A program made the translations under genes and the position numbers. Positions 1 through 64,000 of a stretch of DNA of 64,000 bases are shown piece after piece; the stretch's first letter is position 1, and the number at the start of each line of letters is the position of its first letter. The notes under the pieces are model-generated. The model was not told the DNA's origin. It made no database searches and saw only the letters and a list, made by a program, of their open reading frames with translations. Source of the DNA: a candidate division WOR-3 bacterium (GTDB lineage: Bacteria > Hydrothermota > Tepidihabitantia > Tepidihabitantales > Tepidihabitantaceae); contig JANLFQ010000004.1 in the NCBI GenBank assembly GCA_024653355.1, positions 23,227 through 87,226 of the forward strand, read 5' to 3'.

Positions 1-2
1 GT

Positions 3-1340
3 GTGGCGGTCAGTGGCAGTTATGCCTATGTGGCAGACGGCAGTTCAGGTCTGCGGGTGGTTGATGTGTCCAATCCATCCAATCCGGTAGAAGTGGGTTC
101 TTGTAATACACCGAGCATCGCCTGGGGTGTTGCAGTTGCAGGCAGTTACGCCTATGTTGCGGATGGCGACTCTGGTCTGCGGGTGGTTGATGTGTCCAAT
201 CCAACCGAGCCTGTGGAGCGAACCCACGGGTATACTTGGTCAAGAGCCCGGGGCGTTGCAGTTGCAAACAATTATGCCTTTGTGGCTGCAGAGTCCACTG
301 GTCTGCGCATAATGAATGTTTCCAACCCCGAAGAGGCGGTAGAACGTGGTTATTATGACACACCCGAATATGCCCACGGTGTTGTGGTCAGTGGCAACTA
401 TGCATATGTTGCGGATGGTGGTTCAGGTTTACGGATAATCGAATTTTATGGGCAGGAAACAGGAGATTCGTTAAACTGCCGGGAGGTTGGCGTTTGTAAC
501 ACGCCGGGTGTAGCTCTGGGTGTTGCGGTCAGTAACAGTTATGCATATGTTGCGGACGGGGGTTCAGGTCTGCGCGTGGTTGATGTGTCCAATCCATCCA
601 ATCCGGTGGAGGTAGGGCACTGTGAGACTCCGGGTTATGCCCGATGTGTTGCGGTTGCTGGCAGTTATGCGTATGTGGCGGATGATTATCACGGTCTGCG
701 CGTTATTGATGTGTCCAATCCAACCAATCCGGTGGAGCGCGGTTATTACAATACACCGGGTTCGGCCAATGGTGTGGCGGTCAGTGGCAGTTATGCCTAT
801 GTGGCAGACGGCAGTTCAGGTCTGCGGGTGGTTGATGTGTCCAATCCATCCAATCCGGTAGAGCGCGGTTATTACAATACACCGGGTTCGGCCAATGGTG
901 TGGCGGTCAGTGGCAGTTATGCCTATGTGGCAGACGGCAGTTCAGGTCTGCGCGTGGTTGATGTGTCCAATCCAACCAATCCGGTGGAAGTGGGCTATTG
1001 TAATACACCGAGCATCGCCTGGGGTGTTGCGGTTGCAGGCAGTTACGCTTATATTGCGGATGGCGACTCTGGTTTACGGGTGATTGATGTCTCCAATCCA
1101 GGCGTGCCCGTGGAACGAAGCCATTGTAATACTGTATCAAGAGCCCGGGGTGTGGCAGTTGCAGGCAATTATGCCTTTGTTGCTGCAGAGATGGCTGGTC
1201 TCCGGGTTATTGATATTTCAGAGCCGTCAAATCCACAGGAAAGGGGCTCATATGATACGCCGGGCTATGCCAATGGTGTGGCGGTCAGTGGCAATTATGC
1301 CTATGTGGCAGACGGGACGACCGGACTTTTAATAATTGAA
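3..1340 (+). repeat. Tandem LVIVD coding repeats, about 120 bp per unit
   Basis: Eleven tandem units are seen at DNA level. The stretches near 1-90, 775-860 and 897-985 are almost identical in sequence, and the block of units 1-4 is repeated as units 8-11. This near identity points to recent unit duplication or gene conversion. It is coding sequence, not a CRISPR array or a satellite. Confidence 0.85.
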
Positions 1341-1613
1341 TTTACCGGTCATGGAGTTAATGAAGCAGCATTTACTGCAGGAACTGAGCTGGGTACATCG
1401 CCGACGATTATTACCCGCACACTAATATTTCCCAGTGCCGCCGGCCACGACCGGGAAGTTTTTGCCCGACTTCTGAACATCAACGGCAGAAAGGTTCTTG
1501 ACATCTATCCCGGAGTCAATGATGTGAGTCTTCTTCCCGCCGGTGTTTACTTTATAAGTTTTGGCGCCGGAACAAGTCAGTACGGATACCAGCGGGTGAT
1601 TATCGGTAAATAA
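3..1613 (+). CDS. LVIVD-repeat beta-propeller surface protein with C-terminal sorting domain (5' end outside window)
   Basis: This is a secreted or surface repeat protein of unknown ligand. Eleven LVIVD-type units of about 40 residues are visible, each with a core like YAYVADGSSGLRVVDVSNP. The last roughly 70 residues form a Por-type C-terminal sorting domain: a beta-rich segment, then INGRKVLDIYPG and LPAGVYFISF, ending in a basic VIIGK tail. The first codon in the window is a GTG inside a repeat, so this is not the true start; the N-terminus and signal peptide lie upstream. Units 4 and 11 both end in an IIEF strand, and units 1-4 match units 8-11, which suggests repeated seven-bladed propellers. 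It converges with the minus-strand arsenic/redox operon. Function beyond adhesion or binding cannot be told. Confidence 0.85.
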   Translation: MAVSGSYAYVADGSSGLRVVDVSNPSNPVEVGSCNTPSIAWGVAVAGSYAYVADGDSGLRVVDVSNPTEPVERTHGYTWSRARGVAVANNYAFVAAESTGLRIMNVSNPEEAVERGYYDTPEYAHGVVVSGNYAYVADGGSGLRIIEFYGQETGDSLNCREVGVCNTPGVALGVAVSNSYAYVADGGSGLRVVDVSNPSNPVEVGHCETPGYARCVAVAGSYAYVADDYHGLRVIDVSNPTNPVERGYYNTPGSANGVAVSGSYAYVADGSSGLRVVDVSNPSNPVERGYYNTPGSANGVAVSGSYAYVADGSSGLRVVDVSNPTNPVEVGYCNTPSIAWGVAVAGSYAYIADGDSGLRVIDVSNPGVPVERSHCNTVSRARGVAVAGNYAFVAAEMAGLRVIDISEPSNPQERGSYDTPGYANGVAVSGNYAYVADGTTGLLIIEFTGHGVNEAAFTAGTELGTSPTIITRTLIFPSAAGHDREVFARLLNINGRKVLDIYPGVNDVSLLPAGVYFISFGAGTSQYGYQRVIIGK

Positions 1614-1637
1614 AAAAGATAAACAGATAAAAGGGCA

Positions 1638-1892
1638 TCAACGGTTTGTCGTTCCGAAAGGTGATGTAATTTTCTTAATCCAACGCTGGAGGCTACCAAG
1701 CCAGTTTCTCCCGAAGTTGATTAAGGCGGAACCTATGGCGCCAAGAAGAACCGCCAGGGAAAGTCCAACCGGACACCCTGCTCTGCCGCAGCACGGGCAG
1801 GTGTTACCCAGCGCCGCATAGGTACCACCAATTCCCGCCCACAGCCCGAGAAAACGGAAGAGTCCGCCCAACCGGCGCAAGATATTTTTCAT
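1638..1892 (-). CDS. Small cysteine-containing membrane protein, unknown function
   Basis: This 84-residue protein is the last gene of the ArsR-headed operon, 9 nt after the glutaredoxin-like gene. It has a basic N-terminus (MKNILRRLGG), a hydrophobic stretch at about residues 11-28, a NTCPCCGRAGCP segment at about 30-41 with four cysteines, a second hydrophobic stretch at about 42-58, and a basic tail. The arrangement suggests two membrane segments joined by a Cys-rich loop that could bind metal or take part in thiol exchange with the neighbouring thioredoxin-like proteins. I do not recognise a family. Its place in the operon is the only functional clue. Confidence 0.6.
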   Translation of the reverse strand: MKNILRRLGGLFRFLGLWAGIGGTYAALGNTCPCCGRAGCPVGLSLAVLLGAIGSALINFGRNWLGSLQRWIKKITSPFGTTNR

Positions 1893-1901
1893 CTACTTAC
1901 C

Positions 1902-2138
1902 CTATTTACCGGTAAGCAGTTTCTTCAGTTCGTCTTTGGACAGAATTTTTCCCTGACTGACCACCTTGCCGTCAATCACCAGACCCGGAGTCATAAACAC
2001 ACCCATTGCCGCAAACTTTTTGATGTCGGTCACCTTTTCCACATTGGCAGCAATTTGCAGCTCTGCCAGTGTGTCAATCACCCGCTTTTCCAGTTCCTGA
2101 CAGCGGGGACATCCAACACCAAGTATTTTTATATCCAT
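1902..2138 (-). CDS. Glutaredoxin-like small thioredoxin-fold protein (TM0996/MTH895 type)
   Basis: This is a 78-residue cytoplasmic thiol-disulfide protein. The redox motif GVGCPRCQ lies at residues 7-14, and MTPGLVIDGKVV at about 49-60 supplies the cis-proline loop typical of this redox-active disulfide family. Full length matches the family (about 75-80 residues). It starts 1 nt after the stop of the arsenate reductase gene and is clearly co-transcribed with it. Family members are found beside arsenic and mercury genes and beside ArsP-like permeases. Here it is a good candidate for the thiol donor of the reductase, although that pairing is inferred from position only. Confidence 0.85.
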   Translation of the reverse strand: MDIKILGVGCPRCQELEKRVIDTLAELQIAANVEKVTDIKKFAAMGVFMTPGLVIDGKVVSQGKILSKDELKKLLTGK

Positions 2139-2534
2139 CTAATCCTCCCTTCTGATTTGGGCTAAAAGTTCTCTAACCTTTTCTCTGATAATGTCCCGGA
2201 CCCGACGGAACTCATCAAGCGATTTGCCCTTTGGGTCCGGGATGTTCCACTCAATCCTTCTCACGCCAGGAATAAACGGACATTCTACCTCACAACCCAT
2301 CGTTACCAGATAGTCAAACTTCAAATCGGGCAGGTCGGAAAAACTTTTTGGTTTCGCCTTTGATATATCAACCCCCGCCTCCTGCATCACACCAATCGCC
2401 TCAGGAGAAACCGCCTCTTCGGGCTGGGTTCCTGCCGAGACACACTCAACATCGCGACTTAGCACCCGACAGAACCCTTCTGCCATTTGACTCCGGCAGG
2501 AGTTACCAACACAGGCAAAAAGAATCTTAATCAT
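2139..2534 (-). CDS. arsC: Arsenate reductase, low-molecular-weight phosphatase family
   Basis: This is a 131-residue cytoplasmic enzyme expected to reduce arsenate to arsenite through a Cys relay fed by thioredoxin. The P-loop CVGNSCRSQMAEG is at residues 8-20, with catalytic Cys8 and Arg14. Cysteines in MGCEVECPF (about residues 79-87) fit the second and third relay cysteines of thioredoxin-coupled ArsC, and the general-acid region is NIPDPKG at about 97-103. Length is normal. It lies between an ArsP-like permease and a glutaredoxin-like gene. A protein-tyrosine phosphatase is the alternative, but the extra cysteines and neighbours favour ArsC. Confidence 0.88.
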   Translation of the reverse strand: MIKILFACVGNSCRSQMAEGFCRVLSRDVECVSAGTQPEEAVSPEAIGVMQEAGVDISKAKPKSFSDLPDLKFDYLVTMGCEVECPFIPGVRRIEWNIPDPKGKSLDEFRRVRDIIREKVRELLAQIRRED

Positions 2535-2575
2535 ATCTGCACCCCTTTCTTTTCTATTGCTGGCATACTACTCGT

Positions 2576-3745
2576 CTAAAATAATGACCCAAAGACGACA
2601 CCGACAAAAGTTGATAGCATAATCACCAGAACAATGTAGGTAATTCCCTTCTTAAATCCAATTGTCCTTATGATGACAATCATTGAAGGCAAAGAGAGCG
2701 CCGGTCCTGATAAAAGCAACGCCAGCGCCGGACCTTTTCCCATCCCTGACCCTAAGAGCCCCTGCAGGATTGGAATCTCGGTCAGAGTCGCAAAGTACAT
2801 TAAGGCACCAGAAACCGAGGCAAAAAGGTTGGCGAAAATTGAGTTTCCTCCCACCAGCCCGGCAATTACCGAATCGGGAATCACACCCCGGTTCAAGCCT
2901 GGTCTACCCAAGAGAAACCCGGCAACAAACACCCCGGCAAGAAGTAAAGGGAGAATCTGCTTGGCAAAACCCCAGGTGGCTAAAACCCAGGCTTTGCGCT
3001 CCTCACCATTAAACCAGCGCCAGACCATTAGCAAAGTCAGAATTAGAAAAAGCGCGGCGAGGAACCACTTCACCGAATAGACTGTGTTAAAGAAACCAAT
3101 CGGCTGTCTGGGCTTGCCCCAGTTGGCAAATACGAGAAAGAGAATCATCGCCGCGAAATAAAGAACATTCTGCCATAGCCGGCGCCTTGGCGCCTCGGCG
3201 CTTATTGAAAACTCTGCCGCCTCAGCCCGCTGTTTTTCCGAACGAAAGAAAATCGCCGCCATCAAAAGCCCGATAACCACCGAAAAAACAACCGCCCCAA
3301 TCGCCCGCGCCGCACCCAGTTCTAAACCAAGCACCCTGCCGGTCATAATTATCGCTAAAATGTTAATCGCCGGGCCCGAATAGAGAAATGTTGTCGCCAC
3401 CCCCAAACCGGCACCCGCATAGTAAATACCCATAAACATCGGCAAAACTGTGCAGGAGCAGACCGCAAGGATTGCCCCGGATACAGAGGCGATTGAGTAA
3501 GCAAGCACTTTGTTTCCTTTCGGACCAAAGTACTTTAACACCGCCTCCTTGGAGATGAAGTTCTGTATTGCCCCGGCGATAAAGAAGGCAGGAACAAGGC
3601 ACAAAAGTACATGGAGCCGGGCATAATCCTGCAGCATCAGAAACCCCTCAAGAAGGGCGTTCTGAACCCGGCTATGCGCAAAAGGCAAGAAATAGAAAAG
3701 CAGAAACGCCCCAAGGATGATTAAAAACTTGGTTCTTTCTTTCAT
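2576..3745 (-). CDS. ArsP/SO_0444-type permease (DUF318)
   Basis: This 389-residue inner-membrane permease has 8-10 hydrophobic segments. It carries the family hallmark CSCTVLPMF at about residues 117-125, followed by GLGVATTFLYSGPAINIL, and a matching second half with LLLSGPALSLPSMIVI. Such two-repeat permeases export organoarsenicals (ArsP) or Cu/Zn (SO_0444 group). A cytoplasmic loop at about 165-195 is charged. It follows ccdA by 12 nt and precedes arsC by about 40 nt. The arsenate reductase next to it would make arsenite, so this permease may replace ArsB/Acr3, but its true substrate cannot be read from sequence. Confidence 0.8.
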   Translation of the reverse strand: MKERTKFLIILGAFLLFYFLPFAHSRVQNALLEGFLMLQDYARLHVLLCLVPAFFIAGAIQNFISKEAVLKYFGPKGNKVLAYSIASVSGAILAVCSCTVLPMFMGIYYAGAGLGVATTFLYSGPAINILAIIMTGRVLGLELGAARAIGAVVFSVVIGLLMAAIFFRSEKQRAEAAEFSISAEAPRRRLWQNVLYFAAMILFLVFANWGKPRQPIGFFNTVYSVKWFLAALFLILTLLMVWRWFNGEERKAWVLATWGFAKQILPLLLAGVFVAGFLLGRPGLNRGVIPDSVIAGLVGGNSIFANLFASVSGALMYFATLTEIPILQGLLGSGMGKGPALALLLSGPALSLPSMIVIIRTIGFKKGITYIVLVIMLSTFVGVVFGSLF

Positions 3746-3757
3746 TTTATGTACCCC

Positions 3758-4459
3758 TTATGCACTCCAGATTAAATAAATACCACCTAAAATTACCAAA
3801 GCGCCGCAGACCTTTTTCACAACACCGACCGTGTTTGACTTTGCCGCCCAGTTGAGATAGTGCTGGACAACTTCGGTAAGACTGCCGGCACCGACAATTA
3901 CGGCACAGTGCCCAACCGCATAAACCAGCAAAAGAAACAGCCCATGAAGCAAACGGCTACTACCCATTGCAAATACAATTGCCAGCATCGGTGCCATATA
4001 GGCAAATGTGCAGGGTCCAAGCCCGATGCCGAATAATAGACCGAGCACGAAAGCCGCTCCCGCACCACCCTTTTTAACCTTGTGCCCACCAACCTTACCT
4101 AAGAATGGTAACGAAATAACCTCAATCAGGTAGAGCCCGACGATAAAGAAAACCACCGCAACAATATAATTGCCATAAGGACCGATATCGCCCAGCATCT
4201 TGCCCGAAACCCCGGTGACAACACCAATCAGGGCGATGGTGCTGAGTCCCCCGAGCGCAAAAAGAAAAGAAAGGAAAAAAGCCCGTCGGTTGGTTATCTC
4301 CCCCTGTCCGCTGATAAACCCAACAATTAGCGGAATAGTTGACAGATGGCAAGGGCTCAAAAGGATACTCAAAACACCCCACAGGAAAGCGCCCAGAATT
4401 GCTATCAACGGGCTGGCTTGAATTAAACCGGAGAGCCATTCAAGCGTCGTTCGCACCAT
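3758..4459 (-). CDS. ccdA: CcdA/DsbD-type thiol-disulfide transmembrane electron carrier
   Basis: This 233-residue protein with six likely membrane helices carries reducing equivalents from cytoplasmic thioredoxin to the periplasm. The paired cysteines of the family appear in SPCHLSTIPL (about residues 35-44) and in GLGPCTFAYMAPM (about 147-159), each followed by a proline-rich turn. Length is typical of CcdA without the extra DsbD domains. Its start is 2 nt downstream of the membrane-anchored thioredoxin fusion gene, its most likely periplasmic partner. CcdA often serves cytochrome c maturation, but no cytochrome genes are seen here. Confidence 0.88.
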   Translation of the reverse strand: MVRTTLEWLSGLIQASPLIAILGAFLWGVLSILLSPCHLSTIPLIVGFISGQGEITNRRAFFLSFLFALGGLSTIALIGVVTGVSGKMLGDIGPYGNYIVAVVFFIVGLYLIEVISLPFLGKVGGHKVKKGGAGAAFVLGLLFGIGLGPCTFAYMAPMLAIVFAMGSSRLLHGLFLLLVYAVGHCAVIVGAGSLTEVVQHYLNWAAKSNTVGVVKKVCGALVILGGIYLIWSA

Positions 4460-4461
4460 TC

Positions 4462-5484
4462 TTAATCCACCCCTATTTCTTTAAGTTTCTTCTTGATATC
4501 CTCTTTTGACAGGAAACCCTCATGGCGCCAGAAAATCTTCCCGTCTTTATCGAAAAATATCTGGGTAGGAATCAACCGAACATTGTAGCGGTTCGCCAGA
4601 TGCCGGTATTCGCTTATCTCAAGAATCAGAAAGTTCACCCGGTCACCCATCTCATTCTGCAACTCGGCAAAGATTGGCTTCATCATCTTGCAGGGGACGC
4701 AACTGCCCGCCCCCAAATCAAGCACCGTTGGTTTACCGCTCTGCAACGCCTTATCTAGCGGGTCCGCGGGCCGCTTCGCCTTCATCGTTGCGAGCCACTT
4801 CTCATTTTTCTCCACCTTTGCCCGGTTTTTTAACTCCTCAATAAGCCCGTTTAGCGCCGAATCTGCCTTTTGCTGCCGGAGAAAGTTCTCGATATCCCGC
4901 TTCACCTGCTCAAAACTCGCCCCGCGCATATCCGCCTTCCGCTCCTCATAAAAGTTTCGCAATTCCTGTTCGGATACCACCACCTTCTCGGCAATATCAT
5001 TAAGCAATGCTCCTATCGCCCGGTCCTTTTTATCCTCCTCATCCTTCGCCCTGCTTACATTCTCCGCAAACCCCTTCTTTTTTGCCTCCTGATAAAGGAG
5101 TTCTCGAATTATCAACTGCTCGAGAAAACCCTCCGGGTCGTTTTGAAAGGCGCTTTTATACTCCGCCGGTAAATTGTGTAGCCGCTCGTCAAAATATTTG
5201 TTATCAATCTTTACCCCATTGACCACGGCAAGAGCCGACCCTTGCGCCACGCTTTGGGGAGACTCCACCGCAGCCGAATCCGCCTTCTCGTCAGTAACAT
5301 TGGTATCCTTTGACATCAGCAGTTGACGGTCATCATCCGGCAAAGCAGATCTCGTGCTAACCGAATCCCCTGTTTCCGATTTCACTCGCGCCGCTGCCTT
5401 TCCTTTATTTTTCACCATCAAAACCGCACCTACCACCACTATAAGTAAAACGATTACCAGAATGTTAACCCATCCCTTTTTCAT
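4462..5484 (-). CDS. Membrane-anchored SurA/PpiC-N-like domain fused to thioredoxin
   Basis: This 340-residue protein has an N-terminal membrane anchor (about residues 6-24), a charged linker, a SurA_N-like helical region starting at VVNGVKIDNKYFDERL and running to about residue 220, and a C-terminal thioredoxin domain with active site GSCVPCKMM at about 251-259. The cis-Pro loop is LIPTQIFF near residue 305. The parvulin catalytic domain seems to be missing between the two parts. It should face the periplasm and be re-reduced by the CcdA encoded 2 nt downstream. Its start overlaps the arsR gene by 20 nt. A chaperone-reductase role is an inference from domain order. Confidence 0.75.
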   Translation of the reverse strand: MKKGWVNILVIVLLIVVVGAVLMVKNKGKAAARVKSETGDSVSTRSALPDDDRQLLMSKDTNVTDEKADSAAVESPQSVAQGSALAVVNGVKIDNKYFDERLHNLPAEYKSAFQNDPEGFLEQLIIRELLYQEAKKKGFAENVSRAKDEEDKKDRAIGALLNDIAEKVVVSEQELRNFYEERKADMRGASFEQVKRDIENFLRQQKADSALNGLIEELKNRAKVEKNEKWLATMKAKRPADPLDKALQSGKPTVLDLGAGSCVPCKMMKPIFAELQNEMGDRVNFLILEISEYRHLANRYNVRLIPTQIFFDKDGKIFWRHEGFLSKEDIKKKLKEIGVD

Positions 5485-5797
5485 CTTCTTCCTCCCTTTT
5501 TAACATCTCCTGAACGAGTTCGATAAGTTTTAAAACCCTCAAATCCGCGATTCGGTAAATCACCCTTCTTCCTTCCTGCCTTGATTCAAGGATACCCGCC
5601 CGTTCAAGAATCGCCAGATGCCTTGAAATTACGGTCCGGTCCCGCTCCAGATGCGGGGTAATTTCACAGACACACAGTTCATTACCACCACACATAGAGT
5701 CTTGACCCCGCGCAAGGAGCGCAACAATCTCCAGACGCACCGGGTGCGCCAGCGCCGCAAACACCATATCAGGACTCAACTCAGTCCTTATGTGCAT
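5465..5797 (-). CDS. arsR: ArsR-family metal-sensing repressor
   Basis: This is a 110-residue winged-helix repressor. The metal motif ELCVCEI is at residues 40-46 with Cys42 and Cys44, plus Cys36 just before. The helix-turn-helix and wing are DRTVISRHLAILERAG followed by GRRVIYRI. The family binds As(III), Sb(III) or similar soft metals and then leaves DNA. I chose the ATG at 5797 rather than a GTG at 5815, because the predicted transcription start is near 5800 and a perfect palindrome covers the ATG. It heads the operon and probably controls it and itself. Confidence 0.88.
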   Translation of the reverse strand: MHIRTELSPDMVFAALAHPVRLEIVALLARGQDSMCGGNELCVCEITPHLERDRTVISRHLAILERAGILESRQEGRRVIYRIADLRVLKLIELVQEMLKREEEDEKGMG

Positions 5798-5806
5798 ATG
5801 TGCACA
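5791..5806. promoter_or_regulatory. Candidate ArsR operator (perfect inverted repeat)
   Basis: TGTGCA and TGCACA arms of 6 bp flank a 4-bp centre. The element covers the predicted start site and the ATG of arsR, the right place for autorepression. Binding is inferred. Confidence 0.6.
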
Positions 5807-5834
5807 ATAATACACATATTTTATCCCCTGTCAA
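5807..5834 (-). promoter_or_regulatory. arsR operon promoter
   Basis: On the minus strand TTGACA (5834-5829) is followed after 16 nt by TATTAT (5812-5807). The ATG follows after 9 nt with no Shine-Dalgarno sequence, so the mRNA is probably leaderless. The -35 box is one arm of a palindrome shared with the divergent promoter. Confidence 0.65.
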
Positions 5835-5846
5835 CTAATTTGACAG
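5828..5846. promoter_or_regulatory. Palindrome containing both divergent -35 boxes
   Basis: CTGTCAA, 5 nt, TTGACAG form a perfect 7-bp inverted repeat. Each arm contains the -35 hexamer of one of the two divergent promoters, arsR on the minus strand and the lipoprotein on the plus strand. Confidence 0.6.
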
Positions 5847-5867
5847 AGAGATTTTATCGATTATTGT
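5840..5867 (+). promoter_or_regulatory. Promoter of the YfaP-like lipoprotein gene
   Basis: TTGACA at 5840-5845, 16 nt, then TATTGT at 5862-5867. The -10 box is weak. A good ribosome site (AAGGAG) precedes the ATG at 5909. Confidence 0.45.
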
Positions 5868-5908
5868 TTTGCAGGTAGTTAAACTTAAATTAAAACAAGG
5901 AGTTATCA

Positions 5909-7033
5909 ATGTCTACCAAAAAGTGCTTGGCGCTGGGAGTGCTTGTGCTGCTTCTGGCAACCGCAGGCTGTAATCTTTTTGGCCGTGCCGGTGCGCCCAA
6001 TAAACCCCAAAAGCCCAAAGGACCTGATATGAGGGGAATCGGCATCATCGGTGTTTACAGTGCCAAAACAACCGACCCTGATGGCGACAGTGTATCTTAC
6101 CAATTCAAGTATGGTACCGCTGACAGCGACACCTCGGCGTGGAGTGTGTTTGTGCCGAGCGGTGATTCGGTCTTGATATCGATATCCTGGAATGCCGCTG
6201 GAACCTATTCGGTTGCTGCCCGGGCAAAAGACACCAAGGGCAAACTGTCTGACTGGTCAGCAGCGCTCGTTGTTACGGTGCGCACCAATCAGGACCCTCT
6301 GACCCCGGCAATTCCAACCGGGCCAATAAGTGGTATCAAAGGCAGAACCTACTACTTCTCGGCTACAACCACGGACCCGGATGGCGATGCGGTTCAGTTC
6401 CGATTTTACTGGGGCAATGGCGACACTTCGGATTGGGGTGTGCCGGTTCCCAGTGGCGCACTGGACTCTGCTGCTTACTCCTGGGCACAGGGTGGCGTTT
6501 ACTATATCTCAGTCCAGGCACAGGATAAACTGGGTGGGGTGTCAAACTGGTCCGAACCGTTGGGCTTTGTTGTAACCGACACCGCCTATCCTTACACCAT
6601 CGCCCTGACCTGGGGTCAATATCCCCACGACCTTGACTCCCACATCTGGACCCCGGAAATTGAAGGCGACTCCTGGCATGTTTACTTCGGACGCCATGGC
6701 TATGGTCATATCGCTCCCTACTGCTCGCTTGATGTTGACGATGTAACCAGTTATGGTCCGGAACACATCACCATCACCCGGGCTTTTACCGGCGAATACA
6801 TCTATGCGGTCCACCAGTGGTCTTCAGACAGCACAATCACCGGCTCTGGTGCCGTGGTCCGGATTTACCAATACGGCAACCTCATCCGCACCTACAATGT
6901 CCCGACCGAACCGGCGAACGGCCGGATGTGGTGGCATGTGTTCAAACTGAATGCGGTCAACGGAACAATCACCGACCTCAACACCATTGAAACCAACCCT
7001 CCTCTTCCCTGGACAATGGACGAACGAAAGTAA
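5909..7033 (+). CDS. Lipoprotein with two Ig/PKD-like domains and a YfaP (DUF2135)-like C-terminus
   Basis: This 374-residue lipoprotein has lipobox ATAGC with Cys at about residue 21. Two homologous Ig-like repeats follow (about 35-120 and 130-225), each with a TTDPDGD signature and a closing aromatic strand (LSDWSAAL, VSNWSEPL). The C-terminal domain contains LTWGQYPHDLDSHIWTP and LDVDDVTSYGPE, which match YfaP/DUF2135 proteins of unknown role that bind at the cell surface or periplasm. An AAGGAG ribosome site lies 8 nt before the ATG. A strong terminator follows. It is probably monocistronic and faces outward or into the periplasm. Confidence 0.75.
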   Translation: MSTKKCLALGVLVLLLATAGCNLFGRAGAPNKPQKPKGPDMRGIGIIGVYSAKTTDPDGDSVSYQFKYGTADSDTSAWSVFVPSGDSVLISISWNAAGTYSVAARAKDTKGKLSDWSAALVVTVRTNQDPLTPAIPTGPISGIKGRTYYFSATTTDPDGDAVQFRFYWGNGDTSDWGVPVPSGALDSAAYSWAQGGVYYISVQAQDKLGGVSNWSEPLGFVVTDTAYPYTIALTWGQYPHDLDSHIWTPEIEGDSWHVYFGRHGYGHIAPYCSLDVDDVTSYGPEHITITRAFTGEYIYAVHQWSSDSTITGSGAVVRIYQYGNLIRTYNVPTEPANGRMWWHVFKLNAVNGTITDLNTIETNPPLPWTMDERK

Positions 7034-7050
7034 CAATTGCATCAGAACAA

Positions 7051-7078
7051 AAAGCGGGGCGAGAGTTCGCCCCGCTTT
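7051..7078. terminator. Bidirectional rho-independent terminator
   Basis: A perfect 12-bp stem (AAAGCGGGGCGA with its complement) with a 4-nt loop lies between two convergent genes. A-rich sequence on the left and T-rich on the right let it work on both strands. Confidence 0.85.
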
Positions 7079-7092
7079 GCTTTCGGGCATTA

Positions 7093-7404
7093 CTATCCTG
7101 CGTGCCGACTTGGTGTCACCCGCGCCATTTTCTCGGAATGCTCCTCCAGATACAGCCGGATTTCCAGCTTAAGTAACTCCCGCTCCAGTTCATGCTCACA
7201 AACCCGAATCGTGCCGAAATAAATCTCCTGCCGGGGATGGGCAGCGGCGATTGAGGGCAAAAGCCAGCTGTAAAGTTCTACAATGTCGGTGCAAAAACCC
7301 CGCACTTCAATGTCTGCCCCCTTTTCCCACACCTCCAGCAGACCCTTAATCGTTCCCCAGGTCTCAACATAACCAGGTTCATTTTTCAGTTTACCCATCA
7401 ACAT
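7093..7404 (-). CDS. Conserved-looking hypothetical protein, 103 residues
   Basis: I do not recognise this small soluble protein. It has no signal peptide or membrane segment. It is acidic and helical in the C-terminal half (EHELERELLKLEIRLYLEEH, about residues 71-90), with two cysteines (FCTDI, RVCEH). It starts at ATG 7404, or at a second ATG two codons later, with a GGAAG ribosome site 7 nt upstream. It ends against the bidirectional terminator. It follows the Kelch protein gene on the same strand after an 80-nt gap and may be read through from it. Confidence 0.5.
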   Translation of the reverse strand: MLMGKLKNEPGYVETWGTIKGLLEVWEKGADIEVRGFCTDIVELYSWLLPSIAAAHPRQEIYFGTIRVCEHELERELLKLEIRLYLEEHSEKMARVTPSRHAG

Positions 7405-7484
7405 CTTCTAACTTCCTATTGTTGCTCTGATATCAACACACGGATACCCTAAAGCCGTTTGAAGGGAAATTGTCCGATACCGCG

Positions 7485-10184
7485 TTACTGCCGATTAACA
7501 ACCAACTTCTGCACCAGCACCCGTTGGGCTTGTTGTAGTCTTACCCAGTAGATGCCGTTAGGTATCGACGCCAGGTTCAGGGTCTGCCTGTTAATCTTTG
7601 TGAAGTTAAACCGTTTTTTCAGGCGGAGTGCACCGGTTATGTCATAAAGCGCAATCGTCGTTAAACCACTGTGGGGAGTTGAATAAAAGATGTTGATTTC
7701 GTTACCGCGACACGGGTTAGGAAAGAGGCTGAAATTAAATCCCGGTGTTGCAGAAAAAACGGTTACACCCTGGGACGGTGCCGGTGAGTTTAATGTTGGG
7801 GTGTAATAGCTCCACAGTTCTCGGGTTTTGTTACCCTTCAGGGCAAAAATCTTAGTTGGAGAATAAACGGTGATGTCACCACCACCTTTCACTCTTTTCT
7901 TTCTTCCAGTTGAACCAACCTCAGGCATTGGCACCAATTCACTCCAGGAGTCACCGGTGATGTAATAGCAGTAGAACTCACAGGTGTTCCCACCTTTTAA
8001 GGCGTAGATGGCGCCATCTCGATAGACAGCGCTACTACCTTCCTTTGCCTTTTTGTTCTTTCCGGTCCGGCTCAAAAAAGGCATCCCTTGAAGTCGCGTG
8101 GTGTCCCAGGTAAGGGTGTAAAGGTCAAACCGCCAGAATTCGTGGTATTTTGCCTTGTGGGCGTAGATGTACTGATTGCCATCGTACACCAACCAGGAAC
8201 CCTTGTCCCATTTGGGATGAATCACCTGGGGCGCTTCGGGCAAAATTTCCCAGGAGTCGGTGCTCAAATTAAAACGGTAAAACTCATTTTTGTAGCCCTT
8301 CAACAAATAAACAAAAGGAGTTCCGCCCTGCTCAACATACACAACATCACTGCCCCCTTTGACCTTTTTGTTTGATGGTCCCAAGGGAACATCGGGGAGT
8401 TGCCGCCAGGAATCACCTTCAAGATAATAACACCAGAATCCATTTGTGTTATTCCCTTTTATTGCAAAAACATGACCATACCCATCCGCGACACCAACCG
8501 CTCCCTTTGCCGGGCCTTTGCCTTCACTCCCTCCGGGCCACAGGTTCAGTTCGTGCCAGGTATCAGCCTCGGGGTCATAACAGTAGAAATCACCGGCCTT
8601 ATTACCCTTGGCAGCGAAAATTAAACCGCTCCCTTGGTCAAAGGTCAACCAGCCGCCATCCTTTACCGATTTTCCCGAAGGTGTCAATGGCATCGGGGTT
8701 ACTTCATACCAGCCGGCCTGGTTTCTACCCCCACCTTGATAAACAGCAAATTGGCCCAGCCGCCAGTCGTTATCCGGATAGGTATCACCGATTGCCACGG
8801 TTGAACAACATACTGCCCATCGTCCGGTATCCATGCCGACATTGTATGAAACAAAATCAATTGTGGTATCAGCCCCTGCCGACAGATTGGAAACAATACA
8901 CGAATTGGTGTAGGTTCTTATACCGGACGGATTGGTCAAGCCAACATAAGCATAGAATGTCGCCGGATTTGCCGAATTATTCTTCCAGCGGGCGCGCGGG
9001 ACAATCGTTGTGTTGGTGTCATACACACCCATCGGTGCAAATATTTCGGTCACCGCCACATCAAAGTTATTACTCGAACCGCCCGGGATTACCCGGAAAA
9101 ACCGCAGAATAACATCGTTATTCGGGTCAATGTCACCTTCGGCATATGTGGAACATTTTACCGTCCAGCGCCCGGTGTCATTTAAAGCAAACGGGGTAAA
9201 GAACAGAACTGTATCGGTCAAACCAGGGTGCCCCTGGACAAACTTTCCAGGCAATGCGTACCGTTGTCCTGCCGGGTTAATAAAGATAAACCAGGCGTAG
9301 TAGTCATCAGGGTGAGGCTGACGATTGCGCCACCTTCCGGTTGGTACGATGATCGTTCCCAAAGGGATATTACCCACCGGTTCTAAAACCTCTTCAGTCG
9401 AAATGTCGGTGCGCGCTGGCAGGTTGTAACCGATTTCAAGGTAAGGTGTATACTGTCCGCTACCAACACCATAAACTTTTAAAACTGCGCCCGTGCGGTT
9501 CGTCCATTCATGTAATCCTAAGGCAATCCAGTTCTGACTTAAACACGACTCTACCGCCGCTCGTCCCGTCGCGTTCAGGATGCGCGTTATCCAACCGGTG
9601 CCATGCGTCTGGGCATAGGTAATTGCGGTGCCGCTCGTTATCCAGTTCCAGAGCGTCTGGGGAGTCTGCGGCACCGGGTCACCAGGAAGCAAACGGACAA
9701 ATGTACTCGGACCATTGGTTGCTTCGTAACAGTAGTAGTTAAGACTCACGGTATCGATTATTGCGTCGTCCGGTATCGAAGATAAGTCAAACTTAAACCA
9801 ACCTTGGTACCACCACTGAGAAGCGCTTTGCGGTTGACTGGTAGCGATAAGATCACCCGTATATTTTTCATAATTGTTGTTTCTTGTCCTTACATTTCCG
9901 GTCCAGAAATTATCATTTTGAGGATAGGCACGCCGGGTTGATTCCGCCATAATCGGCAGTCTTTCAATCCCCTGATGTTGGTCAACAGGTTGGGCATAAA
10001 TTCTGGTGACATAGCGGTTGTTGATTAAGTAAAAATTTGGGGCGGATTCCGAACGAACGGAATCGATTTGGCTTGGGCTAAAGGGGAATGACCGGCTCGA
10101 AACCGGCGCGCCAAGAGAAAAATAAAACACAGCGGACAAGCCAATTAAAAAAAACAATCGACGTGCCATATTCCTCCTTATCAA
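7485..10184 (-). CDS. Secreted Kelch-repeat protein with DNRLRE-like domain and C-terminal sorting domain
   Basis: This 899-residue exported protein has a signal peptide (MARRLFFLIGLSAVFYFSLG after a short leader). Next comes a DNRLRE-like beta-sandwich at about 95-250 (QWWYQGWFKFDLSSIP), then two CARDB-like Ig segments at about 255-490 (TGRWTVKCSTYAEGD, TGRWAVCCSTVAIGD). Six or seven Kelch-like blades follow at about 490-800 (FYCYDPEADTWHEL, FYCYYITGDSWSEL). The Por-type tail begins at LFPNPCRGNEI and ends in KLVVNRQ. It is a structural or binding surface protein with no catalytic residues noticed. A strong promoter and an AAGGAGG site precede it. The first in-frame ATG is used; a start four codons later (MARR) is also possible. 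Confidence 0.8.
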   Translation of the reverse strand: MIRRNMARRLFFLIGLSAVFYFSLGAPVSSRSFPFSPSQIDSVRSESAPNFYLINNRYVTRIYAQPVDQHQGIERLPIMAESTRRAYPQNDNFWTGNVRTRNNNYEKYTGDLIATSQPQSASQWWYQGWFKFDLSSIPDDAIIDTVSLNYYCYEATNGPSTFVRLLPGDPVPQTPQTLWNWITSGTAITYAQTHGTGWITRILNATGRAAVESCLSQNWIALGLHEWTNRTGAVLKVYGVGSGQYTPYLEIGYNLPARTDISTEEVLEPVGNIPLGTIIVPTGRWRNRQPHPDDYYAWFIFINPAGQRYALPGKFVQGHPGLTDTVLFFTPFALNDTGRWTVKCSTYAEGDIDPNNDVILRFFRVIPGGSSNNFDVAVTEIFAPMGVYDTNTTIVPRARWKNNSANPATFYAYVGLTNPSGIRTYTNSCIVSNLSAGADTTIDFVSYNVGMDTGRWAVCCSTVAIGDTYPDNDWRLGQFAVYQGGGRNQAGWYEVTPMPLTPSGKSVKDGGWLTFDQGSGLIFAAKGNKAGDFYCYDPEADTWHELNLWPGGSEGKGPAKGAVGVADGYGHVFAIKGNNTNGFWCYYLEGDSWRQLPDVPLGPSNKKVKGGSDVVYVEQGGTPFVYLLKGYKNEFYRFNLSTDSWEILPEAPQVIHPKWDKGSWLVYDGNQYIYAHKAKYHEFWRFDLYTLTWDTTRLQGMPFLSRTGKNKKAKEGSSAVYRDGAIYALKGGNTCEFYCYYITGDSWSELVPMPEVGSTGRKKRVKGGGDITVYSPTKIFALKGNKTRELWSYYTPTLNSPAPSQGVTVFSATPGFNFSLFPNPCRGNEINIFYSTPHSGLTTIALYDITGALRLKKRFNFTKINRQTLNLASIPNGIYWVRLQQAQRVLVQKLVVNRQ

Positions 10185-10258
10185 CTCAACTTTTTAACCT
10201 TTTGGTAGGGGTTGGTAGGGGTAAGTCCAGCACTCATTACCCTCGTCATTCTGTTTAA

Positions 10259-10286
10259 ATTATAATCTTAAAATGGGTTTTGTCAA
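10259..10286 (-). promoter_or_regulatory. Promoter of the Kelch protein gene
   Basis: On the minus strand TTGACA (10286-10281), 16 nt, TATAAT (10264-10259). The leader of about 70 nt holds a direct repeat of GGTAGGGG (plus-strand sense) near 10204-10220 and a normal ribosome site. Confidence 0.75.
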
Positions 10287-10458
10287 TAGTTAAAGCGGTG
10301 ACGCCCTTTCCCGTTGACGAAAAACAAATCCCCCTCCCACCAGTTATCAAATTTATTTTGCATAGCCAAAGATTTAATTCTACGGGAAATGGAAATCTCA
10401 TAACAATTTAACAACTGTTTGGTTTATTTTTGGTGAAGCCCGCGCCACAATGCATTAG

Positions 10459-10487
10459 TTGATAAAAGTTCTTATTGGCGATATATT
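10459..10487 (+). promoter_or_regulatory. Promoter of the WG-repeat lipoprotein gene
   Basis: TTGATA at 10459-10464, 17 nt, TATATT at 10482-10487. An AAGGAGG site follows just before the start. Apart from this and the divergent promoter, the AT-rich 10185-10547 interval shows nothing I can identify. Confidence 0.65.
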
Positions 10488-10547
10488 AGTATTAGTTATG
10501 CGTTATTTAAAAGGTCGAGCCGTGCTTTTAAGTTAAGGAGGTGAAGG

Positions 10548-11561
10548 TTGAAAAAAACTTTTCTTCTCATAATCCTCACATCAATTTTAATTTCCTGCGG
10601 TCAAAGGCGAAGAGAAGGAACCAAAACCAACTCCGAGCCCGTTGCACTGTATTCGATAACGGTTAACAGCCGATACGGTTATATTGACAGAACCGGTCGG
10701 GTCGTTATTGAACCGCAGTTTATTGCCGGCGGGGAGTTCTCGGAAGGACTGGCAGCGGTAACAATTGAAACCAGCGGCAAATGCGGCTATATTGACAAAA
10801 CCGGCAGGTTTGTCATTAAACCGCAGTTCGATTTGGCGGGTGAATTTTCCAAAGGTTTGGCACGGGTAAAAGTGGGCGAAAAATACGGCTTCATCGACAA
10901 AACCGGCAGGTTTGTCATCGAGCCGCAGTTCGATTTCGTTATGGACTTTTCGGACGATTTGGCGCTGGTAAAGGTAAATGATAAACACGGTTACATCAAC
11001 AAAAATGGCAAGTTTGTAATTGCGCCCCGATTCAGCGATGCGCGCAATTTCGTTGACGGTCTGGCGCTTGTGGCAATCGGCGAAAAATACGGCTTCATCG
11101 ACATAAATGGCCGGTGTGTCATCGAACCGCAGTTCGATTTGGCGGACAATTTTTCTGAGGGCCGCGCCCGAATCAGGATTGGCGACAAGTGGGGTTACAT
11201 TGACAGAAACGGCCGGATTGTGATTAAACCCCAGTTCGCTTGGGCAGGAAACTTCTGTGAAGGTGTGGCACTGGTCCAGGTGGGCAAGAAGTACGGCTTT
11301 ATCGATTCCAGCGGTAACTTTGTAATTAAGCCGCAGTTCTGGCGGGCTGACTATTTCTCCGAGGGACTGGCATCGGCGGCAATCGGGAACCTCTACGGCT
11401 ACATTGACAAGACCGGCAGGTTTGTCATCGAGCCGCAGTTCGATTTAGCCGGTGGTTTCTCCGAAAGCCTGGCATTAGTGGGAATCGGTGTCAAGTATGG
11501 CTATATCGATAAAACCGGAAAGTTTGTGTGGGGACCTAAAGACCCCTTTGGTGAAGAATAA
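10548..11561 (+). CDS. WG-repeat (KWG) lipoprotein
   Basis: This 337-residue lipoprotein starts at TTG 10548, eight nt after an AAGGAGG ribosome site. The lipobox is SILISC with Cys17. Eight full WG repeats of about 34 residues follow, each like YGYIDKTGRFVIEPQF then FSEGLA, plus a shorter ninth repeat (YGYIDKTGKFVWGP) at the C-terminus. WG repeats form beta-rich, possibly propeller-like scaffolds; no enzymatic role is known to me. The protein should be anchored in the outer or inner membrane. It has its own promoter and converges with the thioredoxin lipoprotein gene. Confidence 0.85.
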   Translation: MKKTFLLIILTSILISCGQRRREGTKTNSEPVALYSITVNSRYGYIDRTGRVVIEPQFIAGGEFSEGLAAVTIETSGKCGYIDKTGRFVIKPQFDLAGEFSKGLARVKVGEKYGFIDKTGRFVIEPQFDFVMDFSDDLALVKVNDKHGYINKNGKFVIAPRFSDARNFVDGLALVAIGEKYGFIDINGRCVIEPQFDLADNFSEGRARIRIGDKWGYIDRNGRIVIKPQFAWAGNFCEGVALVQVGKKYGFIDSSGNFVIKPQFWRADYFSEGLASAAIGNLYGYIDKTGRFVIEPQFDLAGGFSESLALVGIGVKYGYIDKTGKFVWGPKDPFGEE

Positions 11562-11580
11562 CCGCTTTTTCTCGCGCCTG

Positions 11581-12099
11581 TTACTTGATAAACCCGTGCG
11601 CCTTGAACCGGGCGATGATTGAGTCCTTGCTCATCAAACCGACATTGCGGGAAAGTTCTTTGCCCGCCGGGTCAAGGAATACGAGGGTCGGAATCGCCTG
11701 AATCCCGAACTTGCGCGCCAGTTCCTGCTCTTTGTCGGTGTCAATGGAACGGACCTCAACCACGCCTTCGAATTCGCGGGCAATCTCTTCAACTATCGGT
11801 GCCTGCTTTTTGCAGGGCGGACACCAGGTAGCAAAAAAGTCCCACAGTTTCGGTAGTTCCGCCGGCTTTTCGCTCTTTTCCGCCACCTTTTCTGGCGGCA
11901 CATTTTCTGCCGGTGTTACCGGTGTGGGTTCTGGGGCAACCGTCGGCGCCGTTGATTCCGGCTTGACCGTTTCGGTTGTTTCCAGGCTCAATGTGTCCTG
12001 AACCGTTGCCGGCGCTTCAGTTTTTGTCGGCTTCTGTCCGCCGCAAACGATAAAAAGCAGTGCGCTGCCGAAGACCAAAAACTTTTTCAACTTCATCAT
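11581..12099 (-). CDS. Thioredoxin-domain lipoprotein
   Basis: This 172-residue periplasmic lipoprotein has lipobox FIVC with Cys19 and a long Pro/Glu/Thr-rich spacer at about 22-72. The thioredoxin domain then carries active site WCPPC near residue 90 and the cis-Pro loop AIPTLVFL. The spacer would hold the redox domain away from the membrane. It could reduce periplasmic disulfides or donate electrons to a peroxidase; the partner is unknown. CcdA of the upstream operon could keep it reduced. It has a GGAG site before ATG 12099, and the second Met is equally possible. Confidence 0.85.
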   Translation of the reverse strand: MMKLKKFLVFGSALLFIVCGGQKPTKTEAPATVQDTLSLETTETVKPESTAPTVAPEPTPVTPAENVPPEKVAEKSEKPAELPKLWDFFATWCPPCKKQAPIVEEIAREFEGVVEVRSIDTDKEQELARKFGIQAIPTLVFLDPAGKELSRNVGLMSKDSIIARFKAHGFIK

Positions 12100-12309
12100 T
12101 CACAACTCCTTTTCAACGGATTTACAGTTACCATTTTTATCATCTACTACCTTACCTTTTTTATCAAGGGCATATCGTTTAACGCTCCCAGCATAAAAGA
12201 AAACTTCGCAAACTAAAATATTGTTAATTTTCATCATCACAATTTAATGTAATGCGGCCTCAATTTAATGTCAAGCAGAAGCCGGGGAGTGCCGAACGAA
12301 GTTAAACTT

Positions 12310-13962
12310 TTATACGGGGACAGGCGCATCTCCCGTGCCGTCATTACGAGGCATGCTTAAAAATTTGTTGACTTCGTTAAATATCAATTTCTCTCTATAC
12401 TGCACGAAATTTTTATAATTTTCCTCCGTCAAATTCTCTCTAGCTTTAAGAAAGAGCTCTTTAAGGTCTGGCACGTTGGAACCGAAAAACTCAATACCTT
12501 CCTCTGGAAGACTATCGCTTTTCAAAATATTTCTAGTCTTATTAATCAGTCTGAGGTTTCCGACATTATTTATTAGTTCATCAGAGATGTTCTTCTCTTT
12601 AAGAACACTTTGTGGAAAGATATGGTCTTTTTCCAAACTCCACCCTCTTTTTTGGGGAATATCAGTAACCCCACCTTGAGTTATATTTAGCACTAAATCC
12701 AAATCATATAACATGGTATTTAAGAAACGGAAACTTATACCTGTTCTTCTTTCTAAGTATTTACTGATGTCTTCTATCGGAAAAATATTGGGGTTTGCAT
12801 GTTTGGTTATTATATTGTGAAGTGCATCCAGTTTCCCGTCAGGACCGTGCGAATAAAATCTCATAAAGAAAGACATGTATAAATATTGCCGAAGTTTCCA
12901 TGCTTGCCCATCAGGTATCTGTTGGTGGGGTTGCCTATAAATAAAATCAGCTATTGGGATTAAGGCTAAGTCAGATTTGAGAAATCTTTTAGAAAGTATT
13001 TTTGCATCACTTTTCAAGAACTGTATAGTGGACAACAGCGCACTTTTAAGTGCATTAAAATCTGCTTCGAGCCTGTCGAGATATTGTTTATCTTTGAGTT
13101 TATTCACATCATACTTAGCACCCTTATCAAAGAGCACAAAAGAAGTTTTGATTATAAAATCAAGATCAAATTCGTATTCTCCACCTCCGTTCAACTCGTC
13201 AACAATCTCAATAAATTCTCTTTCCATGTCAGGGATATTCAAAACAACCGTGGAGAACACCAAGTCAGACTTTGTTAATACAACGCCACCAGAGTTTACC
13301 CTTACAAAAACTTCCAACACATCCTCATATGGTAAATCCTCTTCTACATCCAGAATATGGATTTTTTCATCAATGTTGAATACACGGATAAATTTGCTTA
13401 AGTTTCTTAGCACTATCTTTTTCACATCGTCTGTGTCGCTACTAAATTGTTCAGATACAAATTCTGGTACTTGTTCGATTCTCAGGTTTACTATATCTAT
13501 CAGCTTTACCCAGTGCGGATCTTCTTGGGCCTGTTCAGGCATCATAAATTGAAATTGATAGCGTAGATCGTTTTCCTCGTTTTGAGGATTGCTGTCGACT
13601 TTAAAATATAAATATTCTCTATCGTAACTTCCCAAAAATCCCATATAAAGCGATTGCAGCCTTTGCTGACCGTCCAAAACAAGGTAAGGTGTAGGTGACG
13701 GAGTTATCTCTTCTGCAATAAGACGAACACCAGTTTTGTAATCTTTAGTAAATCTTCTACATCTAATTTGCATATTTGTCGGCGGCCTCCAAACAAGGAA
13801 AGATCCGATAGGATAGTCGTTCATGAGAGAATCGAATAATTTACATATCCTATTTCGTTCCCAAACAAATGACCTTTGAATTGAAGGAAGTCTGTAGCTT
13901 CCTTCTTCTATGCCTCTTACTACATCAAATATCCGTTGCGTTCGTCTTATTCGTTCCAGCAT
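12310..13962 (-). CDS. DUF262/DUF1524 (GmrSD-type) protein, probable phage-defence nuclease
   Basis: This 550-residue protein has an N-terminal DUF262 domain with the ParB-like nucleotide motif DGQQR at residues 97-101, and a C-terminal HNH region in which KDHIFPQSVL is followed by NNVGNLRLINKTRN, the DUF1524 pattern. GmrSD-type enzymes are modification-dependent, NTP-driven restriction nucleases aimed at phage DNA with modified bases. No methylase or partner gene is adjacent. The gene is visibly AT-rich (many TTT, AAA and ATA codons), unlike both neighbours, which suggests horizontal transfer. The last 14 residues (MPRNDGTGDAPVPV) appear to be encoded by an intergenic repeat. An AGAGGAG site precedes ATG 13962. 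Confidence 0.82.
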   Translation of the reverse strand: MLERIRRTQRIFDVVRGIEEGSYRLPSIQRSFVWERNRICKLFDSLMNDYPIGSFLVWRPPTNMQIRCRRFTKDYKTGVRLIAEEITPSPTPYLVLDGQQRLQSLYMGFLGSYDREYLYFKVDSNPQNEENDLRYQFQFMMPEQAQEDPHWVKLIDIVNLRIEQVPEFVSEQFSSDTDDVKKIVLRNLSKFIRVFNIDEKIHILDVEEDLPYEDVLEVFVRVNSGGVVLTKSDLVFSTVVLNIPDMEREFIEIVDELNGGGEYEFDLDFIIKTSFVLFDKGAKYDVNKLKDKQYLDRLEADFNALKSALLSTIQFLKSDAKILSKRFLKSDLALIPIADFIYRQPHQQIPDGQAWKLRQYLYMSFFMRFYSHGPDGKLDALHNIITKHANPNIFPIEDISKYLERRTGISFRFLNTMLYDLDLVLNITQGGVTDIPQKRGWSLEKDHIFPQSVLKEKNISDELINNVGNLRLINKTRNILKSDSLPEEGIEFFGSNVPDLKELFLKARENLTEENYKNFVQYREKLIFNEVNKFLSMPRNDGTGDAPVPV

Positions 13963-14059
13963 ATTCTCCTCTTATGGTTTTGGCAGACATTTGCCTATCT
14001 ACGAACATAAGTTATGCACTAAATTTTGCCATTAAAAATTGGGGTGTCAAGCACAAATC

Positions 14060-14257
14060 TTAATCCCCGACACCAATAAGTTTTACCCGTGCGCCGTTGC
14101 TGCCATGGTACTTTAAAGTATACACCCCGGAACGGGCTCTTTCTCCTAACTCTATACTTTTCAAAAAGTTAGGCGACGGACGCTCATTTTCCCTACCCAT
14201 CCCTACTACTACCCCGGAGATGGTATTGGATATTGCGAACCGCACCGTTTGTGAACC
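14060..14257 (-). pseudogene. Decayed C-terminal sorting-domain fragment
   Basis: The minus strand encodes SQTVRFAISN, a degenerate middle, then LGERARSGVYTLKYHG and VKLIGVGD before a stop. This resembles the end of a Por-type sorting domain. A stop codon lies directly upstream in frame and there is no start or body, so this looks like the remnant of a lost secreted-protein gene. The rest of the 13963-14442 interval holds only the downstream promoter and an inverted repeat. Confidence 0.4.
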
Positions 14258-14322
14258 TCAACTTAGATTCAAACACCCTCCTTTTGACCGGTAAAACATG
14301 AGAAGGGCAACCGCCCGCGTCT

Positions 14323-14369
14323 TATACCCGGTTTGTTATCGAATTGACAAACCCAATGCACCGGGTATA
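14323..14369. promoter_or_regulatory. Perfect 10-bp inverted repeat around a promoter
   Basis: TATACCCGGT at 14323-14332 and ACCGGGTATA at 14360-14369 are exact complements, 27 nt apart. The -35 box lies in the loop and the right arm overlaps the -10 box, so a dimeric regulator or a DNA hairpin could block the promoter. Confidence 0.6.
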
Positions 14370-14371
14370 GT
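14344..14371 (+). promoter_or_regulatory. Promoter of the Ig/beta-helix lipoprotein gene
   Basis: TTGACA at 14344-14349, 16 nt, TATAGT at 14366-14371. An AGAAGGAG site follows before ATG 14443. Confidence 0.75.
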
Positions 14372-14442
14372 ATTGGCGGATGCCGTTTGTCTTTCTTGAT
14401 TAAGACAAGGTATTCAAAAACCTAAACCCAGAAGGAGTTAAG

Positions 14443-15906
14443 ATGAGAAGAGTAACTGTTCTCAGTATCGTCACGGCACTGGTTGCGATACTGGCAACCT
14501 GCGTGACCAGCGACACCACTAACCCCCAGGTTACAATCGTCAGCCCCGTAAACAACGATACCATTGCCGCCGGTAACATCTTGATTAAAGCGTATGCCAC
14601 CGACAACAAAGCGGTAACCAAAGTTGAATTCTATATTGACAACACCCTTAAGGGTTCAGACCAGGCCGGTACCGCCGACACCTTCCGCTACATCTGGGAT
14701 GCTGCTGCCGAAACCCCGGGCTCGGTTCACACAATTTATGCCAAAGCCTATGATGCGGCGGAAAATTCAGCAACATCCGCTGTCATCACGATTGTGATTG
14801 CTGGTGGTGGCGGTGGCACCGGACCAACGCACCATTCAGGTTCAATAACGCAGGATGAAACCTGGTATCCTTCCGGCAATCCTCACATAATTGACAACGA
14901 CATTTCGGTCCAAAACAACGCCACCCTGACCATTAAACCGGGCTGTATTGTCAAGTTTGCCCCGGGAACCGAACTTTATACCGGATACGCCAGCACCGCC
15001 GGTGCCATCATCGCCAACGGCACCCCGGACTCAATCATACTTTTCACCTCGAATGTTGCCACGCCATCACCAGGCGACTGGCATAATGTTGGTCTCTATG
15101 ACCTGGCAATGAGCACCTCCAGTTTCAGTTACTGCGTATTTGAATATGGCGGTGGTTCGTCAAGCTGGCCCGGTGAGTTCTACGCCCAAAGCATCACCAA
15201 TGTAAAAATTACCAACTGCACCTTCCGTCACAGCGGAAATTACGGTGTTTATCTCCACGACAATACCGGTTTCCAGACCTTTACCAATAACACCATTACC
15301 AGTTGCAACCAGTTCCCGCTCCACATCCATGCCGAATATGTCCGGACCATCGGCACCGGCAACAGTTTCACCGGCAACACCCAGAACGGCATCCTGGTTA
15401 AAGGGGGAACGGTCATCAACTCCGGCACCTGGCTAAATCACGGTGTCCCATATGTTATCAACGGCGATGTCAGCGTGGGCAGCAACACCAACAACCCGGT
15501 TCTGACCATCGCGCCCGGCACCACGATTCAACTTATGCCCGATGTTGAGTTTTACTGCGGTTACAGTGGCCGCGGCGCGATTAAAGCCGACGGCACCAGC
15601 GGGCGCATCCGCTTCATCAGTTCCTCACCATCACCAGGTCGGGGTGACTGGCAGTCCATCGGGTTTTACGACAACACCATTGACGCCGATGCCAAACTTA
15701 TCAACTGCACCATTGAATACGGCGCTGGTGACGGCTATGGCAACATCTACATCGACGATGCCTTGCCCCAAATCCAGAACGACTCAATCGGTCACAGCGC
15801 CGCCTATGGCATCTATCTCACCGGTAGCGAATACCCATCACCCGCGGAACTCCGCGCCAACAACACATTTTACGACTGCGTTAACGGCGACATCCGGGAA
15901 CCTTAG
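14443..15906 (+). CDS. Lipoprotein with Ig-like domain and parallel beta-helix
   Basis: This 487-residue protein has a signal peptide with a likely lipobox ILATC at about residue 20. A Big-type Ig domain at about 28-120 (VTIVSPVNNDTI, TKVEFYIDN) is followed by a Gly-rich linker (AGGGGGTG) and a right-handed parallel beta-helix from about 130 to the end. The helix contains DETWYPSGNPHIIDNDI, LTIKPGCIVKFAPGTEL and its later copy LTIAPGTTIQLMP. Beta-helices of this kind usually bind or cleave polysaccharide; no catalytic set could be identified. There is no C-terminal sorting domain, in keeping with lipid anchoring. A strong terminator follows. Confidence 0.78.
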   Translation: MRRVTVLSIVTALVAILATCVTSDTTNPQVTIVSPVNNDTIAAGNILIKAYATDNKAVTKVEFYIDNTLKGSDQAGTADTFRYIWDAAAETPGSVHTIYAKAYDAAENSATSAVITIVIAGGGGGTGPTHHSGSITQDETWYPSGNPHIIDNDISVQNNATLTIKPGCIVKFAPGTELYTGYASTAGAIIANGTPDSIILFTSNVATPSPGDWHNVGLYDLAMSTSSFSYCVFEYGGGSSSWPGEFYAQSITNVKITNCTFRHSGNYGVYLHDNTGFQTFTNNTITSCNQFPLHIHAEYVRTIGTGNSFTGNTQNGILVKGGTVINSGTWLNHGVPYVINGDVSVGSNTNNPVLTIAPGTTIQLMPDVEFYCGYSGRGAIKADGTSGRIRFISSSPSPGRGDWQSIGFYDNTIDADAKLINCTIEYGAGDGYGNIYIDDALPQIQNDSIGHSAAYGIYLTGSEYPSPAELRANNTFYDCVNGDIREP

Positions 15907-15918
15907 ACCGAGACGAAA

Positions 15919-15945
15919 AAAGGGGCGGCGTTCTGCCGCCCCTTT
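15919..15945. terminator. Bidirectional rho-independent terminator
   Basis: A perfect 11-bp GC-rich stem (AAAGGGGCGGC with its complement) and a 5-nt loop separate two convergent genes. A and T runs on either side suit both strands. Confidence 0.85.
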
Positions 15946-15959
15946 AGTTTTTTATCACC

Positions 15960-17948
15960 TTATCTTAAAAGCACAAACCGCACCGGTGGTGCTTCTTCTC
16001 TTCCCAGGCGGGCAAAGTAAACCCCGGCTGGTGCTTGATTGCCCTGCCGGTCAATACCGTTCCACTCCACCACTTCCCTGCCGGATTGCACTTCCACCAC
16101 AAGGCGACCGGTGTAGTCGTAAATCTCAATCGGTGTCGTGCCTGCCCTGTTCAGCATAAACCGCACCCGGTTTCTTGCCGGATTGGGCTGAACCACCTGA
16201 AGCCGCACCACAACCCCTACCTCATCCTCTAAACCAACCGGTGTCACATAGCAACTGTCCAAAATCCAGTTGTCCGGGTCCGGGGTAATACTCAACGGCT
16301 CCTGTGCCAGTGTAAATGTGTCAACTACCAGTGTGTCCTGAACATCCAGTGTGGTCAGCACACTTTCGCCCGCACAGTTAAACCTGATTGGCAGCGGAAT
16401 GTGGAACAGCGGTGCCGAGTTGGTGTCATTGCGCTGATAAAGGTTGATTACCACCTGATAAGAGTCTGCCCGCACACTCTTTGTCCAGTATAAATAAAAT
16501 TTCGGATAGCCCCGGTCATAAACCCATTCGTTGAAAAAGGTGTCTAAATCAACCCCGGTGACCATTTCTACTATCCGCTGAAAATCTTCGGTCGAAACCG
16601 TGCCGTATTTAAACGAATCACCATAGACCCGCAACGCTTGAAAGAATCTACCCGGACTCTGCCAGGCGGTGTCACCGGTAATGAACTGGAGCATCCGCAA
16701 TATCCACGAACCCTTGCAATAGACAATCCCGTAGTTGTAGATTTCACTCCAGGGCGGGTTGTAAATTGGAAAGTCTCGGCTGCGGTGCTGGGTGAAGTAC
16801 TGCCGCGCCTTACCCGCGATGTAGTTCTGAAAGTAGTTCCTGCCGTTCAAATGCCCCATATAAAGACACTCTGCCCAGGAGGCAAACCCTTCATTGAGCC
16901 AGACATCCGCATAACCGATATGGGTAACCATATCGCCCCACCACATATGAGAAAGTTCATGACAGATAGTCGCCTCACCGCCCCCACCAAGATAACTGGT
17001 GTGAATCATCACCTGGGTCTGATGCTCCATTCCACCCCAGGGAAACCCATAATAGCCCGGCACCATGCCAAACCGCTCAAACGGATAAGGTCCAAACCGA
17101 TTGGTGTCGCTGAAGTAAACCATCATATCCGGTACCATCCGAAAACCGGTTCGGGTCGCCGCCGAATCCCGGGGCCACATAAAGTACATCAATGGAACGG
17201 TGTCACCATTCGGGCCGACAACCGCTGTATCCCAGTAGGCGAACCTTGAAGCGGAAAAGGTCATCAGATAGGTGGCGATCGGGTAGGGATGACGCCACCA
17301 GTAGGTCTTTTTTCCACCCGGGGCACTGGTTATCGAATCGAGCATGCCATTGGCGCAAGCCTGAAATGTGTCCGGCACTGTGATATTGATCTCACAACCC
17401 CGCTCCGCCTTATCGCTGGGCCAATCCCAGCCGGCAAACCAGTAGTGGTTGTCACGCGGACAGCCACAGGTCATCGCATGGGCGTGCAAAACGGTTGGCG
17501 GTCGGGCAAAGAAAAAACCCCGCTGCGGCGCGCTCGCCTCCCGATGGAAAAAGATGTCAATTGCCGTGGACTCACCCTGCACCAGCGGGCTATCAAGTTG
17601 AATTAAAAGCCGTTCCGGCGGTGTGGAAAAAACAAGCGGCACCGGACCCCTTTTCACCGAATCGCAAATCAGCCCGGCAAAGTCCATACTGAATGTGTCA
17701 AGAGATGCAACATTACTCTTTATTGTCACCCTTTCAAAACAGCGGTAACTGGCATCACTCATCGGTAGGTCAAAGTCCAGCCGGTAATGCCGGACATCAT
17801 AAGCGTGTAGCGACTCGGCAAAAGTCGTGCCGGGCGGGAACAGAGTTTGCCGCCCGTGCTCGGGTATAAATTGGCTAAATTCGGTCTGGGCAAAAATCGC
17901 CCCGCACAAAAGCAAAATAACGGGCGCAGCGCAAATAAATCTTTTCAT
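15960..17948 (-). CDS. Secreted M1-family (gluzincin) aminopeptidase with C-terminal sorting domain
   Basis: This 662-residue zinc metallopeptidase removes N-terminal residues from peptides outside the cytoplasm. It has a signal peptide (MKRFICAAPVILLLCGAIFA). The exopeptidase motif is GGMEHQ at 305-310, the zinc site HELSH at 330-334, with the third ligand Glu353 in NEGFASWAE. The C-terminal tail (PNPARNRVRF, YDYTGRLVVEV, PAGVYFARL) is a Por-type sorting domain that would send it to the surface. An ATG further upstream would extend it into asd; I chose 17948 because an AGGGGG ribosome site and the signal peptide fit there. It follows asd by 10 nt. Confidence 0.9.
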   Translation of the reverse strand: MKRFICAAPVILLLCGAIFAQTEFSQFIPEHGRQTLFPPGTTFAESLHAYDVRHYRLDFDLPMSDASYRCFERVTIKSNVASLDTFSMDFAGLICDSVKRGPVPLVFSTPPERLLIQLDSPLVQGESTAIDIFFHREASAPQRGFFFARPPTVLHAHAMTCGCPRDNHYWFAGWDWPSDKAERGCEINITVPDTFQACANGMLDSITSAPGGKKTYWWRHPYPIATYLMTFSASRFAYWDTAVVGPNGDTVPLMYFMWPRDSAATRTGFRMVPDMMVYFSDTNRFGPYPFERFGMVPGYYGFPWGGMEHQTQVMIHTSYLGGGGEATICHELSHMWWGDMVTHIGYADVWLNEGFASWAECLYMGHLNGRNYFQNYIAGKARQYFTQHRSRDFPIYNPPWSEIYNYGIVYCKGSWILRMLQFITGDTAWQSPGRFFQALRVYGDSFKYGTVSTEDFQRIVEMVTGVDLDTFFNEWVYDRGYPKFYLYWTKSVRADSYQVVINLYQRNDTNSAPLFHIPLPIRFNCAGESVLTTLDVQDTLVVDTFTLAQEPLSITPDPDNWILDSCYVTPVGLEDEVGVVVRLQVVQPNPARNRVRFMLNRAGTTPIEIYDYTGRLVVEVQSGREVVEWNGIDRQGNQAPAGVYFARLGREEAPPVRFVLLR

Positions 17949-17958
17949 CCGCCCCCTT

Positions 17959-18948
17959 TTAAGACTTAAACAGAAGTTCGGCAATCTGCAACGCGTTGGT
18001 TGCTGCCCCCTTGTAAAGGTTGTCGGCAACAATCCAGAGGTTGAGGTCGTTTTCGGTTGCCCCTGGCCGCACCCGACCGACAAACACATCGTTCTTTCCC
18101 CGGCAGAAAAGCGGTGTGAGCAACTCATTAACCTGTCGCAACACCACGCCGGGCGCCTTTTTCAGTAACTCCAGCGCTCTTTCCCAATTTACCTTCTTCT
18201 CAAACCGGCAGGTAACCGCAAGGCTGTGTCCAACCGTAATCGGAACCCGGACACAGGTTGAGTTGATTTTTAAGTCCGGTAGCCCCAAAATTTTCTGGGT
18301 TTCCTTAACGGTCTTTTGCTCCTCACCACTGTTTCCCGTCCCATCACCACCCCCAATCCAGGGAATCACATTGTCCACAATCTGAACCGGAAACGGGCTC
18401 TCTTCCGTATCGGGTTGCCTCTGAACACAGAAAAACTCACTCTCGTAATAAAGTTGCTCGAGCGCTGCCCGACCCGCACCCGATACCGACTGATAAGTTG
18501 CCAGAAAGATTTCCTTTAATCCAAACTCCTGATGCAGCGGGTTAACCGCGACCACGAGCGGAATTGTTGTGCAGTTGGGGTTGCCGATGATGTTTTTGTG
18601 CCCTTTAAGCGTTTCAGGATTGACCTCCGGCACAACGAGCGGCACATCCTCTTTCAACCGGAACTCGCTTGACTTGTCAATCACAGGACAGAACTTCGCC
18701 ACCTCGGGCACAAACTGCCGCGCCAGTTCATTCTCCACGCAGAAAAAGGCGATGTCCAGCCCTTTAAAGCCGTCAACCGAAAGTGGTCCAACCTCAATCT
18801 CCTTATCCCGAAACAACACCTTTTTCCCGGCGCTCTTCTCCGAGGCGAAAAGCCTTAACTCCTCAATCTTATAAGGTCCTGACTCCAGAAGACTGATCAG
18901 CGTATCGCCAACCAGCCCGGTTGCACCAGCAATACCAACCTTCTTCAT
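17959..18948 (-). CDS. asd: Aspartate-semialdehyde dehydrogenase
   Basis: This 329-residue enzyme makes aspartate-semialdehyde from aspartyl phosphate with NADPH, for lysine/diaminopimelate, threonine and methionine synthesis. The Rossmann motif GIAGATGLVG is at residues 4-13. The catalytic cysteine is in GNPNCTTIPL near residue 130, and SVSGAGRAALEQL and the active-site histidine segment (VPITVGHSLAVTCR) are present. Length is normal. It has its own promoter, whose -35 box overlaps the galE stop codon, and the ATG sits 8 nt after the -10 box without a ribosome site. The M1 peptidase gene follows, probably on the same mRNA. Confidence 0.93.
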   Translation of the reverse strand: MKKVGIAGATGLVGDTLISLLESGPYKIEELRLFASEKSAGKKVLFRDKEIEVGPLSVDGFKGLDIAFFCVENELARQFVPEVAKFCPVIDKSSEFRLKEDVPLVVPEVNPETLKGHKNIIGNPNCTTIPLVVAVNPLHQEFGLKEIFLATYQSVSGAGRAALEQLYYESEFFCVQRQPDTEESPFPVQIVDNVIPWIGGGDGTGNSGEEQKTVKETQKILGLPDLKINSTCVRVPITVGHSLAVTCRFEKKVNWERALELLKKAPGVVLRQVNELLTPLFCRGKNDVFVGRVRPGATENDLNLWIVADNLYKGAATNALQIAELLFKS

Positions 18949-18956
18949 ATTAAATT

Positions 18957-18985
18957 ATTAAAACAACCTCAACCTATCTTGTCAA
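18957..18985 (-). promoter_or_regulatory. asd promoter
   Basis: On the minus strand TTGACA (18985-18980), 17 nt, TTTAAT (18962-18957), then 8 nt to the ATG. A leaderless mRNA is likely. Confidence 0.65.
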
Positions 18986-19956
18986 TCTAAATAACCCCGG
19001 GGGTGTGCCTTGTGCCACTCCCAGGCATCGCGCACCATATCTTCGAGCGTTTTCTTTGGTTCCCAGCCCAGTTCTCTTTTTATTTTTGCCGAAGATGCGA
19101 CCAAAATTGGAACATCTCCCTGCCGGCGTGCCGCAATCCGGTAGTTAATCTTTTCTCCCACCACCTTCTCACAGGTGGCAAAGACCTCTTTGACCGTGTA
19201 ACCGGTCTCCGACCCGAGGTTGAACAAAAGGTTCTCCCTGTTCAGCGCCCTTAATGCTAAGAGGTGCGCCCGTGCCAGGTCATAAATGTGAATGTAATCC
19301 CGCACACAGGTGCCGTCCTTCGTTGGATAGTCGTCGCCGTAAATCTCAAACTTCTCTCCCGGATGCAGAACCGAGCGCAAGATGCGCGGAATCAGATGGG
19401 TTTCGGGCCGATGGTCTTCACCCAGCCCTTTATAGGCACCGGCAACATTGAAGTACCGCAGGATACAATAAGAAAACTGGTAGATACGGGCATAAACCTT
19501 CAGCAACTCTTCAAAAAACCTTTTGGTCTCGCCATAAGGGTTTTCCGGTTGCAAGGGAGCGGTTTCGGTTACGGGCACATCCTGCGGTGTCCCGTAAACC
19601 GCGGCCGTGGAGGAAAAGACAAAGCGCGGTACGCGGTTTTTGCCCACCGCATTCAACAGATTGAGCCCGCACCCCACATTGTTGTAAAAGTACAGGTCAG
19701 GCTTCTCAACCGACTCACCGACCGCAATCAACGCCGCAAAGTGCATCACACAGTCTGGTTTTTCCCCTTTGATTACCCGGTCAATCAAATCGGCATCAGC
19801 AAGGTCACCGTGAACCAGTCGCACCGGCGGCAAAACCGCAGACCGATGGCCATTTTTCAGGTTGTCAAATACCACAACATCGCAGCCGGATTCGGCTAAA
19901 AGTAAACTGGTAACGCTGCCAATATAGCCGGCACCACCCGTAACTAAAACCTTCAT
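18982..19956 (-). CDS. galE: UDP-glucose 4-epimerase
   Basis: This 324-residue cytoplasmic enzyme interconverts UDP-glucose and UDP-galactose for glycan synthesis. It has the NAD-binding motif TGGAGYIGS at residues 6-14, the catalytic YGETK preceded by the Ser of FSSTAAVYG, and the substrate loop ILRYFNVAGA. CVRDYIHIYDLARAH near residue 240 is also typical. I start at ATG 19956 rather than 20040, because the earlier start adds 28 unrelated residues and the promoter -10 box lies at 19970-19965. The ATG is 8 nt after the -10 box with no ribosome site. Confidence 0.93.
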   Translation of the reverse strand: MKVLVTGGAGYIGSVTSLLLAESGCDVVVFDNLKNGHRSAVLPPVRLVHGDLADADLIDRVIKGEKPDCVMHFAALIAVGESVEKPDLYFYNNVGCGLNLLNAVGKNRVPRFVFSSTAAVYGTPQDVPVTETAPLQPENPYGETKRFFEELLKVYARIYQFSYCILRYFNVAGAYKGLGEDHRPETHLIPRILRSVLHPGEKFEIYGDDYPTKDGTCVRDYIHIYDLARAHLLALRALNRENLLFNLGSETGYTVKEVFATCEKVVGEKINYRIAARRQGDVPILVASSAKIKRELGWEPKKTLEDMVRDAWEWHKAHPRGYLD

Positions 19957-19964
19957 TATCGGAA

Positions 19965-19992
19965 AATATACCGGAAATCTTCTCCCGGGCAA
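19965..19992 (-). promoter_or_regulatory. galE promoter
   Basis: On the minus strand TTGCCC (19992-19987), 16 nt, TATATT (19970-19965), then 8 nt to the ATG, which suggests a leaderless mRNA. Confidence 0.55.
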
Positions 19993-20007
19993 CAAAATAC
20001 GCCTAAA

Positions 20008-20036
20008 TTGACAGCACCTGGTAGGTGTTATACATT
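20008..20036 (+). promoter_or_regulatory. Promoter of the lipoprotein at 20056
   Basis: TTGACA at 20008-20013, 17 nt, TACATT at 20031-20036. A CACCT-GGT-AGGTG inverted repeat lies in the spacer and may be an operator. Confidence 0.5.
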
Positions 20037-20055
20037 TCAATCAGAAAGGAGGCAT

Positions 20056-20703
20056 ATGCGTAAAACACTAATTGGCCTGAGCCTGTTCGGCATCCTCGCC
20101 TTATTCGTTTCCTGCGACATCTTCGGCAGTAAACCGGACTACTACCCGCTTTCCATCGGCAGCACCTGGAACTGGTATGCCTGGACAATAATGAACACCA
20201 GCACCGATGGCACACCAGACACGGTGCAGACCTTGACCATCAGCACCCGGGCAACCAAGAACGACAAACTGACCTCGGGTGAAGATGTTGTTCAACTAAT
20301 AAAGGTCGGCACCGTTCACCTGCGCTACCCGCGAGAAAGCACCTACACCGTTGATGAAACCTGTTATGTAAGGAAGACGGACAAATTTGTTTTGAGTTAC
20401 GACCATAAAGACGACTCAGAACCAGATACCGTTCTGGCGCTGCCGCTTGCCGTTGGAAAACAGTGGCGCATAAATCAAGAACTGACCGCTGAAGTGGTAA
20501 AACAGGAAGACATAACGGTGACCGCCGGTACTTATCGGAACGCCTGGAAGATTGAAACCCGTGCCGTTAACGGTGGTAGCACCATAAGTATGTTCGAATG
20601 GTATGCCGACAGAGTGGGCAATGTCCAGTACCATTCTGAACAAAGTTACGGTGGGTACACCTTCATCTACCACGGTGAACTGATTTCGGCAACTATCAAA
20701 TAG
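20056..20703 (+). CDS. Lipoprotein of unknown function, 215 residues
   Basis: This is an exported lipoprotein with lipobox LFVSC (Cys at about residue 20) and a mature beta-rich domain. It opens with DYYPLSIGSTWNWYAW, a pattern seen in many lipoproteins of uncultivated FCB-type bacteria, and continues with alternating charged strands to a closing YGGYTFIYHGELISATIK. There are no catalytic motifs. An AGAAAGGAGG ribosome site before ATG 20056 decides the start over an upstream in-frame ATG. It is followed after 46 nt by a second lipoprotein gene in the same direction. Confidence 0.7.
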   Translation: MRKTLIGLSLFGILALFVSCDIFGSKPDYYPLSIGSTWNWYAWTIMNTSTDGTPDTVQTLTISTRATKNDKLTSGEDVVQLIKVGTVHLRYPRESTYTVDETCYVRKTDKFVLSYDHKDDSEPDTVLALPLAVGKQWRINQELTAEVVKQEDITVTAGTYRNAWKIETRAVNGGSTISMFEWYADRVGNVQYHSEQSYGGYTFIYHGELISATIK

Positions 20704-20749
20704 GCGGCAACAGGAACCCGGGTAACGGGAAGAATGATGGGGAGGTTGT

Positions 20750-21376
20750 ATGTATTTAGAAAGATGCCGTTTGATTGTGCTGGGCTTGTTGATTTTTGCC
20801 GGTTGTTCGATTCCGTTTTTTGACCGGGCAGAAGTCGTGCCCGGTCCATCGCTGAGCGGTGGCATAAGCCTCAACACCGGATACACCACCTCCGGCTTTC
20901 CCGAAGTTAGCCCCTTTCCAATAGGTTTCGGGTATAGGGATTACTATGCCGACCTCACCGGTACGCTGCGCCTGTACTACGGGCTCTCGGAATATGTGGG
21001 TATTGTTTTGCAGGGCAGTGTTGGTAACGGTATATGGCTAACCGGTCCTGAAGACCCCAAATATTCACCACTGATTTACGACATTCAGGTCGGTGCCAAG
21101 TGCCGCACCGGGAGAAAGAGCGCGCTTCAAACCACCCTGAGTTTCCCTGGAATTTTTGACATCTGGTATCTTTATGACTTCAACCGGTTTCTTACCGGTA
21201 CCGCCGGTATTGGATTGCGCGGCATTTCGCTTGGCTTAACCGGCACTTTCCCCCTCAGGCGCAACCTCCGGCTTCACATCGGTGCCAACATCGCATCGGG
21301 TGAGATGTTGGATATGCCGGAACATCTGCCTGCCGCCTCGCTTGGTATCGGACTTGGATATAAACCCGGGAGGTAA
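20750..21376 (+). CDS. Outer-membrane beta-barrel-like lipoprotein, 208 residues
   Basis: The N-terminus (RCRLIVLGLLIFAGC) gives a lipobox with Cys at about residue 19. The mature part is built of Gly- and aromatic-rich alternating strands (SGGISLNTGYTTSG, YYADLTGTLRLYYGL, VGIVLQGSVGNG, GLRGISLGLTGTF), as in small outer-membrane barrels. It ends abruptly with GLGYKPGR, lacking a terminal aromatic. A GGGGAGG ribosome site precedes ATG 20750. It probably shares a transcript with the preceding lipoprotein. No family is recognised. Confidence 0.65.
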   Translation: MYLERCRLIVLGLLIFAGCSIPFFDRAEVVPGPSLSGGISLNTGYTTSGFPEVSPFPIGFGYRDYYADLTGTLRLYYGLSEYVGIVLQGSVGNGIWLTGPEDPKYSPLIYDIQVGAKCRTGRKSALQTTLSFPGIFDIWYLYDFNRFLTGTAGIGLRGISLGLTGTFPLRRNLRLHIGANIASGEMLDMPEHLPAASLGIGLGYKPGR

Positions 21377-21389
21377 AACGCACCTTTTC

Positions 21390-21417
21390 TTGAGTTTTTC
21401 CTGCGGCGCTCTAAAAT
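21390..21417 (+). promoter_or_regulatory. chrA promoter
   Basis: TTGAGT at 21390-21395, 16 nt, TAAAAT at 21412-21417, and the GTG start 6 nt later. Transcription would begin at or next to the start codon. Confidence 0.55.
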
Positions 21418-21423
21418 TGGAGC

Positions 21424-22578
21424 GTGAGTTCTACCCCGGCGGCCGCTAACACTCGAACGGTTCCGTTAAAACAAATCGCCCTGACCTTCTTTAAAGTCGG
21501 CTTGATTGGTTTTGGTGGCGGACCGGGCATGCTCGCTATCATCCGTCAGGAGGTGGTCCAAAAGAAAAGGTGGATTGGCGATAAAGAACTGGCAACCGCG
21601 GTCGCGCTCGGCCAGATGTTACCCGGTCCGTTTGTGTCCAATTACGCCGAATACATCGGCTATCGGCTTGCCGGCTTAAAGGGTATGGTCTGCGCTGCCG
21701 TTGCCCTGCTCCTGCCCGGTTTTATCCTGATGTGTTGTCTGGGCTTTCTCTATTTCCGCTACGGCACGCTACCTTTGATTTCCAAAATCTTTGCCGGTAT
21801 TCAGCCGGTGGTTGCCGGCATCCTCGCCTGGGCAACTTGGTCTATCGGCAGGTCAAACATCAAAGATTTAAAGGGGGTTGTGATAGGCATCATCGCCGCC
21901 ATCGCACTCTTTTTCAGGGGCGATGTCCTGCTTGTCGTTTTGGGTTGCGGGGTGCTGGGAATAGTACTTTCCAATATCAACATCAGGAAGAAACTGCCGG
22001 TTCTCGGCTTGAACCCGTTTTTGCTTTTTATCTTCACCGCCTCCGCTCTGGGAACTTCGATTCAGAAGGCGGGAGAACTGGCGCTGATTTTCTTCAAAAT
22101 GGGTACTGTCATCTTTGGGGGTGGGTTCGCCGCTATTCCCTTCCTCCAACATGAGGTGGTCCAGTTGCGGGGCTGGCTCACAATGCCGGAGTTTGTCGAT
22201 GCGGTGGCGCTGGGCCAGATGACGCCGGGACCGGTGGCAATTATGGCAACATTCATCGGTTTCAAGGTGCTCGGCTTTACCGGTGCCATTATCGCGACTG
22301 CCGGAACATTTCTGCCCTCGGCCCTGATGCTTCTCGGTTTGATTCACGCCTACAACCGGATTAAGGAAAACCAATGGGCACAGGCGTTTCTCAGCGGGGT
22401 TATGCCCGCGGTCTGCGGTATGCTTCTGGTGTCAACCGTTTTAATCGCCCAAAACACCTTAACCGCTCTTTTGCCCGCCGTCCTTGCCATACTCACCTTA
22501 ATTCTCCTAATGCGTTTTCGGATTGAACCAATCTGGCTGATTCTCGCCGGCGCGCTTTTCGGACTGATTCTACCTTGA
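21424..22578 (+). CDS. chrA: Chromate transporter, long two-domain form
   Basis: This 384-residue inner-membrane protein is a fusion of two homologous CHR domains, each of about six helices. Each half has the signature GxIGFGGGPGMLAIIRQEVV (about residues 23-42) or its second-half copy VIFGGGFAAIPFLQHEVV, followed by a GQMLPGP or GQMTPGP motif. ChrA proteins export chromate with proton exchange; in strict anaerobes the real substrate may be sulfate-like or another anion. The start is GTG 21424, directly after a promoter. Stop and the next gene's -35 box overlap. Confidence 0.88.
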   Translation: MSSTPAAANTRTVPLKQIALTFFKVGLIGFGGGPGMLAIIRQEVVQKKRWIGDKELATAVALGQMLPGPFVSNYAEYIGYRLAGLKGMVCAAVALLLPGFILMCCLGFLYFRYGTLPLISKIFAGIQPVVAGILAWATWSIGRSNIKDLKGVVIGIIAAIALFFRGDVLLVVLGCGVLGIVLSNINIRKKLPVLGLNPFLLFIFTASALGTSIQKAGELALIFFKMGTVIFGGGFAAIPFLQHEVVQLRGWLTMPEFVDAVALGQMTPGPVAIMATFIGFKVLGFTGAIIATAGTFLPSALMLLGLIHAYNRIKENQWAQAFLSGVMPAVCGMLLVSTVLIAQNTLTALLPAVLAILTLILLMRFRIEPIWLILAGALFGLILP

Positions 22579-22602
22579 CCACTAACATTTAACTATTAGA
22601 AT
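22575..22602 (+). promoter_or_regulatory. Promoter of the C25 peptidase gene
   Basis: TTGACC at 22575-22580 (overlapping the chrA stop codon), 16 nt, TAGAAT at 22597-22602, then 9 nt to the ATG with no ribosome site. Confidence 0.65.
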
Positions 22603-22611
22603 TTTCTGATT

Positions 22612-25600
22612 ATGAAAAAATCGGCACCCGGCATTATCGTTTTTTTATCCCTGTTCCCGCTCTTAACCTTCGGTGCCAGTTCAACCCGCTTAATCTCTGA
22701 GACGCCAACTCTTGTCGAGTTTGAGTTCCGTTTTGACTCCCTTGACATTACCACCGGAATGACCAGCATCAATTTACCCGATGCCGACCGCATCGCCCAG
22801 CCTGGCGCGCCTGACCTGCCAGGCAAAATCGTGTTGATCGGTGTACCTCAGGAAGGAGAAGTCCGACTCCGATACTCGGTGTCCCGTACCAACCGCTGGA
22901 CTGGAGTTGAAATTCAACCGATGCCGGCATTGAGTGAAACACCGGTTAGTCCGGGCGCAATGTTTGAAAAAGATGAGTACTGGCCCAGCGCCCCGGCAGA
23001 ACTGTTAAGCATTGAAACAGTCCGCAACATCAGGGTCGCCCGCATCCAACTGAACCCAATTCAGTACAATCCGGTCCGCAAAACGGTGTTGATTCACCAA
23101 CAACTTAACTGTCAACTCATCTTCAGCCACCCCGCCCGGCAAAATGTCAAGCCCGACCCTCTGGATTCGGTTTTAACCCGCATGCTGCTGAACGGCGGCA
23201 CCGCAATCCACTGGAAAACATTCGGGCCGGAGAAAGACTCGTTCAACTTCTTCAATCGGTTCCCGGTCTGGTGTCAGGTGAAAACCGAGACCACCGGCAT
23301 CTACAGAATTACCCCGGACGATTTAAAGAACGCCGGCTTTGAACCTACAACAATCGACCCGCGCACCTTCCGACTCTTCACCATCGGTCCCTACACCCTT
23401 AACGGTCCTTATCCGGACACGATGGTTGAGGTCGCCATCGATGTTTTGGGTGCGGAGGATGGCAGGTTTGACTCCCGGGACTACATTCTCTTTTATGCCC
23501 GGGCACCATCGTACTGGAACGACTCACTGAGTGAATGGCATACCAACTACTACACCCGGTATCGGGTTTTCTGGCTCACCTGGGGTTTGGGGCAAGGAAA
23601 AAGGATAACCCAGGTTCCGGTTGCAAACCCTGCAACCCCGCAAACCCGTGCCCCGAACCTAATCCGCCTGGAAGAAGATAAACTTTGCCCGGCGCGCTCC
23701 GGCCTTCTCTGGATATGGGAGCGCTACTCCAACGCCGGTGCGCCGAGCGCAACTTTTTACCGTGAACTCAACCTGCCCAACCGCGACACCATAAATAAAC
23801 TTACCGTCCTTTTTTACGCCTGGACCGATAAAACATCGGAAACCTATCGAGCGGTTATCCATTTAAACAACACCGTTCTGGACACGGTTGCAATCGCTGC
23901 CACCAACCAGAACTGCCCGCCCAATCTGTTCACATTTGAAAACCTGCCCCTGATTGCTGCGGCACCGGGCAATAAAAAGGACACGCTCGCGGTTACGCTC
24001 CTTGGCTCGGCTGATGTTTATCTTGACTACATTGAGATCGATTACACCCAGAACCTTACGGTTAACAGAAATCAACCTCTGCTACAATTTTATACCCGGA
24101 TGGGCGGCGCATTCGCAATCAACGGCGTTGGAGAAGAGTTTAACCTCTTCGATGTTACAAACCCGTTCCAACCCCAGCGCATCCAGTTCAGTTTACAGGG
24201 AAACCAGGCACAATTCTTTTGGAACAACTTTGGCAACTTCTTCGGCACCACGCCCGCCGGATTCCGCACTCCGGTGTCAATTAAAAAACGCCAGCCCGGC
24301 AACCTGCGCACACCGCAGGAAAAAGCCGACTACTACATCATCTGCCCGGACGAATTCCTTCCCATCGCCCGGCTCTTTGCCCGCTACCGTGATAACAACA
24401 TACCGGGTATCAGTGCGGCGCGCGCCCATGCGGTTCCTTTGAGCCAAATCTACGACGACTACACCTTCGGGATGGAAGAACCGGGCGCAATTAAAACATT
24501 TTTTGCCGCAAAACAACCCGCCTACGGGCTCCTTGCCGGTGATGCCACCTACGACTACAAAGATAACTTAGGCATCGGGAAATTCCCCGGCGTGCCCGCC
24601 TACGAAATCGGTTTTGACCTTGACTACGAAGTCTACAACCCTTATGTCAAAGCCCTTGACGCCTGGTTTGCCGACTTTGATGGCGGCGGGTCAAGTCCGG
24701 ACATGATTCTCGCTCGGGTTACCTGCCGCACCCCGCAAGAGCTGCGTCAGTTTCTTGATAAAGTAAAAAGCTACGAAACCCAGGAACTCGGGCTCTGGGC
24801 AAAACGGTTCCTATTGCTCGGTGACGACGAGTACCTCGGGGACCCCTCAAAAAAAGAGAGCTCAATCCACATTGAAGGCTGCGAACGCATCGCCCCCCTT
24901 GCCGGAAATCAGCTTGACCTTGTCAAAGTATATTTAACCGAATACCCCCTTGAAGCAATTAAGTCAAAACCCAAAGCTGAAGCCGAACTTTTGCGTCAGC
25001 TAAACCTCGGTGCCCTTTTCTGGTGTTTCTTCGGGCATGGCGCCGGTTTTCAGTTGTGTCATGAACGGGCGTTCAATGTTGAAGACATCCCGCTCGTCAG
25101 CAACGGCAGCCGGAATCCCCTTGCCTTCTTTGGCTCCTGCGGTGTCGGCCGCTTTGACGACACCAAATACGAGGCGATTGCCGAAGAACTGGTGCGAACC
25201 GCGGCGGGATGCATCGCCACCATCGGCGCCTCAAAGGCAACCTACTCCGGCTCCAATGAAAACTTTGCCCGCAAACTTTTTACCCATCTTATTGCCCATC
25301 CTGAAGAACCAATTGGTCCGGCGTTCTATGAAGCCTGGTTCCAGAGCAACCTCTACATCCTGTTTGCCGACCCGGCAACAAAACTGCGGCTGCCCCAGAT
25401 TGGCACCCGCCCGACCGTAACTCCGGACACTTTTTACCCCGGTGGCCGCATTCAGTGGCAAATCACACCGGATTTAACCCAAGGCTACTTTGAAATCCGG
25501 GCAACCGAAGCCGCCCGGGAAAGGTACTACTTCTCAGATGCCGCCAACATCACCTACACCCTTCCAGGACAGGAAATATTTCGGGGAGCAGGCAGATTCC

Positions 25601-26460
25601 AGAGCAGCACCTTCTCGGGCACCTTCATCGTTCCCAAAACCGACTATCCGGACACGGTTGTTGTTGGCAATGGCAGATATGTTCGCAACCGCGCAACCTG
25701 TTTAATCTCTGCAATCATCTGGAACAGGTCTGATGCCAGAACCTTGCTCTCCGCGCCTCTCTACCTCAGCCCAAACCCGGCGCCAACAACCGACACCATC
25801 CCTCCCGAAATCACCCTCCGCGCCGACAATGTCTTCCTCAGATTAAAAGACACTACCTATGTTCCAAAACGGTTTACCCTGCACGGCACCGTTACCGACC
25901 CATCGGGCGTTCTGCTTTTACCCGACCCCACTTACGGTTTGAAATTTTACCTGAGTGACCCGGGCAAGCAAATCCGGTTAAACGACCGCTTCACCTACGA
26001 CGACAACTCCGCCACCACTGGCAGATTTTCTTACCCCCTGACCCTCGAGGGAACATCAGACTCTCTTGTCGTGCTGGTTGCCGACAACTTCCTCAATCGC
26101 CGTATCGGCACTTACTACCTCAAAACCGACCTTCGTGAACAACTCCGCATCGACACCTGCCTTGTCTACCCAAACCCGGTAACAGACCGTGCCTTATTCA
26201 CATTCAGGCTTACGCGGCCTGCCCGGGTGACGATAAAAATCTTCACCATTTCCGGCCGGCTGGTACGCACCATTGGGCCTCAGGAGTGCAGTTTTGGCTA
26301 CAACCAGATTGAATGGGATGGCTGTGACCGCGATGGCACCCCGCTTGCCAACGGTATCTACCTTTACAAAATCGACGCCCAAACCGGGGACCTGCTCAGC
26401 GGCAACCAGTTACAACCCCGCTCCGCCACTCACCGCGACAAATTCATCGTTCGCCGGTAA
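22612..26460 (+). CDS. C25-family cysteine peptidase, PorU/gingipain-like
   Basis: This 1282-residue secreted protein has a signal peptide (residues 1-22) and a gingipain-type propeptide region (about 25-190). A beta-rich region is followed by the C25 caspase-like domain (about 590-930). His809 in CFFGHGAG and Cys843 in FFGSCGVGRFDD form the likely dyad. GRFDD after the cysteine, and FADPATKLRLP at the end of the domain, are closer to PorU, the sortase of type IX secretion, than to gingipains. The C-terminus is a FlgD-Ig-like domain (VYPNPVTDRALF, NGIYLYKID). It may process the sorting-domain proteins of this window. Confidence 0.82.
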   Translation: MKKSAPGIIVFLSLFPLLTFGASSTRLISETPTLVEFEFRFDSLDITTGMTSINLPDADRIAQPGAPDLPGKIVLIGVPQEGEVRLRYSVSRTNRWTGVEIQPMPALSETPVSPGAMFEKDEYWPSAPAELLSIETVRNIRVARIQLNPIQYNPVRKTVLIHQQLNCQLIFSHPARQNVKPDPLDSVLTRMLLNGGTAIHWKTFGPEKDSFNFFNRFPVWCQVKTETTGIYRITPDDLKNAGFEPTTIDPRTFRLFTIGPYTLNGPYPDTMVEVAIDVLGAEDGRFDSRDYILFYARAPSYWNDSLSEWHTNYYTRYRVFWLTWGLGQGKRITQVPVANPATPQTRAPNLIRLEEDKLCPARSGLLWIWERYSNAGAPSATFYRELNLPNRDTINKLTVLFYAWTDKTSETYRAVIHLNNTVLDTVAIAATNQNCPPNLFTFENLPLIAAAPGNKKDTLAVTLLGSADVYLDYIEIDYTQNLTVNRNQPLLQFYTRMGGAFAINGVGEEFNLFDVTNPFQPQRIQFSLQGNQAQFFWNNFGNFFGTTPAGFRTPVSIKKRQPGNLRTPQEKADYYIICPDEFLPIARLFARYRDNNIPGISAARAHAVPLSQIYDDYTFGMEEPGAIKTFFAAKQPAYGLLAGDATYDYKDNLGIGKFPGVPAYEIGFDLDYEVYNPYVKALDAWFADFDGGGSSPDMILARVTCRTPQELRQFLDKVKSYETQELGLWAKRFLLLGDDEYLGDPSKKESSIHIEGCERIAPLAGNQLDLVKVYLTEYPLEAIKSKPKAEAELLRQLNLGALFWCFFGHGAGFQLCHERAFNVEDIPLVSNGSRNPLAFFGSCGVGRFDDTKYEAIAEELVRTAAGCIATIGASKATYSGSNENFARKLFTHLIAHPEEPIGPAFYEAWFQSNLYILFADPATKLRLPQIGTRPTVTPDTFYPGGRIQWQITPDLTQGYFEIRATEAARERYYFSDAANITYTLPGQEIFRGAGRFQSSTFSGTFIVPKTDYPDTVVVGNGRYVRNRATCLISAIIWNRSDARTLLSAPLYLSPNPAPTTDTIPPEITLRADNVFLRLKDTTYVPKRFTLHGTVTDPSGVLLLPDPTYGLKFYLSDPGKQIRLNDRFTYDDNSATTGRFSYPLTLEGTSDSLVVLVADNFLNRRIGTYYLKTDLREQLRIDTCLVYPNPVTDRALFTFRLTRPARVTIKIFTISGRLVRTIGPQECSFGYNQIEWDGCDRDGTPLANGIYLYKIDAQTGDLLSGNQLQPRSATHRDKFIVRR

Positions 26461-26480
26461 AACAATATTTAAGATAATGC

Positions 26481-26508
26481 TTGACATCAGGTTAAGAAAT
26501 TATAAAAT
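26481..26508 (+). promoter_or_regulatory. Promoter of the lipoprotein/OmpA gene pair
   Basis: TTGACA at 26481-26486, 16 nt, TAAAAT at 26503-26508. An AAAGGAGG ribosome site follows before TTG 26535. Confidence 0.7.
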
Positions 26509-26534
26509 TTTACAAATTAAAAAGGAGGACTGCT

Positions 26535-27110
26535 TTGCGTCGAAACCTTTTCGTCCTTTTACTCGTCTGTGCCGCAATGTTTACAATGGTCTCCTGTCAA
26601 AGGGAGAATGCCCTACGGGTTGTATCAATTCAATCGCCCTATTACTCAGACCTGATTGACCGAGGTATTGAACGCGACCCGGAAACCGGTGAACCAGAAG
26701 AAATTGAAGTAATTCCCACCGATGTTGCATCCGTTCAATTTCAGTACGTAGAAATCGGCCTCGGGCTACCCACCTGGACACCTTATCAGGCTCATATTGA
26801 GAAGGCAACCATCACCTTCAAACGCATTGGTGGCGACGAATTGAGTGAACCGTTACCTCAGATTGTTGTCCCGTGCAAACTCGTGGTCCAGTCAGACCCG
26901 AGCGGCAAAAAAACTGTCACTGGTAATTTCGAACTTCTCTCATCCTGGTACAAAGAAGAGTATCTAATGGGCTACGACTACCTTATTCTCGAAGCAACGG
27001 TTAAGTTCTCGGGCTTTGACGATGCATCGGGGAAACCAATTGAAGCCACCAATAAAATGGAGGTTTCGGTCTCAGACTTCTACGACGACCCGACTCGTAT
27101 CGGGCAATAA
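26535..27110 (+). CDS. Lipoprotein of unknown function, 191 residues
   Basis: It starts at TTG 26535, placed 7 nt after an AAAGGAGG site. The lipobox is MVSC with Cys18. The mature domain opens with RVVSIQSPYYSDLIDRG and has an even beta-strand pattern (ATITFKRIGG, TVTGNFELLSSW, LILEATVKFSGFD), resembling small lipoproteins found with OmpA-type cell-envelope proteins. I do not know the family. It lies 73 nt before the OmpA-domain gene, with a stable hairpin in between, and the two may act together in the envelope. Confidence 0.65.
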   Translation: MRRNLFVLLLVCAAMFTMVSCQRENALRVVSIQSPYYSDLIDRGIERDPETGEPEEIEVIPTDVASVQFQYVEIGLGLPTWTPYQAHIEKATITFKRIGGDELSEPLPQIVVPCKLVVQSDPSGKKTVTGNFELLSSWYKEEYLMGYDYLILEATVKFSGFDDASGKPIEATNKMEVSVSDFYDDPTRIGQ

Positions 27111-27132
27111 ACTTTTGTTCTAAAAGATTCTT

Positions 27133-27160
27133 GCGGCACGGGAAGGCAAACCTGTGCCGC
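27133..27160 (+). terminator. Intergenic hairpin (attenuator or processing element)
   Basis: A 10-bp stem with one G-U pair (GCGGCACGGG with CCTGTGCCGC) and an 8-nt loop. It is followed by TTGAAC rather than a U run, so it is a weak terminator at best and may instead set the ratio of the two flanking genes. Confidence 0.45.
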
Positions 27161-27183
27161 TTGAACTAAAAAGGAGGTAAAAA

Positions 27184-29148
27184 ATGAAATTCTCCCGTAT
27201 TGTCTTGGCGATAGCCTGTTTGACACCGGCACTCTTTGGCTACACCGGATTCGGTGGCGGCAAAGGGTTATTCCGAGTTCAGGATGCCCAAACTGAAGAG
27301 GCGGGTTTAAACATCGCGCTTCAAATAATAGGCCGGCGCCCGTCTTATCCTGACAATGAGGAATATCAAAAGGGCTATATTGCTGACCTGATTGCTCCAA
27401 CTTTACACTATACTCCAATCTCAACCCGCTTTATCGGGGCGGAAATATTCGCCACCTGGGGTGGCATATTCCAGTATGCGAAAATCGGCGAGAAGATGTA
27501 TGGAATGGGACTGCACGACCTCAAAGCCGGGGCAAAACTGTCAATTCCGTATCTGCCGGTCTTAAAAGTTGGTGGCACCGCATCGTACACCTTCAAGTTT
27601 CGCGACCTACCAGAACCGCCTTATTACTGGACCGACGCATCAGCAATGCCTTACGACACCTTGTACTGGGCAGGACTGGCAACACTGCGGTTCCAGGACC
27701 TTATCTCTGTTGCCCCTAATCTGATTTTCAACTACGGTAAATCCGGCTCCTGGACAAACTACGGCACCGGCATTGAACTGGCAGCCGAAGGCTTAGCACT
27801 TTTTGCCGAACTCACCTCCCGCCAGCCGGAAAACTCCACCGGTATATTTGACACCGACAATGGCATTGTTCGCCTGACACCCGGAGTCACCTTTGGCTCA
27901 CCGCGCGGCTTTGCCCTTTCACTGGGCTACACCTTTAGTTTGACCGAAGGTATTCCTAATGAGGTGATTTTCGGTATGAACATCGCCACTCCTTTCTTCC
28001 GTAAAGCACCGGTTGTTTATGGTATACTCACGGGCCGTGTTATTGACGCATCAAGCCAGAATCCGGTTGTTGCGACGCTCGAATTCCCGGACAATCCAAA
28101 ATTAAAACCCGTTATTGCCGACGCCGCAGGACTTGTTTCCCTGAAAAAACTGCCGGTGGGTGTTCTTAAGGTCAGGGTAACGGCTGAAGGGTATCGGCCA
28201 CTTGAAACATTTGTCAACATCGAAACCAAACCAACCGGTCCAATCCAGTTTGAACTTCATCCTCTTATCACCTACGGTATCATCGCCGGCACTGTTACCG
28301 ACGCTCGCACCGGTAAACCATTATCTGCGCTCCTTACCTTTGCCGAAGCCGACATGGGGACAATTGAGGTTGATCCAGCAACTGGCGCCTTCCGCAAAGA
28401 CAACATCCCGGTTGGCACTTACACCATCACTGCTAAAGCCGACGGTTACTTCCCCGCGACCGTAACGGTAAAAATTGAAGAAAATCGAATAACCAACCAA
28501 CCGTTCATCCTTACCCCGCTCGCCGTAAAATCAATTGTCACCGGCGTAATAACCGACCGGGGCACAGGCAAACCTTTACCGGCAAAGGTCACCTTCAAAA
28601 ACGCCACCGACGGTACAATTTTCACCGAGATTGACAATGACCCGGAGACCGGTGTTTACTCCCACGAACTCCCTGCCGGACCTTATGCGGTCGTTGCCCA
28701 TTCTGAAGGCTATATCGACCAGTCTGCGGCACTCGTCGTTGAAGAAGGCAAACCGGCAAAACACGACTTCGCACTGGTTAAAGTGGGAACAACTGTAACT
28801 CTGAAAGGTATTTACTTCGACTTTAACAAAGCGACTATAAAGTTCCCCGAATCCCAGGAAGCGCTGCAGGCGGCATACCAGATTCTTAAAGATAACCCGA
28901 CAATCAAAGTGGAAATCCAGGGCCACACCGACAACATCGGCTCCGACGAATACAATCAGAAACTTTCGGAACAACGTGCCTGGGCGGTCGTAAACTACCT
29001 TGTGCAACAGATGGGTGTTGATGCCGCCCGGCTCATCGCCCGCGGTTATGGTGAATCTATGCCCAAGGCTTCAAACGAGACGCCCGAAGGTCGCGCCCTT
29101 AATCGCCGGGTTGAATTTGTGGTTATCGGCGAAATCGAAAACAGGTAA
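27184..29148 (+). CDS. Outer-membrane protein with three carboxypeptidase-regulatory-like repeats and OmpA domain
   Basis: This 654-residue protein has a signal peptide (residues 1-19) and a barrel-like region (about 20-275) rich in alternating strands. Three carboxypeptidase-regulatory-like domains (about 277-540) each open like YGIIAGTVTDARTGKPL. A C-terminal OmpA peptidoglycan-binding domain (540-654) has YFDFNKATIKFPES, QGHTDNIGSD and LSEQRAWAV; the Asp and Arg that hold diaminopimelate are present. It would link the outer membrane to peptidoglycan. Carboxypeptidase-like plus OmpA domains also occur in PorE of type IX secretion, but the propeller and TPR parts are absent. An AAGGAGG site precedes the ATG. 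Confidence 0.82.
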   Translation: MKFSRIVLAIACLTPALFGYTGFGGGKGLFRVQDAQTEEAGLNIALQIIGRRPSYPDNEEYQKGYIADLIAPTLHYTPISTRFIGAEIFATWGGIFQYAKIGEKMYGMGLHDLKAGAKLSIPYLPVLKVGGTASYTFKFRDLPEPPYYWTDASAMPYDTLYWAGLATLRFQDLISVAPNLIFNYGKSGSWTNYGTGIELAAEGLALFAELTSRQPENSTGIFDTDNGIVRLTPGVTFGSPRGFALSLGYTFSLTEGIPNEVIFGMNIATPFFRKAPVVYGILTGRVIDASSQNPVVATLEFPDNPKLKPVIADAAGLVSLKKLPVGVLKVRVTAEGYRPLETFVNIETKPTGPIQFELHPLITYGIIAGTVTDARTGKPLSALLTFAEADMGTIEVDPATGAFRKDNIPVGTYTITAKADGYFPATVTVKIEENRITNQPFILTPLAVKSIVTGVITDRGTGKPLPAKVTFKNATDGTIFTEIDNDPETGVYSHELPAGPYAVVAHSEGYIDQSAALVVEEGKPAKHDFALVKVGTTVTLKGIYFDFNKATIKFPESQEALQAAYQILKDNPTIKVEIQGHTDNIGSDEYNQKLSEQRAWAVVNYLVQQMGVDAARLIARGYGESMPKASNETPEGRALNRRVEFVVIGEIENR

Positions 29149-29166
29149 CATTTCCTGTTAGTTAGA

Positions 29167-29194
29167 AGAGGGGCGGTCATCCGCCCCTCTTTTT
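29167..29194 (+). terminator. Rho-independent terminator
   Basis: A perfect 10-bp stem (AGAGGGGCGG with its complement), 4-nt loop, and a T run directly after, 18 nt downstream of the OmpA gene stop. The remaining 29195-29304 interval holds only the next promoter. Confidence 0.85.
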
Positions 29195-29268
29195 GGTTTC
29201 AACCCAAATCACGGCCGATAACTAATTTACTCTCAGCAACTGATACGCCAAACTCGTAGTCTAATTAT

Positions 29269-29296
29269 TTGAATATAAACGAAAGGTTGCTATAAT
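29269..29296 (+). promoter_or_regulatory. Promoter of the DUF2007 gene
   Basis: TTGAAT at 29269-29274, 16 nt, consensus TATAAT at 29291-29296, then 8 nt to the ATG with no ribosome site. It is a clear case of a probable leaderless mRNA. Confidence 0.75.
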
Positions 29297-29304
29297 ATTT
29301 TTCT

Positions 29305-29574
29305 ATGTCTTTAATTGCAGTTTACCGTGCGGAAAATGAGTTGATGGCGAACACCATTAAAGACCTCCTCGAAACTAATGGCATTCCGGCAATGATTCAC
29401 TCCTTTCAGATTCCTGCCTATGACGGCGTCGCTCAGGTGATGCGCCCGGCATGGGGCGAAGTTCTCGTACGACAGGAAGATTCGGCAACAGCAAAAGACC
29501 TCATTGAAGGCTTTCTTGCTGCCGAAGGGGATTCCGAACCTGACCATAATACTGAAACACCGGAAAATGGTTAA
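29305..29574 (+). CDS. DUF2007 putative signal-transducing protein
   Basis: This 89-residue soluble protein follows the DUF2007 pattern: AVYRAENELMANTIKDLLETNGI at the start, then a glycine-less strand region ending in WGEVLVRQEDSATAKDLIEGFL. The fold is ferredoxin-like (related to GlnB C-terminal folds); the function is not established. Its 3' end overlaps the next gene by 8 nt, so the two are translationally coupled. It is the first gene of a likely DUF2007-DUF2905-PPDK-PckA transcript. Confidence 0.8.
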   Translation: MSLIAVYRAENELMANTIKDLLETNGIPAMIHSFQIPAYDGVAQVMRPAWGEVLVRQEDSATAKDLIEGFLAAEGDSEPDHNTETPENG

Positions 29575-29794
29575 CCTTCAATCGCTGGGAAAACTGTTCC
29601 TCCTGATTGGTATCATTTTTTTCATAATCGGGGGCGCAATCCTGATCTTGAGCCGAATCGGCGTCACTCGCTTACCTGGAGACATTGTTATTCAGCGTCC
29701 CAACATTATCGTGTACATACCAATCGCCTCGGCGCTCATCATTTCCTTTATTCTCACACTAATCTTAAACCTCATTTTCTGGCGCGGGCGCTAA
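29567..29794 (+). CDS. DUF2905 small membrane protein
   Basis: This 75-residue protein has two membrane helices (about 8-28 and 46-68) around the family motif GRLPGDI, here RIGVTRLPGDIVIQRPN. I start at ATG 29567, which overlaps the DUF2007 stop, because the 21 residues of the longer reading frame are not family-like and would overlap DUF2007 much further. The function of DUF2905 is unknown. PPDK follows after 6 nt. Confidence 0.85.
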   Translation: MVNLQSLGKLFLLIGIIFFIIGGAILILSRIGVTRLPGDIVIQRPNIIVYIPIASALIISFILTLILNLIFWRGR

Positions 29795-29800
29795 ACTATT

Positions 29801-32446
29801 ATGAAAGGACAAACAATGAAAAAACTTGTTTATCGCTTTTGCCAAGGTCGAACCGATGGCTCGGCAAAGATGAAGGATATTTTAGGGGGCAAAGGTGCAA
29901 ACCTTGCTGAAATGACCCGATTGGGAATGCCGGTACCACCCGGCTTCACCATCGCAACTACGGTCTGTGTCTACTATATGAAACACCACCGGTTACCTTC
30001 AGGATTAAAAACCCAGGTGTTAAACGGGATTGCATTTCTTGAAAAGGCGACCGGCAAAAAGTTCGGCGACCCGGAAAAACCTCTTCTGTTATCGGTGCGT
30101 TCTGGGGCGCGTGCTTCAATGCCCGGAATGATGGACACCGTTCTTAACTTAGGACTCAATGACATTACAGTAGAAGGACTCGCTCGGCTTACTAAAAATC
30201 GTCGCTTTGCCCTTGATGCCTATAGGCGGTTACTCGAGATGTTCGGCGATGTCGTGCTGAAAACCGGTCGGGAAAATTTTGAAGCGATTATTCACCAGGA
30301 ACAGGGTACGGCGCCAATGGACGAAGAAACCCTGAGTCGGGTTATTACCGCTTTCAAACTGGTCATCAGGCAATCAACCGGCGCTGACTTCCCCCAGGAC
30401 CCGTATGAACAACTCTGGCGCGCGATTATCGCCGTGCTTGAATCCTGGAACAATCCTCGAGCCCAAGAGTATCGCAAACTCTACTCAATACCGGACGACT
30501 GGGGAACCGCAGTCAACATCCAGACAATGGTCTTTGGCAACGCCAGCGAAGATTCCGCCACCGGTGTTGCCTTCACCCGCGACCCGGCAACAGGGGAAAA
30601 GAAGGTTTACGGTGAGTACCTGACCAATGCCCAGGGCGAAGACATCGTCGCCGGCATCCGCACACCCTTGCCCGTTTCATCCCTTGCCCAAACCCAGCCG
30701 AGAATCTATCAACAACTAACAAAACTTCTTAACCGGCTGGAACGCCATTACCGGGATATGATGGATGTTGAATGGACCCTGGAAAAGGGCAAACTATGGA
30801 TTCTCCAGTGCCGGAGCGGCAAGCGAACCCCAACCGCGGCGGTTAAAATTGCCGTTGATATGGCAAAAGAACGCCTCATCAGCCGTCAGGATGCCATCCT
30901 CCGTATCGAACCGGAAACGGTGGGCGTTCTCCTTCACAAAACAATCGCTCCGGGTGTTAAATATCAAGCAGTGGCAAAAGGTATCGCCGCTTCACCCGGT
31001 GCCGCAGCCGGCGAAATCGTATTAAGCGCATCCCGGGCGCGTGAACTTGCCGAACAGGGCAAAGAGGTGATTCTCGTCCGGCACCAGACATCGGCCGACG
31101 ATGTCGCAGGAATGGCAAAAGCAGAAGGTATCCTGACATCAGCCGGCGGCACCACATCACACGCTGCGGTTGTTGCCCGGGGTATGGGTAAACCGGCAGT
31201 AGTTGGGTGCGGTGCCCTCCAGATTGATTATGAGAAAAAAACCGTCCGCATCGGCACCCACGAATTGAAAGAGGGTGATATCATCACCATTGACGGTTCA
31301 ACCGGAGCGGTCATCATCGGCACTGTTTCGATGCAACAACCCCAACTCTCTGAAGAGTTCAACACCCTGCTCTCCTGGGCAGACAAAATGAGTCGGCTGC
31401 GCGTCCGGGCAAATGCCGACACGCCCGAAGATGCCGCCCGGGCAAGACAGTTTGGTGCTCAGGGTATCGGTTTGTGTCGTACCGAGCATATGTTCTTTGC
31501 CCCGGACCGCGTTGGGGTGATGCAGGAGATGATTCTTGCCGCCGATGCTTTGGGCAGAAAACAAGCGCTTGACCGCCTCCTGCCAATGCAGCGCGCGGAC
31601 TTTGTCCATATCTTTAGGGTAATGGATGGGTTTCCGGTAACGATTCGCACCCTTGATCCACCGCTGCACGAATTTTTGCCCAAGGACCCGGCGCGTATCG
31701 CCCAGTTGGCAAACCGTCTTGGTATTGCAGTCGAGCAGATTCAGGAAAAGATTCACCTTCTTGAAGAACAAAACCCGATGCTTGGGTTTCGCGGCTGCCG
31801 TCTGGGAATCATTCATCCCGAAATCACCGCAATGCAAGCCCGGGCAATATTTGAAGCCGCCAGCCAGGTAAAAAGCGAAGGCTGTCAGGTTCACCCTGAA
31901 ATTATGATTCCCCTCGTTAGCGACGCCGAAGAACTTGCGCGCCAGCGTCGTTTAATTGAAGAAACCGCCTCTCAAGTGTTTGCTGAAACCGGTGTGCCAG
32001 TTGAATTTTCAGTCGGTACGATGATTGAAGTCCCGCGCGCCGCCCTCCTTGCCCAGGAAATAGCCCGCGTTGCCGACTTTTTCTCCTTCGGCACCAACGA
32101 CCTGACCCAGTTGACCTTTGCCTTTTCCCGCGACGACTACGGCAAGTTTTTTAACGAATATCAACGCCTTAACATTATGAAGGAAAATCCATTTGACACC
32201 CTGGACCAGAAAGGGGTCGGCACCCTCCTTAAAATTGCGGTTCAGAATGGGAGAAAAGCAAACCCCAGACTTAAAATCGGTATCTGCGGTGAACATGGCG
32301 GTGACCCGGCAACGATTCAATTCTGCCACAAAATCGGGCTTGACTATGTATCCTGCTCACCTTTCCGTGTCCCGGTTGCCCGACTTGTCGCTGCTCAATC
32401 GGCAATCAGTAAAGGCTCAGAACTACCCCGCTCCGGCTCAGTATGA
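29801..32446 (+). CDS. ppdK: Pyruvate, phosphate dikinase
   Basis: This 881-residue enzyme interconverts pyruvate, ATP and phosphate with PEP, AMP and pyrophosphate. The N-terminal nucleotide domain begins GGKGANLAEMTRLGMPVPPGFTI. The phosphohistidine domain has GGTTSHAAVVARGMGKPAVVG with the catalytic His, and the C-terminal PEP/pyruvate barrel has GIGLCRTEHMFF, MLGFRGCRL and FSFGTNDLTQ. Length is standard. A second ATG at 29816 has a better-placed AAAGGA site and may be the true start. The adjacent PEP carboxykinase, overlapping by 4 nt, suggests joint control of the PEP/pyruvate/oxaloacetate node for gluconeogenesis or pyrophosphate-saving glycolysis. Confidence 0.95.
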   Translation: MKGQTMKKLVYRFCQGRTDGSAKMKDILGGKGANLAEMTRLGMPVPPGFTIATTVCVYYMKHHRLPSGLKTQVLNGIAFLEKATGKKFGDPEKPLLLSVRSGARASMPGMMDTVLNLGLNDITVEGLARLTKNRRFALDAYRRLLEMFGDVVLKTGRENFEAIIHQEQGTAPMDEETLSRVITAFKLVIRQSTGADFPQDPYEQLWRAIIAVLESWNNPRAQEYRKLYSIPDDWGTAVNIQTMVFGNASEDSATGVAFTRDPATGEKKVYGEYLTNAQGEDIVAGIRTPLPVSSLAQTQPRIYQQLTKLLNRLERHYRDMMDVEWTLEKGKLWILQCRSGKRTPTAAVKIAVDMAKERLISRQDAILRIEPETVGVLLHKTIAPGVKYQAVAKGIAASPGAAAGEIVLSASRARELAEQGKEVILVRHQTSADDVAGMAKAEGILTSAGGTTSHAAVVARGMGKPAVVGCGALQIDYEKKTVRIGTHELKEGDIITIDGSTGAVIIGTVSMQQPQLSEEFNTLLSWADKMSRLRVRANADTPEDAARARQFGAQGIGLCRTEHMFFAPDRVGVMQEMILAADALGRKQALDRLLPMQRADFVHIFRVMDGFPVTIRTLDPPLHEFLPKDPARIAQLANRLGIAVEQIQEKIHLLEEQNPMLGFRGCRLGIIHPEITAMQARAIFEAASQVKSEGCQVHPEIMIPLVSDAEELARQRRLIEETASQVFAETGVPVEFSVGTMIEVPRAALLAQEIARVADFFSFGTNDLTQLTFAFSRDDYGKFFNEYQRLNIMKENPFDTLDQKGVGTLLKIAVQNGRKANPRLKIGICGEHGGDPATIQFCHKIGLDYVSCSPFRVPVARLVAAQSAISKGSELPRSGSV

Positions 32447-34095
32447 ACCAGTTTCATCGTCGCATTAAAGAAATCCTGAACAACCATACGGGCATCCAGC
32501 ACAATCCTCCGCGCCGCCAGCTCATCGCCGAAGCGGTTGAACGCCGGGAAGCAATTGTGGCAAAACCCGGGTGTCTTGCCACCTGGACTCCCGCCGATTC
32601 TACCGGCCGTTCCCCACAGGATACAGTAACGGTACTGCGCCCGGAGTCCGAAGGAAAAATCGACTGGTCCTCACCGAACAATTTGCCGATAACCCCCGAA
32701 ACATTTGATATGCTTTTCCTGGATGCCCTGGAGCGACTTACCGCAAAACCACGGCTTTATCATCTTGACCGGGTGATTGGTGCTGATGTCCAATACGCCT
32801 TACCCCTGCGCATTATCACCGACCGTGCCCTTCAGGCGCTATTTTGCGACAATATGTTCTTGCCGATTCCGGCTGATATCAACTGTTCTCGCTTTGCTCA
32901 TACCCCGTTTATTCTTCTCGCCTTGCCTTACGACCGGCTCGATGGGGAAAAGTACTCCGGCCGGCTCCGCCGGCTTCCAAAAACCGGCAAGACCAGTACA
33001 ATGGCAATCGCGATCGATTACGACAACCATATCGGGATTATCTTCGGTTCCGCCTACTGTGGCACTATCAAAAAACTGATGTTTACCGTAATGAACTACC
33101 TATTACCCGACTACGGCATCCTCCCCTTACACTGTGCGGCAAATGAAGGACACACCGGCGATGTCGCCCTGTTTTTAGGGCTCTCCGGTACCGGCAAAAC
33201 CAGCCTTTCCGCCGACCCCCGGCGTAAACTGTTAGGAGACGACGAACACGGCTGGTCGGACAATGGCGTCGCCAACTTTGAAAACGGCTGCTATGCTAAA
33301 CTCATCAACCTCAATCCGGAAAAAGAGCCCGACATTTACCACGCCTGCTTCCATGAAGCCCCCTACCTGGAACATGGTGCGATTATTGAAAATGTTCTTG
33401 TCTACCCCGACGGTAGCTTCGACCTCGCGGATTCTCGTCTCACCGAAAACTCACGCGGCTCCTATCCCCTCGCCTTTCTCAAGAACATCAAAACGCCGGC
33501 AATTGGCAATCACCCAAAAACCATAATATTCCTCACCGCTGACGCCAACGGCGTTTTACCCCCGGTTGCCAGACTTACCCGGGAACAAGCGATGTTCTGG
33601 TTCTTGATGGGCTACACATCAAAACTCGCCGGCACCGAAACCGGTATTGTTGAACCGAAAAGCACCTTCTCCCGTTTCTTCGGTCAGCCCTTTATGCCTC
33701 GAAAACCCGAAGACTACACCCACCTATTAGGCGAAAAACTCAAACGCCACGACACCCGCGTCTTTCTCATCAACACCGGCTGGACCGGCGGTCCTTACGG
33801 AGTCGGGAGAAGAATCGACATCACCCTTACCCGGGAAATCGTACAGGCAGCAATCGCCGGCGACCTGGACAATGTCAACTATGAAACCGAAGCCTTTTTC
33901 CGGCTCGCCATCCCTAACTCCTGCCCCAATGTATCCGACCCCGCAATCCTCAACCCCAGAAATACCTGGGACAACAAATCGGCCTACGAAGAAAGGGCAA
34001 AGAAACTAATCGCCGAATTCCAGAACCACTTCCACCGCGCCTACGAAGGCAAAGGCTTAGACCCGATAATATGCCGGCAATGTCCTGGTGGCTAA
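32443..34095 (+). CDS. pckA: Phosphoenolpyruvate carboxykinase (ATP)
   Basis: This 550-residue cytoplasmic enzyme interconverts oxaloacetate and PEP with ATP. The kinase-1a P-loop is GLSGTGKTSLS (about residues 246-256), the metal/kinase-2 motif LLGDDEHGW follows about 10 residues later, and NFENGCYAK, YTSKLAGTE and NTGWTGGPYGVG complete the ATP-type active site. Length fits the ATP family rather than the GTP one. Its ATG overlaps the ppdK stop (ATGA), so the two are coupled. It is followed by a 40-nt gap and then an independent DtxR-type promoter. Confidence 0.95.
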   Translation: MNQFHRRIKEILNNHTGIQHNPPRRQLIAEAVERREAIVAKPGCLATWTPADSTGRSPQDTVTVLRPESEGKIDWSSPNNLPITPETFDMLFLDALERLTAKPRLYHLDRVIGADVQYALPLRIITDRALQALFCDNMFLPIPADINCSRFAHTPFILLALPYDRLDGEKYSGRLRRLPKTGKTSTMAIAIDYDNHIGIIFGSAYCGTIKKLMFTVMNYLLPDYGILPLHCAANEGHTGDVALFLGLSGTGKTSLSADPRRKLLGDDEHGWSDNGVANFENGCYAKLINLNPEKEPDIYHACFHEAPYLEHGAIIENVLVYPDGSFDLADSRLTENSRGSYPLAFLKNIKTPAIGNHPKTIIFLTADANGVLPPVARLTREQAMFWFLMGYTSKLAGTETGIVEPKSTFSRFFGQPFMPRKPEDYTHLLGEKLKRHDTRVFLINTGWTGGPYGVGRRIDITLTREIVQAAIAGDLDNVNYETEAFFRLAIPNSCPNVSDPAILNPRNTWDNKSAYEERAKKLIAEFQNHFHRAYEGKGLDPIICRQCPGG

Positions 34096-34135
34096 AAATT
34101 TTTCGTCAACCGAAAAACTCTTCTGATTGTCGTGC

Positions 34136-34164
34136 TTGACTGCACGCTTTTTGGTGGTTAAAAT
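34136..34164 (+). promoter_or_regulatory. Promoter of the dtxR-feoA-feoB operon
   Basis: TTGACT at 34136-34141, 17 nt, TAAAAT at 34159-34164. The start codon is 15 nt further on without a ribosome site. Palindromes begin at the last base of the -10 box. Confidence 0.75.
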
Positions 34165-34191
34165 TAGCCACGGCTAACAATGTTAGTTAAC
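34164..34191. promoter_or_regulatory. Candidate DtxR/MntR-type operator (two overlapping palindromes)
   Basis: TTAGCC-AC-GGCTAA (34164-34177) overlaps CTAACA-A-TGTTAG (34174-34186), followed by GTTAAC (34186-34191). Half-sites of the TTAGGTTAGCC kind are typical of DtxR-family operators. The position over the transcription start and ATG implies metal-dependent autorepression. Confidence 0.7.
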
Positions 34192-34590
34192 AATAACTCT
34201 TCTCGTTTCCGCTCCGCTTTAGGCGAAAGCCTGGAAGATTACCTCGAAGCCATCCTGCTGCTCGGTGCCCAAAAGCGGCCGGTTCGGGTAAAAGATATCG
34301 CTCATTTTTTAGGAGTTAGTCGCCCCTCCGTTGTCAATGCCCTGAACCAGTTAAAAAATAAAGGGCTGGTGCGGCACGAACACTATGGGGATGTTGAACT
34401 CACGATCCGCGGTCAGAACTATGCCACGACAATTTACCAGCGCCATCACCTTCTCGAACAGTTTTTACATCAGGTCCTTGGGGTCAGCGCCCGGATTGCC
34501 GCGCAGGACGCTTGTCGTTTAGAACACGCCCTCTCGCCCGAAACTGCCCGGCGTCTTTTAGGATTTGTCCGACGGATTGGAGTCAAATGA
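34180..34590 (+). CDS. DtxR/MntR-family metal-dependent repressor
   Basis: This 136-residue regulator has an N-terminal winged helix (SLEDYLEAILLLGAQKRPVRVKDIAHFLGVSRPSVVNALNQL in overlapping parts, residues 15-55) and a helical metal-binding and dimerisation domain (RHHLLEQFLHQVLGVS, ACRLEHALSPE) with His and Glu ligands. It lacks the SH3-like third domain of true DtxR, as in MntR-type proteins. Co-transcription with feoA and feoB argues that it senses Fe(II). Its own promoter is covered by palindromes. The stop overlaps the feoA ATG. The gene symbol is left open because Fe and Mn sensing cannot be told apart here. Confidence 0.87.
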   Translation: MLVNNNSSRFRSALGESLEDYLEAILLLGAQKRPVRVKDIAHFLGVSRPSVVNALNQLKNKGLVRHEHYGDVELTIRGQNYATTIYQRHHLLEQFLHQVLGVSARIAAQDACRLEHALSPETARRLLGFVRRIGVK

Positions 34591-35060
34591 AAAAACTGAG
34601 TGAACTTGCCGTGGGCGACTGGGGTGTTATCCAGGCGGTAGAAGGAAAACCGGCACTCCGGCGCCGGCTGGAAACAATGGGCTTTATTCCGGGGACCCGG
34701 GTCCGGGTTTCCCGTTGTGCACCGATGGGCGACCCCCGCGCCTATGAACTTTTGGGTTACTGTATCTCGCTCCGTCAGGAAGAGGCAGAAATGGTGATTG
34801 TAGAACCGATAAAAGTTTACCCATTAAGCGAAGCACCCCCGGGCAGATTTAAAATTGTTGGGATTTCCGGCGGCCGCGGCTTAGCCCAGAAACTTGCCAA
34901 CCTCGGGATTCTGCCTGATGTGGTTGTTGCCCGAAAAGACAACGGGCAAACCGGTCCCGTTACGGTTGAAATTCAGGGGCAGATGGTCCAGATCGGTCGA
35001 GGAATGGCGCGGCGCATAACAGTAATTGCCGAAACCGATGAAGTCCAAAAGACCGATTAA
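34587..35060 (+). CDS. feoA: Tandem FeoA-domain protein
   Basis: This 157-residue cytoplasmic protein has two SH3-like FeoA domains, at about 1-75 (LSELAVGDWGVIQAVEG, RRRLETMGFIPGTRVRV) and about 80-150 (LSEAPPGRFKIVGISGG, AQKLANLGILPDVVV). Usual FeoA is a single domain of about 75 residues, so this is a duplicated form. It supports Fe(II) uptake by FeoB. I start at ATG 34587, which overlaps the regulator's stop codon, because the longer frame reads through the regulator gene. Its 3' end overlaps feoB by 23 nt. Confidence 0.88.
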   Translation: MKKLSELAVGDWGVIQAVEGKPALRRRLETMGFIPGTRVRVSRCAPMGDPRAYELLGYCISLRQEEAEMVIVEPIKVYPLSEAPPGRFKIVGISGGRGLAQKLANLGILPDVVVARKDNGQTGPVTVEIQGQMVQIGRGMARRITVIAETDEVQKTD

Positions 35061-37062
35061 AGTCGCCATCGCCGGCAACCCGAACTCCGGCAAAAGTACC
35101 ATCTTCAACGCCCTCACCGGCGGCACGGTTGCGGTCGGCAACTGGCCCGGGGTCACGGTGGAAAAACACGAAGGTCGCTCAATCTATCAGGGCCACGAAG
35201 TCATTGTTGTTGACCTGCCGGGCACCTATGCCCTTGACGCCTGGACAATTGACGAACGCATCGCCCGCAACTTTCTCATCAACGAAAAACCGGATGGAGT
35301 GGTTGCGGTAGTTGATGCCGCCAACCTTGAACGCAACCTCTATCTTGTCATCCAGCTTCTGGAAATTGGCGCCCGGGTGGTTGTCGCCTTAAATATGATG
35401 GACATTGCCCGGGCAAAAGGAATTGAGATTGACATCAATCGCCTTGCTCAACTGCTGGGCGTCCAGATTGTACCGCTTGTCGCTGCCCGGCTTGAAGGAA
35501 TCGAACAGTTGCGGGCGGTGATTCATAACCTTGGCCGGGAAGAAAAGCCCACAAAACCTTTGCGTATTGATTACGGCGAAGAAATCGAGCGTGATATCGC
35601 CCGGATAATGAGTGCCCTACCCGCAAACCTGCCGGAGAACGAGCGCCGCTGGCAGGCGCTGAAACTTTTGGAAACCGGCGCCGCGGCAACATCTCCCTCT
35701 CCTCAGGATCGTGCTACTTTTGAACAAGCGACCACCGTTGCCGCTGCCGCCCGCGCCGCTTTGAGCCAGCGCCATCGGCACGACGCCCAGAGCGCCATCA
35801 TTGAACGGCGCTACGGCTTCATCCGGGGGGTATTGAAAGAGTGCGTTCGGCAAACACCAAAAATCCAACGCTCGCTGGACCTGTCAGAAGTCATCGACTC
35901 CATCGTGCTCAACCGCGTTTTGGGCATCCCGCTCTTCTTTTTGATGATGGCGTTAACCTTCTTTGTGGTCTTTGCTCTTGGGACACCTTTAAGCCAGCTC
36001 CTTGACAAACTATTTAACCTGCTTGCCCGGGGCGTAGCAACCTTGCTGACCAACCTCACCGCACCCGAATGGTTTACATCCCTGATTGCCGACGGACTCA
36101 TCATCAGCATTGGCACGGTTCTGAAATTTATTCCGAACATAATCATCCTTTACATTATCCTTGCGCTGCTCGAAGACTCCGGTTATATGGCTCGGGCGGC
36201 ATTTCTTGTGGACAAATTTATGCACGCAATGGGATTGCATGGCAAATCGTTCATTCCCCTTCTTTTGGGCTTTGGCTGCAATGTGCCGGCGGTTCTTTCC
36301 GCCCGGACGCTCGAAGCGCGCAAAGACCGCATCCTCACCGTTTTGACCATTCCCCTCATCTCCTGCTCTGCCCGACTGCCAATCTACATCCTGTTCGCCG
36401 GTGTTTTCTTCAACCGCCTCCGATTCCTTGTCGTGTTTTCCCTTTACCTATTAGGCGTACTCATCGCCGTTGCCACCGCCCGGCTCCTTCGCCACATCCT
36501 CTTCCGTCACGAAGAAGCACCCTTAATTATGGAACTCCCTCCCTACCACACGCCCACCTGGCGCACCGTTTTCCATCCTGCCTGGATGCGCACCGCGCTG
36601 TTCATCCGGCGCGCCGGGTATGTTATTGCGCCCGCAGTGATAGTCGTCTGGCTCCTTGGCAGACTGCCCTGGGGAGTTCCCAACGCTTCTGCCCAGAGTT
36701 TCCTCGGCAAGATTGGCAACCTTATCGCCCCGCTCTTGAAACCGGCCGGCTTCGGCTACTGGTGGTCCGCAGTAGCGCTCCTTGCCGGCATCGTGGCAAA
36801 AGAAATCGTTGTCAGCACCCTGGCAACCATCCACGCCAGCAACCCTCAAGGGTTAACCGGTGTCCTGCAGGCTAACTTCACCCCCCTTTCCGCCTATGCC
36901 TTCATGGCTTTTTCCCTGCTCTACTTTCCCTGCGTTGCAACCTTTGCCGCAATTCGCCGTGAACTTGGCTGGCAACTTGCAATCTTTACCGCACTCTACA
37001 CCCTCCTCATATCTTGGGTAACCGCTACCGCCATTTACCAGATAGGCAGGCTGTTCATATGA
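35038..37062 (+). CDS. feoB: Ferrous iron transporter FeoB
   Basis: This 674-residue inner-membrane Fe(II) transporter has an N-terminal GTPase domain with G1 GNPNSGKST (about residues 11-19), G2 in NWPGVTVEK, G3 DLPGTYAL and G4 NMMD. A helical spacer domain follows, then about 10 membrane helices with the Gate motifs (LLGFGCNVPAVLSAR and ISCSARLPIYILF, with the conserved cysteines). Length is standard. Two in-frame ATGs 12 nt apart are possible; 35038 is favoured because the family starts close to the G1 loop. It overlaps feoA and the following M23 gene by short coupled overlaps. Confidence 0.95.
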   Translation: MKSKRPIKVAIAGNPNSGKSTIFNALTGGTVAVGNWPGVTVEKHEGRSIYQGHEVIVVDLPGTYALDAWTIDERIARNFLINEKPDGVVAVVDAANLERNLYLVIQLLEIGARVVVALNMMDIARAKGIEIDINRLAQLLGVQIVPLVAARLEGIEQLRAVIHNLGREEKPTKPLRIDYGEEIERDIARIMSALPANLPENERRWQALKLLETGAAATSPSPQDRATFEQATTVAAAARAALSQRHRHDAQSAIIERRYGFIRGVLKECVRQTPKIQRSLDLSEVIDSIVLNRVLGIPLFFLMMALTFFVVFALGTPLSQLLDKLFNLLARGVATLLTNLTAPEWFTSLIADGLIISIGTVLKFIPNIIILYIILALLEDSGYMARAAFLVDKFMHAMGLHGKSFIPLLLGFGCNVPAVLSARTLEARKDRILTVLTIPLISCSARLPIYILFAGVFFNRLRFLVVFSLYLLGVLIAVATARLLRHILFRHEEAPLIMELPPYHTPTWRTVFHPAWMRTALFIRRAGYVIAPAVIVVWLLGRLPWGVPNASAQSFLGKIGNLIAPLLKPAGFGYWWSAVALLAGIVAKEIVVSTLATIHASNPQGLTGVLQANFTPLSAYAFMAFSLLYFPCVATFAAIRRELGWQLAIFTALYTLLISWVTATAIYQIGRLFI

Positions 37063-38360
37063 TTCCGCCACCGCCAAAACCAGCCCCGGGTCAAAACACA
37101 AAAACCCTTCCTTACTGGTTACTTATTATACCTGCCCTCATCGCCACCCTGCTTGCCCTCCTTCTGTTCCGGCATAAACCTTCAACGCCCAGAGTCTGCG
37201 GTCCGGAAATACCCAGTCCGGACTCAACCTACTACGCCGGTGCCATCCTGAGCGAAAACGAACCCCTTACCCATCTCCTGCGTCGTTTCTGCCTGCCCGA
37301 GACAACCATCAACGCCATCTACGCCGCACTACAGCGCACCGACTTCGACTTTCGCAAAATGAAACCCGGTGACTCTGTTTCTTTCTACTACCACGGCTTG
37401 AACCTCGCGCGCATCGACTACCACCCGAACTTAATTACAACTTACGAAGTATCTTTCGATTCGGTGCACGGTTTTATTGCCCAGAAAATAATCAAACCGG
37501 TTGACACCGTTAAGTATGTCATCGTCGGCACCATTGAAAACTCCCTCTGGAACTCTTTACTGAAAATGGGCGGTACCCCGCAACTTGTTGTCAACTTTGC
37601 CGAAATCCTGCGCTACGATATCGACTTCTTTACCGAATGCAACAACGGCGACACCTTCGAACTCCTTGTTGACCAGTTGAATGTTGAGGGTAAAACCTAC
37701 ACCTATGGCCGAATCTACGCCGTACACTACAAAAGCAAAACCGAAAATGTTTACGGTTTCTACTTCCAGGACCCATCAGGCCGGTGGGACTACTACAACG
37801 AAAAGGGCCAATCTTTGCGCAAGACCGTACTCCGTTCTCCGCTCTCCTTTGCCAAAGTGTCATCCTACTTCGGAATGCGGTTCCATCCCATTTTGCGCAT
37901 TTATCGGCCCCATCAAGGTGTTGACTATGTTGCGCCGCGTGGCACACCGGTCAGCGCCATTGCGGACGGCACTGTTACTATGGCGCGCTGGTGTGGTGGT
38001 TATGGCAACCTGGTGGAAATCAAACATTCGGGCGGGTTAGTTTCACGCTATGGCCATCTATCCAGTTACGGTCCGGGTATAAAAGAAGGCAGATTTGTCC
38101 GCCAGGGCGCAACTGTAGGTTATGTCGGAGCAACCGGTCTTGCAACCGGTCCTCATCTCCATTTTGAAATTCGCCAGGGTGGCAAACCGGTCAACCCGTT
38201 AAAGGTCATTCCACCCCGGGCAGAGCCGGTTGCAAAAAAATACCAAGAACTATTTAACGAAACTAGAGATTATTACCTATCTCTAATAAATAAGGCTAAG
38301 AATTTAAACCATCAAGAACGGGATAATACTACTTATATACCAATATCTATTTCTAAATAG
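37059..38360 (+). CDS. M23-family peptidoglycan endopeptidase
   Basis: This 433-residue, membrane-anchored zinc peptidase cuts peptidoglycan cross-links. It has a proline-rich cytoplasmic start, one membrane helix (about residues 18-40), an OapA/LysM-like region with LLRRFCLPETTINAIYAAL, and the M23 domain near residues 270-385. The zinc ligands are in FGMRFHPILRIYRPHQGVDY and GPHLHFEI. Length resembles MepM/YebA-type enzymes. ATG 37059 overlaps the feoB stop, so the enzyme is in the iron operon by position, without a known link. The 3' end overlaps the convergent TonB receptor gene by 28 nt, and its last 40 residues are AT-rich. Confidence 0.88.
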   Translation: MIPPPPKPAPGQNTKTLPYWLLIIPALIATLLALLLFRHKPSTPRVCGPEIPSPDSTYYAGAILSENEPLTHLLRRFCLPETTINAIYAALQRTDFDFRKMKPGDSVSFYYHGLNLARIDYHPNLITTYEVSFDSVHGFIAQKIIKPVDTVKYVIVGTIENSLWNSLLKMGGTPQLVVNFAEILRYDIDFFTECNNGDTFELLVDQLNVEGKTYTYGRIYAVHYKSKTENVYGFYFQDPSGRWDYYNEKGQSLRKTVLRSPLSFAKVSSYFGMRFHPILRIYRPHQGVDYVAPRGTPVSAIADGTVTMARWCGGYGNLVEIKHSGGLVSRYGHLSSYGPGIKEGRFVRQGATVGYVGATGLATGPHLHFEIRQGGKPVNPLKVIPPRAEPVAKKYQELFNETRDYYLSLINKAKNLNHQERDNTTYIPISISK

Positions 38361-40441
38361 ATACTCCTGCCCGGTAGTGGGTAATCTTTCAACTCCTGGT
38401 ACTGCTGGCTAAAAACATTTCTGCAACCCACTGCCAGCAAACATTGCCACTTGTTGTTTGTGTAAATTGCACGAACCGGGTCAACATCAACCTCGGCGTC
38501 AAAAACAGCAAAACCGGCAAGCGAGTCACTGTTGTTTGCATCGGTGTAACGTTTAGACTTCGAACTGCCACTTAAGCTCAACTTGGCTACAGACACCTCG
38601 CCATTTACCAGATATGCCACCCATACCCCACCATTTACTGAAAGTCTGGGTCGATAGGGCAACTCCTTTCCTCCGCTTGTACAGACCTGATATGTTGCTC
38701 TCAGATTGAAGCCAAACCACCGAAAGTTAAAACTCGCATCCGTCTCAGCACCTTTGACCGATGCTGATGCGATATTTACCGGCTGATATTTGAAACTGGT
38801 GTCCGGCATCCATTGAATCAAATTGGTAAATCGCGTTTCGTACACCCCGAAGCGCACCCGTCCTTTACCTGTTATCTCAAACCCTAAACCACCGTCAATC
38901 CCGGTACCAAACTCGGGCGCCAGACCTGCATTACCTGCGGTCCAGCCATCATCGGGCCACCACAACTCGTTAAAAGTTGGCGCACGGAAAGAGCGGTTTG
39001 CCCCGAGGTACAAACTTATCGGATGAAATCGGGTTAGGATTAACGAAACCTTCGGACTCACCGTACCATAACTCCGGCTCACATCCTCGCCCCCGGTTAA
39101 CTGTCCTTTACTTATTAAAAGGTCGTAGCGCAACGCCGGATTCAGTTCCAATCCGCCACCCGAAATTCCGGCTTCAAGGTAGAAAGCGGTTGTTGTCCGA
39201 TTTGGTGTTCCCACCCTTGTGCTCTTTCCCTGCTCAAAAACATACTCAACACCAAGGTTACCCGTTAACCATTTGACCGGTGCCAACCACTGATTGACAT
39301 TAACCCCGGTTTGGTGAATCTGGTGGGTATCATTAGCGGTAAAGTAACCCGACGGGTTAAAGTAGTTCTGCCAGTTACGCTGATGAGAAAAACGGCAACT
39401 GAGCCGGGCGTTATCCGTTTCCTGCAGGTCATACCCGACAATCGTCATCAACCTTGAATCCCTGAGCCGCGCACTGTCCGAAGGAAATGAGACTGGACCA
39501 GGTGAACCTCGCTCTGCCTTACCCAGCAACCCGGAAAGCGAAAAAAAGTGGCGGTTCCAGAACCGTGTTTGGGTTTTAACCAGCAAATCACCCCGGCTGA
39601 TGTCACAGTTCAAACGGGTGCGCACGGAATCAAGATTGTCCCGGTATCGCCACCGATTATCTGCCTGCAAAAATCCGCCCGCAAAGAGAAAATCAACCAT
39701 CCCTGGCAGAGAAACTACAACATTACCATTACGCCGACCCAGCGAACCCAGTCCCAGCCCCGCTCTTACGCGGCGCGTTTTCGGCTCCGGGGTTTTGATG
39801 TTCACCACCCCGCCAATTGGATTCGCTCCGTACAGAGCCGAAGCCCCGCCTTGCATCACCTCAACCTCCTGCGCAACTACCTGGGAAATCAAACTGATAT
39901 CAGCAAGGTTGTTAAGACTTGAGTTCAACTTTACCCCATCGAGCATCACCACGGTCTGTTCACCACTTGCCCCGCGTAACATCACCGTTGTCAGATTACC
40001 GTAGTCGTTCACCTGTACTCCGGGTGCAACGCTGATTATTCCGCCCGCATCGTTAAACCCCTTACTCCTTGTTGGCTCATTTAAAATCACCGATACCGGC
40101 TGAGCAACCGCACCCCGAACTCCAACCCGGGATGAAGTACTCGTCACCCCGGCAATCGGAATCGCCCTGGGTAAAAGGTAAAACACCGCCGCTTTATCAC
40201 GGCTGATATCCTTCCACACCCTCGTTTCGTACCCCACCCTCGATATCACGACGGTAAATTTATCATCCTGCTCACCGATGCCAATCTGAAAAATCCCCAG
40301 TGAATCGGTAAGCACCTTTAACCCTGGGGGAGAAACCTCAACTTCGGCAAACGGCACCGGTGCTCGGGTTGTTGCGTCGCATACCTGTCCTTGGAACACC
40401 CCGGACGGGGTGAGAAAAGAAACTAATAACAGCAGAACCAT
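38333..40441 (-). CDS. TonB-dependent outer-membrane receptor, probable cobalamin transporter (BtuB-like)
   Basis: This 702-residue protein has a short signal peptide, a carboxypeptidase-regulatory-like N-terminal domain (about 15-95, GVFQGQVCDATTRAPVPFAEV), a plug (about 100-215, with LRGASGEQTVVMLDGVKLN and GGASALYGANPIGGVVNI), and a 22-strand-type barrel ending in YLEIDIGI. The cobalamin riboswitch directly upstream is strong evidence that the substrate is a corrinoid. A GGAAAGGAG site lies 6 nt before the ATG. No btuFCD genes are adjacent. The symbol btuB is withheld because the barrel is not diagnostic by eye. Confidence 0.85.
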   Translation of the reverse strand: MVLLLLVSFLTPSGVFQGQVCDATTRAPVPFAEVEVSPPGLKVLTDSLGIFQIGIGEQDDKFTVVISRVGYETRVWKDISRDKAAVFYLLPRAIPIAGVTSTSSRVGVRGAVAQPVSVILNEPTRSKGFNDAGGIISVAPGVQVNDYGNLTTVMLRGASGEQTVVMLDGVKLNSSLNNLADISLISQVVAQEVEVMQGGASALYGANPIGGVVNIKTPEPKTRRVRAGLGLGSLGRRNGNVVVSLPGMVDFLFAGGFLQADNRWRYRDNLDSVRTRLNCDISRGDLLVKTQTRFWNRHFFSLSGLLGKAERGSPGPVSFPSDSARLRDSRLMTIVGYDLQETDNARLSCRFSHQRNWQNYFNPSGYFTANDTHQIHQTGVNVNQWLAPVKWLTGNLGVEYVFEQGKSTRVGTPNRTTTAFYLEAGISGGGLELNPALRYDLLISKGQLTGGEDVSRSYGTVSPKVSLILTRFHPISLYLGANRSFRAPTFNELWWPDDGWTAGNAGLAPEFGTGIDGGLGFEITGKGRVRFGVYETRFTNLIQWMPDTSFKYQPVNIASASVKGAETDASFNFRWFGFNLRATYQVCTSGGKELPYRPRLSVNGGVWVAYLVNGEVSVAKLSLSGSSKSKRYTDANNSDSLAGFAVFDAEVDVDPVRAIYTNNKWQCLLAVGCRNVFSQQYQELKDYPLPGRSIYLEIDIGI

Positions 40442-40479
40442 TGCGGCACTCCTTTCCGTGCAAAGAGTTTACCGACCTT

Positions 40480-40668
40480 GACAGCGACCAGGTCTCCTGA
40501 CTTGCGGCACCGTCCATCGCCTTCCCGGCATTGCCAGTGGCGTTGATGGACAAAACACGCCGCTCACAGTGGGCGCGACCGTCGCCGATTTACACGGCGT
40601 TCCCTGTGTCCCTGGTTACTCACCAGAAACAACCGGCTTGCGACTTACGCTTCCGGTCTGCCGCTGTC
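40480..40668 (-). ncRNA. Cobalamin riboswitch
   Basis: The minus strand carries the B12 aptamer. P1 is closed by GACAGCG (40668-40662) and CGCTGTC (40486-40480). Between them are GGGAACGC, the core GCCACTG, GCCGGGAAGGC and the end motif GCAAGTCAGGAGACCTG. The aptamer ends 38 nt before the receptor ATG, so control is probably translational, by hiding the ribosome site when adenosyl- or other cobalamin is bound. Confidence 0.93.
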
Positions 40669-40676
40669 CCTTTGAT

Positions 40677-40704
40677 AAATTACCGCCCCGCTCTTTTGAG
40701 TCAA
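40677..40704 (-). promoter_or_regulatory. Promoter of the riboswitch-receptor transcript
   Basis: On the minus strand TTGACT (40704-40699), 16 nt, TAATTT (40682-40677). Transcription would start near 40670, the first base of the riboswitch, which supports the call despite the weak -10 box. Confidence 0.55.
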
Positions 40705-40715
40705 GAAAAACCAAT

Positions 40716-40743
40716 TTGACTTAGCAACTCCCCCGGCTAACAT
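40716..40743 (+). promoter_or_regulatory. Promoter of the small gene and rimI
   Basis: TTGACT at 40716-40721, 16 nt, TAACAT at 40738-40743. It is divergent from the riboswitch promoter. Confidence 0.5.
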
Positions 40744-40769
40744 ATCAAAGTGTTTAAATCAGGCGGAGA

Positions 40770-41033
40770 ATGAAAAAATTGTTTTGTCTTTTGGTTATCA
40801 CCCTTCTTGCCAGCCCCATCCAGGCACGATGGATTTTTCTTACCGGTAACCAGAAAGAGAAGTCACCCCGTTTTGAGGTATTGAGTTCCTCACATCAAAG
40901 GACGGTTGTTGAATTCAACCTTACCGGCTTATATGTCAATGACACAACCGTCCAGCACATCCAACCGGTTGCCGATGCCCAGGTCTGTGTCATCCCCTTA
41001 CAGGACATCGTAAAGACGGTTATTACCCACTGA
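40770..41033 (+). CDS. Small exported protein resembling a truncated C25-peptidase propeptide
   Basis: This 87-residue product has a clear signal peptide (MKKLFCLLVITLLASPIQA). The next 40 residues (FEVLSSSHQRTVVEFNLTGL) look like the first strands of gingipain-type propeptides. After that the similarity stops and the protein ends with PLQDIVKTVITH. It may be the remnant of a lost peptidase gene that still has a promoter, or a free-standing propeptide-like inhibitor; neither can be shown here. A GGCGGAG site precedes the ATG. rimI follows after 11 nt. Confidence 0.5.
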   Translation: MKKLFCLLVITLLASPIQARWIFLTGNQKEKSPRFEVLSSSHQRTVVEFNLTGLYVNDTTVQHIQPVADAQVCVIPLQDIVKTVITH

Positions 41034-41044
41034 ACAGCGCGCCT

Positions 41045-41503
41045 ATGGACCGGCAAGACAAAAAAGAGCCCATCCTGATCCGGCAGATGACCGAAGCGGA
41101 CCTTGACCAGGTGATGGCGATTGAAACCCGGACCTTTCCCAACCCCTGGCGCCGTTCCTTCTTCGCCTCAGACATATTTCGACCGGATGCGCTCTGTATT
41201 GTCGCCGAAGCCGGCACTGGCGTTGTCGGCTACCTCATCGCCTGGGGCCGCCAAGAGCTCCACATCGCCAACATCGCGGTTGCTGCTGCTTTCCGGCGCC
41301 AAAAAATCGGCACCCGTCTGATGGAAACCGCACTTCAATACGCCCGGCATCAAGGTGCCGACTCGGTCTACCTTGAGGTCCGTATCTCCAACACCGGCGC
41401 CCAGCAGTTCTACCGCCGATTTGGCTTTGTCCCAACCTACATCCGCCGGGGCTACTACGAAAACGGCGAAGACGCCATCGTTATGGAACTTGAAGTTGGG
41501 TAA
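41045..41503 (+). CDS. rimI: Ribosomal-protein-alanine N-acetyltransferase
   Basis: This 152-residue GNAT enzyme acetylates N-terminal alanine of a ribosomal protein using acetyl-CoA. It has the start motif IRQMTEADLDQVMAIE, the FPNPWRRSFF loop characteristic of RimI, the acetyl-CoA loop RRQKIGTRLM (about residues 81-90), and the YLEVRISNTGAQQFYRRFGF C-terminal signature. Length is normal. There is no ribosome site of note. It is 11 nt downstream of the small exported-protein gene, an unusual partner, as tsaB/tsaD neighbours are more common. Function is assigned by family; the substrate is inferred. Confidence 0.87.
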   Translation: MDRQDKKEPILIRQMTEADLDQVMAIETRTFPNPWRRSFFASDIFRPDALCIVAEAGTGVVGYLIAWGRQELHIANIAVAAAFRRQKIGTRLMETALQYARHQGADSVYLEVRISNTGAQQFYRRFGFVPTYIRRGYYENGEDAIVMELEVG

Positions 41504-41524
41504 AGAAAAAACCGGGTTGCTTAA

Positions 41525-42043
41525 CTACTGGTAGCGGTCAAAACAGACAATCTCGGCAAGCGGCTTTCGCTCCTGGGGCTTGGGCTCCTGTGCCGGATAA
41601 CCCAATGGTGTCAGCGCCACCGGCTTCACCCCATCGGGAATTCCCAGCACCTTACGCACCTCCTCTTCCTTAAATGCGCCAATCCAGCAGGTGCCTAAAC
41701 CTTCCGCCGTTGCCGCGAGGATGATATGCTCCAGCGCGATGGCGACATCAACCACCGCCGCTGACCAGTAACCACCCATCTTTTTCCACGCCAGCTCCTC
41801 AATGGCGCAGCCGCAGATGACCACCGGTGCCTGAGCGATGAACGCCTGATTCCGGCACGCCGGCACCAGCGCCTGACGCACCGCTGCGTCCTTCACCACG
41901 ATAAACTTCCAGGGCTGATAGTTCTTTGCTGATGGTGCCCTTCTTCCTGCCTCAAGGATGCGGTTCAAAACCTCATCCGGCACCGGGTCGCTCTTGTACG
42001 CCCGCACGCTAAAACGCCGATTCACCACCTCATAAAATTCCAT
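41525..42043 (-). CDS. Nitroreductase-family FMN protein
   Basis: This 172-residue flavoprotein belongs to the short nitroreductase group. FMN-binding residues are in RRFSVRAYKSDPV (about 8-20) and RRAPSAKNYQPWKFIVVKD (about 34-52). Central GLGTCWIGAF and C-terminal LTPLGYP are conserved. Such enzymes reduce nitro, quinone or flavin substrates with NAD(P)H; the real substrate is open. A GGGGGT ribosome site precedes ATG 42043. It lies 20 nt downstream of the tRNA-Arg gene on the same strand and may be transcribed with it. Confidence 0.87.
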   Translation of the reverse strand: MEFYEVVNRRFSVRAYKSDPVPDEVLNRILEAGRRAPSAKNYQPWKFIVVKDAAVRQALVPACRNQAFIAQAPVVICGCAIEELAWKKMGGYWSAAVVDVAIALEHIILAATAEGLGTCWIGAFKEEEVRKVLGIPDGVKPVALTPLGYPAQEPKPQERKPLAEIVCFDRYQ

Positions 42044-42063
42044 CTTACCCCCTTTAAAAAACC

Positions 42064-42137
42064 AGCGCCCGACGCGATTCGAACGCGTGGCCTGCAGATC
42101 CGGAGTCTGCCGCTCTATCCATCTGAGCTACGGGCGC
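42064..42137 (-). tRNA. tRNA-Arg (CCG anticodon)
   Basis: A full cloverleaf is visible on the minus strand. The acceptor stem is GCGCCCG/CGGGCGC, the D-arm GCTCAGATGGATAGAGC, and the anticodon stem GCAGA/TCTGC holds loop CTCCGGA (anticodon CCG, reading CGG). The T-arm is ACGCG-TTCGAAT-CGCGT. CCA is not encoded. Confidence 0.95.
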
Positions 42138-42146
42138 AACCGAGTT

Positions 42147-42174
42147 AATTTAACCCGGTCCGCAACAAAGTCAA
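42147..42174 (-). promoter_or_regulatory. tRNA-Arg promoter
   Basis: On the minus strand TTGACT (42174-42169), 16 nt, TAAATT (42152-42147), 9 nt before the tRNA 5' end. Confidence 0.6.
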
Positions 42175-42197
42175 GTTTTAACCCTTGCACTCCAGAA

Positions 42198-42226
42198 TTG
42201 CCTTGCCCTTAAACACCGGCTAATAT
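42198..42226 (+). promoter_or_regulatory. Promoter of the DUF554 gene
   Basis: TTGCCT at 42198-42203, 17 nt, TAATAT at 42221-42226, and a GTG start 6 nt later, again suggesting a leaderless mRNA. Confidence 0.5.
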
Positions 42227-42232
42227 TAACCA

Positions 42233-42913
42233 GTGCTTGGCACCATCGTCAATGTCGCGACCGTGATTGTCGGCAGCCTCATCGGCATCTTCCTCCACAC
42301 CCGGCTGCCAAAACGCCTCACCCAAGCCGCATTCAACGCCATTGGCATCTTCACCCTGTTCCTCGGCATCTCAATGGCACTCAAAACCCACCACATCCTC
42401 ATTCTCGTCTTTTCCATCCTGCCCGGTGCCATCGTCGGCGAACTGCTCAAAATCGACCAGGTCTTCAACCAGGCGGTTGAAAAACTGAAAACCCGCTTTA
42501 CCGTAAAAGCCGACCGCTTCACCGAAGGGCTCATCTCCGCCTTCCTCCTCTTCTGTATGGGCTCAATGACCATCCTCGGCGCGGTTGAAGAGGGCTTGGG
42601 CAGACCGCCAACCTTGTATCTGACCAAGTCGCTCCTTGACGGTGTCGCTGCGGTCGCGCTCAGTGCTGCGCTGGGCATTGGCGTCCTCTTCTCGGTCCTG
42701 CCCCTCTTTATTTACCAGGCGGGCTTAACAGTCATCGTCCGTCTTCTCGGGCAGACCCTGAACCCAATCCTGACCGATGAACTCACCGCGGTTGGCGGGC
42801 TCATCCTTATCGCCTTGGGTGTCAACCTCCTGGAAATCAAGCAGATAAAAATCGTCAACCTCCTTCCCGCTCTTGCCATCGCCCCACTCCTCGGTTTCCT
42901 ATTCATCCACTAA
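42233..42913 (+). CDS. DUF554 membrane protein (YdfK-like)
   Basis: This 226-residue inner-membrane protein has about six helices and the DUF554 pattern: GTIVNVATVIVGSLIG at the N-terminus, LFLGISMAL and GAIVGELLKID in the first third, and the central FCMGSMTILGAVEEGL. Possible transporter function has been suggested for the family, but none is established. The GTG start at 42233 fits the family N-terminus and the promoter. There is no ribosome site. It is monocistronic as far as can be seen. Confidence 0.87.
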   Translation: MLGTIVNVATVIVGSLIGIFLHTRLPKRLTQAAFNAIGIFTLFLGISMALKTHHILILVFSILPGAIVGELLKIDQVFNQAVEKLKTRFTVKADRFTEGLISAFLLFCMGSMTILGAVEEGLGRPPTLYLTKSLLDGVAAVALSAALGIGVLFSVLPLFIYQAGLTVIVRLLGQTLNPILTDELTAVGGLILIALGVNLLEIKQIKIVNLLPALAIAPLLGFLFIH

Positions 42914-43211
42914 CCAGCCCTGCTCCAGATTTCACCTGCTATTGTGGACCAAACCATCCCTTTAACAACACCCTTTTGGCTGGTGAACCTTATCACCAAT
43001 TCCCTCCCCATTACCATCCCCGGAACGGCTCTATGGTAAGCCCGGCACCCGGGGGATAAAATCTCCTAACAGACGAAAAAATAGTCACTTATAGATATAA
43101 GACCCAAAATGACCGTTAATTTCTCGCATTTTTGGGCTCTAAATGAAAAAACGGGCAAACTCGTCAGCGCTTAACTGGGACTGGCAACAACCCGCCCTGC
43201 GCCTGCCGGGT
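42914..43211. other. Intergenic region with one imperfect hairpin
   Basis: No gene is supported in this 298-nt stretch between convergent genes. CCCAAAATG (43103-43111) and CATTTTTGGG (43127-43136) can form an imperfect stem, too AT-rich and long-looped for a confident terminator. GGTGA/TCACC near 42982-42997 is a second small dyad. Confidence 0.4.
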
Positions 43212-45374
43212 TCACGGACATTTACTGAATCCGCACGAGACGCAAACCAGACACCCCTCCTGAAACTCCACCCTGCCCCCACAGTCCGGACAGGCACCTT
43301 CATTATTCTTCTCTACCTCCACAACCTCACCCAGCTCCTGCTCCAGCGCCTTGGCGATGGCATCAGCACAACTGGTAATCTTCTCATTTTTTGACCAGGC
43401 GGGCGACTGGCACGATATCCCCTTCAACTGTTTGACAATCTGCCTGGGGTCAACCCCGCTGCGCAGTATGAGCGACACCAGCCGACCAATCGCCTCAGCC
43501 TGCGCCTGCGCGCACACCCCGGCTTTACCGATGTTGGTAAACACCTCAAACAGCCGACCGCTCTCATCCCGGTTAATCGTCACATAGAGATTGCCACAGC
43601 CGGTTGCCATCTTGCGCGTCACCCCGGTTAACAAATGGGCACGCCCCCGCGGTTTAACCGCCGCCGCTGGACTTTTCACCGATAAAACCTGGGCTGCCCT
43701 TGACCCGTCCCGATAGACCGTCACCCCTTTACAACCGAGTTCATAGGCTAAAAGAAATACCCGGCGCACATCATCTTCGCACGCACTGTTTGCCAGATTC
43801 ACCGTCTTACTCACCGCATTGTGCACATAGCGCTGGAACGCCGCCTGCATCCGGATATGCTCCTCTGGCGTCAACTCCAGTGCGGTCAAAAACCGCGGTT
43901 TCACATCGTCCGGCACATCGGGAATGTTGGTAACTTTCCCTTCGGCAAGCAAAGCCTGTTCCACCGCCTGGTTCCAGATGCCCCGCTTTTTAAGTTCTGC
44001 CTGTAAATAAGGATTGACCTCTTTCAACCGCGTGCCATCCAGAATGTTGCGCTCAAAGGCAAGGGCAAAGTAGGGCTCAATCCCGCTACTGCAACCGGCG
44101 ATGATGCTCAAACTGCCGGTCGGTGCAATGGTGGTAATCGTCGCATTGCGTAACTCCTCATCCGGATAATAAACACTTTTCTCAAAGTTCGGGAATACAC
44201 CCCTTGACTTTGCCAGATGATGGGACGCCTTTTTGCCCTGTTCGAAAATAAACTTCATCACCGCTTCCGCTAACTGGAGCGCCTCCGGGGCGTTGTAGGG
44301 AATACCCAGTTGCGCCAGCATATCAGCCCAGCCCATCACTCCCAGCCCAATCTTCCGATTACGCCGCGTCTTTTCGGCAATCACCGGTAGCGGATAGCGG
44401 TTGGCGTCAATCACATTGTCAAGGAAGTGCACCGCCTTGTGTACCACCTGACCGAGCAGTTCCCAGTCCACCGCACCGTCTTTAACCATGCGCGCCAAAT
44501 TGATGGAACCGAGATTGCACGACTCATAGGGCAAGAGCGGCTGTTCACCGCAGGGGTTGGTCGCCTCAATTTCGCCTTCTGCGGGCACCGGATTCGCCGC
44601 ATTCACCCGGTCAAGAAAAACTATCCCCGGTTCGCCGTTCTTCCACGCCTGATGGACGATGAGATTGAACACCTCCTGCGCCCGCAACCGCTGTACCACT
44701 TCCCGGGAACGGGGATTGATGAGCGCGTAATCTCGGTCCTCTATCACCGCCCGCATAAACTCCTCGGTCACACCGACCGAGATGTTAAAGTTCGTGAATC
44801 GGTTCGGGTCGTCCTTACAGGTGATAAACTCCTGAATGTCCGGATGGTCAACCCGTAAAAGCCCCATATTCGCGCCCCGGCGCCTGCCACCCTGTTTTAC
44901 CGCTTCGGTTGCCGCATCAAACACGCTCATAAAAGAGAGCGGACCGGAACTGACCCCTTTGGTTGAGCCAACAACATCCCCTTTGGGCCTGAGCCGCGAG
45001 AAACTGAAACCGGTACCACCGCCCGACTTGTGAATCAGCGCCGCAAACTTCACCGCATCAAAAATCTCCTCCATTGAATCTCCCACCGGCAGAACAAAAC
45101 AGGCGCTCAACTGACCCAGTTCGGTTCCCGCGTTCATCAAAGTAGGTGAATTGGGCAGAAACAGCAGGGTGCTCATCAACTGGTAAAACTCCTCTGTCAG
45201 CCTATCAACCGCAGACGCGGGCGCACCGTATTGGGCATCAACCTCCGCAATCGTCTTTGCCACCCGTAAGAACATCGCCTCCGGGGTCTCAACAATATTA
45301 CCCTGCTCATCCCGGCGCAGATAGCGCCGCCGCAGCACCTCAAGCGCATTGGCGGATAAAGACACCCTGTCCAT
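43212..45374 (-). CDS. nrdJ: Cobalamin-dependent class II ribonucleotide reductase
   Basis: This 720-residue enzyme makes deoxyribonucleotides using adenosylcobalamin. Redox Cys92 (SACFVLP), the active-site NPCGE at 273-277 with thiyl Cys275 and Glu277, and Cys286 (YESCNLGS) are present, as is MKGG-like GGGTGFSFSRLRP near residue 118. The C-terminal tail has a zinc ribbon (CPDCGGRVEF, CLVCVSCGFSKC) that also supplies the re-reducing cysteines. Length is typical of the NrdJ with Zn-ribbon. It needs B12, linking it to the riboswitch-controlled receptor 3 kb away. The start codon lies 10 nt after a predicted -10 box. Confidence 0.95.
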   Translation of the reverse strand: MDRVSLSANALEVLRRRYLRRDEQGNIVETPEAMFLRVAKTIAEVDAQYGAPASAVDRLTEEFYQLMSTLLFLPNSPTLMNAGTELGQLSACFVLPVGDSMEEIFDAVKFAALIHKSGGGTGFSFSRLRPKGDVVGSTKGVSSGPLSFMSVFDAATEAVKQGGRRRGANMGLLRVDHPDIQEFITCKDDPNRFTNFNISVGVTEEFMRAVIEDRDYALINPRSREVVQRLRAQEVFNLIVHQAWKNGEPGIVFLDRVNAANPVPAEGEIEATNPCGEQPLLPYESCNLGSINLARMVKDGAVDWELLGQVVHKAVHFLDNVIDANRYPLPVIAEKTRRNRKIGLGVMGWADMLAQLGIPYNAPEALQLAEAVMKFIFEQGKKASHHLAKSRGVFPNFEKSVYYPDEELRNATITTIAPTGSLSIIAGCSSGIEPYFALAFERNILDGTRLKEVNPYLQAELKKRGIWNQAVEQALLAEGKVTNIPDVPDDVKPRFLTALELTPEEHIRMQAAFQRYVHNAVSKTVNLANSACEDDVRRVFLLAYELGCKGVTVYRDGSRAAQVLSVKSPAAAVKPRGRAHLLTGVTRKMATGCGNLYVTINRDESGRLFEVFTNIGKAGVCAQAQAEAIGRLVSLILRSGVDPRQIVKQLKGISCQSPAWSKNEKITSCADAIAKALEQELGEVVEVEKNNEGACPDCGGRVEFQEGCLVCVSCGFSKCP

Positions 45375-45384
45375 ACTCCATATT

Positions 45385-45412
45385 AGTTTAACTTGTGGTA
45401 TTCAGGTGTCAA
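45385..45412 (-). promoter_or_regulatory. nrdJ promoter
   Basis: On the minus strand TTGACA (45412-45407), 16 nt, TAAACT (45390-45385), then 10 nt to the ATG. No B12 riboswitch is present here. Confidence 0.55.
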
Positions 45413-45472
45413 ACCCTTTTCCCCTTACATCGCTTCGGTTGGTTGCCGGCACAACATTCGCAAAGCGCCACT

Positions 45473-45501
45473 TTGACTTTAGGAACTTTTTCTGGTATAA
45501 T
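45473..45501 (+). promoter_or_regulatory. Strong promoter of the zinc-ribbon/lspA/nifS operon
   Basis: TTGACT at 45473-45478, 17 nt, consensus TATAAT at 45496-45501. AGGAGG at 45507-45512 precedes ATG 45519, so this operon, unlike many here, has a short leader with a ribosome site. Confidence 0.85.
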
Positions 45502-45518
45502 TATTGAGGAGGCTAAAG

Positions 45519-46469
45519 ATGATTAACGACCCGAAGGTGTTGAGCCTTTTAGAACTCCTCGCGGAGAATAAAATCCCGGCTCTGGAACCGGTGTTTGCCC
45601 CGCGTCCGGGAGGCTGGGTAAGTTATCCGGTGGTGGAAAACCATTTGGGCGTTGATGCCGAATACGCCCAGCGGCTCCTTGAAGACCTGCACCGTGTGGG
45701 ATATCTTGAGCGCCATTTCGCCGAACGGCTTATCTTCTGTCCGGTCTGCAACTCAAACAACCTCAAGTGGACGGTCTTCTGCCCAAAATGTGGTTCGCCC
45801 AATCTGAATCGCGTGCGCCTTTTAAGACACCGTACCTGTAACTGGACCGGACCGGAAAAGGATTTCCAGCGTCTCAACGAGCGGGTCTGTCCCAAGTGCC
45901 GCGCCGAACTTTTCCTCATCGGCAGCGACTATGACGACCTCGGCAGCCGCTATCAGTGTGAAGACTGCCGGGAGATAACCCGGACCCCGGTAGAAAAGTG
46001 GCACTGCCCGAACTGTAACCGCACCTTCCCGAAAGACGGCGTGCGGGAACTGATTCTCTACCGGTTTGTACTCGACCCGGCACAAATCTCAAAACTCCGG
46101 CTTGAGCGCATCCCCCGCGCCAAGGTGCTCGAAATCCTGAAACGGGAAGGCTACGATGTTCAGGAAGCGGCGCGCCTGGTCGGCAGGTCCGGTGCCGAGC
46201 ACATCATCGACATCCTCGCCACCAAGCAAACCGGACCGCTTGAACACCGAATCATCGTTGGGTTTGCCTCAGCCGAACGGGCGGTTGACTCAGAAGAGGT
46301 CATCAAACTGTACGCCAAGGCATACGATGTCAATGCCCAGGACATCATCCTCATCGCTGTCCCGCGCCTGTCCGAAGATGCCCAGCAGTTTGCCCAGCAC
46401 TACCATATCCGGGTGTATAACGCCGAAGCGCTCGACCGGCTGCTTGCGGGCGCCGAGCACATCGTCTGA
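45519..46469 (+). CDS. Multi-zinc-ribbon protein resembling TackOD1 output domains
   Basis: This 316-residue soluble protein has an N-terminal winged-helix-like part (about 1-65, NHLGVDAEYAQRLLEDLHRVGYLE). Three or four CxxC pairs follow at about 70-180 (FCPVCNSNN, FCPKCGSPN, VCPKCRAEL, YQCEDCREI, HCPNCNRTF). The C-terminal alpha/beta part (about 225-316) looks like a small nuclease- or receiver-like fold. The zinc-ribbon arrangement recalls TackOD1, described mostly from Thaumarchaeota as a signalling output. Function is unknown. Its TGA overlaps the lspA ATG by 1 nt. Confidence 0.6.
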   Translation: MINDPKVLSLLELLAENKIPALEPVFAPRPGGWVSYPVVENHLGVDAEYAQRLLEDLHRVGYLERHFAERLIFCPVCNSNNLKWTVFCPKCGSPNLNRVRLLRHRTCNWTGPEKDFQRLNERVCPKCRAELFLIGSDYDDLGSRYQCEDCREITRTPVEKWHCPNCNRTFPKDGVRELILYRFVLDPAQISKLRLERIPRAKVLEILKREGYDVQEAARLVGRSGAEHIIDILATKQTGPLEHRIIVGFASAERAVDSEEVIKLYAKAYDVNAQDIILIAVPRLSEDAQQFAQHYHIRVYNAEALDRLLAGAEHIV

Positions 46470-47041
46470 TGGCTGCCGCTTTGCGCCGGTCGTTTGTCTG
46501 GACCGCCATCGCCGCGCTTTTCGCTGACCAGTTGACAAAAATCGTTGTTTACGGCATTACCGGCGGGGTTGAAGGTGGCGCACCGATTCGTCTTCTGGGC
46601 GACATCCTGAAAATCTCGTACACGACCAACACCCGGGGCGTTTTTGGGATTCCATTTGGTCCACGGTTTCTCTACTTCATCCTCCCCGGTATTGGCGTCA
46701 TTCTCGTTTTGATTTTTGCCCTGCAAACAAAAAGTAACTGGCTGGGCGCTGCCTATGGACTGATTCTGGGCGGCGCGCTCGGCAACCTTATTGACCGGTT
46801 CCGGCTCGGCTTTGTCATCGACTTTATCGATTTTGAACTGCGTCCCTTACATCTCCGCTGGTTTACTTTCAATCTGGCGGATGCGTTCGTTGTTATCGGG
46901 GTAATTATGATTTTTCTTGCCGAAATCGCTGGCAGTATAAAAAGCCGGCGCCAGAAGCGCAACTACGTAGAAGCGCAAAAGGAGGTAAAGGAGCATGAAA
47001 CGGCGCGTTTATCTGGACAACAACTCAACAACACCGATTGA
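46469..47041 (+). CDS. lspA: Lipoprotein signal peptidase II
   Basis: This 190-residue inner-membrane aspartyl protease removes the signal peptide of lipoproteins after lipid attachment, in keeping with the many lipoproteins encoded nearby. Four helices are visible. The catalytic aspartates are in GGALGNLIDRFRLGFVIDFID (second Asp pair region, given in parts) and FNLADAFVVIG, and the family motif DQLTK is at about residues 20-24. The C-terminal 25 residues are a charged extension. Its 3' end overlaps the cysteine desulfurase gene by 47 nt. Confidence 0.93.
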   Translation: MAAALRRSFVWTAIAALFADQLTKIVVYGITGGVEGGAPIRLLGDILKISYTTNTRGVFGIPFGPRFLYFILPGIGVILVLIFALQTKSNWLGAAYGLILGGALGNLIDRFRLGFVIDFIDFELRPLHLRWFTFNLADAFVVIGVIMIFLAEIAGSIKSRRQKRNYVEAQKEVKEHETARLSGQQLNNTD

Positions 47042-48164
47042 CCCGCGAGTTCGCGCGGCAATCGAGCCCTATCTGAATGAAGTTTTTGGCAATCCCTCTA
47101 ATTTGCACTGCTTTGGCCGTGATGCCGCAGAAGGAATCGCCCGGGCACGGGAACAGGTTGCCGATTTCTTAAACGCCCGTCCCGAAGAAATCTTCTTTAC
47201 CAGCGGCGGTACCGAAGCAAACAACTGGGCAGTCAAAGGGGTGGCGGTTGCCCAGATGCTTGAGCGTGGCCGGCACATTGTTACCAGCCCGATTGAACAC
47301 GCCTCAATCCTTGGCAGTGTCCAGTACCTGTCCGAGCAGGGCTGGCAGGTAACCTATCTGCCGGTTGACTCCTACGGTGTTGTTGACCCGGCAGCGGTGC
47401 AGAAAGCGCTCACAAAACAGACCGTTCTGGTCAGCGTTATGCTCGCTAACAACGAGATTGGCACAATTGAGCCCATCAAGGAGATTGCCGCCGTCTGTAA
47501 AAACGCCGGGGTGTTATTCCATACCGATGCGGTCGCTGCCGCCGGTAAGATGAAAATCGATGTCCGGGAACTGGGTGTTGACCTCTTGACCATCTCGGGC
47601 CACAAGATTCACGCGCCCAAAGGTGTCGGTGTCCTCTTCATCCGGGAAGGCGTTAAGATTCACCCCCTGATCCACGGTGGCCACCATGAAAAGGGGCGGC
47701 GCGCCGGTACCGAAAACATTATCGGCATCGTGGCAATGGGTACGGCATGTACCATCTTGAAGAACGAGTGGCAAAGCCACGCGGCAAAGATGCTATTACT
47801 GCGCCGGCGCCTTGAAGAAGAAATCCTTTCCCGGGTGCCGGATGTCCGGCTCAATGGCCATCCGGAAAACCGGCTGGTCAACACCAGCCACTTCAGCGTC
47901 GCCTATGTTGAAGGTGAAGCCCTCCTGATGAACTTGGACCTCGAAGGGATTGCGGTTGCCTCGGGCTCGGCCTGCTCTTCTGGCGAACCCGAACCATCGC
48001 CCACGGTCAAGGCGATCAACATCCCACCCCTTTTCCGCAATTCGGTTGTCCGATTCTCTTTGGGCAAGGAAACAACCGAGGAAGATATCGACTACACCGT
48101 TGCGGTGTTTGAGCGGGTGGTCAAAAGGCTACGGGACATTTCGCCCCTTAAAGGTAGTTCCTAA
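46995..48164 (+). CDS. Cysteine desulfurase (NifS/IscS family)
   Basis: This 389-residue PLP enzyme removes sulfur from cysteine and passes it on for Fe-S cluster and thio-cofactor assembly. It has YLDNNSTTP at the start, TSGGTEANNWA, the PLP lysine in SGHKIHAPKGVG, and the catalytic Cys in SGSACSSGEPEPS near residue 325, whose loop fits the NifS/IscS (class I) group. A strong AGGAGG site precedes ATG 46995, inside lspA. No iscU is adjacent. With the Fe-S-rich Hdr operon next door, cluster supply is the likely role, but nitrogenase genes are not seen. Confidence 0.92.
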   Translation: MKRRVYLDNNSTTPIDPRVRAAIEPYLNEVFGNPSNLHCFGRDAAEGIARAREQVADFLNARPEEIFFTSGGTEANNWAVKGVAVAQMLERGRHIVTSPIEHASILGSVQYLSEQGWQVTYLPVDSYGVVDPAAVQKALTKQTVLVSVMLANNEIGTIEPIKEIAAVCKNAGVLFHTDAVAAAGKMKIDVRELGVDLLTISGHKIHAPKGVGVLFIREGVKIHPLIHGGHHEKGRRAGTENIIGIVAMGTACTILKNEWQSHAAKMLLLRRRLEEEILSRVPDVRLNGHPENRLVNTSHFSVAYVEGEALLMNLDLEGIAVASGSACSSGEPEPSPTVKAINIPPLFRNSVVRFSLGKETTEEDIDYTVAVFERVVKRLRDISPLKGSS

Positions 48165-48580
48165 ACATCCAGTACCACCGTTGCAACCCAGCCGGTGGCA
48201 TCCTGCTCCAGCCGGTAATTATGGTAGGTCGGGGTCTTTATCTCTATCTTTAAACCGTGCCTGTCCGGCTGATAAACCTCGCCGGTCAGTTGTGCCTTGA
48301 TTTCAAACGACTCCGGGTTGAGATGTTCAATCACCACCCTGCTGGGCACAAAACCCCGGGTGGAAAACCGATAGAGCAACTCGCGGAGCCAGTCAAGAAA
48401 AAGTTCTTCCAGGTCAGTTGATTTCAACTCCACCGCTTCGTTTAATCTGGGCTCAACCTGTTTTATATCTACCATTATATCAAACAGCATAAACGCCGCA
48501 TTGCAAAAAAGTTCAGGCAGGTCTTTGCCGTAGACCGCCACCATCAGGTCCGCGGTGTGTTCAAGGAGACGGTATCTCAT
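48161..48580 (-). CDS. Archease
   Basis: This 139-residue protein has the archease signature EHTADLMVAVYGKDLPELFCNAAFMLFDIM in overlapping parts near the N-terminus, LEELFLDWLRELLYRF in the middle, and TYHNYRLEQDATGWVATVVLDV at the end. Archease activates the RNA ligase RtcB; no rtcB gene is in this window. I start at ATG 48580 because the longer frame begins inside the Hdr gene. Its stop overlaps the convergent cysteine desulfurase stop. It may be the last gene read from the Hdr operon, 70 nt upstream. Confidence 0.9.
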   Translation of the reverse strand: MRYRLLEHTADLMVAVYGKDLPELFCNAAFMLFDIMVDIKQVEPRLNEAVELKSTDLEELFLDWLRELLYRFSTRGFVPSRVVIEHLNPESFEIKAQLTGEVYQPDRHGLKIEIKTPTYHNYRLEQDATGWVATVVLDV

Positions 48581-48650
48581 AACCGTGCCCAATCGCCCGC
48601 TAGTGTGGGCGCCGAAATTCTGCTCATCCGCGCCTCGGCACTGTCTAAAT

Positions 48651-51600
48651 TCACTGAAACAGCGCGGCGATTTCCCGCACGATGTTTTCGGATTTAAACC
48701 CTTTGATGTCAATCGCCTCGCTCCGGCAGTTTGCCGCACAGGCACCACAGCCCTTGCACAGCGCCGGATTGACCACCGCGGCAAATTTACCGGTACGCTC
48801 GTTGACCAGTTTTACCTCAATCGCCCGATAGGCGCAGAGCGTTTCGCACATATGGCACGCCGCGCACCGTGCCGGATTGACAACCGCCTGATAGGGCTCG
48901 CCCTCAATAAACTCCCGGGCAAGAACCGTTGCCGCCCGGCCCGCTGCCGCCTGTGCCGAAGCAATCGCCTCGTCGATAAACTTGGGATAGTGACACAAAC
49001 CACACAAAAATACCCCATCGGTGGCAAAGTCCACGGGCCTGAGTTTCGCATGGGCTTCAAGGAAAAACCCGTCCTGGTGTAAGGGCACCTTGAGCATCTT
49101 TGCCAGTTCGCTGGCATCGGGCTGGGGCACCACACCCGAGGAGAGCACTAAAAGGTCGGGCACAATCTCAATCCCGGTACCCAGTACTGGTTCAAACACC
49201 TGAACCGTCAGCCTGCCATCTTTGGTCTCGACCACCGGCGGGCGCTCCTTTTCAAACCGAATGAAGTTCACACCCAGTTCGCGCGCCTTGCGGTAGTACT
49301 TCTCTTTCAAACCATAGGTTCTGATGTCCCGATAGAGAATAAACAGATCGGTCTCGGGATTCAGTTCCTTCAAGGCAATGGCATTTTTAATCGCCTGGGT
49401 ACAGCAGATACGCGAACAGTAAGGACGTTCATCATCCCGGGAACCAACGCACTGAATCATCACCACGGTATTGGCACCTGACCATTTAGCCACCGCGCCC
49501 ATTTCAATCATTTGTTCCAGTTCCTTTTGGGTCTTCACCTGATCTGACTTACCGTAGAGATACTCTGCTGGCTCCCGGTACCTTGCGCCTGTTGCCAGAA
49601 TCACCACACCGTGCTTCACCTTAATCAAATCACCCTCGTGCTCCAGGGTCGTTTCGTAGGAACCGACAAACCCATCAATTTTCTTCACGGTCGCGCCGGT
49701 GTAAACCTTGATTCGGGGATGGGAGTTCACAGTCGCCACCATCTGCTCGAGCCTTTTCTTTACATCTTCACCTTCAATTGTCCGGCTGATGGTTCGGGCA
49801 TTACCGCCCAGTTCTTTTTCCCTTTCCACCAGATAAACATCAAACCCGGCATCGGCAAGCGCCCGTGCCGCACTCATCCCCGCAATCCCGCCCCCTAAAA
49901 CTAAACCGGCTCTGGTCACCGGCAACTTGACCGGCTCTAGTGGCTCCTGGCGCCGCACCCGCGCCACCGCCATTTTCACCAGGTCCTTTGCCTTCAAGGT
50001 TGCCTTATCCGGCTCTTCCATATGCACCCAGGAACACTGGTCCCGAATGTTCGCCATCGCAAACAGATGAGGATTCAGACCGGCTTCGGCAACGGTCGCC
50101 TGAAACAGCGGTTCGTGGGTGCGGGGTGAACAGGAGGCGACCACCACCCGATTCAGTCGGTGCTCTTTGATACGCAGTTTAATCTTCTCCAGGGTGTCCG
50201 CCGAACAGGAGTAAAGGTTCTCTTCGGCATACACCACACCGGGCAAACTCCGGGCAAACTCCACAACCTCCGGAACCCGCACAATACCGCCGATGTTAAT
50301 ACCACAGTGACACACAAAAACACCAATCCGCGGTGTCACAACTTCACCCGGCGCAACCTGTTCACCGGCAACCGCTTCTTTACCTTTACCGCCGCCTATC
50401 CCCTTGATCAATTTCAATGCCCTTGCCGCTGCTGCCGAAGCGGAAACCACCGTCTCAGGGATGTCCTTCGGTGCCTGGCCACTGCCTGAGATAAATATCC
50501 CTTCCCGAACGGTGACCGGGTCCCAGAGGGTTACATCGGGATAAGAAAACTCATTCATCGGCACCTGTAACCGTTCGTTCAATACCCGGACCTGGTCCGG
50601 GGGCACAAATCCGCACGAAAGTACCACCATATCAAACCGCTCTGAACGCTGCCCGTTATCGTCGGCATAGCGCACCACGATGTCTTTTGTCTCCGGTTCC
50701 TCGCGCAACTCGGCAATCCTTGCCCGCACAAACCGAACCCCGTACTGGGCTTGTGCCCGTTCAATATAGCGGTCAAAATCCTTGCCAAACGCCCTCATAT
50801 CCATATAGAAAACTGTCGGCTCAATCTGCCGGGCGTGCTCTTTGGCAATCACCGCCTCCTTGGTCGCATACATACAGCAAACCGAAGAACAGTAACCCTT
50901 TCCAACCGTCTCGTCCCGGGAACCAAAGCACTGAATCCAGGCAATCCTGTTCGGCTCCTTACCGTCACCCGGTCGCTTGATGTGGCCGCCAAATGGCCCT
51001 GATGCCGACAGAATCCGCTCAAACTCCAGACTGGTTACAACATTCCGGAACCGTCCATACCCGTACTCAGGCCTGATTCGGGGCGGAACAATCTCACTTC
51101 CCGGCGCCACCACAATTGCCCCAACCCCAACCGTTATCTCTTCATCCTTCTGGTTGTAATCAATCGCGCCCGCCGTGCACACCCGGGCACAGGTACCGCA
51201 CCGGTCCTTGGTAAACTTTAAACAGTGCGTACGGTCAATCACCGGCGCGTTTGGTACCGCCTGGGCATAAAGCCGGTAAATCGCCCGGCGCTGGGACAAG
51301 CCGCCTTCAAACTCATTGGGCAGTTTCACCGGACACTTCTCTAAACAGAGACCGCAACCGGTGCATTTGTTGAGGTCAACCGAACGGGCATAGCGCACCA
51401 GTTGCACCTGAAAATTTCCCGGCTCGCCCTGAATCTGTTTTAACTCCGTGAGGGTCAAAAGTTCAATGTTCGGATGCCGGGCGCAGTTGACCAGTTTGGG
51501 GGAAAGGATACACATCGAGCAGTCATTGGTGGGGAAGGTCTTGTCCAGCATCGCCATATAACCGCCAATCGCCGGCGCCCGTTCTACTAAATAGACCCGG

Positions 51601-51728
51601 CAGCCGGTATCGGCTAAATCGAGCGCTGCCTGTACCCCGCCAATTCCTCCACCGATTACTAACGCCGCATTAACCGGCTTTGGACCCTGCTGCTCTTCTG
51701 CGCTATTTACCTTCTGTTCTCTTTCCAT
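48651..51728 (-). CDS. Tandem HdrA flavoprotein
   Basis: This 1025-residue cytoplasmic iron-sulfur flavoprotein joins two HdrA-type FAD units. The first (about residues 18-460) has VIGGGIGGVQAALDLAD, FPTNDCSMCILSPKLV, KCTGCGLCLEKCP and a second cluster site RCGTCARVC. A HdrA N-terminal domain follows in the middle (about 490-620, VFVCHCGINIGG). The second FAD unit (from about 625, LVLGGGIAGMSAARAL) ends in two 4Fe-4S motifs (CAACHMCETLC, CKGCGACAANC). Flavins of HdrA can bifurcate electrons. The N-terminus MEREQKVNSAEEQQG resembles those of two sister proteins. It is the last Hdr gene of the operon. Confidence 0.88.
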   Translation of the reverse strand: MEREQKVNSAEEQQGPKPVNAALVIGGGIGGVQAALDLADTGCRVYLVERAPAIGGYMAMLDKTFPTNDCSMCILSPKLVNCARHPNIELLTLTELKQIQGEPGNFQVQLVRYARSVDLNKCTGCGLCLEKCPVKLPNEFEGGLSQRRAIYRLYAQAVPNAPVIDRTHCLKFTKDRCGTCARVCTAGAIDYNQKDEEITVGVGAIVVAPGSEIVPPRIRPEYGYGRFRNVVTSLEFERILSASGPFGGHIKRPGDGKEPNRIAWIQCFGSRDETVGKGYCSSVCCMYATKEAVIAKEHARQIEPTVFYMDMRAFGKDFDRYIERAQAQYGVRFVRARIAELREEPETKDIVVRYADDNGQRSERFDMVVLSCGFVPPDQVRVLNERLQVPMNEFSYPDVTLWDPVTVREGIFISGSGQAPKDIPETVVSASAAAARALKLIKGIGGGKGKEAVAGEQVAPGEVVTPRIGVFVCHCGINIGGIVRVPEVVEFARSLPGVVYAEENLYSCSADTLEKIKLRIKEHRLNRVVVASCSPRTHEPLFQATVAEAGLNPHLFAMANIRDQCSWVHMEEPDKATLKAKDLVKMAVARVRRQEPLEPVKLPVTRAGLVLGGGIAGMSAARALADAGFDVYLVEREKELGGNARTISRTIEGEDVKKRLEQMVATVNSHPRIKVYTGATVKKIDGFVGSYETTLEHEGDLIKVKHGVVILATGARYREPAEYLYGKSDQVKTQKELEQMIEMGAVAKWSGANTVVMIQCVGSRDDERPYCSRICCTQAIKNAIALKELNPETDLFILYRDIRTYGLKEKYYRKARELGVNFIRFEKERPPVVETKDGRLTVQVFEPVLGTGIEIVPDLLVLSSGVVPQPDASELAKMLKVPLHQDGFFLEAHAKLRPVDFATDGVFLCGLCHYPKFIDEAIASAQAAAGRAATVLAREFIEGEPYQAVVNPARCAACHMCETLCAYRAIEVKLVNERTGKFAAVVNPALCKGCGACAANCRSEAIDIKGFKSENIVREIAALFQ

Positions 51729-51730
51729 CC

Positions 51731-52441
51731 TCACCGCTCCAGTTCCTTCAACGATTCCGGATAGGTATAACCATCCTCTTCCGCCAGTTCCCGTAGCGCC
51801 TGCATCACCCGGTTGATCTTTACCCCTTGCGGACACCGGCTTTCACATCGGTAATGGGTGGCGCAGATGTCTTTAAACTCGTCAAGAAACGCTTCATCCC
51901 GCAACCCGAGATTTACCTTCCGGATAAACCGCCGCGGGTCTTTTTTCTCGTCGATGAGCGCCTCCGGACACACCGCGGTGCAACTGCCGCAGATAAAACA
52001 GGCGGCAACTTCCGGGACGAGCGCCCGCACCGCATTGCGAAACTTTTGTCCTTCCTTCGTAATCGCGCGGGCATTCGTTTCCGCCAACCTCTCGCCCGCT
52101 TTCCGTTCGGTACCCCTTTTCTTCTCCTCCTCTGCCATCCGTACCACCGCATCACACACCGCACCGATATTCACCTTCTGGGGACAGCGATTGAGACAGG
52201 TTGAATGATAAGAGCAAATCCAGATAAACTCCGAACGGTAAACCTCCTCTTTCATCCCCAAAATCGCCATCCGAATCAACCGCCGGGGGTTGTACTTCTC
52301 GTCCAGCCGCCGTACCGGACAGGAGGCGGTACAGGAACCGCAGGCAAAGCAGTGCATAAAACTTTTATCGCCCAGTTTCGCCGCAATTCGGTCCCGAAAT
52401 CGACTGTCAAGTTCGGTGAGAATTATCTCGGGCATCTTCAT
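51731..52441 (-). CDS. Fused HdrC-HdrC iron-sulfur protein
   Basis: This 236-residue cytoplasmic protein is a head-to-tail fusion of two HdrC-like units. Each has two 4Fe-4S motifs: CFACGSCTASCPV and CSYHSTCLNRCPQ in unit one (about residues 31-90), CFICGSCTAVCPE and CATHYRCESRCPQ in unit two (about 142-205). The third and fourth motifs have larger gaps than the usual CxxCxxC. HdrC passes electrons between HdrA and HdrB-type subunits. It ends 2 nt before the tandem HdrA and its ATG overlaps the upstream gene. Four predicted clusters make it a likely wire between modules. Confidence 0.87.
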   Translation of the reverse strand: MKMPEIILTELDSRFRDRIAAKLGDKSFMHCFACGSCTASCPVRRLDEKYNPRRLIRMAILGMKEEVYRSEFIWICSYHSTCLNRCPQKVNIGAVCDAVVRMAEEEKKRGTERKAGERLAETNARAITKEGQKFRNAVRALVPEVAACFICGSCTAVCPEALIDEKKDPRRFIRKVNLGLRDEAFLDEFKDICATHYRCESRCPQGVKINRVMQALRELAEEDGYTYPESLKELER

Positions 52442-53595
52442 TCTCCAATCGTCCGGAACTCATCCTCGCGGAAGGTCACCAGCGGCAAAGGCTCATCAAG
52501 CGACCGACCCGACAGATAGTCAAACTCCTTCTGGGCGTTGCGCGAAACCTTCTTGAACAGAACACTCAAACCAATCTTCACCGGGCAGGAGTCTTCGCAA
52601 ATCCCGCACTGAACACAGGAAGTCATCATATGATTCATCCTCGTGATGTGGAAAAGCAGTGTTCCCTGCGGCAGCCGCATCCCGCCCTTGTGCCGGGTGA
52701 TTCGCACCACCTCGTCCAGTTCCCGCTCCAGCGCCTCGGACTCAAAAAAGCACTCCCGGCAGTAGCACACCGGACACACCTTCATACAGTTGTGACAGTT
52801 CAAACAGGCAGCAAAGTACTTGACTAAATTTTCTGGACCCAGCGCCTTCGCATCAAGTTCTTTAATCCGCTCTTCCGCCCGGCTCTGTCTCTGGGCTCGG
52901 AAATCTTTTAGAAACAGTTGTCTTGACTCCGGCACCGGCACCGGTTCAACATTCATCGTTTTATAAAGTTCTGCCCCCTTCTCGCTTCTACTTTCGACCC
53001 ACAACGCCTCACCCGGATTCATCCCTAAAAACCCGATGTGCAGGTCACAGACCAGGGGTGTTGGATATTCGCACATTGCGCAGGCGGTCCGGAACCGCTC
53101 ATCGTTCAGATACCGCGCCTGGTCCTGCAAAAACCGATTGACAAAATCAACCACAGCGCCATCCAGCAGTTCAGAAAAATCGGCGGTCCGATAAGTTCCC
53201 GGACAGTCAACACCGATTAAAACCAGCCCATCAAGAACCACCTGTTGCAACTTCACCAGTTCAACAACCGCCCGCGCCTCACAGGGTCGTAAAAAAACCC
53301 CGACCTTCACCCCGGGCGCCGGACTGAACCTCATTTCGTCCACCACCGAGGCGGTGTTCACGCCCATTGCCGGCAGAAATGGTACCCCGCTCTGCCGCAC
53401 TATTTGCGGGTCGGTAAAAAGGACCGGTGCCGCAACACCCTTGATAGAATAGGCGGGCATCATAATGCCACTCAAAATCCCCTGTTCCAGCCATTGGGCA
53501 CAAACCTCCTTTATCGTCGCCACGGGACCCCCACTCGCAACCGGCAATCTGCCCTTTTGCTCTTCTACGCTTCTCATCTTCGGCTCATTCTCCAT
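52438..53595 (-). CDS. FdhB/FrhB-like iron-sulfur protein
   Basis: This 385-residue protein resembles the beta subunits of F420-linked hydrogenase and formate dehydrogenase, with an N-terminal region (VGVFLRPCEARAVVELVKL, GVDCPGTY), and three cysteine motifs: CAMCEYPTP, CLNCHNCMKVCPVCYCREC and CVQCGICEDSCPV. The flavin/F420 site cannot be confirmed by eye. Such subunits carry electrons between a nucleotide cofactor and Fe-S partners. Start MENEPKMRSVEEQKG resembles the N-termini of the two large HdrA proteins, although the folds differ. It overlaps the next gene by 4 nt. No formate dehydrogenase catalytic subunit is seen. Confidence 0.8.
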   Translation of the reverse strand: MENEPKMRSVEEQKGRLPVASGGPVATIKEVCAQWLEQGILSGIMMPAYSIKGVAAPVLFTDPQIVRQSGVPFLPAMGVNTASVVDEMRFSPAPGVKVGVFLRPCEARAVVELVKLQQVVLDGLVLIGVDCPGTYRTADFSELLDGAVVDFVNRFLQDQARYLNDERFRTACAMCEYPTPLVCDLHIGFLGMNPGEALWVESRSEKGAELYKTMNVEPVPVPESRQLFLKDFRAQRQSRAEERIKELDAKALGPENLVKYFAACLNCHNCMKVCPVCYCRECFFESEALERELDEVVRITRHKGGMRLPQGTLLFHITRMNHMMTSCVQCGICEDSCPVKIGLSVLFKKVSRNAQKEFDYLSGRSLDEPLPLVTFREDEFRTIGE

Positions 53596-54018
53596 TCACA
53601 CCTCCCAGAGCGTCTTAAACGGGCTTGGACCCTTCTGGCGTAACTTCTCAGTAAACTCGGTTATCGTCTCCGCAAACCTTTTTCCCTCCGCCGCTGAAAT
53701 CCAGCGTAACAGCACCCGTTCCTGGTCCAGACCCAGTGAGCGCATAATCGAGTTGAACAACACCATGCGGCGTCGGGTCTTGTAATTACCCGACACATAA
53801 TGACAGTCACCGGGATGGCAACCACCGATAAACACGCCATCAGCACCTTCCATCAGCGCCCGGACAATGTAAACCGAATCAACCGCGGCTGAGCACATCA
53901 CCCGAATCGGTCTCATATTAGGTGGATATTGAATCCGCGATGTCCCGGCAAGGTCCGCACCAGCATAGGTACACCAGTTACACAGAAAACCGACAATTTT
54001 GGGTTCAAATTGATTCAC
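53596..54018 (-). CDS. MvhD/FloxD-type iron-sulfur subunit
   Basis: This 140-residue protein links HdrA to its electron donor and carries a 2Fe-2S cluster in the methanogen relative. FLCNWCTYAGADLAG at about residues 11-25 and GGCHPGDCHYVSGN at about 83-96 supply the cysteines, with MCSAAVD in between. Length and order match MvhD. Its start overlaps the upstream HdrA-GltD fusion gene by 4 nt and it ends directly before the FdhB-like gene. In Hdr-Flox systems the same protein (FloxD) connects the flavin oxidoreductase to HdrA. Confidence 0.92.
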   Translation of the reverse strand: MNQFEPKIVGFLCNWCTYAGADLAGTSRIQYPPNMRPIRVMCSAAVDSVYIVRALMEGADGVFIGGCHPGDCHYVSGNYKTRRRMVLFNSIMRSLGLDQERVLLRWISAAEGKRFAETITEFTEKLRQKGPSPFKTLWEV

Positions 54019-57000
54019 AACGCCTCCTCTACCATTGACAGTAACTGTCGGGACTCAAACCCCTGCAACTCAATTGCATTTGACGGGCAGGCAGCGGCAC
54101 AGGCACCGCACCCCTGACATAAGACCGGTGTTACCTCGCTCTTCTTCGTCACGGGGTTTACCCGCACCGCCTCATACTGACAGATTCGTTCGCAGACGCC
54201 ACAGCCCACGCACCAGCGCTCGCGCACTCGTGCCACTACCGCCTGGGTTGTTATTTCACTCTGACTTATCACCGCACAGGCTCGTGCCGCAGCCGCCAGC
54301 GCCTGCGCGATGGTTTCACTCATAAACCGCGGCGCGTGACACATACCTGCCATAAAAATCCCCGCCGTGTTAAAGTCCACGGGCCGCAACTTCATATGCG
54401 CCTCAAGGAAAAAGCCGTCCTCATTCAAAGGCACTTTCAGCAGTTGTGCCAGTTTCTGGTTATCGGGCGCCGGTACCACACCGGTGGAAAGTACCAGCAA
54501 ATCTGCCATCACGCCCACCCGTGCCTGCAACACCGGGTCAAATGCCGCAATGTGAAATTTGCCATCCTTCGGCTCAACCAAGAGCGCCCGGTTCTCATCG
54601 TTCGGGTCAAACCGGATAAACATTACCCCTGCCTCCCGTGCCTCCCGGTAAAGCCTTTCCCGGAACCCGTAGGTTCTGATGTCCCGATAGAAGATGTAAA
54701 CCTGGTTGCTCGGGTTCATCCGCTTGAGTTGCAGTGCGTTTTTAATTGCCTCAGTACAACAAACGCGCGAACACCAGGGATGCTCCTTGTCTCTGGAACC
54801 GACACACTGAATCATCGCAATCACCTGCCCTTGTTCTTTGCCAACCTTGCCGGTCTCGATTGCATCCTCCAGTTCGAGTTGCGTCAGCACCTGCTCACTC
54901 CTGCCGTAGAAGTACTCCTGTGGCTTGTACTCTAAGGCACCGCACGCCACCACAAAAACGCCGTGCACCAGTTCCCGCTCACCGGATTCGGTCTTTATCC
55001 TGGTCCGGTAGTTCCCCAGATAACCGGAAACACCTTCAATCTCTGCTCCGGTCAACACCTCAATCTTCGGATTCTCGCGCAAGCGGCGTTCGATACGCGA
55101 AATCAGTTCTGATGTTTCCCGCCCCTGTTCATCAAACCTCAACCTTCGGACGGTTCCCCCCAGGTAATTTTCCTTCTCCACAAGATAGACCTCAAACCCC
55201 TGTTCGGCAATCGCCAGTGCTGAAGTCATGCCGGCGAGTCCGCCGCCAATCACCAGCGCCTTCTGGACAATTGCCTGTTTTCCTGCCCGCAACGGTTTCA
55301 ATCGTCGGGCATTTGCCACCGCCATCCGCACCAGTTCTTTGGACTTCTCAGTCGCCTTTTCGGGAATTTGCATATGGACCCATGAGCACTGGTCCCGGAT
55401 GTTTGCCATTGTAAACAGATTGGGGTTCAAACCCGCCTCGCGTAATGTCTCCTGGAAGAGCGGTTCGTGCGTGCGCGGTGTGCACGACGCCACCACCACC
55501 CGGTTCAATTTGTTCTCGACAATCGCCTTGCGAATCCGTTCCTGGGTGTCCTGGGAACAGGTGAATAAATTCTCCTCGGCGTAAACCACCCCGGGCAAGG
55601 AACGGGCATACTCCACAACCTCCGGCACCCTCACAACCCCACCGATGTTAATCCCGCAGTTACACACAAACACACCAACCCTGGGTTCTTCAAGGGAAAC
55701 ATCCCGCTCCGGCGGATACTCTTTTCTGGTCACGAGACTTCCCCGGGCAGGGGCAAGTAGCGCCTCAACTGCGCCCGCACAGCCGGTTGCCTCGGTAACC
55801 GTTTCCGGAATGTCCTTGGGCTCAACACAAACACCGCAGGCATAAATTCCGGGGCGCGATGTCACCACGGGATAGTCTGGGTCAGTTTTAACAAAACCCT
55901 GCTCATCGGTTTTCACCCCGAGACGCTGATACATCTCAACTGTCGCCGGGTCGGCAACAAGCCCACTTGACAGAACCACCATATTGTAGACCTCTTGCTG
56001 AAGAACGCCGTTTTCATCTTCAAAAGAGATGACCAAATCCTGCCCGTTAGGCGCTTGCTCAATCCGTGCGACCCTTGACCGGCGATAAACAACTCCGTAC
56101 TCCTTTTCCGCCCGTTCATAGTACCGTTCAAAACCCTTTCCGAAACAGCGCATGTCCATATAATAGATGTGGCAGTCCAGATTACCGCCGCAATGCTCCT
56201 TCGCAATCACCGCCTCTTTCGTCGCAAACATACAGCACACCGAAGAGCAGTAGTAATGTTCCTCATTTCGGGAACCAACGCACTGTATCCAGGCGATTTT
56301 ATGGGGATGGCTCTTGTCGCCGGGCCGCAACACCTGTCCTTCATAGGGACCGGTTGCGGAAAGAATCCGCTCAAACTCCAGACTGGTCACAACATTGGGA
56401 TACCGTCGATAGCCGTACTCCCACTCTTTAACCGGCTTGTGCTCCTTGAACCCACCAGCAAGAACTACCGCCCCCACCTTTAACTCAATCTCCCTTTCCC
56501 TGTCTTGATGTTCCAGCGCCTTGGCTTCGCACGCCGCCACGCACTGCAAACAGTCGCAACACACCCCACAATCAAGACACCTTTCCGCCTCCTGCACCGC
56601 GGCCTCCTCGTCAAAACCAAGATTGATCTCATACCACGGATTGTTGCCATTGCCCTGCTGCTTCTTTGCTCCATCTGCCTTCGGCTCGTTCTTGCGCGGT
56701 GCTTTCTCAATTAGCCCCCAGCGCGCCGCTGCCGACTCCTCCAGTTTCGCCGGCTCTAACTTCGGTTCTGCCCGCCCCTCGGTTAAACTCTCACCTTTAA
56801 GATACCGATCGATAGAAATTGCCGCTTCGTGCCCGGCCTGAACCGCTTCAATCACCGATGCCGGCCCCGAAACCATATCGCCACCCGCAAAAACACCCCG
56901 CAATCCCTGAACCGCAAGCGAAACCGGGTCAACCTTCCAAATACCACCTGGACCCCGCTCAATTTTATCGAACCCCTCTGCTGCCACCGCCTGGCCAATC

Positions 57001-58547
57001 GCCACAATCACCGTATCAGCCGGCACAAACCCGGTGTTGTCCTGGTTAAATTCGGGATTAAACCGGTGCTCATCGTCAAACACCCGCACGCATTCCACAA
57101 TCTCCAGACCACTCACAACACCGTTCTCACCGCGAATCGCCTTTGGTCCCCAGCCCGGCATCAACTTGATACCATCTGCCAGCGCCTCTTCAATCTCCCA
57201 GGGATGTGCGGGCATCTCCTCCCGCTTTTCCAGACACACCATCACCACTTCTTCAGCACCCAGCCGCTTCGCACACATCGCACAGTCCACCGCCACATTG
57301 CCGCCGCCAATAACCACAACGCGCCGCCCGACCGGCACCGCACTGGAGCCGCTCTTCTCCGTTTCTTCTGCCATCCTGTTTACCGCGCGCAGAAACTCGA
57401 TCGCCGGCAAAACGGGTTTTAAGTCCATTCCTGGTATCGTCAGCGTCCGGCTCTTATGACAGCCGAGTGCCACAAACACCGCTTGATAACCATCGTTAAG
57501 CAACTGCTCCAGCTCGGCGGTTGAATTGACCGGACTGTTTAACTTTAACTCCACGCCCGCATCAAGAATCAGTTGAATCTCTTTGTCCAACACCTCTCTT
57601 GGTAACCGGTATGCGGGAATCCCCCAGCGCATCATTCCACCAGGCTTATCGCTCTTTTCAAAAACCGTTACCTGATAGCCCTTCAAAACAAGGTCCAGGG
57701 CGCAGGTCAACCCTGCCGGTCCGGCACCAACAACCGCCACCTTCTGCCCTTCCGTTCCCTTTGACTCTCGTTCCCCGGTTCTCTGATACGGTACCAGTTC
57801 ACTCTTCTCAACCCAGTCATACAAAAACCGTTTTATCGCCCTGATTGCAACCGCTTCATCAACTTCCTTGCGGTTGCACGCCTCTTCGCAGGGATGATGA
57901 CACACCCGGCCGCAAATACCAACAAACGGCAGCCGTTCCCGCACCAGAAGATAAGCTTCGCGGAATTTTCGCGCCCTGGTCAACGCCACATAGCCCTGAG
58001 CGTTCACTCCTGCCGGACAGGCAAGCCGGCACGGCGCCCGGTTGGTGTTTTTCTCAATCGCCACCGCGTTGGGAATCGCCTGGGCAAAAAGTTTGTAAAC
58101 CGCACCCCGTGCCGATAACCCCTGATTGTATTGGTCCGGCACCCGCACCGGACAAACCTTAACGCACTCCATACAACCGGTGCACTTTTCAAGATTGACA
58201 AACCGGGGCTGCTGTTTCAGCCGCACCGTAAATGAGCCCGGCTCACCCTCCAAATCGGTTATCTCACAACCGGTTAAAATCTCAATGTTCGGATGTCTTC
58301 CGGTGCCCACCAGCTTCGGTGCAAGGATACACATCGAGCAGTCGTTTGTCGGGAAGGTCTTATCGAGCATAGCCATCACACCACCGATTGCCGGCGCCCG
58401 GTCAATCAGGTAAACCTTAAACCCGGAATCTGCCAACTCCAGCGCCGACTGAATCCCGGCAATTCCGGCACCAACCACCAGTGCCGCACCAACCCGCTCA
58501 ATACCCTTCTGCTCTTCGGTATTTCTGCCCTTCTGCCCTATCTCCAT
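54015..58547 (-). CDS. HdrA flavoprotein with a GltD/NfnB-like NAD(P)H module nested inside
   Basis: This 1510-residue protein starts as HdrA (FAD motif VVGAGIAGIQSAL at 24-36, CTGCMECVKVC at 122-132). At about residue 166 it changes to a GltD/NfnB-like unit: Fe-S cysteines in CRLACPAG and CGRVCHHPCEEAC, FAD site VAVVGAGPAGL at 270-280, NAD(P) site VVIGGGNVAVDCA at 411-423, and AGGDMVSGPASVIEAV. A charged linker (600-640) leads to CLDCGVCCDCLQC at 657-669, and HdrA resumes (690-930). A HdrA N-domain (955-1090), a second FAD unit (1096-1430) and two 4Fe-4S motifs follow. It could take electrons from NAD(P)H directly. Confidence 0.87.
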   Translation of the reverse strand: MEIGQKGRNTEEQKGIERVGAALVVGAGIAGIQSALELADSGFKVYLIDRAPAIGGVMAMLDKTFPTNDCSMCILAPKLVGTGRHPNIEILTGCEITDLEGEPGSFTVRLKQQPRFVNLEKCTGCMECVKVCPVRVPDQYNQGLSARGAVYKLFAQAIPNAVAIEKNTNRAPCRLACPAGVNAQGYVALTRARKFREAYLLVRERLPFVGICGRVCHHPCEEACNRKEVDEAVAIRAIKRFLYDWVEKSELVPYQRTGERESKGTEGQKVAVVGAGPAGLTCALDLVLKGYQVTVFEKSDKPGGMMRWGIPAYRLPREVLDKEIQLILDAGVELKLNSPVNSTAELEQLLNDGYQAVFVALGCHKSRTLTIPGMDLKPVLPAIEFLRAVNRMAEETEKSGSSAVPVGRRVVVIGGGNVAVDCAMCAKRLGAEEVVMVCLEKREEMPAHPWEIEEALADGIKLMPGWGPKAIRGENGVVSGLEIVECVRVFDDEHRFNPEFNQDNTGFVPADTVIVAIGQAVAAEGFDKIERGPGGIWKVDPVSLAVQGLRGVFAGGDMVSGPASVIEAVQAGHEAAISIDRYLKGESLTEGRAEPKLEPAKLEESAAARWGLIEKAPRKNEPKADGAKKQQGNGNNPWYEINLGFDEEAAVQEAERCLDCGVCCDCLQCVAACEAKALEHQDREREIELKVGAVVLAGGFKEHKPVKEWEYGYRRYPNVVTSLEFERILSATGPYEGQVLRPGDKSHPHKIAWIQCVGSRNEEHYYCSSVCCMFATKEAVIAKEHCGGNLDCHIYYMDMRCFGKGFERYYERAEKEYGVVYRRSRVARIEQAPNGQDLVISFEDENGVLQQEVYNMVVLSSGLVADPATVEMYQRLGVKTDEQGFVKTDPDYPVVTSRPGIYACGVCVEPKDIPETVTEATGCAGAVEALLAPARGSLVTRKEYPPERDVSLEEPRVGVFVCNCGINIGGVVRVPEVVEYARSLPGVVYAEENLFTCSQDTQERIRKAIVENKLNRVVVASCTPRTHEPLFQETLREAGLNPNLFTMANIRDQCSWVHMQIPEKATEKSKELVRMAVANARRLKPLRAGKQAIVQKALVIGGGLAGMTSALAIAEQGFEVYLVEKENYLGGTVRRLRFDEQGRETSELISRIERRLRENPKIEVLTGAEIEGVSGYLGNYRTRIKTESGERELVHGVFVVACGALEYKPQEYFYGRSEQVLTQLELEDAIETGKVGKEQGQVIAMIQCVGSRDKEHPWCSRVCCTEAIKNALQLKRMNPSNQVYIFYRDIRTYGFRERLYREAREAGVMFIRFDPNDENRALLVEPKDGKFHIAAFDPVLQARVGVMADLLVLSTGVVPAPDNQKLAQLLKVPLNEDGFFLEAHMKLRPVDFNTAGIFMAGMCHAPRFMSETIAQALAAAARACAVISQSEITTQAVVARVRERWCVGCGVCERICQYEAVRVNPVTKKSEVTPVLCQGCGACAAACPSNAIELQGFESRQLLSMVEEAL

Positions 58548-60481
58548 ACATCCACCATCCTTCCCAGCGCCTCTTTCGTCCAGTTCTTTAAATTAATCGC
58601 TCCGGAAGGACAGGAAACCGCGCAGGCACCACAACCTTCGCACATCGCCGTCTGAACAACCGCTTTCCCGCGTTGCGGGTCAACCTTAACCGCTTCATAG
58701 GCACAGGTGCGCTGACAGTTACCGCACCCGACGCAAACCTCCTCATCAACCTCCGCCACCACCGGTTCGTGGAAAAGCTCGGTTGTTCCAAACATCGACA
58801 ATACCTTTGCCGCCGCTGCGGATGCCTGCGCCACCGTCTCCGGAATGTCCTTTGGTCCCTGACCGCAACCCGCAAGGAAAAATCCCGCGGTAAGGGTCTC
58901 AACCGGCTTCAATTTGGGATGCGCCTCGGTCTGAAAACCATTGGAATCCAGCGCCACTTTCAACTTGCGTGCCAGCGCCACACCCGCCGGATTGGGCACC
59001 ACGGCGGTTGCCAATACAACCATATCCGCCTCAATCTCAATCTTCTTACCGGCGAGCGTGTCTGCTGCCCAGACAATCACCTTATCACCTTGCCGGAAAA
59101 TTTTTGAAACCTTACCGCGCAGGTACTTGACGCCTTCGTCGGTTGCCCGCCGGTAAAACTCTTCAAAACCCTTACCCGGGGTCCGAACATCGATATAACA
59201 GACAATCGCCTCACCGTCATGCACCCGGTGTTTGTATAAAAGGGCATGCTTCGCGGTGTACATACAGCAAATCTTTGAACAGTAAGGCACGCCCTGGGTT
59301 GAGTCGCGGGAACCGGCACACTGCACAAAAACCACCCTCTTGGGCACTTTACCATCCGAGGGCCTCCTTACTTCACCCCCGAAAGGTCCGGACGCGGAAA
59401 GAATCCGCTCAAAAGCCAGACCATCAATCACATCCGGCACCGCACCACCACCGTAATAACCCAGCCGGCTTAGGTCAAACAACTCATACCCGGTCGCAAG
59501 AACAATTGCGCCCACCTCCTCCTCAATAAACCGCTCCTGGTCATCGTAACGAATCGCATCTGCCGGACACACCTTCGCACACACCCCGCACTTCTTCCCC
59601 TGCAACTGCCGGCAACTGTCCGCATCAATCACCACCTTATTCGGCACCGCCTGAGGAAATAGCCGGTAAATCGCCCGGCGTCGCGTCAGATTGCGGTCAA
59701 AAACGGCATCAACCCGCACCGGACATTTCTCAAGGCAAATCCCGCAACCGGTACACTTTTCAATGTCCACATAGCGCGGCTTCTGTCGAATTTTCACCCG
59801 AAAGTTACCAACAAATCCGGTGATATCCACCACCTCAGAATAGGTCAACAACTTAATCTTTGGGTGCCGGCCTGCCTCTACCGTTCGCGGGGTGAGAATA
59901 CACTGCGAACAGTCCAGCGTCGGAAAAGTTTCTGACAACTGTGCCATATGACCGCCAATTGAAGGCTCTTTCTCAACCAGCACAACTTCGTAACCCGCAT
60001 TCGCCACATCCAGCGCCGCCTGGATTCCGGCGATGCCCGCACCAACAACTAAACAGCGCTTCACCATCGGCACCCGGACCCGCTCCAGCGGCTGATTGTG
60101 CCGCACCTTTTCAACGATTGTCGCGATAATACCCTCTGCTTTACTCGTTGCCGCATCCCGGTCTGCGGTAACCCAGGAGCATTGCTCCCGAATGTTGGCA
60201 ATTTCGCACAGATACCGGTTCAGCCCTGCCTCCTCACACGCCTTACGAAATGTCGCTTCGTGCAAACTCGGCGAACAGCAGGCAACAACCACCCCTTCCA
60301 GTTGCTCCGCCTTAATTGTGTCCTGTATCAGTTTCTGGCCCGGGTCCGAGCAACAGTACACATAGTCCACACAACTCACCACGCCGTCGATATTCTTTAC
60401 CCGTTCTTTCAACTCCGGCACCTTCACCACACCGGCAATGTTAATCCCGCAGTGACAGATAAAAACTCCAACCCGTTTCAT
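58538..60481 (-). CDS. hdrA: HdrA, heterodisulfide-reductase-type bifurcating flavoprotein
   Basis: This 647-residue protein is the one HdrA here with the canonical layout. It has an N-terminal domain (VGVFICHCGINIAGVV, residues 4-19), an FAD domain (VVGAGIAGIQAALDVAN at about 145-161, TLDCSQCILTPRTVE), an inserted ferredoxin (KCTGCGICLEKCP, KKCGVCAKVCP), and two C-terminal 4Fe-4S motifs (CVGCGNCQRTC, CEGCGACAVSC). HdrA holds the bifurcating FAD that splits electrons between HdrB and ferredoxin. It follows hdrB by 4 nt and overlaps the large fusion gene by 10 nt. There is no N-terminal extension, unlike the two fused relatives. Confidence 0.93.
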   Translation of the reverse strand: MKRVGVFICHCGINIAGVVKVPELKERVKNIDGVVSCVDYVYCCSDPGQKLIQDTIKAEQLEGVVVACCSPSLHEATFRKACEEAGLNRYLCEIANIREQCSWVTADRDAATSKAEGIIATIVEKVRHNQPLERVRVPMVKRCLVVGAGIAGIQAALDVANAGYEVVLVEKEPSIGGHMAQLSETFPTLDCSQCILTPRTVEAGRHPKIKLLTYSEVVDITGFVGNFRVKIRQKPRYVDIEKCTGCGICLEKCPVRVDAVFDRNLTRRRAIYRLFPQAVPNKVVIDADSCRQLQGKKCGVCAKVCPADAIRYDDQERFIEEEVGAIVLATGYELFDLSRLGYYGGGAVPDVIDGLAFERILSASGPFGGEVRRPSDGKVPKRVVFVQCAGSRDSTQGVPYCSKICCMYTAKHALLYKHRVHDGEAIVCYIDVRTPGKGFEEFYRRATDEGVKYLRGKVSKIFRQGDKVIVWAADTLAGKKIEIEADMVVLATAVVPNPAGVALARKLKVALDSNGFQTEAHPKLKPVETLTAGFFLAGCGQGPKDIPETVAQASAAAAKVLSMFGTTELFHEPVVAEVDEEVCVGCGNCQRTCAYEAVKVDPQRGKAVVQTAMCEGCGACAVSCPSGAINLKNWTKEALGRMVDVWR

Positions 60482-60485
60482 AACT

Positions 60486-61352
60486 TCACAACAACCCTTT
60501 CTCTTTTAAGAAACCCACCGGGTCCAATTTGTTGTCCTCAAAACCCAACTCCTCCTGCGGCAAACCCAGCGCCAGACCCAAAAGCTGAGTGAAGTACAAA
60601 ACCGGCACATTCTGCGCTTCCGCCCTTCCCCGCTTCTGCGCTATCTCAAGATTGTACTGACACAGGGGACAGGTTGTCACAATCAACTCGGCACCCCAAT
60701 TCCGGGCGTTGTCTACCACCCGCATTGAACAGTCCTGTGCAACCTCACGCCGATTCACCACGAGATAACCGCCACAGCACTCGGTCTTAAACTCAAACCG
60801 CACCGGTTCCCCTCCTAAAGTGGCAACCAGTTCATCCATCACCATCGGATTCTCCGGGTCATCGAAACTTAAAACCTCCCTGGGCCGCACCATCAAACAG
60901 CCGTAATAAGAGGCAACATTCAAACCCTGCAGCGGCTTCACCACCCGGCTCCGAATCGCCTCCCAGCCGATATCCTGCTTCAAAACCTCAAGGTAATGCA
61001 CCACCTTCACATCCCGTTCCATCTTCTCGTCCACAAACTCCATAATCCGCTGCCGTTCCAGTTCGTTCCCGGGTGCATTGAGCCGTGCCCGCGCCCGTTT
61101 CAAAACATTGTAGCAGGCGGCACAGAGCGTAACCAACTTATCTCCCAACTGACTTGCCTTCGCCAGCACCCGCACCGGCCCAACCTGTCCTGCCAGGTCA
61201 TCACTGCCGGTATTAAAAATCGCCCCGCAACAGTTCCAGGATGGTAACTCGTCGAGCGTTACCCCGAGCCGTTCTGCTGTCCTCCTGCCGCAAAGGTCAA
61301 GATTCTTCGCCTTAGAGTACAAAGTACAACCGGGATAATACAACAGTCTCAT
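60486..61352 (-). CDS. hdrB: HdrB, disulfide-reducing subunit with two CCG domains
   Basis: This 288-residue protein carries both cysteine-rich CCG domains that bind the paired noncubane 4Fe-4S clusters of heterodisulfide reductase. In domain one these are Cys9, Cys41-Cys42 and Cys77/Cys80; in domain two Cys152, Cys192-Cys193 and Cys228/Cys231. All ten cysteines are present, so the active site looks intact. In methanogens it cleaves CoM-S-S-CoB; in bacteria the acceptor is different and unknown. It overlaps the hdrC stop by 4 nt. Confidence 0.93.
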   Translation of the reverse strand: MRLLYYPGCTLYSKAKNLDLCGRRTAERLGVTLDELPSWNCCGAIFNTGSDDLAGQVGPVRVLAKASQLGDKLVTLCAACYNVLKRARARLNAPGNELERQRIMEFVDEKMERDVKVVHYLEVLKQDIGWEAIRSRVVKPLQGLNVASYYGCLMVRPREVLSFDDPENPMVMDELVATLGGEPVRFEFKTECCGGYLVVNRREVAQDCSMRVVDNARNWGAELIVTTCPLCQYNLEIAQKRGRAEAQNVPVLYFTQLLGLALGLPQEELGFEDNKLDPVGFLKEKGLL

Positions 61353-61738
61353 ACCGAAAACTTTCGGAAACTGGCGATAAACGCCTGCTGGGGTACATCC
61401 TCAAGGTCGGCGTGCACAACAACATCCGGGTCAACAACGCTCCGTTTTGTACGTAAAACCAGCAACCGGCACGCCTCGGCGATTCGCGCATAATCTACCC
61501 CCCTTGGACACCGTGTCCCGCAAACGAGACAGGACGCACAAAGCCAGATTCCCTCGCTTCCCAGCAACTCCTCAACCCGTCCCAACTGCAAAAGCCGAAT
61601 CGCCTTACTGGGCGGTGGCTCCATCGCAGTCCCGATCGGACAGCCGGCACTACAGCATCCGCACTGATAACAGTCGGCAATGCGCTGCCCGGACAAAATC
61701 TCTATCTCGCGCACCATCTCGTCTGGTGTTCTATTCAT
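61349..61738 (-). CDS. hdrC: HdrC iron-sulfur subunit
   Basis: This 129-residue soluble protein has two 4Fe-4S motifs, CYQCGCCSAGCP (residues 23-34) and CASCLVCGTRCP (about 67-78), the standard HdrC pattern. The C-terminal tail contains DPDVVVHADLEDVPQQAF. It passes electrons from HdrA to HdrB, whose gene overlaps its stop. A GGTGAGG ribosome site lies just before ATG 61738. The 108-nt gap upstream is the only sizeable one inside the operon. Confidence 0.92.
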   Translation of the reverse strand: MNRTPDEMVREIEILSGQRIADCYQCGCCSAGCPIGTAMEPPPSKAIRLLQLGRVEELLGSEGIWLCASCLVCGTRCPRGVDYARIAEACRLLVLRTKRSVVDPDVVVHADLEDVPQQAFIASFRKFSV

Positions 61739-61800
61739 ACCTCACCCATCCATTATTGCAACCCATTTCTGCCTCACCATTGCAGGTCAATTTCCCTCTT

Positions 61801-61828
61801 CATTGCGAACCGAATACGAAGCAATCTC
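61801..61828. repeat. Degenerate copy of a dispersed CATTGCGA...GAAGCAATCTC element
   Basis: CATTGCGA, 11 nt, then GAAGCAATCTC lies in the only real gap of the Hdr operon. It resembles the short palindromic intergenic element of the form CATTGCGAG-n-GAAGCAATCTC that I know from many bacterial genomes. The GATTGC and GCAAT ends can pair as an imperfect stem. Confidence 0.5.
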
Positions 61829-61846
61829 CACCCTTTTGCGCTCATC

Positions 61847-62728
61847 TTAGTAATCCTCCGGGAGCCGCAGTAACTCCTCATAACAAAAGACCGGTCCATC
61901 TTTACATACATACTTCGGTCCAATGTTACAGTGCCCGCACTTACCGATGCCGCACTTCATCCGATTCTCGAGCGACAGAAAAACCTGCTCGGGCTTAAAA
62001 CCCATCTCCTTCAAAACCGGATGGGTAAAACGCAGCATAATTGGCGGTCCGCACACCAGCGCCACCGCCTTATCGGCTTCAATCTTAACCCCTTTTAAAA
62101 TCTCGGGCACCAGGCCCTCCTGCACCGCATCTTTACCTTCTCCCTGATTTGCGCCCTCGAAGCCAAACAACTCACCCCCGCACACCCGGTCCGCACACAA
62201 AACAAGCTCCAGTTCCGGGTTTGTCTTCCACGCCCTCAACTCCTCTTTGTAAAGCAACTCGCCCGGGGTGCGGGCACCATAAACTACAACCAGTCTGCCG
62301 TAGTTGGGACGATTTTCTTTTTTAAGAATGTGCACAATCACCGCGCGCAGCGTTGTAAAAGAAAAACCACCCGACACGATTAAAACATCCCGACCCTGCA
62401 TCAGCGTCCAGGGATAGGCGGAACCAAAAGGTCCGCGCAACCCGATAATCGCGCCCTCCTCCATTTCATGGAGGGCGGTGGTAAATGCGCCCACCCGCTT
62501 CACGGTAAACTTCAACAACTCCTCATCGGGCGCACTCGCAATCCCGAACGGTGCCTCACCAACACCGGCAATAGAAAGAAAGGCAAACTGCCCGGGCAAA
62601 AACTGCCATCTTTCCCTTTCCCCTTGATTGACAAACCGCAAATCAAAACTCTTCAAATCCCGGGCCTCATTCTCCACCGTTACCCGCTCAATCCGCACCG
62701 GTAAAGGCTGATAAGGATTACCGCCCAT
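61847..62728 (-). CDS. FAD/NAD(P)-binding oxidoreductase subunit with 2Fe-2S site (HydG/FloxA-like)
   Basis: This 293-residue protein of the ferredoxin-NADP reductase family resembles the gamma subunit of sulfhydrogenase and FloxA. The FAD segment is FGIASAP near residue 79. The usual GGIGLAPLR nucleotide loop is here GGFSFTTLRA (about 133-142), a clear departure. The C-terminal 2Fe-2S motif is MKCGIGKCGHCNIG and then VCKDGPVFC. It should move electrons between NAD(P)H and the Fe-S subunits beside it. It overlaps the HydB-like gene by 11 nt and is followed by the 108-nt gap before hdrC. Confidence 0.88.
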   Translation of the reverse strand: MGGNPYQPLPVRIERVTVENEARDLKSFDLRFVNQGERERWQFLPGQFAFLSIAGVGEAPFGIASAPDEELLKFTVKRVGAFTTALHEMEEGAIIGLRGPFGSAYPWTLMQGRDVLIVSGGFSFTTLRAVIVHILKKENRPNYGRLVVVYGARTPGELLYKEELRAWKTNPELELVLCADRVCGGELFGFEGANQGEGKDAVQEGLVPEILKGVKIEADKAVALVCGPPIMLRFTHPVLKEMGFKPEQVFLSLENRMKCGIGKCGHCNIGPKYVCKDGPVFCYEELLRLPEDY

Positions 62729-63758
62729 CCTGTGCCGCCTCCTTTAAAATCTCCGCCACCGCCACACGGATATCAATCCCGGCCGGACAAACCCGCACAC
62801 ACCGCCCGCATCCCACGCACGACACTTCACCCAGCATATCCACCGTATACTTAAACTTATCCATAACCCGATTTCGGTACCGGGCAGCAGGATTCAACCG
62901 GGGATTGTGTCCGGAAGCGTGCTGGGAATACAGGGTGAACTGACACGAATCCCAAATCCGACTGCGCCGTTTCCTTCCCCGTACCGTCTCGTCGAAAACA
63001 TCAAAACAGTGACAGGTGGGGCAGAGAAATGTACAGGCACCGCAGTTCACGCACTCCAGTGTTAACCGTTCCCAGATTGGAGAGGCAAACCCATTGTCCA
63101 GTGCCGCCTTCAAACGGTTAAGGTCAATCTTCAGCGCCAGTGTTGCTTCCGCATTCGCTTTTAACTTCTCCGCCTCTGCATCCTGTTGGGCGGTCGCCTC
63201 AGGAAATCCGGTTAAAAGTTCCTCGCCCTTACTGGTCACCGCCTCACCTAAAAAACCGCCAACAACCTCACGCAACAGAACATCCAGCCCTTTGTTCTCG
63301 TGCGGACCGCCCCCAACCGCGGTGCAGAAACAACTGTCCGCAGGACTGTTGCAGGCAACCCCGATCAGAGTTACCTTTTCCCGCCTCTGCCGCACCCGCG
63401 GGTCTTCAGGACCGTTGCCAACAAAAAACCGCTCAAGAAACGCCATCGCCCTGCCATCACACGGTCTCAACCCGAAAACCACCAACTCAGGTATCTCGCC
63501 CGTCTCAACCGCTTCCTCGCCCTCAAACTCAAACAGCGTCTCGCTCCGGGGGAACACAAAAACCTTTGCCGGCTCACGGGTATTGACCTCTTCACCCTGC
63601 AAAATGGCTTGCTCTCTGCTCAATACAACCTCATCCACCGAACTCACCCTGTCCCAACCCGAATAACCGCCTCTCCTCACCGGTGCAAACAGCCTGCCCT
63701 CCTGAACAAACCGCGCCAGCAATTTCTTTAAATCCTCGTTTTTCAAAAACACCTTCAT
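62718..63758 (-). CDS. HydB/AsrA/FloxB-like 4Fe-4S subunit
   Basis: This 346-residue cytoplasmic electron-transfer protein matches the beta subunit of sulfhydrogenase and AsrA of anaerobic sulfite reductase. The N-terminal domain has FGLRPCDGRAMAFLERF and CNSPADSCFCTAVGGGP. Two 4Fe-4S sites follow: CVNCGACTFLCPTCHC (about 237-252) and CVGCGRCVRVCPAG (about 318-331). It pairs with the HydG-like subunit, whose gene overlaps its end. No AsrC or hydrogenase large subunit is in view, so it most likely serves the Hdr complex. It overlaps the gene upstream by 4 nt. Confidence 0.88.
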   Translation of the reverse strand: MKVFLKNEDLKKLLARFVQEGRLFAPVRRGGYSGWDRVSSVDEVVLSREQAILQGEEVNTREPAKVFVFPRSETLFEFEGEEAVETGEIPELVVFGLRPCDGRAMAFLERFFVGNGPEDPRVRQRREKVTLIGVACNSPADSCFCTAVGGGPHENKGLDVLLREVVGGFLGEAVTSKGEELLTGFPEATAQQDAEAEKLKANAEATLALKIDLNRLKAALDNGFASPIWERLTLECVNCGACTFLCPTCHCFDVFDETVRGRKRRSRIWDSCQFTLYSQHASGHNPRLNPAARYRNRVMDKFKYTVDMLGEVSCVGCGRCVRVCPAGIDIRVAVAEILKEAAQDGR

Positions 63759-64000
63759 CGGATAAACTCCTGGGGGTCTTCGGGCTTGAAAACCGTCAGC
63801 GCCGGCATCTCATCCGGTTTCGCACCGGCAACCAACCCGAACCGCTCCCGAACAATCTTTGCCACCTGGCGATTGAACCGCATCAGGTCAATTCCCATCG
63901 GACAGGCACGATGACACGCCCCGCACTCCACACACCGACCCGCCATATGCAACGCCCGCATAATGTGAAACACCATATTGTCCGAAACATTGTGTGTTTT
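63755..64000 (-). CDS. 4Fe-4S protein, FloxC/HdrC-like (5' end outside window)
   Basis: The frame stays open to the window edge (KTHNVSDN before the first Met), so the N-terminal part, and probably a second 4Fe-4S motif, are cut off. The visible 81 residues contain CVECGACHRACPMGIDLM and a basic helix (RFNRQVAKIVRERFG), as in HdrC- and FloxC-type subunits. It ends in DPQEFIR and overlaps the next gene by 4 nt. It is the first visible gene of the operon, and the promoter must lie beyond the window. Confidence 0.8.
   Translation of the reverse strand, partial: KTHNVSDNMVFHIMRALHMAGRCVECGACHRACPMGIDLMRFNRQVAKIVRERFGLVAGAKPDEMPALTVFKPEDPQEFIR

What the first reader, a model, noticed from the sequence alone, without database searches (positions are those of the whole stretch)
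22612..29148. PorU-like peptidase followed by a lipoprotein and an OmpA/carboxypeptidase-like protein: possible type IX secretion-like locus
The C25 protein has the Cys-x-x-GRFDD context of the PorU sortase rather than of gingipains. It is followed by an OmpA protein with carboxypeptidase-regulatory-like repeats, a domain mix also used by PorE. Three clear sorting-domain cargo proteins are encoded in this window (3, 7485, 15960).
Basis: partly seen in the sequence, partly recalled or inferred. Interest (0 to 1): 0.5.

Follow-up and report, generated by a model that had tools for sequence, protein, structure and literature searches.

The report
PorU-type secretion sortase with gingipain-like prodomain
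A little-known group of bacteria carries a surface-protein secretion system best known from Bacteroidota, and this gene encodes one of its two tail-cutting enzymes, which looks like a hybrid of the known enzyme and its protease cousins; the membrane-protein genes next to it are only neighbours.

Summary
The window belongs to a 1.88 Mb WOR-3 (Caldifarciminota) genome. ORF 22612-26460 is a PorU, the type IX secretion (T9SS) sortase. It passes the PorU equivalog cut-off narrowly (423.8 vs 420 bits), groups with P. gingivalis PorU apart from the genome's gingipain-like C25 proteins, and keeps the His/Cys dyad. The genome also encodes SprA/Sov (473.5 bits), a second PorU beside a PorV/PorQ-family gene, and many sorting-tail proteins. 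SprA was found in 61 of 61 genomes (own and 60 relatives), PorU in 55. So "PorU" and "T9SS present" hold.

The "locus" does not. The lipoprotein + OmpA pair is an independent unit with its own promoter-like site, found beside PorU only in this genus. The OmpA protein is not PorE: no TPR or propeller was found.

New points: WOR-3 PorUs carry a gingipain-type prodomain that solved PorU lacks (6 of 8 scanned). The window's family usually has two PorUs, PorU-A beside PorV and PorU-B (this one) after a chromate-transporter gene. The Arg proposed for sortase activity is usually Lys, and Thr in this genome's PorU-A.

GldL/GldM were not found in 61 genomes, but the GldM search also missed 34 of 47 SprA-positive control genomes, so a missing motor is not shown.

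The parts
22612..26460 (+). PorU-B: type IX secretion system sortase / CTD signal peptidase (1282 aa), second of two PorU paralogues in this genome
   Evidence: NF033707 423.8 bits vs cut-off 420; best PDB match 6za2 PorU E 1.5e-17; tree
22729..23142 (+). N-terminal gingipain-type prodomain (residues 40-177), not part of the solved P. gingivalis PorU
   Evidence: PF08126 48.1 bits vs 22; PDB gingipain R2 prodomain E 3.6e-6 and Kgp prodomain E 1.2e-4 for residues 22-198 alone
24331..25386 (+). C25 catalytic domain (residues 574-925)
   Evidence: PF01364 180.2 bits
25036..25038 (+). catalytic His809 codon (FGHG)
   Evidence: alignment; His at this column in 41 of 41 WOR-3 PorU rows and in 6za2
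25138..25140 (+). catalytic Cys843 codon (GSCGVGRFDD)
   Evidence: alignment; Cys in 41 of 41 WOR-3 PorU rows and in 6za2
25234..25236 (+). Lys875, in the column of P. gingivalis PorU Arg722 (proposed sortase Arg)
   Evidence: Arg722 proposal from PMC4560394 passages
26164..26388 (+). C-terminal sorting domain of PorU-B itself (residues 1185-1259)
   Evidence: TIGR04183 26.3 bits vs 23; FlgD_ig 44.5 bits vs 27, PF18962 21.6, below its cut-off 27
21424..22578 (+). chromate transporter family gene, conserved upstream neighbour of PorU-B
   Evidence: PF02417 304 bits vs 28.6; on the same strand within three genes upstream in 14 of 14 B-type rows
26481..26508 (+). promoter-like site (TTGACA-16-TAAAAT) between PorU-B and the lipoprotein gene
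   Evidence: 11 of 12 consensus matches, in a region where 9 such sites were found and 5.3 expected by chance; the TTGACA and ATTATA columns are invariant in 3 of 3 genus members
26535..27110 (+). lipoprotein gene (191 aa, lipobox-like VSC), partner of the OmpA gene; not part of a PorU unit
   Evidence: a homologue lies beside the OmpA gene in 14 of 20 OmpA-gene loci, this one included
27184..29148 (+). OmpA-family envelope protein: N-terminal region of about 277 aa (probably an outer-membrane barrel, not shown), three CarboxypepD_reg domains, OmpA peptidoglycan-binding domain
   Evidence: a match at E<=1e-10 in 61 of 61 genomes, own included

Best explanation
ORF 22612-26460 is PorU-B, one of two PorU-type sortases of a type IX secretion system in a WOR-3 (Caldifarciminota) bacterium. 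Inferred working: PorU-B goes through Sec, is kept inactive or helped to fold in the periplasm by a gingipain-type N-terminal prodomain, and crosses the outer membrane through SprA/Sov using its own C-terminal sorting domain. On the surface its Cys843/His809 dyad cleaves the sorting domains off cargo such as the tailed C25 proteins and the kelch protein at 7485-10184, and probably links the new C-terminus to an envelope glycan. Shown by sequence: PorU family membership, intact dyad, prodomain, own tail, SprA, a PorV/PorQ-family protein beside PorU-A, tailed cargo, and an old PorU-A/PorU-B duplication. Inferred: secretion route, latency, cleavage, transfer to a glycan, and any division of labour between A and B. 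The lipoprotein + OmpA pair downstream is a separate envelope unit.
For: PorU model 423.8 bits (PorU-B) and 430.4 (PorU-A) over a cut-off of 420, while 10 of the genome's 12 other C25 matches, all that were scanned, score 35 to 88. PDB: PorU-B and PorU-A match 6za2 PorU (E 1.5e-17, 8.7e-17) and no gingipain catalytic chain, while both of two other C25 proteins tested match gingipain R and not PorU. Tree: 41 WOR-3 PorU rows + 6za2 form one group (98/87) outside the 11 other C25 rows of this genome that were in the tree (11 of 12). His/Cys in 41 of 41. SprA 473.5 vs 200 bits; SprA in 61 of 61 genomes at E<=1e-10, 56 over cut-off; PorU in 55 of 61 at E<=1e-60, 27 over cut-off, with only 10 candidates scored per genome. 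PorV/PorQ-family gene directly after PorU-A in 9 of 10 A-type rows. Tail model passed by 8 of 12 scanned non-PorU proteins of this genome. Prodomain found by Pfam in 6 of 8 WOR-3 PorUs scanned.
Against: The PorU cut-off is passed by only 3.8 bits here, and by 27 of 61 genomes. The PorV-like protein passes the PorV/PorQ family cut-off (152 vs 90) but not the PorV equivalog one (80 vs 250). The proposed sortase Arg is Lys here, and 6 of 12 non-PorU C25 rows have Arg in that column, so the column neither proves nor excludes sortase activity. GldL and GldM were not found. The 6za2 row is a long branch (2.32) and the only named PorU in the tree, so its place is less sure than the support says. Six of 61 genomes had SprA but no PorU match at E<=1e-60. 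Two structure models were poor (mean pLDDT 51.7 and 51.1), so there is no fold evidence. No experiment.
Confidence: 0.8

Rival explanations
1. It is a secreted gingipain-like protease (ordinary T9SS cargo), and PorU-A is the only sortase. The gingipain-type prodomain and the own tail would fit a cargo protease.
For: Prodomain matches gingipain R2 and Kgp prodomains and 5 of 8 gingipain-like C25 proteins of this genome also have it; it has a tail like cargo; no PorV gene beside it.
Against: Catalytic and middle regions match PorU, not gingipains; PorU-A and PorUs of four other families scanned carry the same prodomain; B-type copies form a group (93/89) inside the PorU group.
Confidence: 0.08
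2. PorU-A and PorU-B divide the work: the window copy keeps a basic residue at the Arg722 column and does transpeptidation (anchoring), while PorU-A of genera g1 and g5, with Thr, only removes the tail (or each serves its own cargo set).
For: Column is Lys in 14 of 14 B rows; Thr in 5 and Lys in 4 of 9 A rows with a letter; separate, conserved neighbourhoods for A (PorV) and B (transporter); both dyads intact; 14 of 18 genomes of the family have two or more PorU matches at E<=1e-60.
Against: The role of Arg722 is only proposed (PMC4560394 passages); cargo tails were not sorted into classes here; 6 of 12 non-PorU C25 rows also have Arg there.
Confidence: 0.3
3. The three genes form a T9SS operon in which the OmpA protein replaces PorE as the peptidoglycan anchor.
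For: CRD and OmpA domains match the last third of the PorE model (116.6 vs cut-off 600); adjacency in this genus.
Against: No TPR or propeller found; PorU is beside the pair in only 2 of 20 OmpA-gene loci, the window's and that of one congener; about 106 kb apart in G006 and G010; own promoter-like site; in G001 a TonB receptor-like gene lies between.
Confidence: 0.04
4. WOR-3 has a T9SS outer-membrane half (SprA, PorU, PorV) that runs without the GldL/GldM proton motor, or with an unrelated one.
For: Over cut-off: GldM 0 of 61, GldL 0 of 61; at E<=0.1 only weak matches in 3 and 10 genomes (best E 0.054 and 0.022); GldM_1st none at E<=1 in the own genome, while SprA is in 61 of 61.
Against: The same GldM search is over cut-off in only 13 of 47 SprA-positive genomes drawn from the phylum of G062, the genome of a record titled Ignavibacteria, so it cannot show absence; the GldL and GldM_1st searches had no positive control. 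The window's genome is 98% complete in 6 contigs.
Confidence: 0.2

Closest known systems
PorU of Porphyromonas gingivalis (PDB 6za2), T9SS C-terminal signal peptidase/sortase
   Same: C25 family, His/Cys dyad, PorU-type N-terminal and catalytic regions, own tail; found with SprA/Sov in the genome
   Different: about 200 extra N-terminal residues with a gingipain-type prodomain (6za2 residue 38 aligns with residue 219 here); Lys in the Arg722 column; two copies in the genome; no PorV gene beside this copy
Gingipains RgpB and Kgp
   Same: C25 domain, related prodomain, tail
   Different: catalytic region closer to PorU; PorU middle region present; outside the genome's gingipain-like rows in the tree
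NCBIfam NF052324, putative second T9SS sortase PorU2
   Same: idea of a second PorU-like sortase
   Different: 135.3 (PorU-B) and 138 bits (PorU-A) against a cut-off of 450; both fit PorU (NF033707) far better
PorE (PG1058)
   Same: CRD followed by OmpA C-terminal domain
   Different: no TPR and no beta-propeller found; three CRDs; beside a T9SS gene only in this genus among the loci examined

Membership tests
PorU (T9SS sortase) | NCBIfam equivalog NF033707 over 420 bits | tested here: met
   423.8, 423.4 in the genome search
PorU (T9SS sortase) | C25 His/Cys catalytic dyad | tested here: met
   His809, Cys843; 41 of 41 WOR-3 PorU rows
PorU (T9SS sortase) | groups with known PorU and not with gingipain-like C25 | tested here: met
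   tree 98/87 with one named PorU (6za2); no named gingipain row in the tree, the genome's own gingipain-like C25 stand in
PorU (T9SS sortase) | own C-terminal sorting domain | tested here: met
   TIGR04183 26.3 vs 23; PF18962 21.6 vs 27 not met
PorU (T9SS sortase) | conserved Arg 32 residues after the catalytic Cys (Arg722) | tested here: not met
   Lys here; Arg in 1 of 40 WOR-3 PorU rows with a letter; a proposed, not proven, feature (PMC4560394 passages)
PorU (T9SS sortase) | porV next to porU (as in P. gingivalis, PMC5445135 passages) | tested here: not met
   not for this copy; for PorU-A a PorV/PorQ-family gene follows in 9 of 10 A rows
PorU (T9SS sortase) | tail cleavage and transpeptidation | not testable with these tools
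   needs biochemistry
Type IX secretion system | SprA/Sov translocon | tested here: met
   TIGR04189 473.5 vs 200; 61 of 61 genomes at E<=1e-10
Type IX secretion system | PorV | tested here: inconclusive
   PorV/PorQ family cut-off met, PorV equivalog not
Type IX secretion system | GldL/GldM (PorL/PorM) motor | tested here: inconclusive
   not over cut-off in 61 genomes, but the GldM control is over cut-off in only 13 of 47 SprA-positive genomes and GldL had no control
Type IX secretion system | GldK/GldN ring, PorW/SprE, PorT, PorZ, PorQ, PorP | not tested
Type IX secretion system | cargo with sorting tails | tested here: met
   8 of 12 scanned non-PorU proteins over the TIGR04183 cut-off; window ORF 7485 44.5 bits
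PorE | TPR + beta-propeller + CRD + OmpA_C | tested here: not met
   only CRDs and OmpA found; NF052230 116.6 vs 600; architecture from PMC5053529 (abstract and passages)

The most novel reading that the evidence does not exclude
WOR-3 runs a divergent T9SS: two zymogen-type sortases that keep a gingipain-like prodomain (perhaps the state before Bacteroidota PorU and gingipains parted), with split roles (one anchors, one only cuts), attached to a SprA/PorV outer-membrane half that lacks the GldL/GldM motor or uses another one.
Probability: 0.12. Interest if true: 0.75.

Novelty: new variant of a known kind. Interest (0 to 1): 0.45.

Why it matters
T9SS is usually described as a Bacteroidota machine with possible members in some other phyla of the same superphylum. 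Here its translocon and sortase are found through 61 genomes of a WOR-3 class, with a sortase that carries the prodomain of its protease cousins. If the prodomain keeps the sortase latent, it would give a natural system to ask how PorU is held inactive until it reaches the surface, and whether PorU and gingipains descend from one pro-enzyme. Two sortases in one genome, differing at the proposed sortase Arg column, would let cutting and anchoring be tested apart.

Tried and rejected
Reading the OmpA gene as PorE: rejected. Reading the three genes as one operon: rejected. Reading the protein as a gingipain: rejected for the core, kept for the prodomain. Claiming a motor-less T9SS: set aside after the control showed that the GldM model misses 34 of 47 SprA-positive genomes. 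The two genomes tried first as controls were negative and no use: G062 (record titled Ignavibacteria) has SprA but no GldM match, and G061 (record titled Latescibacterota) gives the same SprA contig, positions and scores as relative G027, so it is apparently the same WOR-3-class genome under another name. Structure models of PorU-B (residues 200-1282, 7 rows) and of the OmpA protein (2 rows) had mean pLDDT 51.1 and 51.7, so no fold search was run. A census of cargo tails with a home-made profile drifted and did not list PorU-A or PorU-B; it is not used. In the tree locus-derived rows under 150 bits were dropped; the tree holds 41 of the 73 PorU matches, those in the stretches fetched plus the window; one row (G032, L092) is 649 aa long because its hits were merged; one gingipain-like row from G005 was kept; 1 of the genome's 12 other C25 matches (L148) is not in it. 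The PorU-A row of L067 has a gap at the Arg722 column and is left out of that count. Papers: 'type IX secretion' with 'WOR-3' gave 0 papers, 'Caldifarcimin' with 'secretion system' gave 0; in the broader searches only the top of each list was shown, and I saw none there that I could tie to T9SS in WOR-3. Only open-licence papers are held, so prior reports elsewhere are not excluded.
Full report
What was given.

The observation. The three ORFs are there, on one strand: 22612-26460 (1282 aa), 26535-27110 (191 aa), 27184-29148 (654 aa). The first has a C25 domain at residues 574-925 and a tail domain at the end; the third has three CarboxypepD_reg stretches and an OmpA domain; the second matches no family. 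Of the three 'clear cargo' ORFs in the window, one passes the T9SS tail model (7485-10184, 44.5 vs 23 bits), one is just under it (15960-18128, 22.8) and one (3-1613) has no tail match.

Where it is. The window lies in a 1.88 Mb genome of 6 contigs, 98.2% complete. Of 9 related loci in named records, 6 are titled WOR-3, one 'uncultured bacterium', one Latescibacterota and one Ignavibacteria, the last two matching mainly the tail. The Latescibacterota record lies in G061, whose SprA contig, positions and scores equal those of relative G027, so it looks like a member of the same class under another name. NCBI taxonomy now calls WOR-3 Caldifarciminota.

PorU, not gingipain. The genome has 14 C25 matches. 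Only two reach the PorU equivalog cut-off of 420 bits: one on contig C1 (430.4 to 430.9; here PorU-A) and the window's (423.4 to 423.8; here PorU-B). Ten of the other 12 were scanned and score 35 to 88 bits. Against solved structures, PorU-B and PorU-A match P. gingivalis PorU (6za2, E 1.5e-17 and 8.7e-17) and no gingipain catalytic chain; both of two other C25 proteins tested match gingipain R and not PorU. A tree of 54 catalytic domains joins 41 WOR-3 PorU rows and 6za2 (98/87) and leaves out the 11 other C25 rows of this genome and one of G005; 6za2 is a long branch and the only named PorU. The catalytic His and Cys are kept in 41 of 41 WOR-3 PorU rows.

A system, class-wide. SprA/Sov of this genome scores 473.5 against a cut-off of 200. 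In 61 genomes (own and 60 relatives) SprA is found in 61 at E<=1e-10, 56 over cut-off, and PorU in 55 at E<=1e-60, 27 over cut-off (only 10 candidates per genome were scored, so these are lower bounds). A PorV/PorQ-family gene (152 vs 90 bits; below the stricter PorV cut-off, 80 vs 250) follows PorU-A directly. Eight of 12 scanned non-PorU proteins of this genome pass the tail model, and 24 of 42 matches of the PorU model in the genome cover only its tail part.

Two sortases. Within the window's family, 14 of 18 genomes have two or more PorU matches (some genomes are in many contigs, so a few may be pieces of one gene). In the tree the A rows (10, support 100/99) and B rows (14, support 93/89, including three of family f4) are sister groups, so they split before f1 and f4 parted; families f3 and f5 share another duplication. 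These rows are 41 of the 73 PorU matches. A rows have the PorV gene directly downstream in 9 of 10; B rows have a chromate transporter gene (PF02417, three of three scanned) within three genes upstream in 14 of 14. Elsewhere in the class PorU often sits in a set X-Y-Z-PorU(-PorV): X (in 14 of 41 neighbourhoods) is a predicted MA-type peptidase + Omp85 protein, with a propeller found by Pfam in one of the two scanned; Y (17 of 41) starts like a lipoprotein and matched no family in the two scanned; Z (10 of 41) is a family 2 glycosyltransferase. A glycosyltransferase beside a sortase that in P. gingivalis attaches cargo to a glycolipid is suggestive, no more.

A prodomain. Residues 40-177 match the gingipain propeptide (PF08126, 48.1 vs 22 bits), and residues 22-198 alone match the solved RgpB and Kgp prodomains (E 3.6e-6, 1.2e-4); the same stretch of a PorU of another family does so too. 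Pfam finds it in 6 of 8 WOR-3 PorUs scanned, and in 5 of 8 gingipain-like C25 proteins of this genome. The solved P. gingivalis PorU has no room for it: its residue 38 aligns with residue 219 here, and the PorU model match begins at residue 220. I did not test other Bacteroidota PorUs for it. In gingipains the prodomain must be removed for activity (PMC11285876, passages); latency of WOR-3 PorU is inferred from that.

The sortase Arg. Gorasia et al. proposed Arg722, 32 residues after the catalytic Cys, as a sortase feature of PorU (PMC4560394, abstract and passages). In that column WOR-3 PorUs have Lys in 29, Thr in 5, Ala in 3, and Arg, Cys and Gly in 1 each of 40 rows with a letter; B rows are Lys in 14 of 14; this genome's PorU-A has Thr. 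But 6 of 12 non-PorU C25 rows have Arg there, so the column is not specific in this alignment.

The neighbours. The OmpA gene has matches at E<=1e-10 in 61 of 61 genomes, own included (many cover only the repeat and OmpA part). In 14 of the 20 best OmpA-gene loci a homologue of the lipoprotein lies beside it (flanks are short, so some may be missed), and PorU is adjacent in only two of the 20, the window's own and that of congener G002; in the third member of the genus a TonB receptor-like gene lies between. In G006 and G010 the OmpA gene and PorU-B are about 106 kb apart. A promoter-like site lies between PorU-B and the lipoprotein gene, with its core columns invariant in 3 of 3 genus members. 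No TPR or propeller was found, so it is not PorE as defined in PMC5053529 (abstract and passages). Its structure model is confident in the three CRDs, and not in the N-terminal 277 residues.

The motor. GldM: 0 of 61 over cut-off, 3 weak matches at E<=0.1, best 0.054; GldL: 0 of 61 over cut-off, 10 genomes with weak matches, best 0.022; GldM_1st in the own genome: none at E<=1. A search that misses 34 of 47 cannot show absence.

Known and new. [quoted passage not shown] WOR-3 is not named in the passages shown, and the held library has no paper with both 'type IX secretion' and 'WOR-3'. NCBIfam's PorU and SprA models already name these genes, so the parts are known kinds. I file the protein as PorU, a variant with a prodomain and without the proposed Arg, in a T9SS whose motor is still to be found or excluded.

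Noticed in passing
window 48651-61352 (-): Run of large iron-sulfur proteins including two HdrA2-like ORFs (951 and 990 bits, cut-off 1100), one of them fused to an NADPH-glutamate-synthase-like part.
   Followed up: no
L074:3414-6260, L093:3581-6397 and equivalents: Recurrent neighbour of PorU: one protein joining an MA-type peptidase domain, a TolB-like propeller (by Pfam only in L074) and an Omp85 barrel; in 14 of 41 PorU neighbourhoods.
   Followed up: partly
L093:7587-9089 and equivalents: Family 2 glycosyltransferase directly before PorU in several families; possible maker of a glycan acceptor of the sortase.
   Followed up: no
own genome, L143, L144, L149, L153: C25 proteins whose catalytic His column holds Ser, Gln, Trp or Ser: possible inactive C25 relatives, one with kelch repeats; three of the four have tails over the model cut-off.
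   Followed up: no
L081:5858-9979 and 10163-13921: Tandem PorU-B copies in one genome (G017).
   Followed up: no
window 38333-40441 (-), 35026-37062 (+): TonB-dependent receptor-like ORF near a FeoB ferrous iron transporter.
   Followed up: no
G064: GldM over cut-off without a SprA match, an odd combination in the control set.
   Followed up: no
L031 / G061 and G027: A record titled Latescibacterota appears to be the same genome as a WOR-3-class relative (identical SprA contig, positions and scores).
   Followed up: partly
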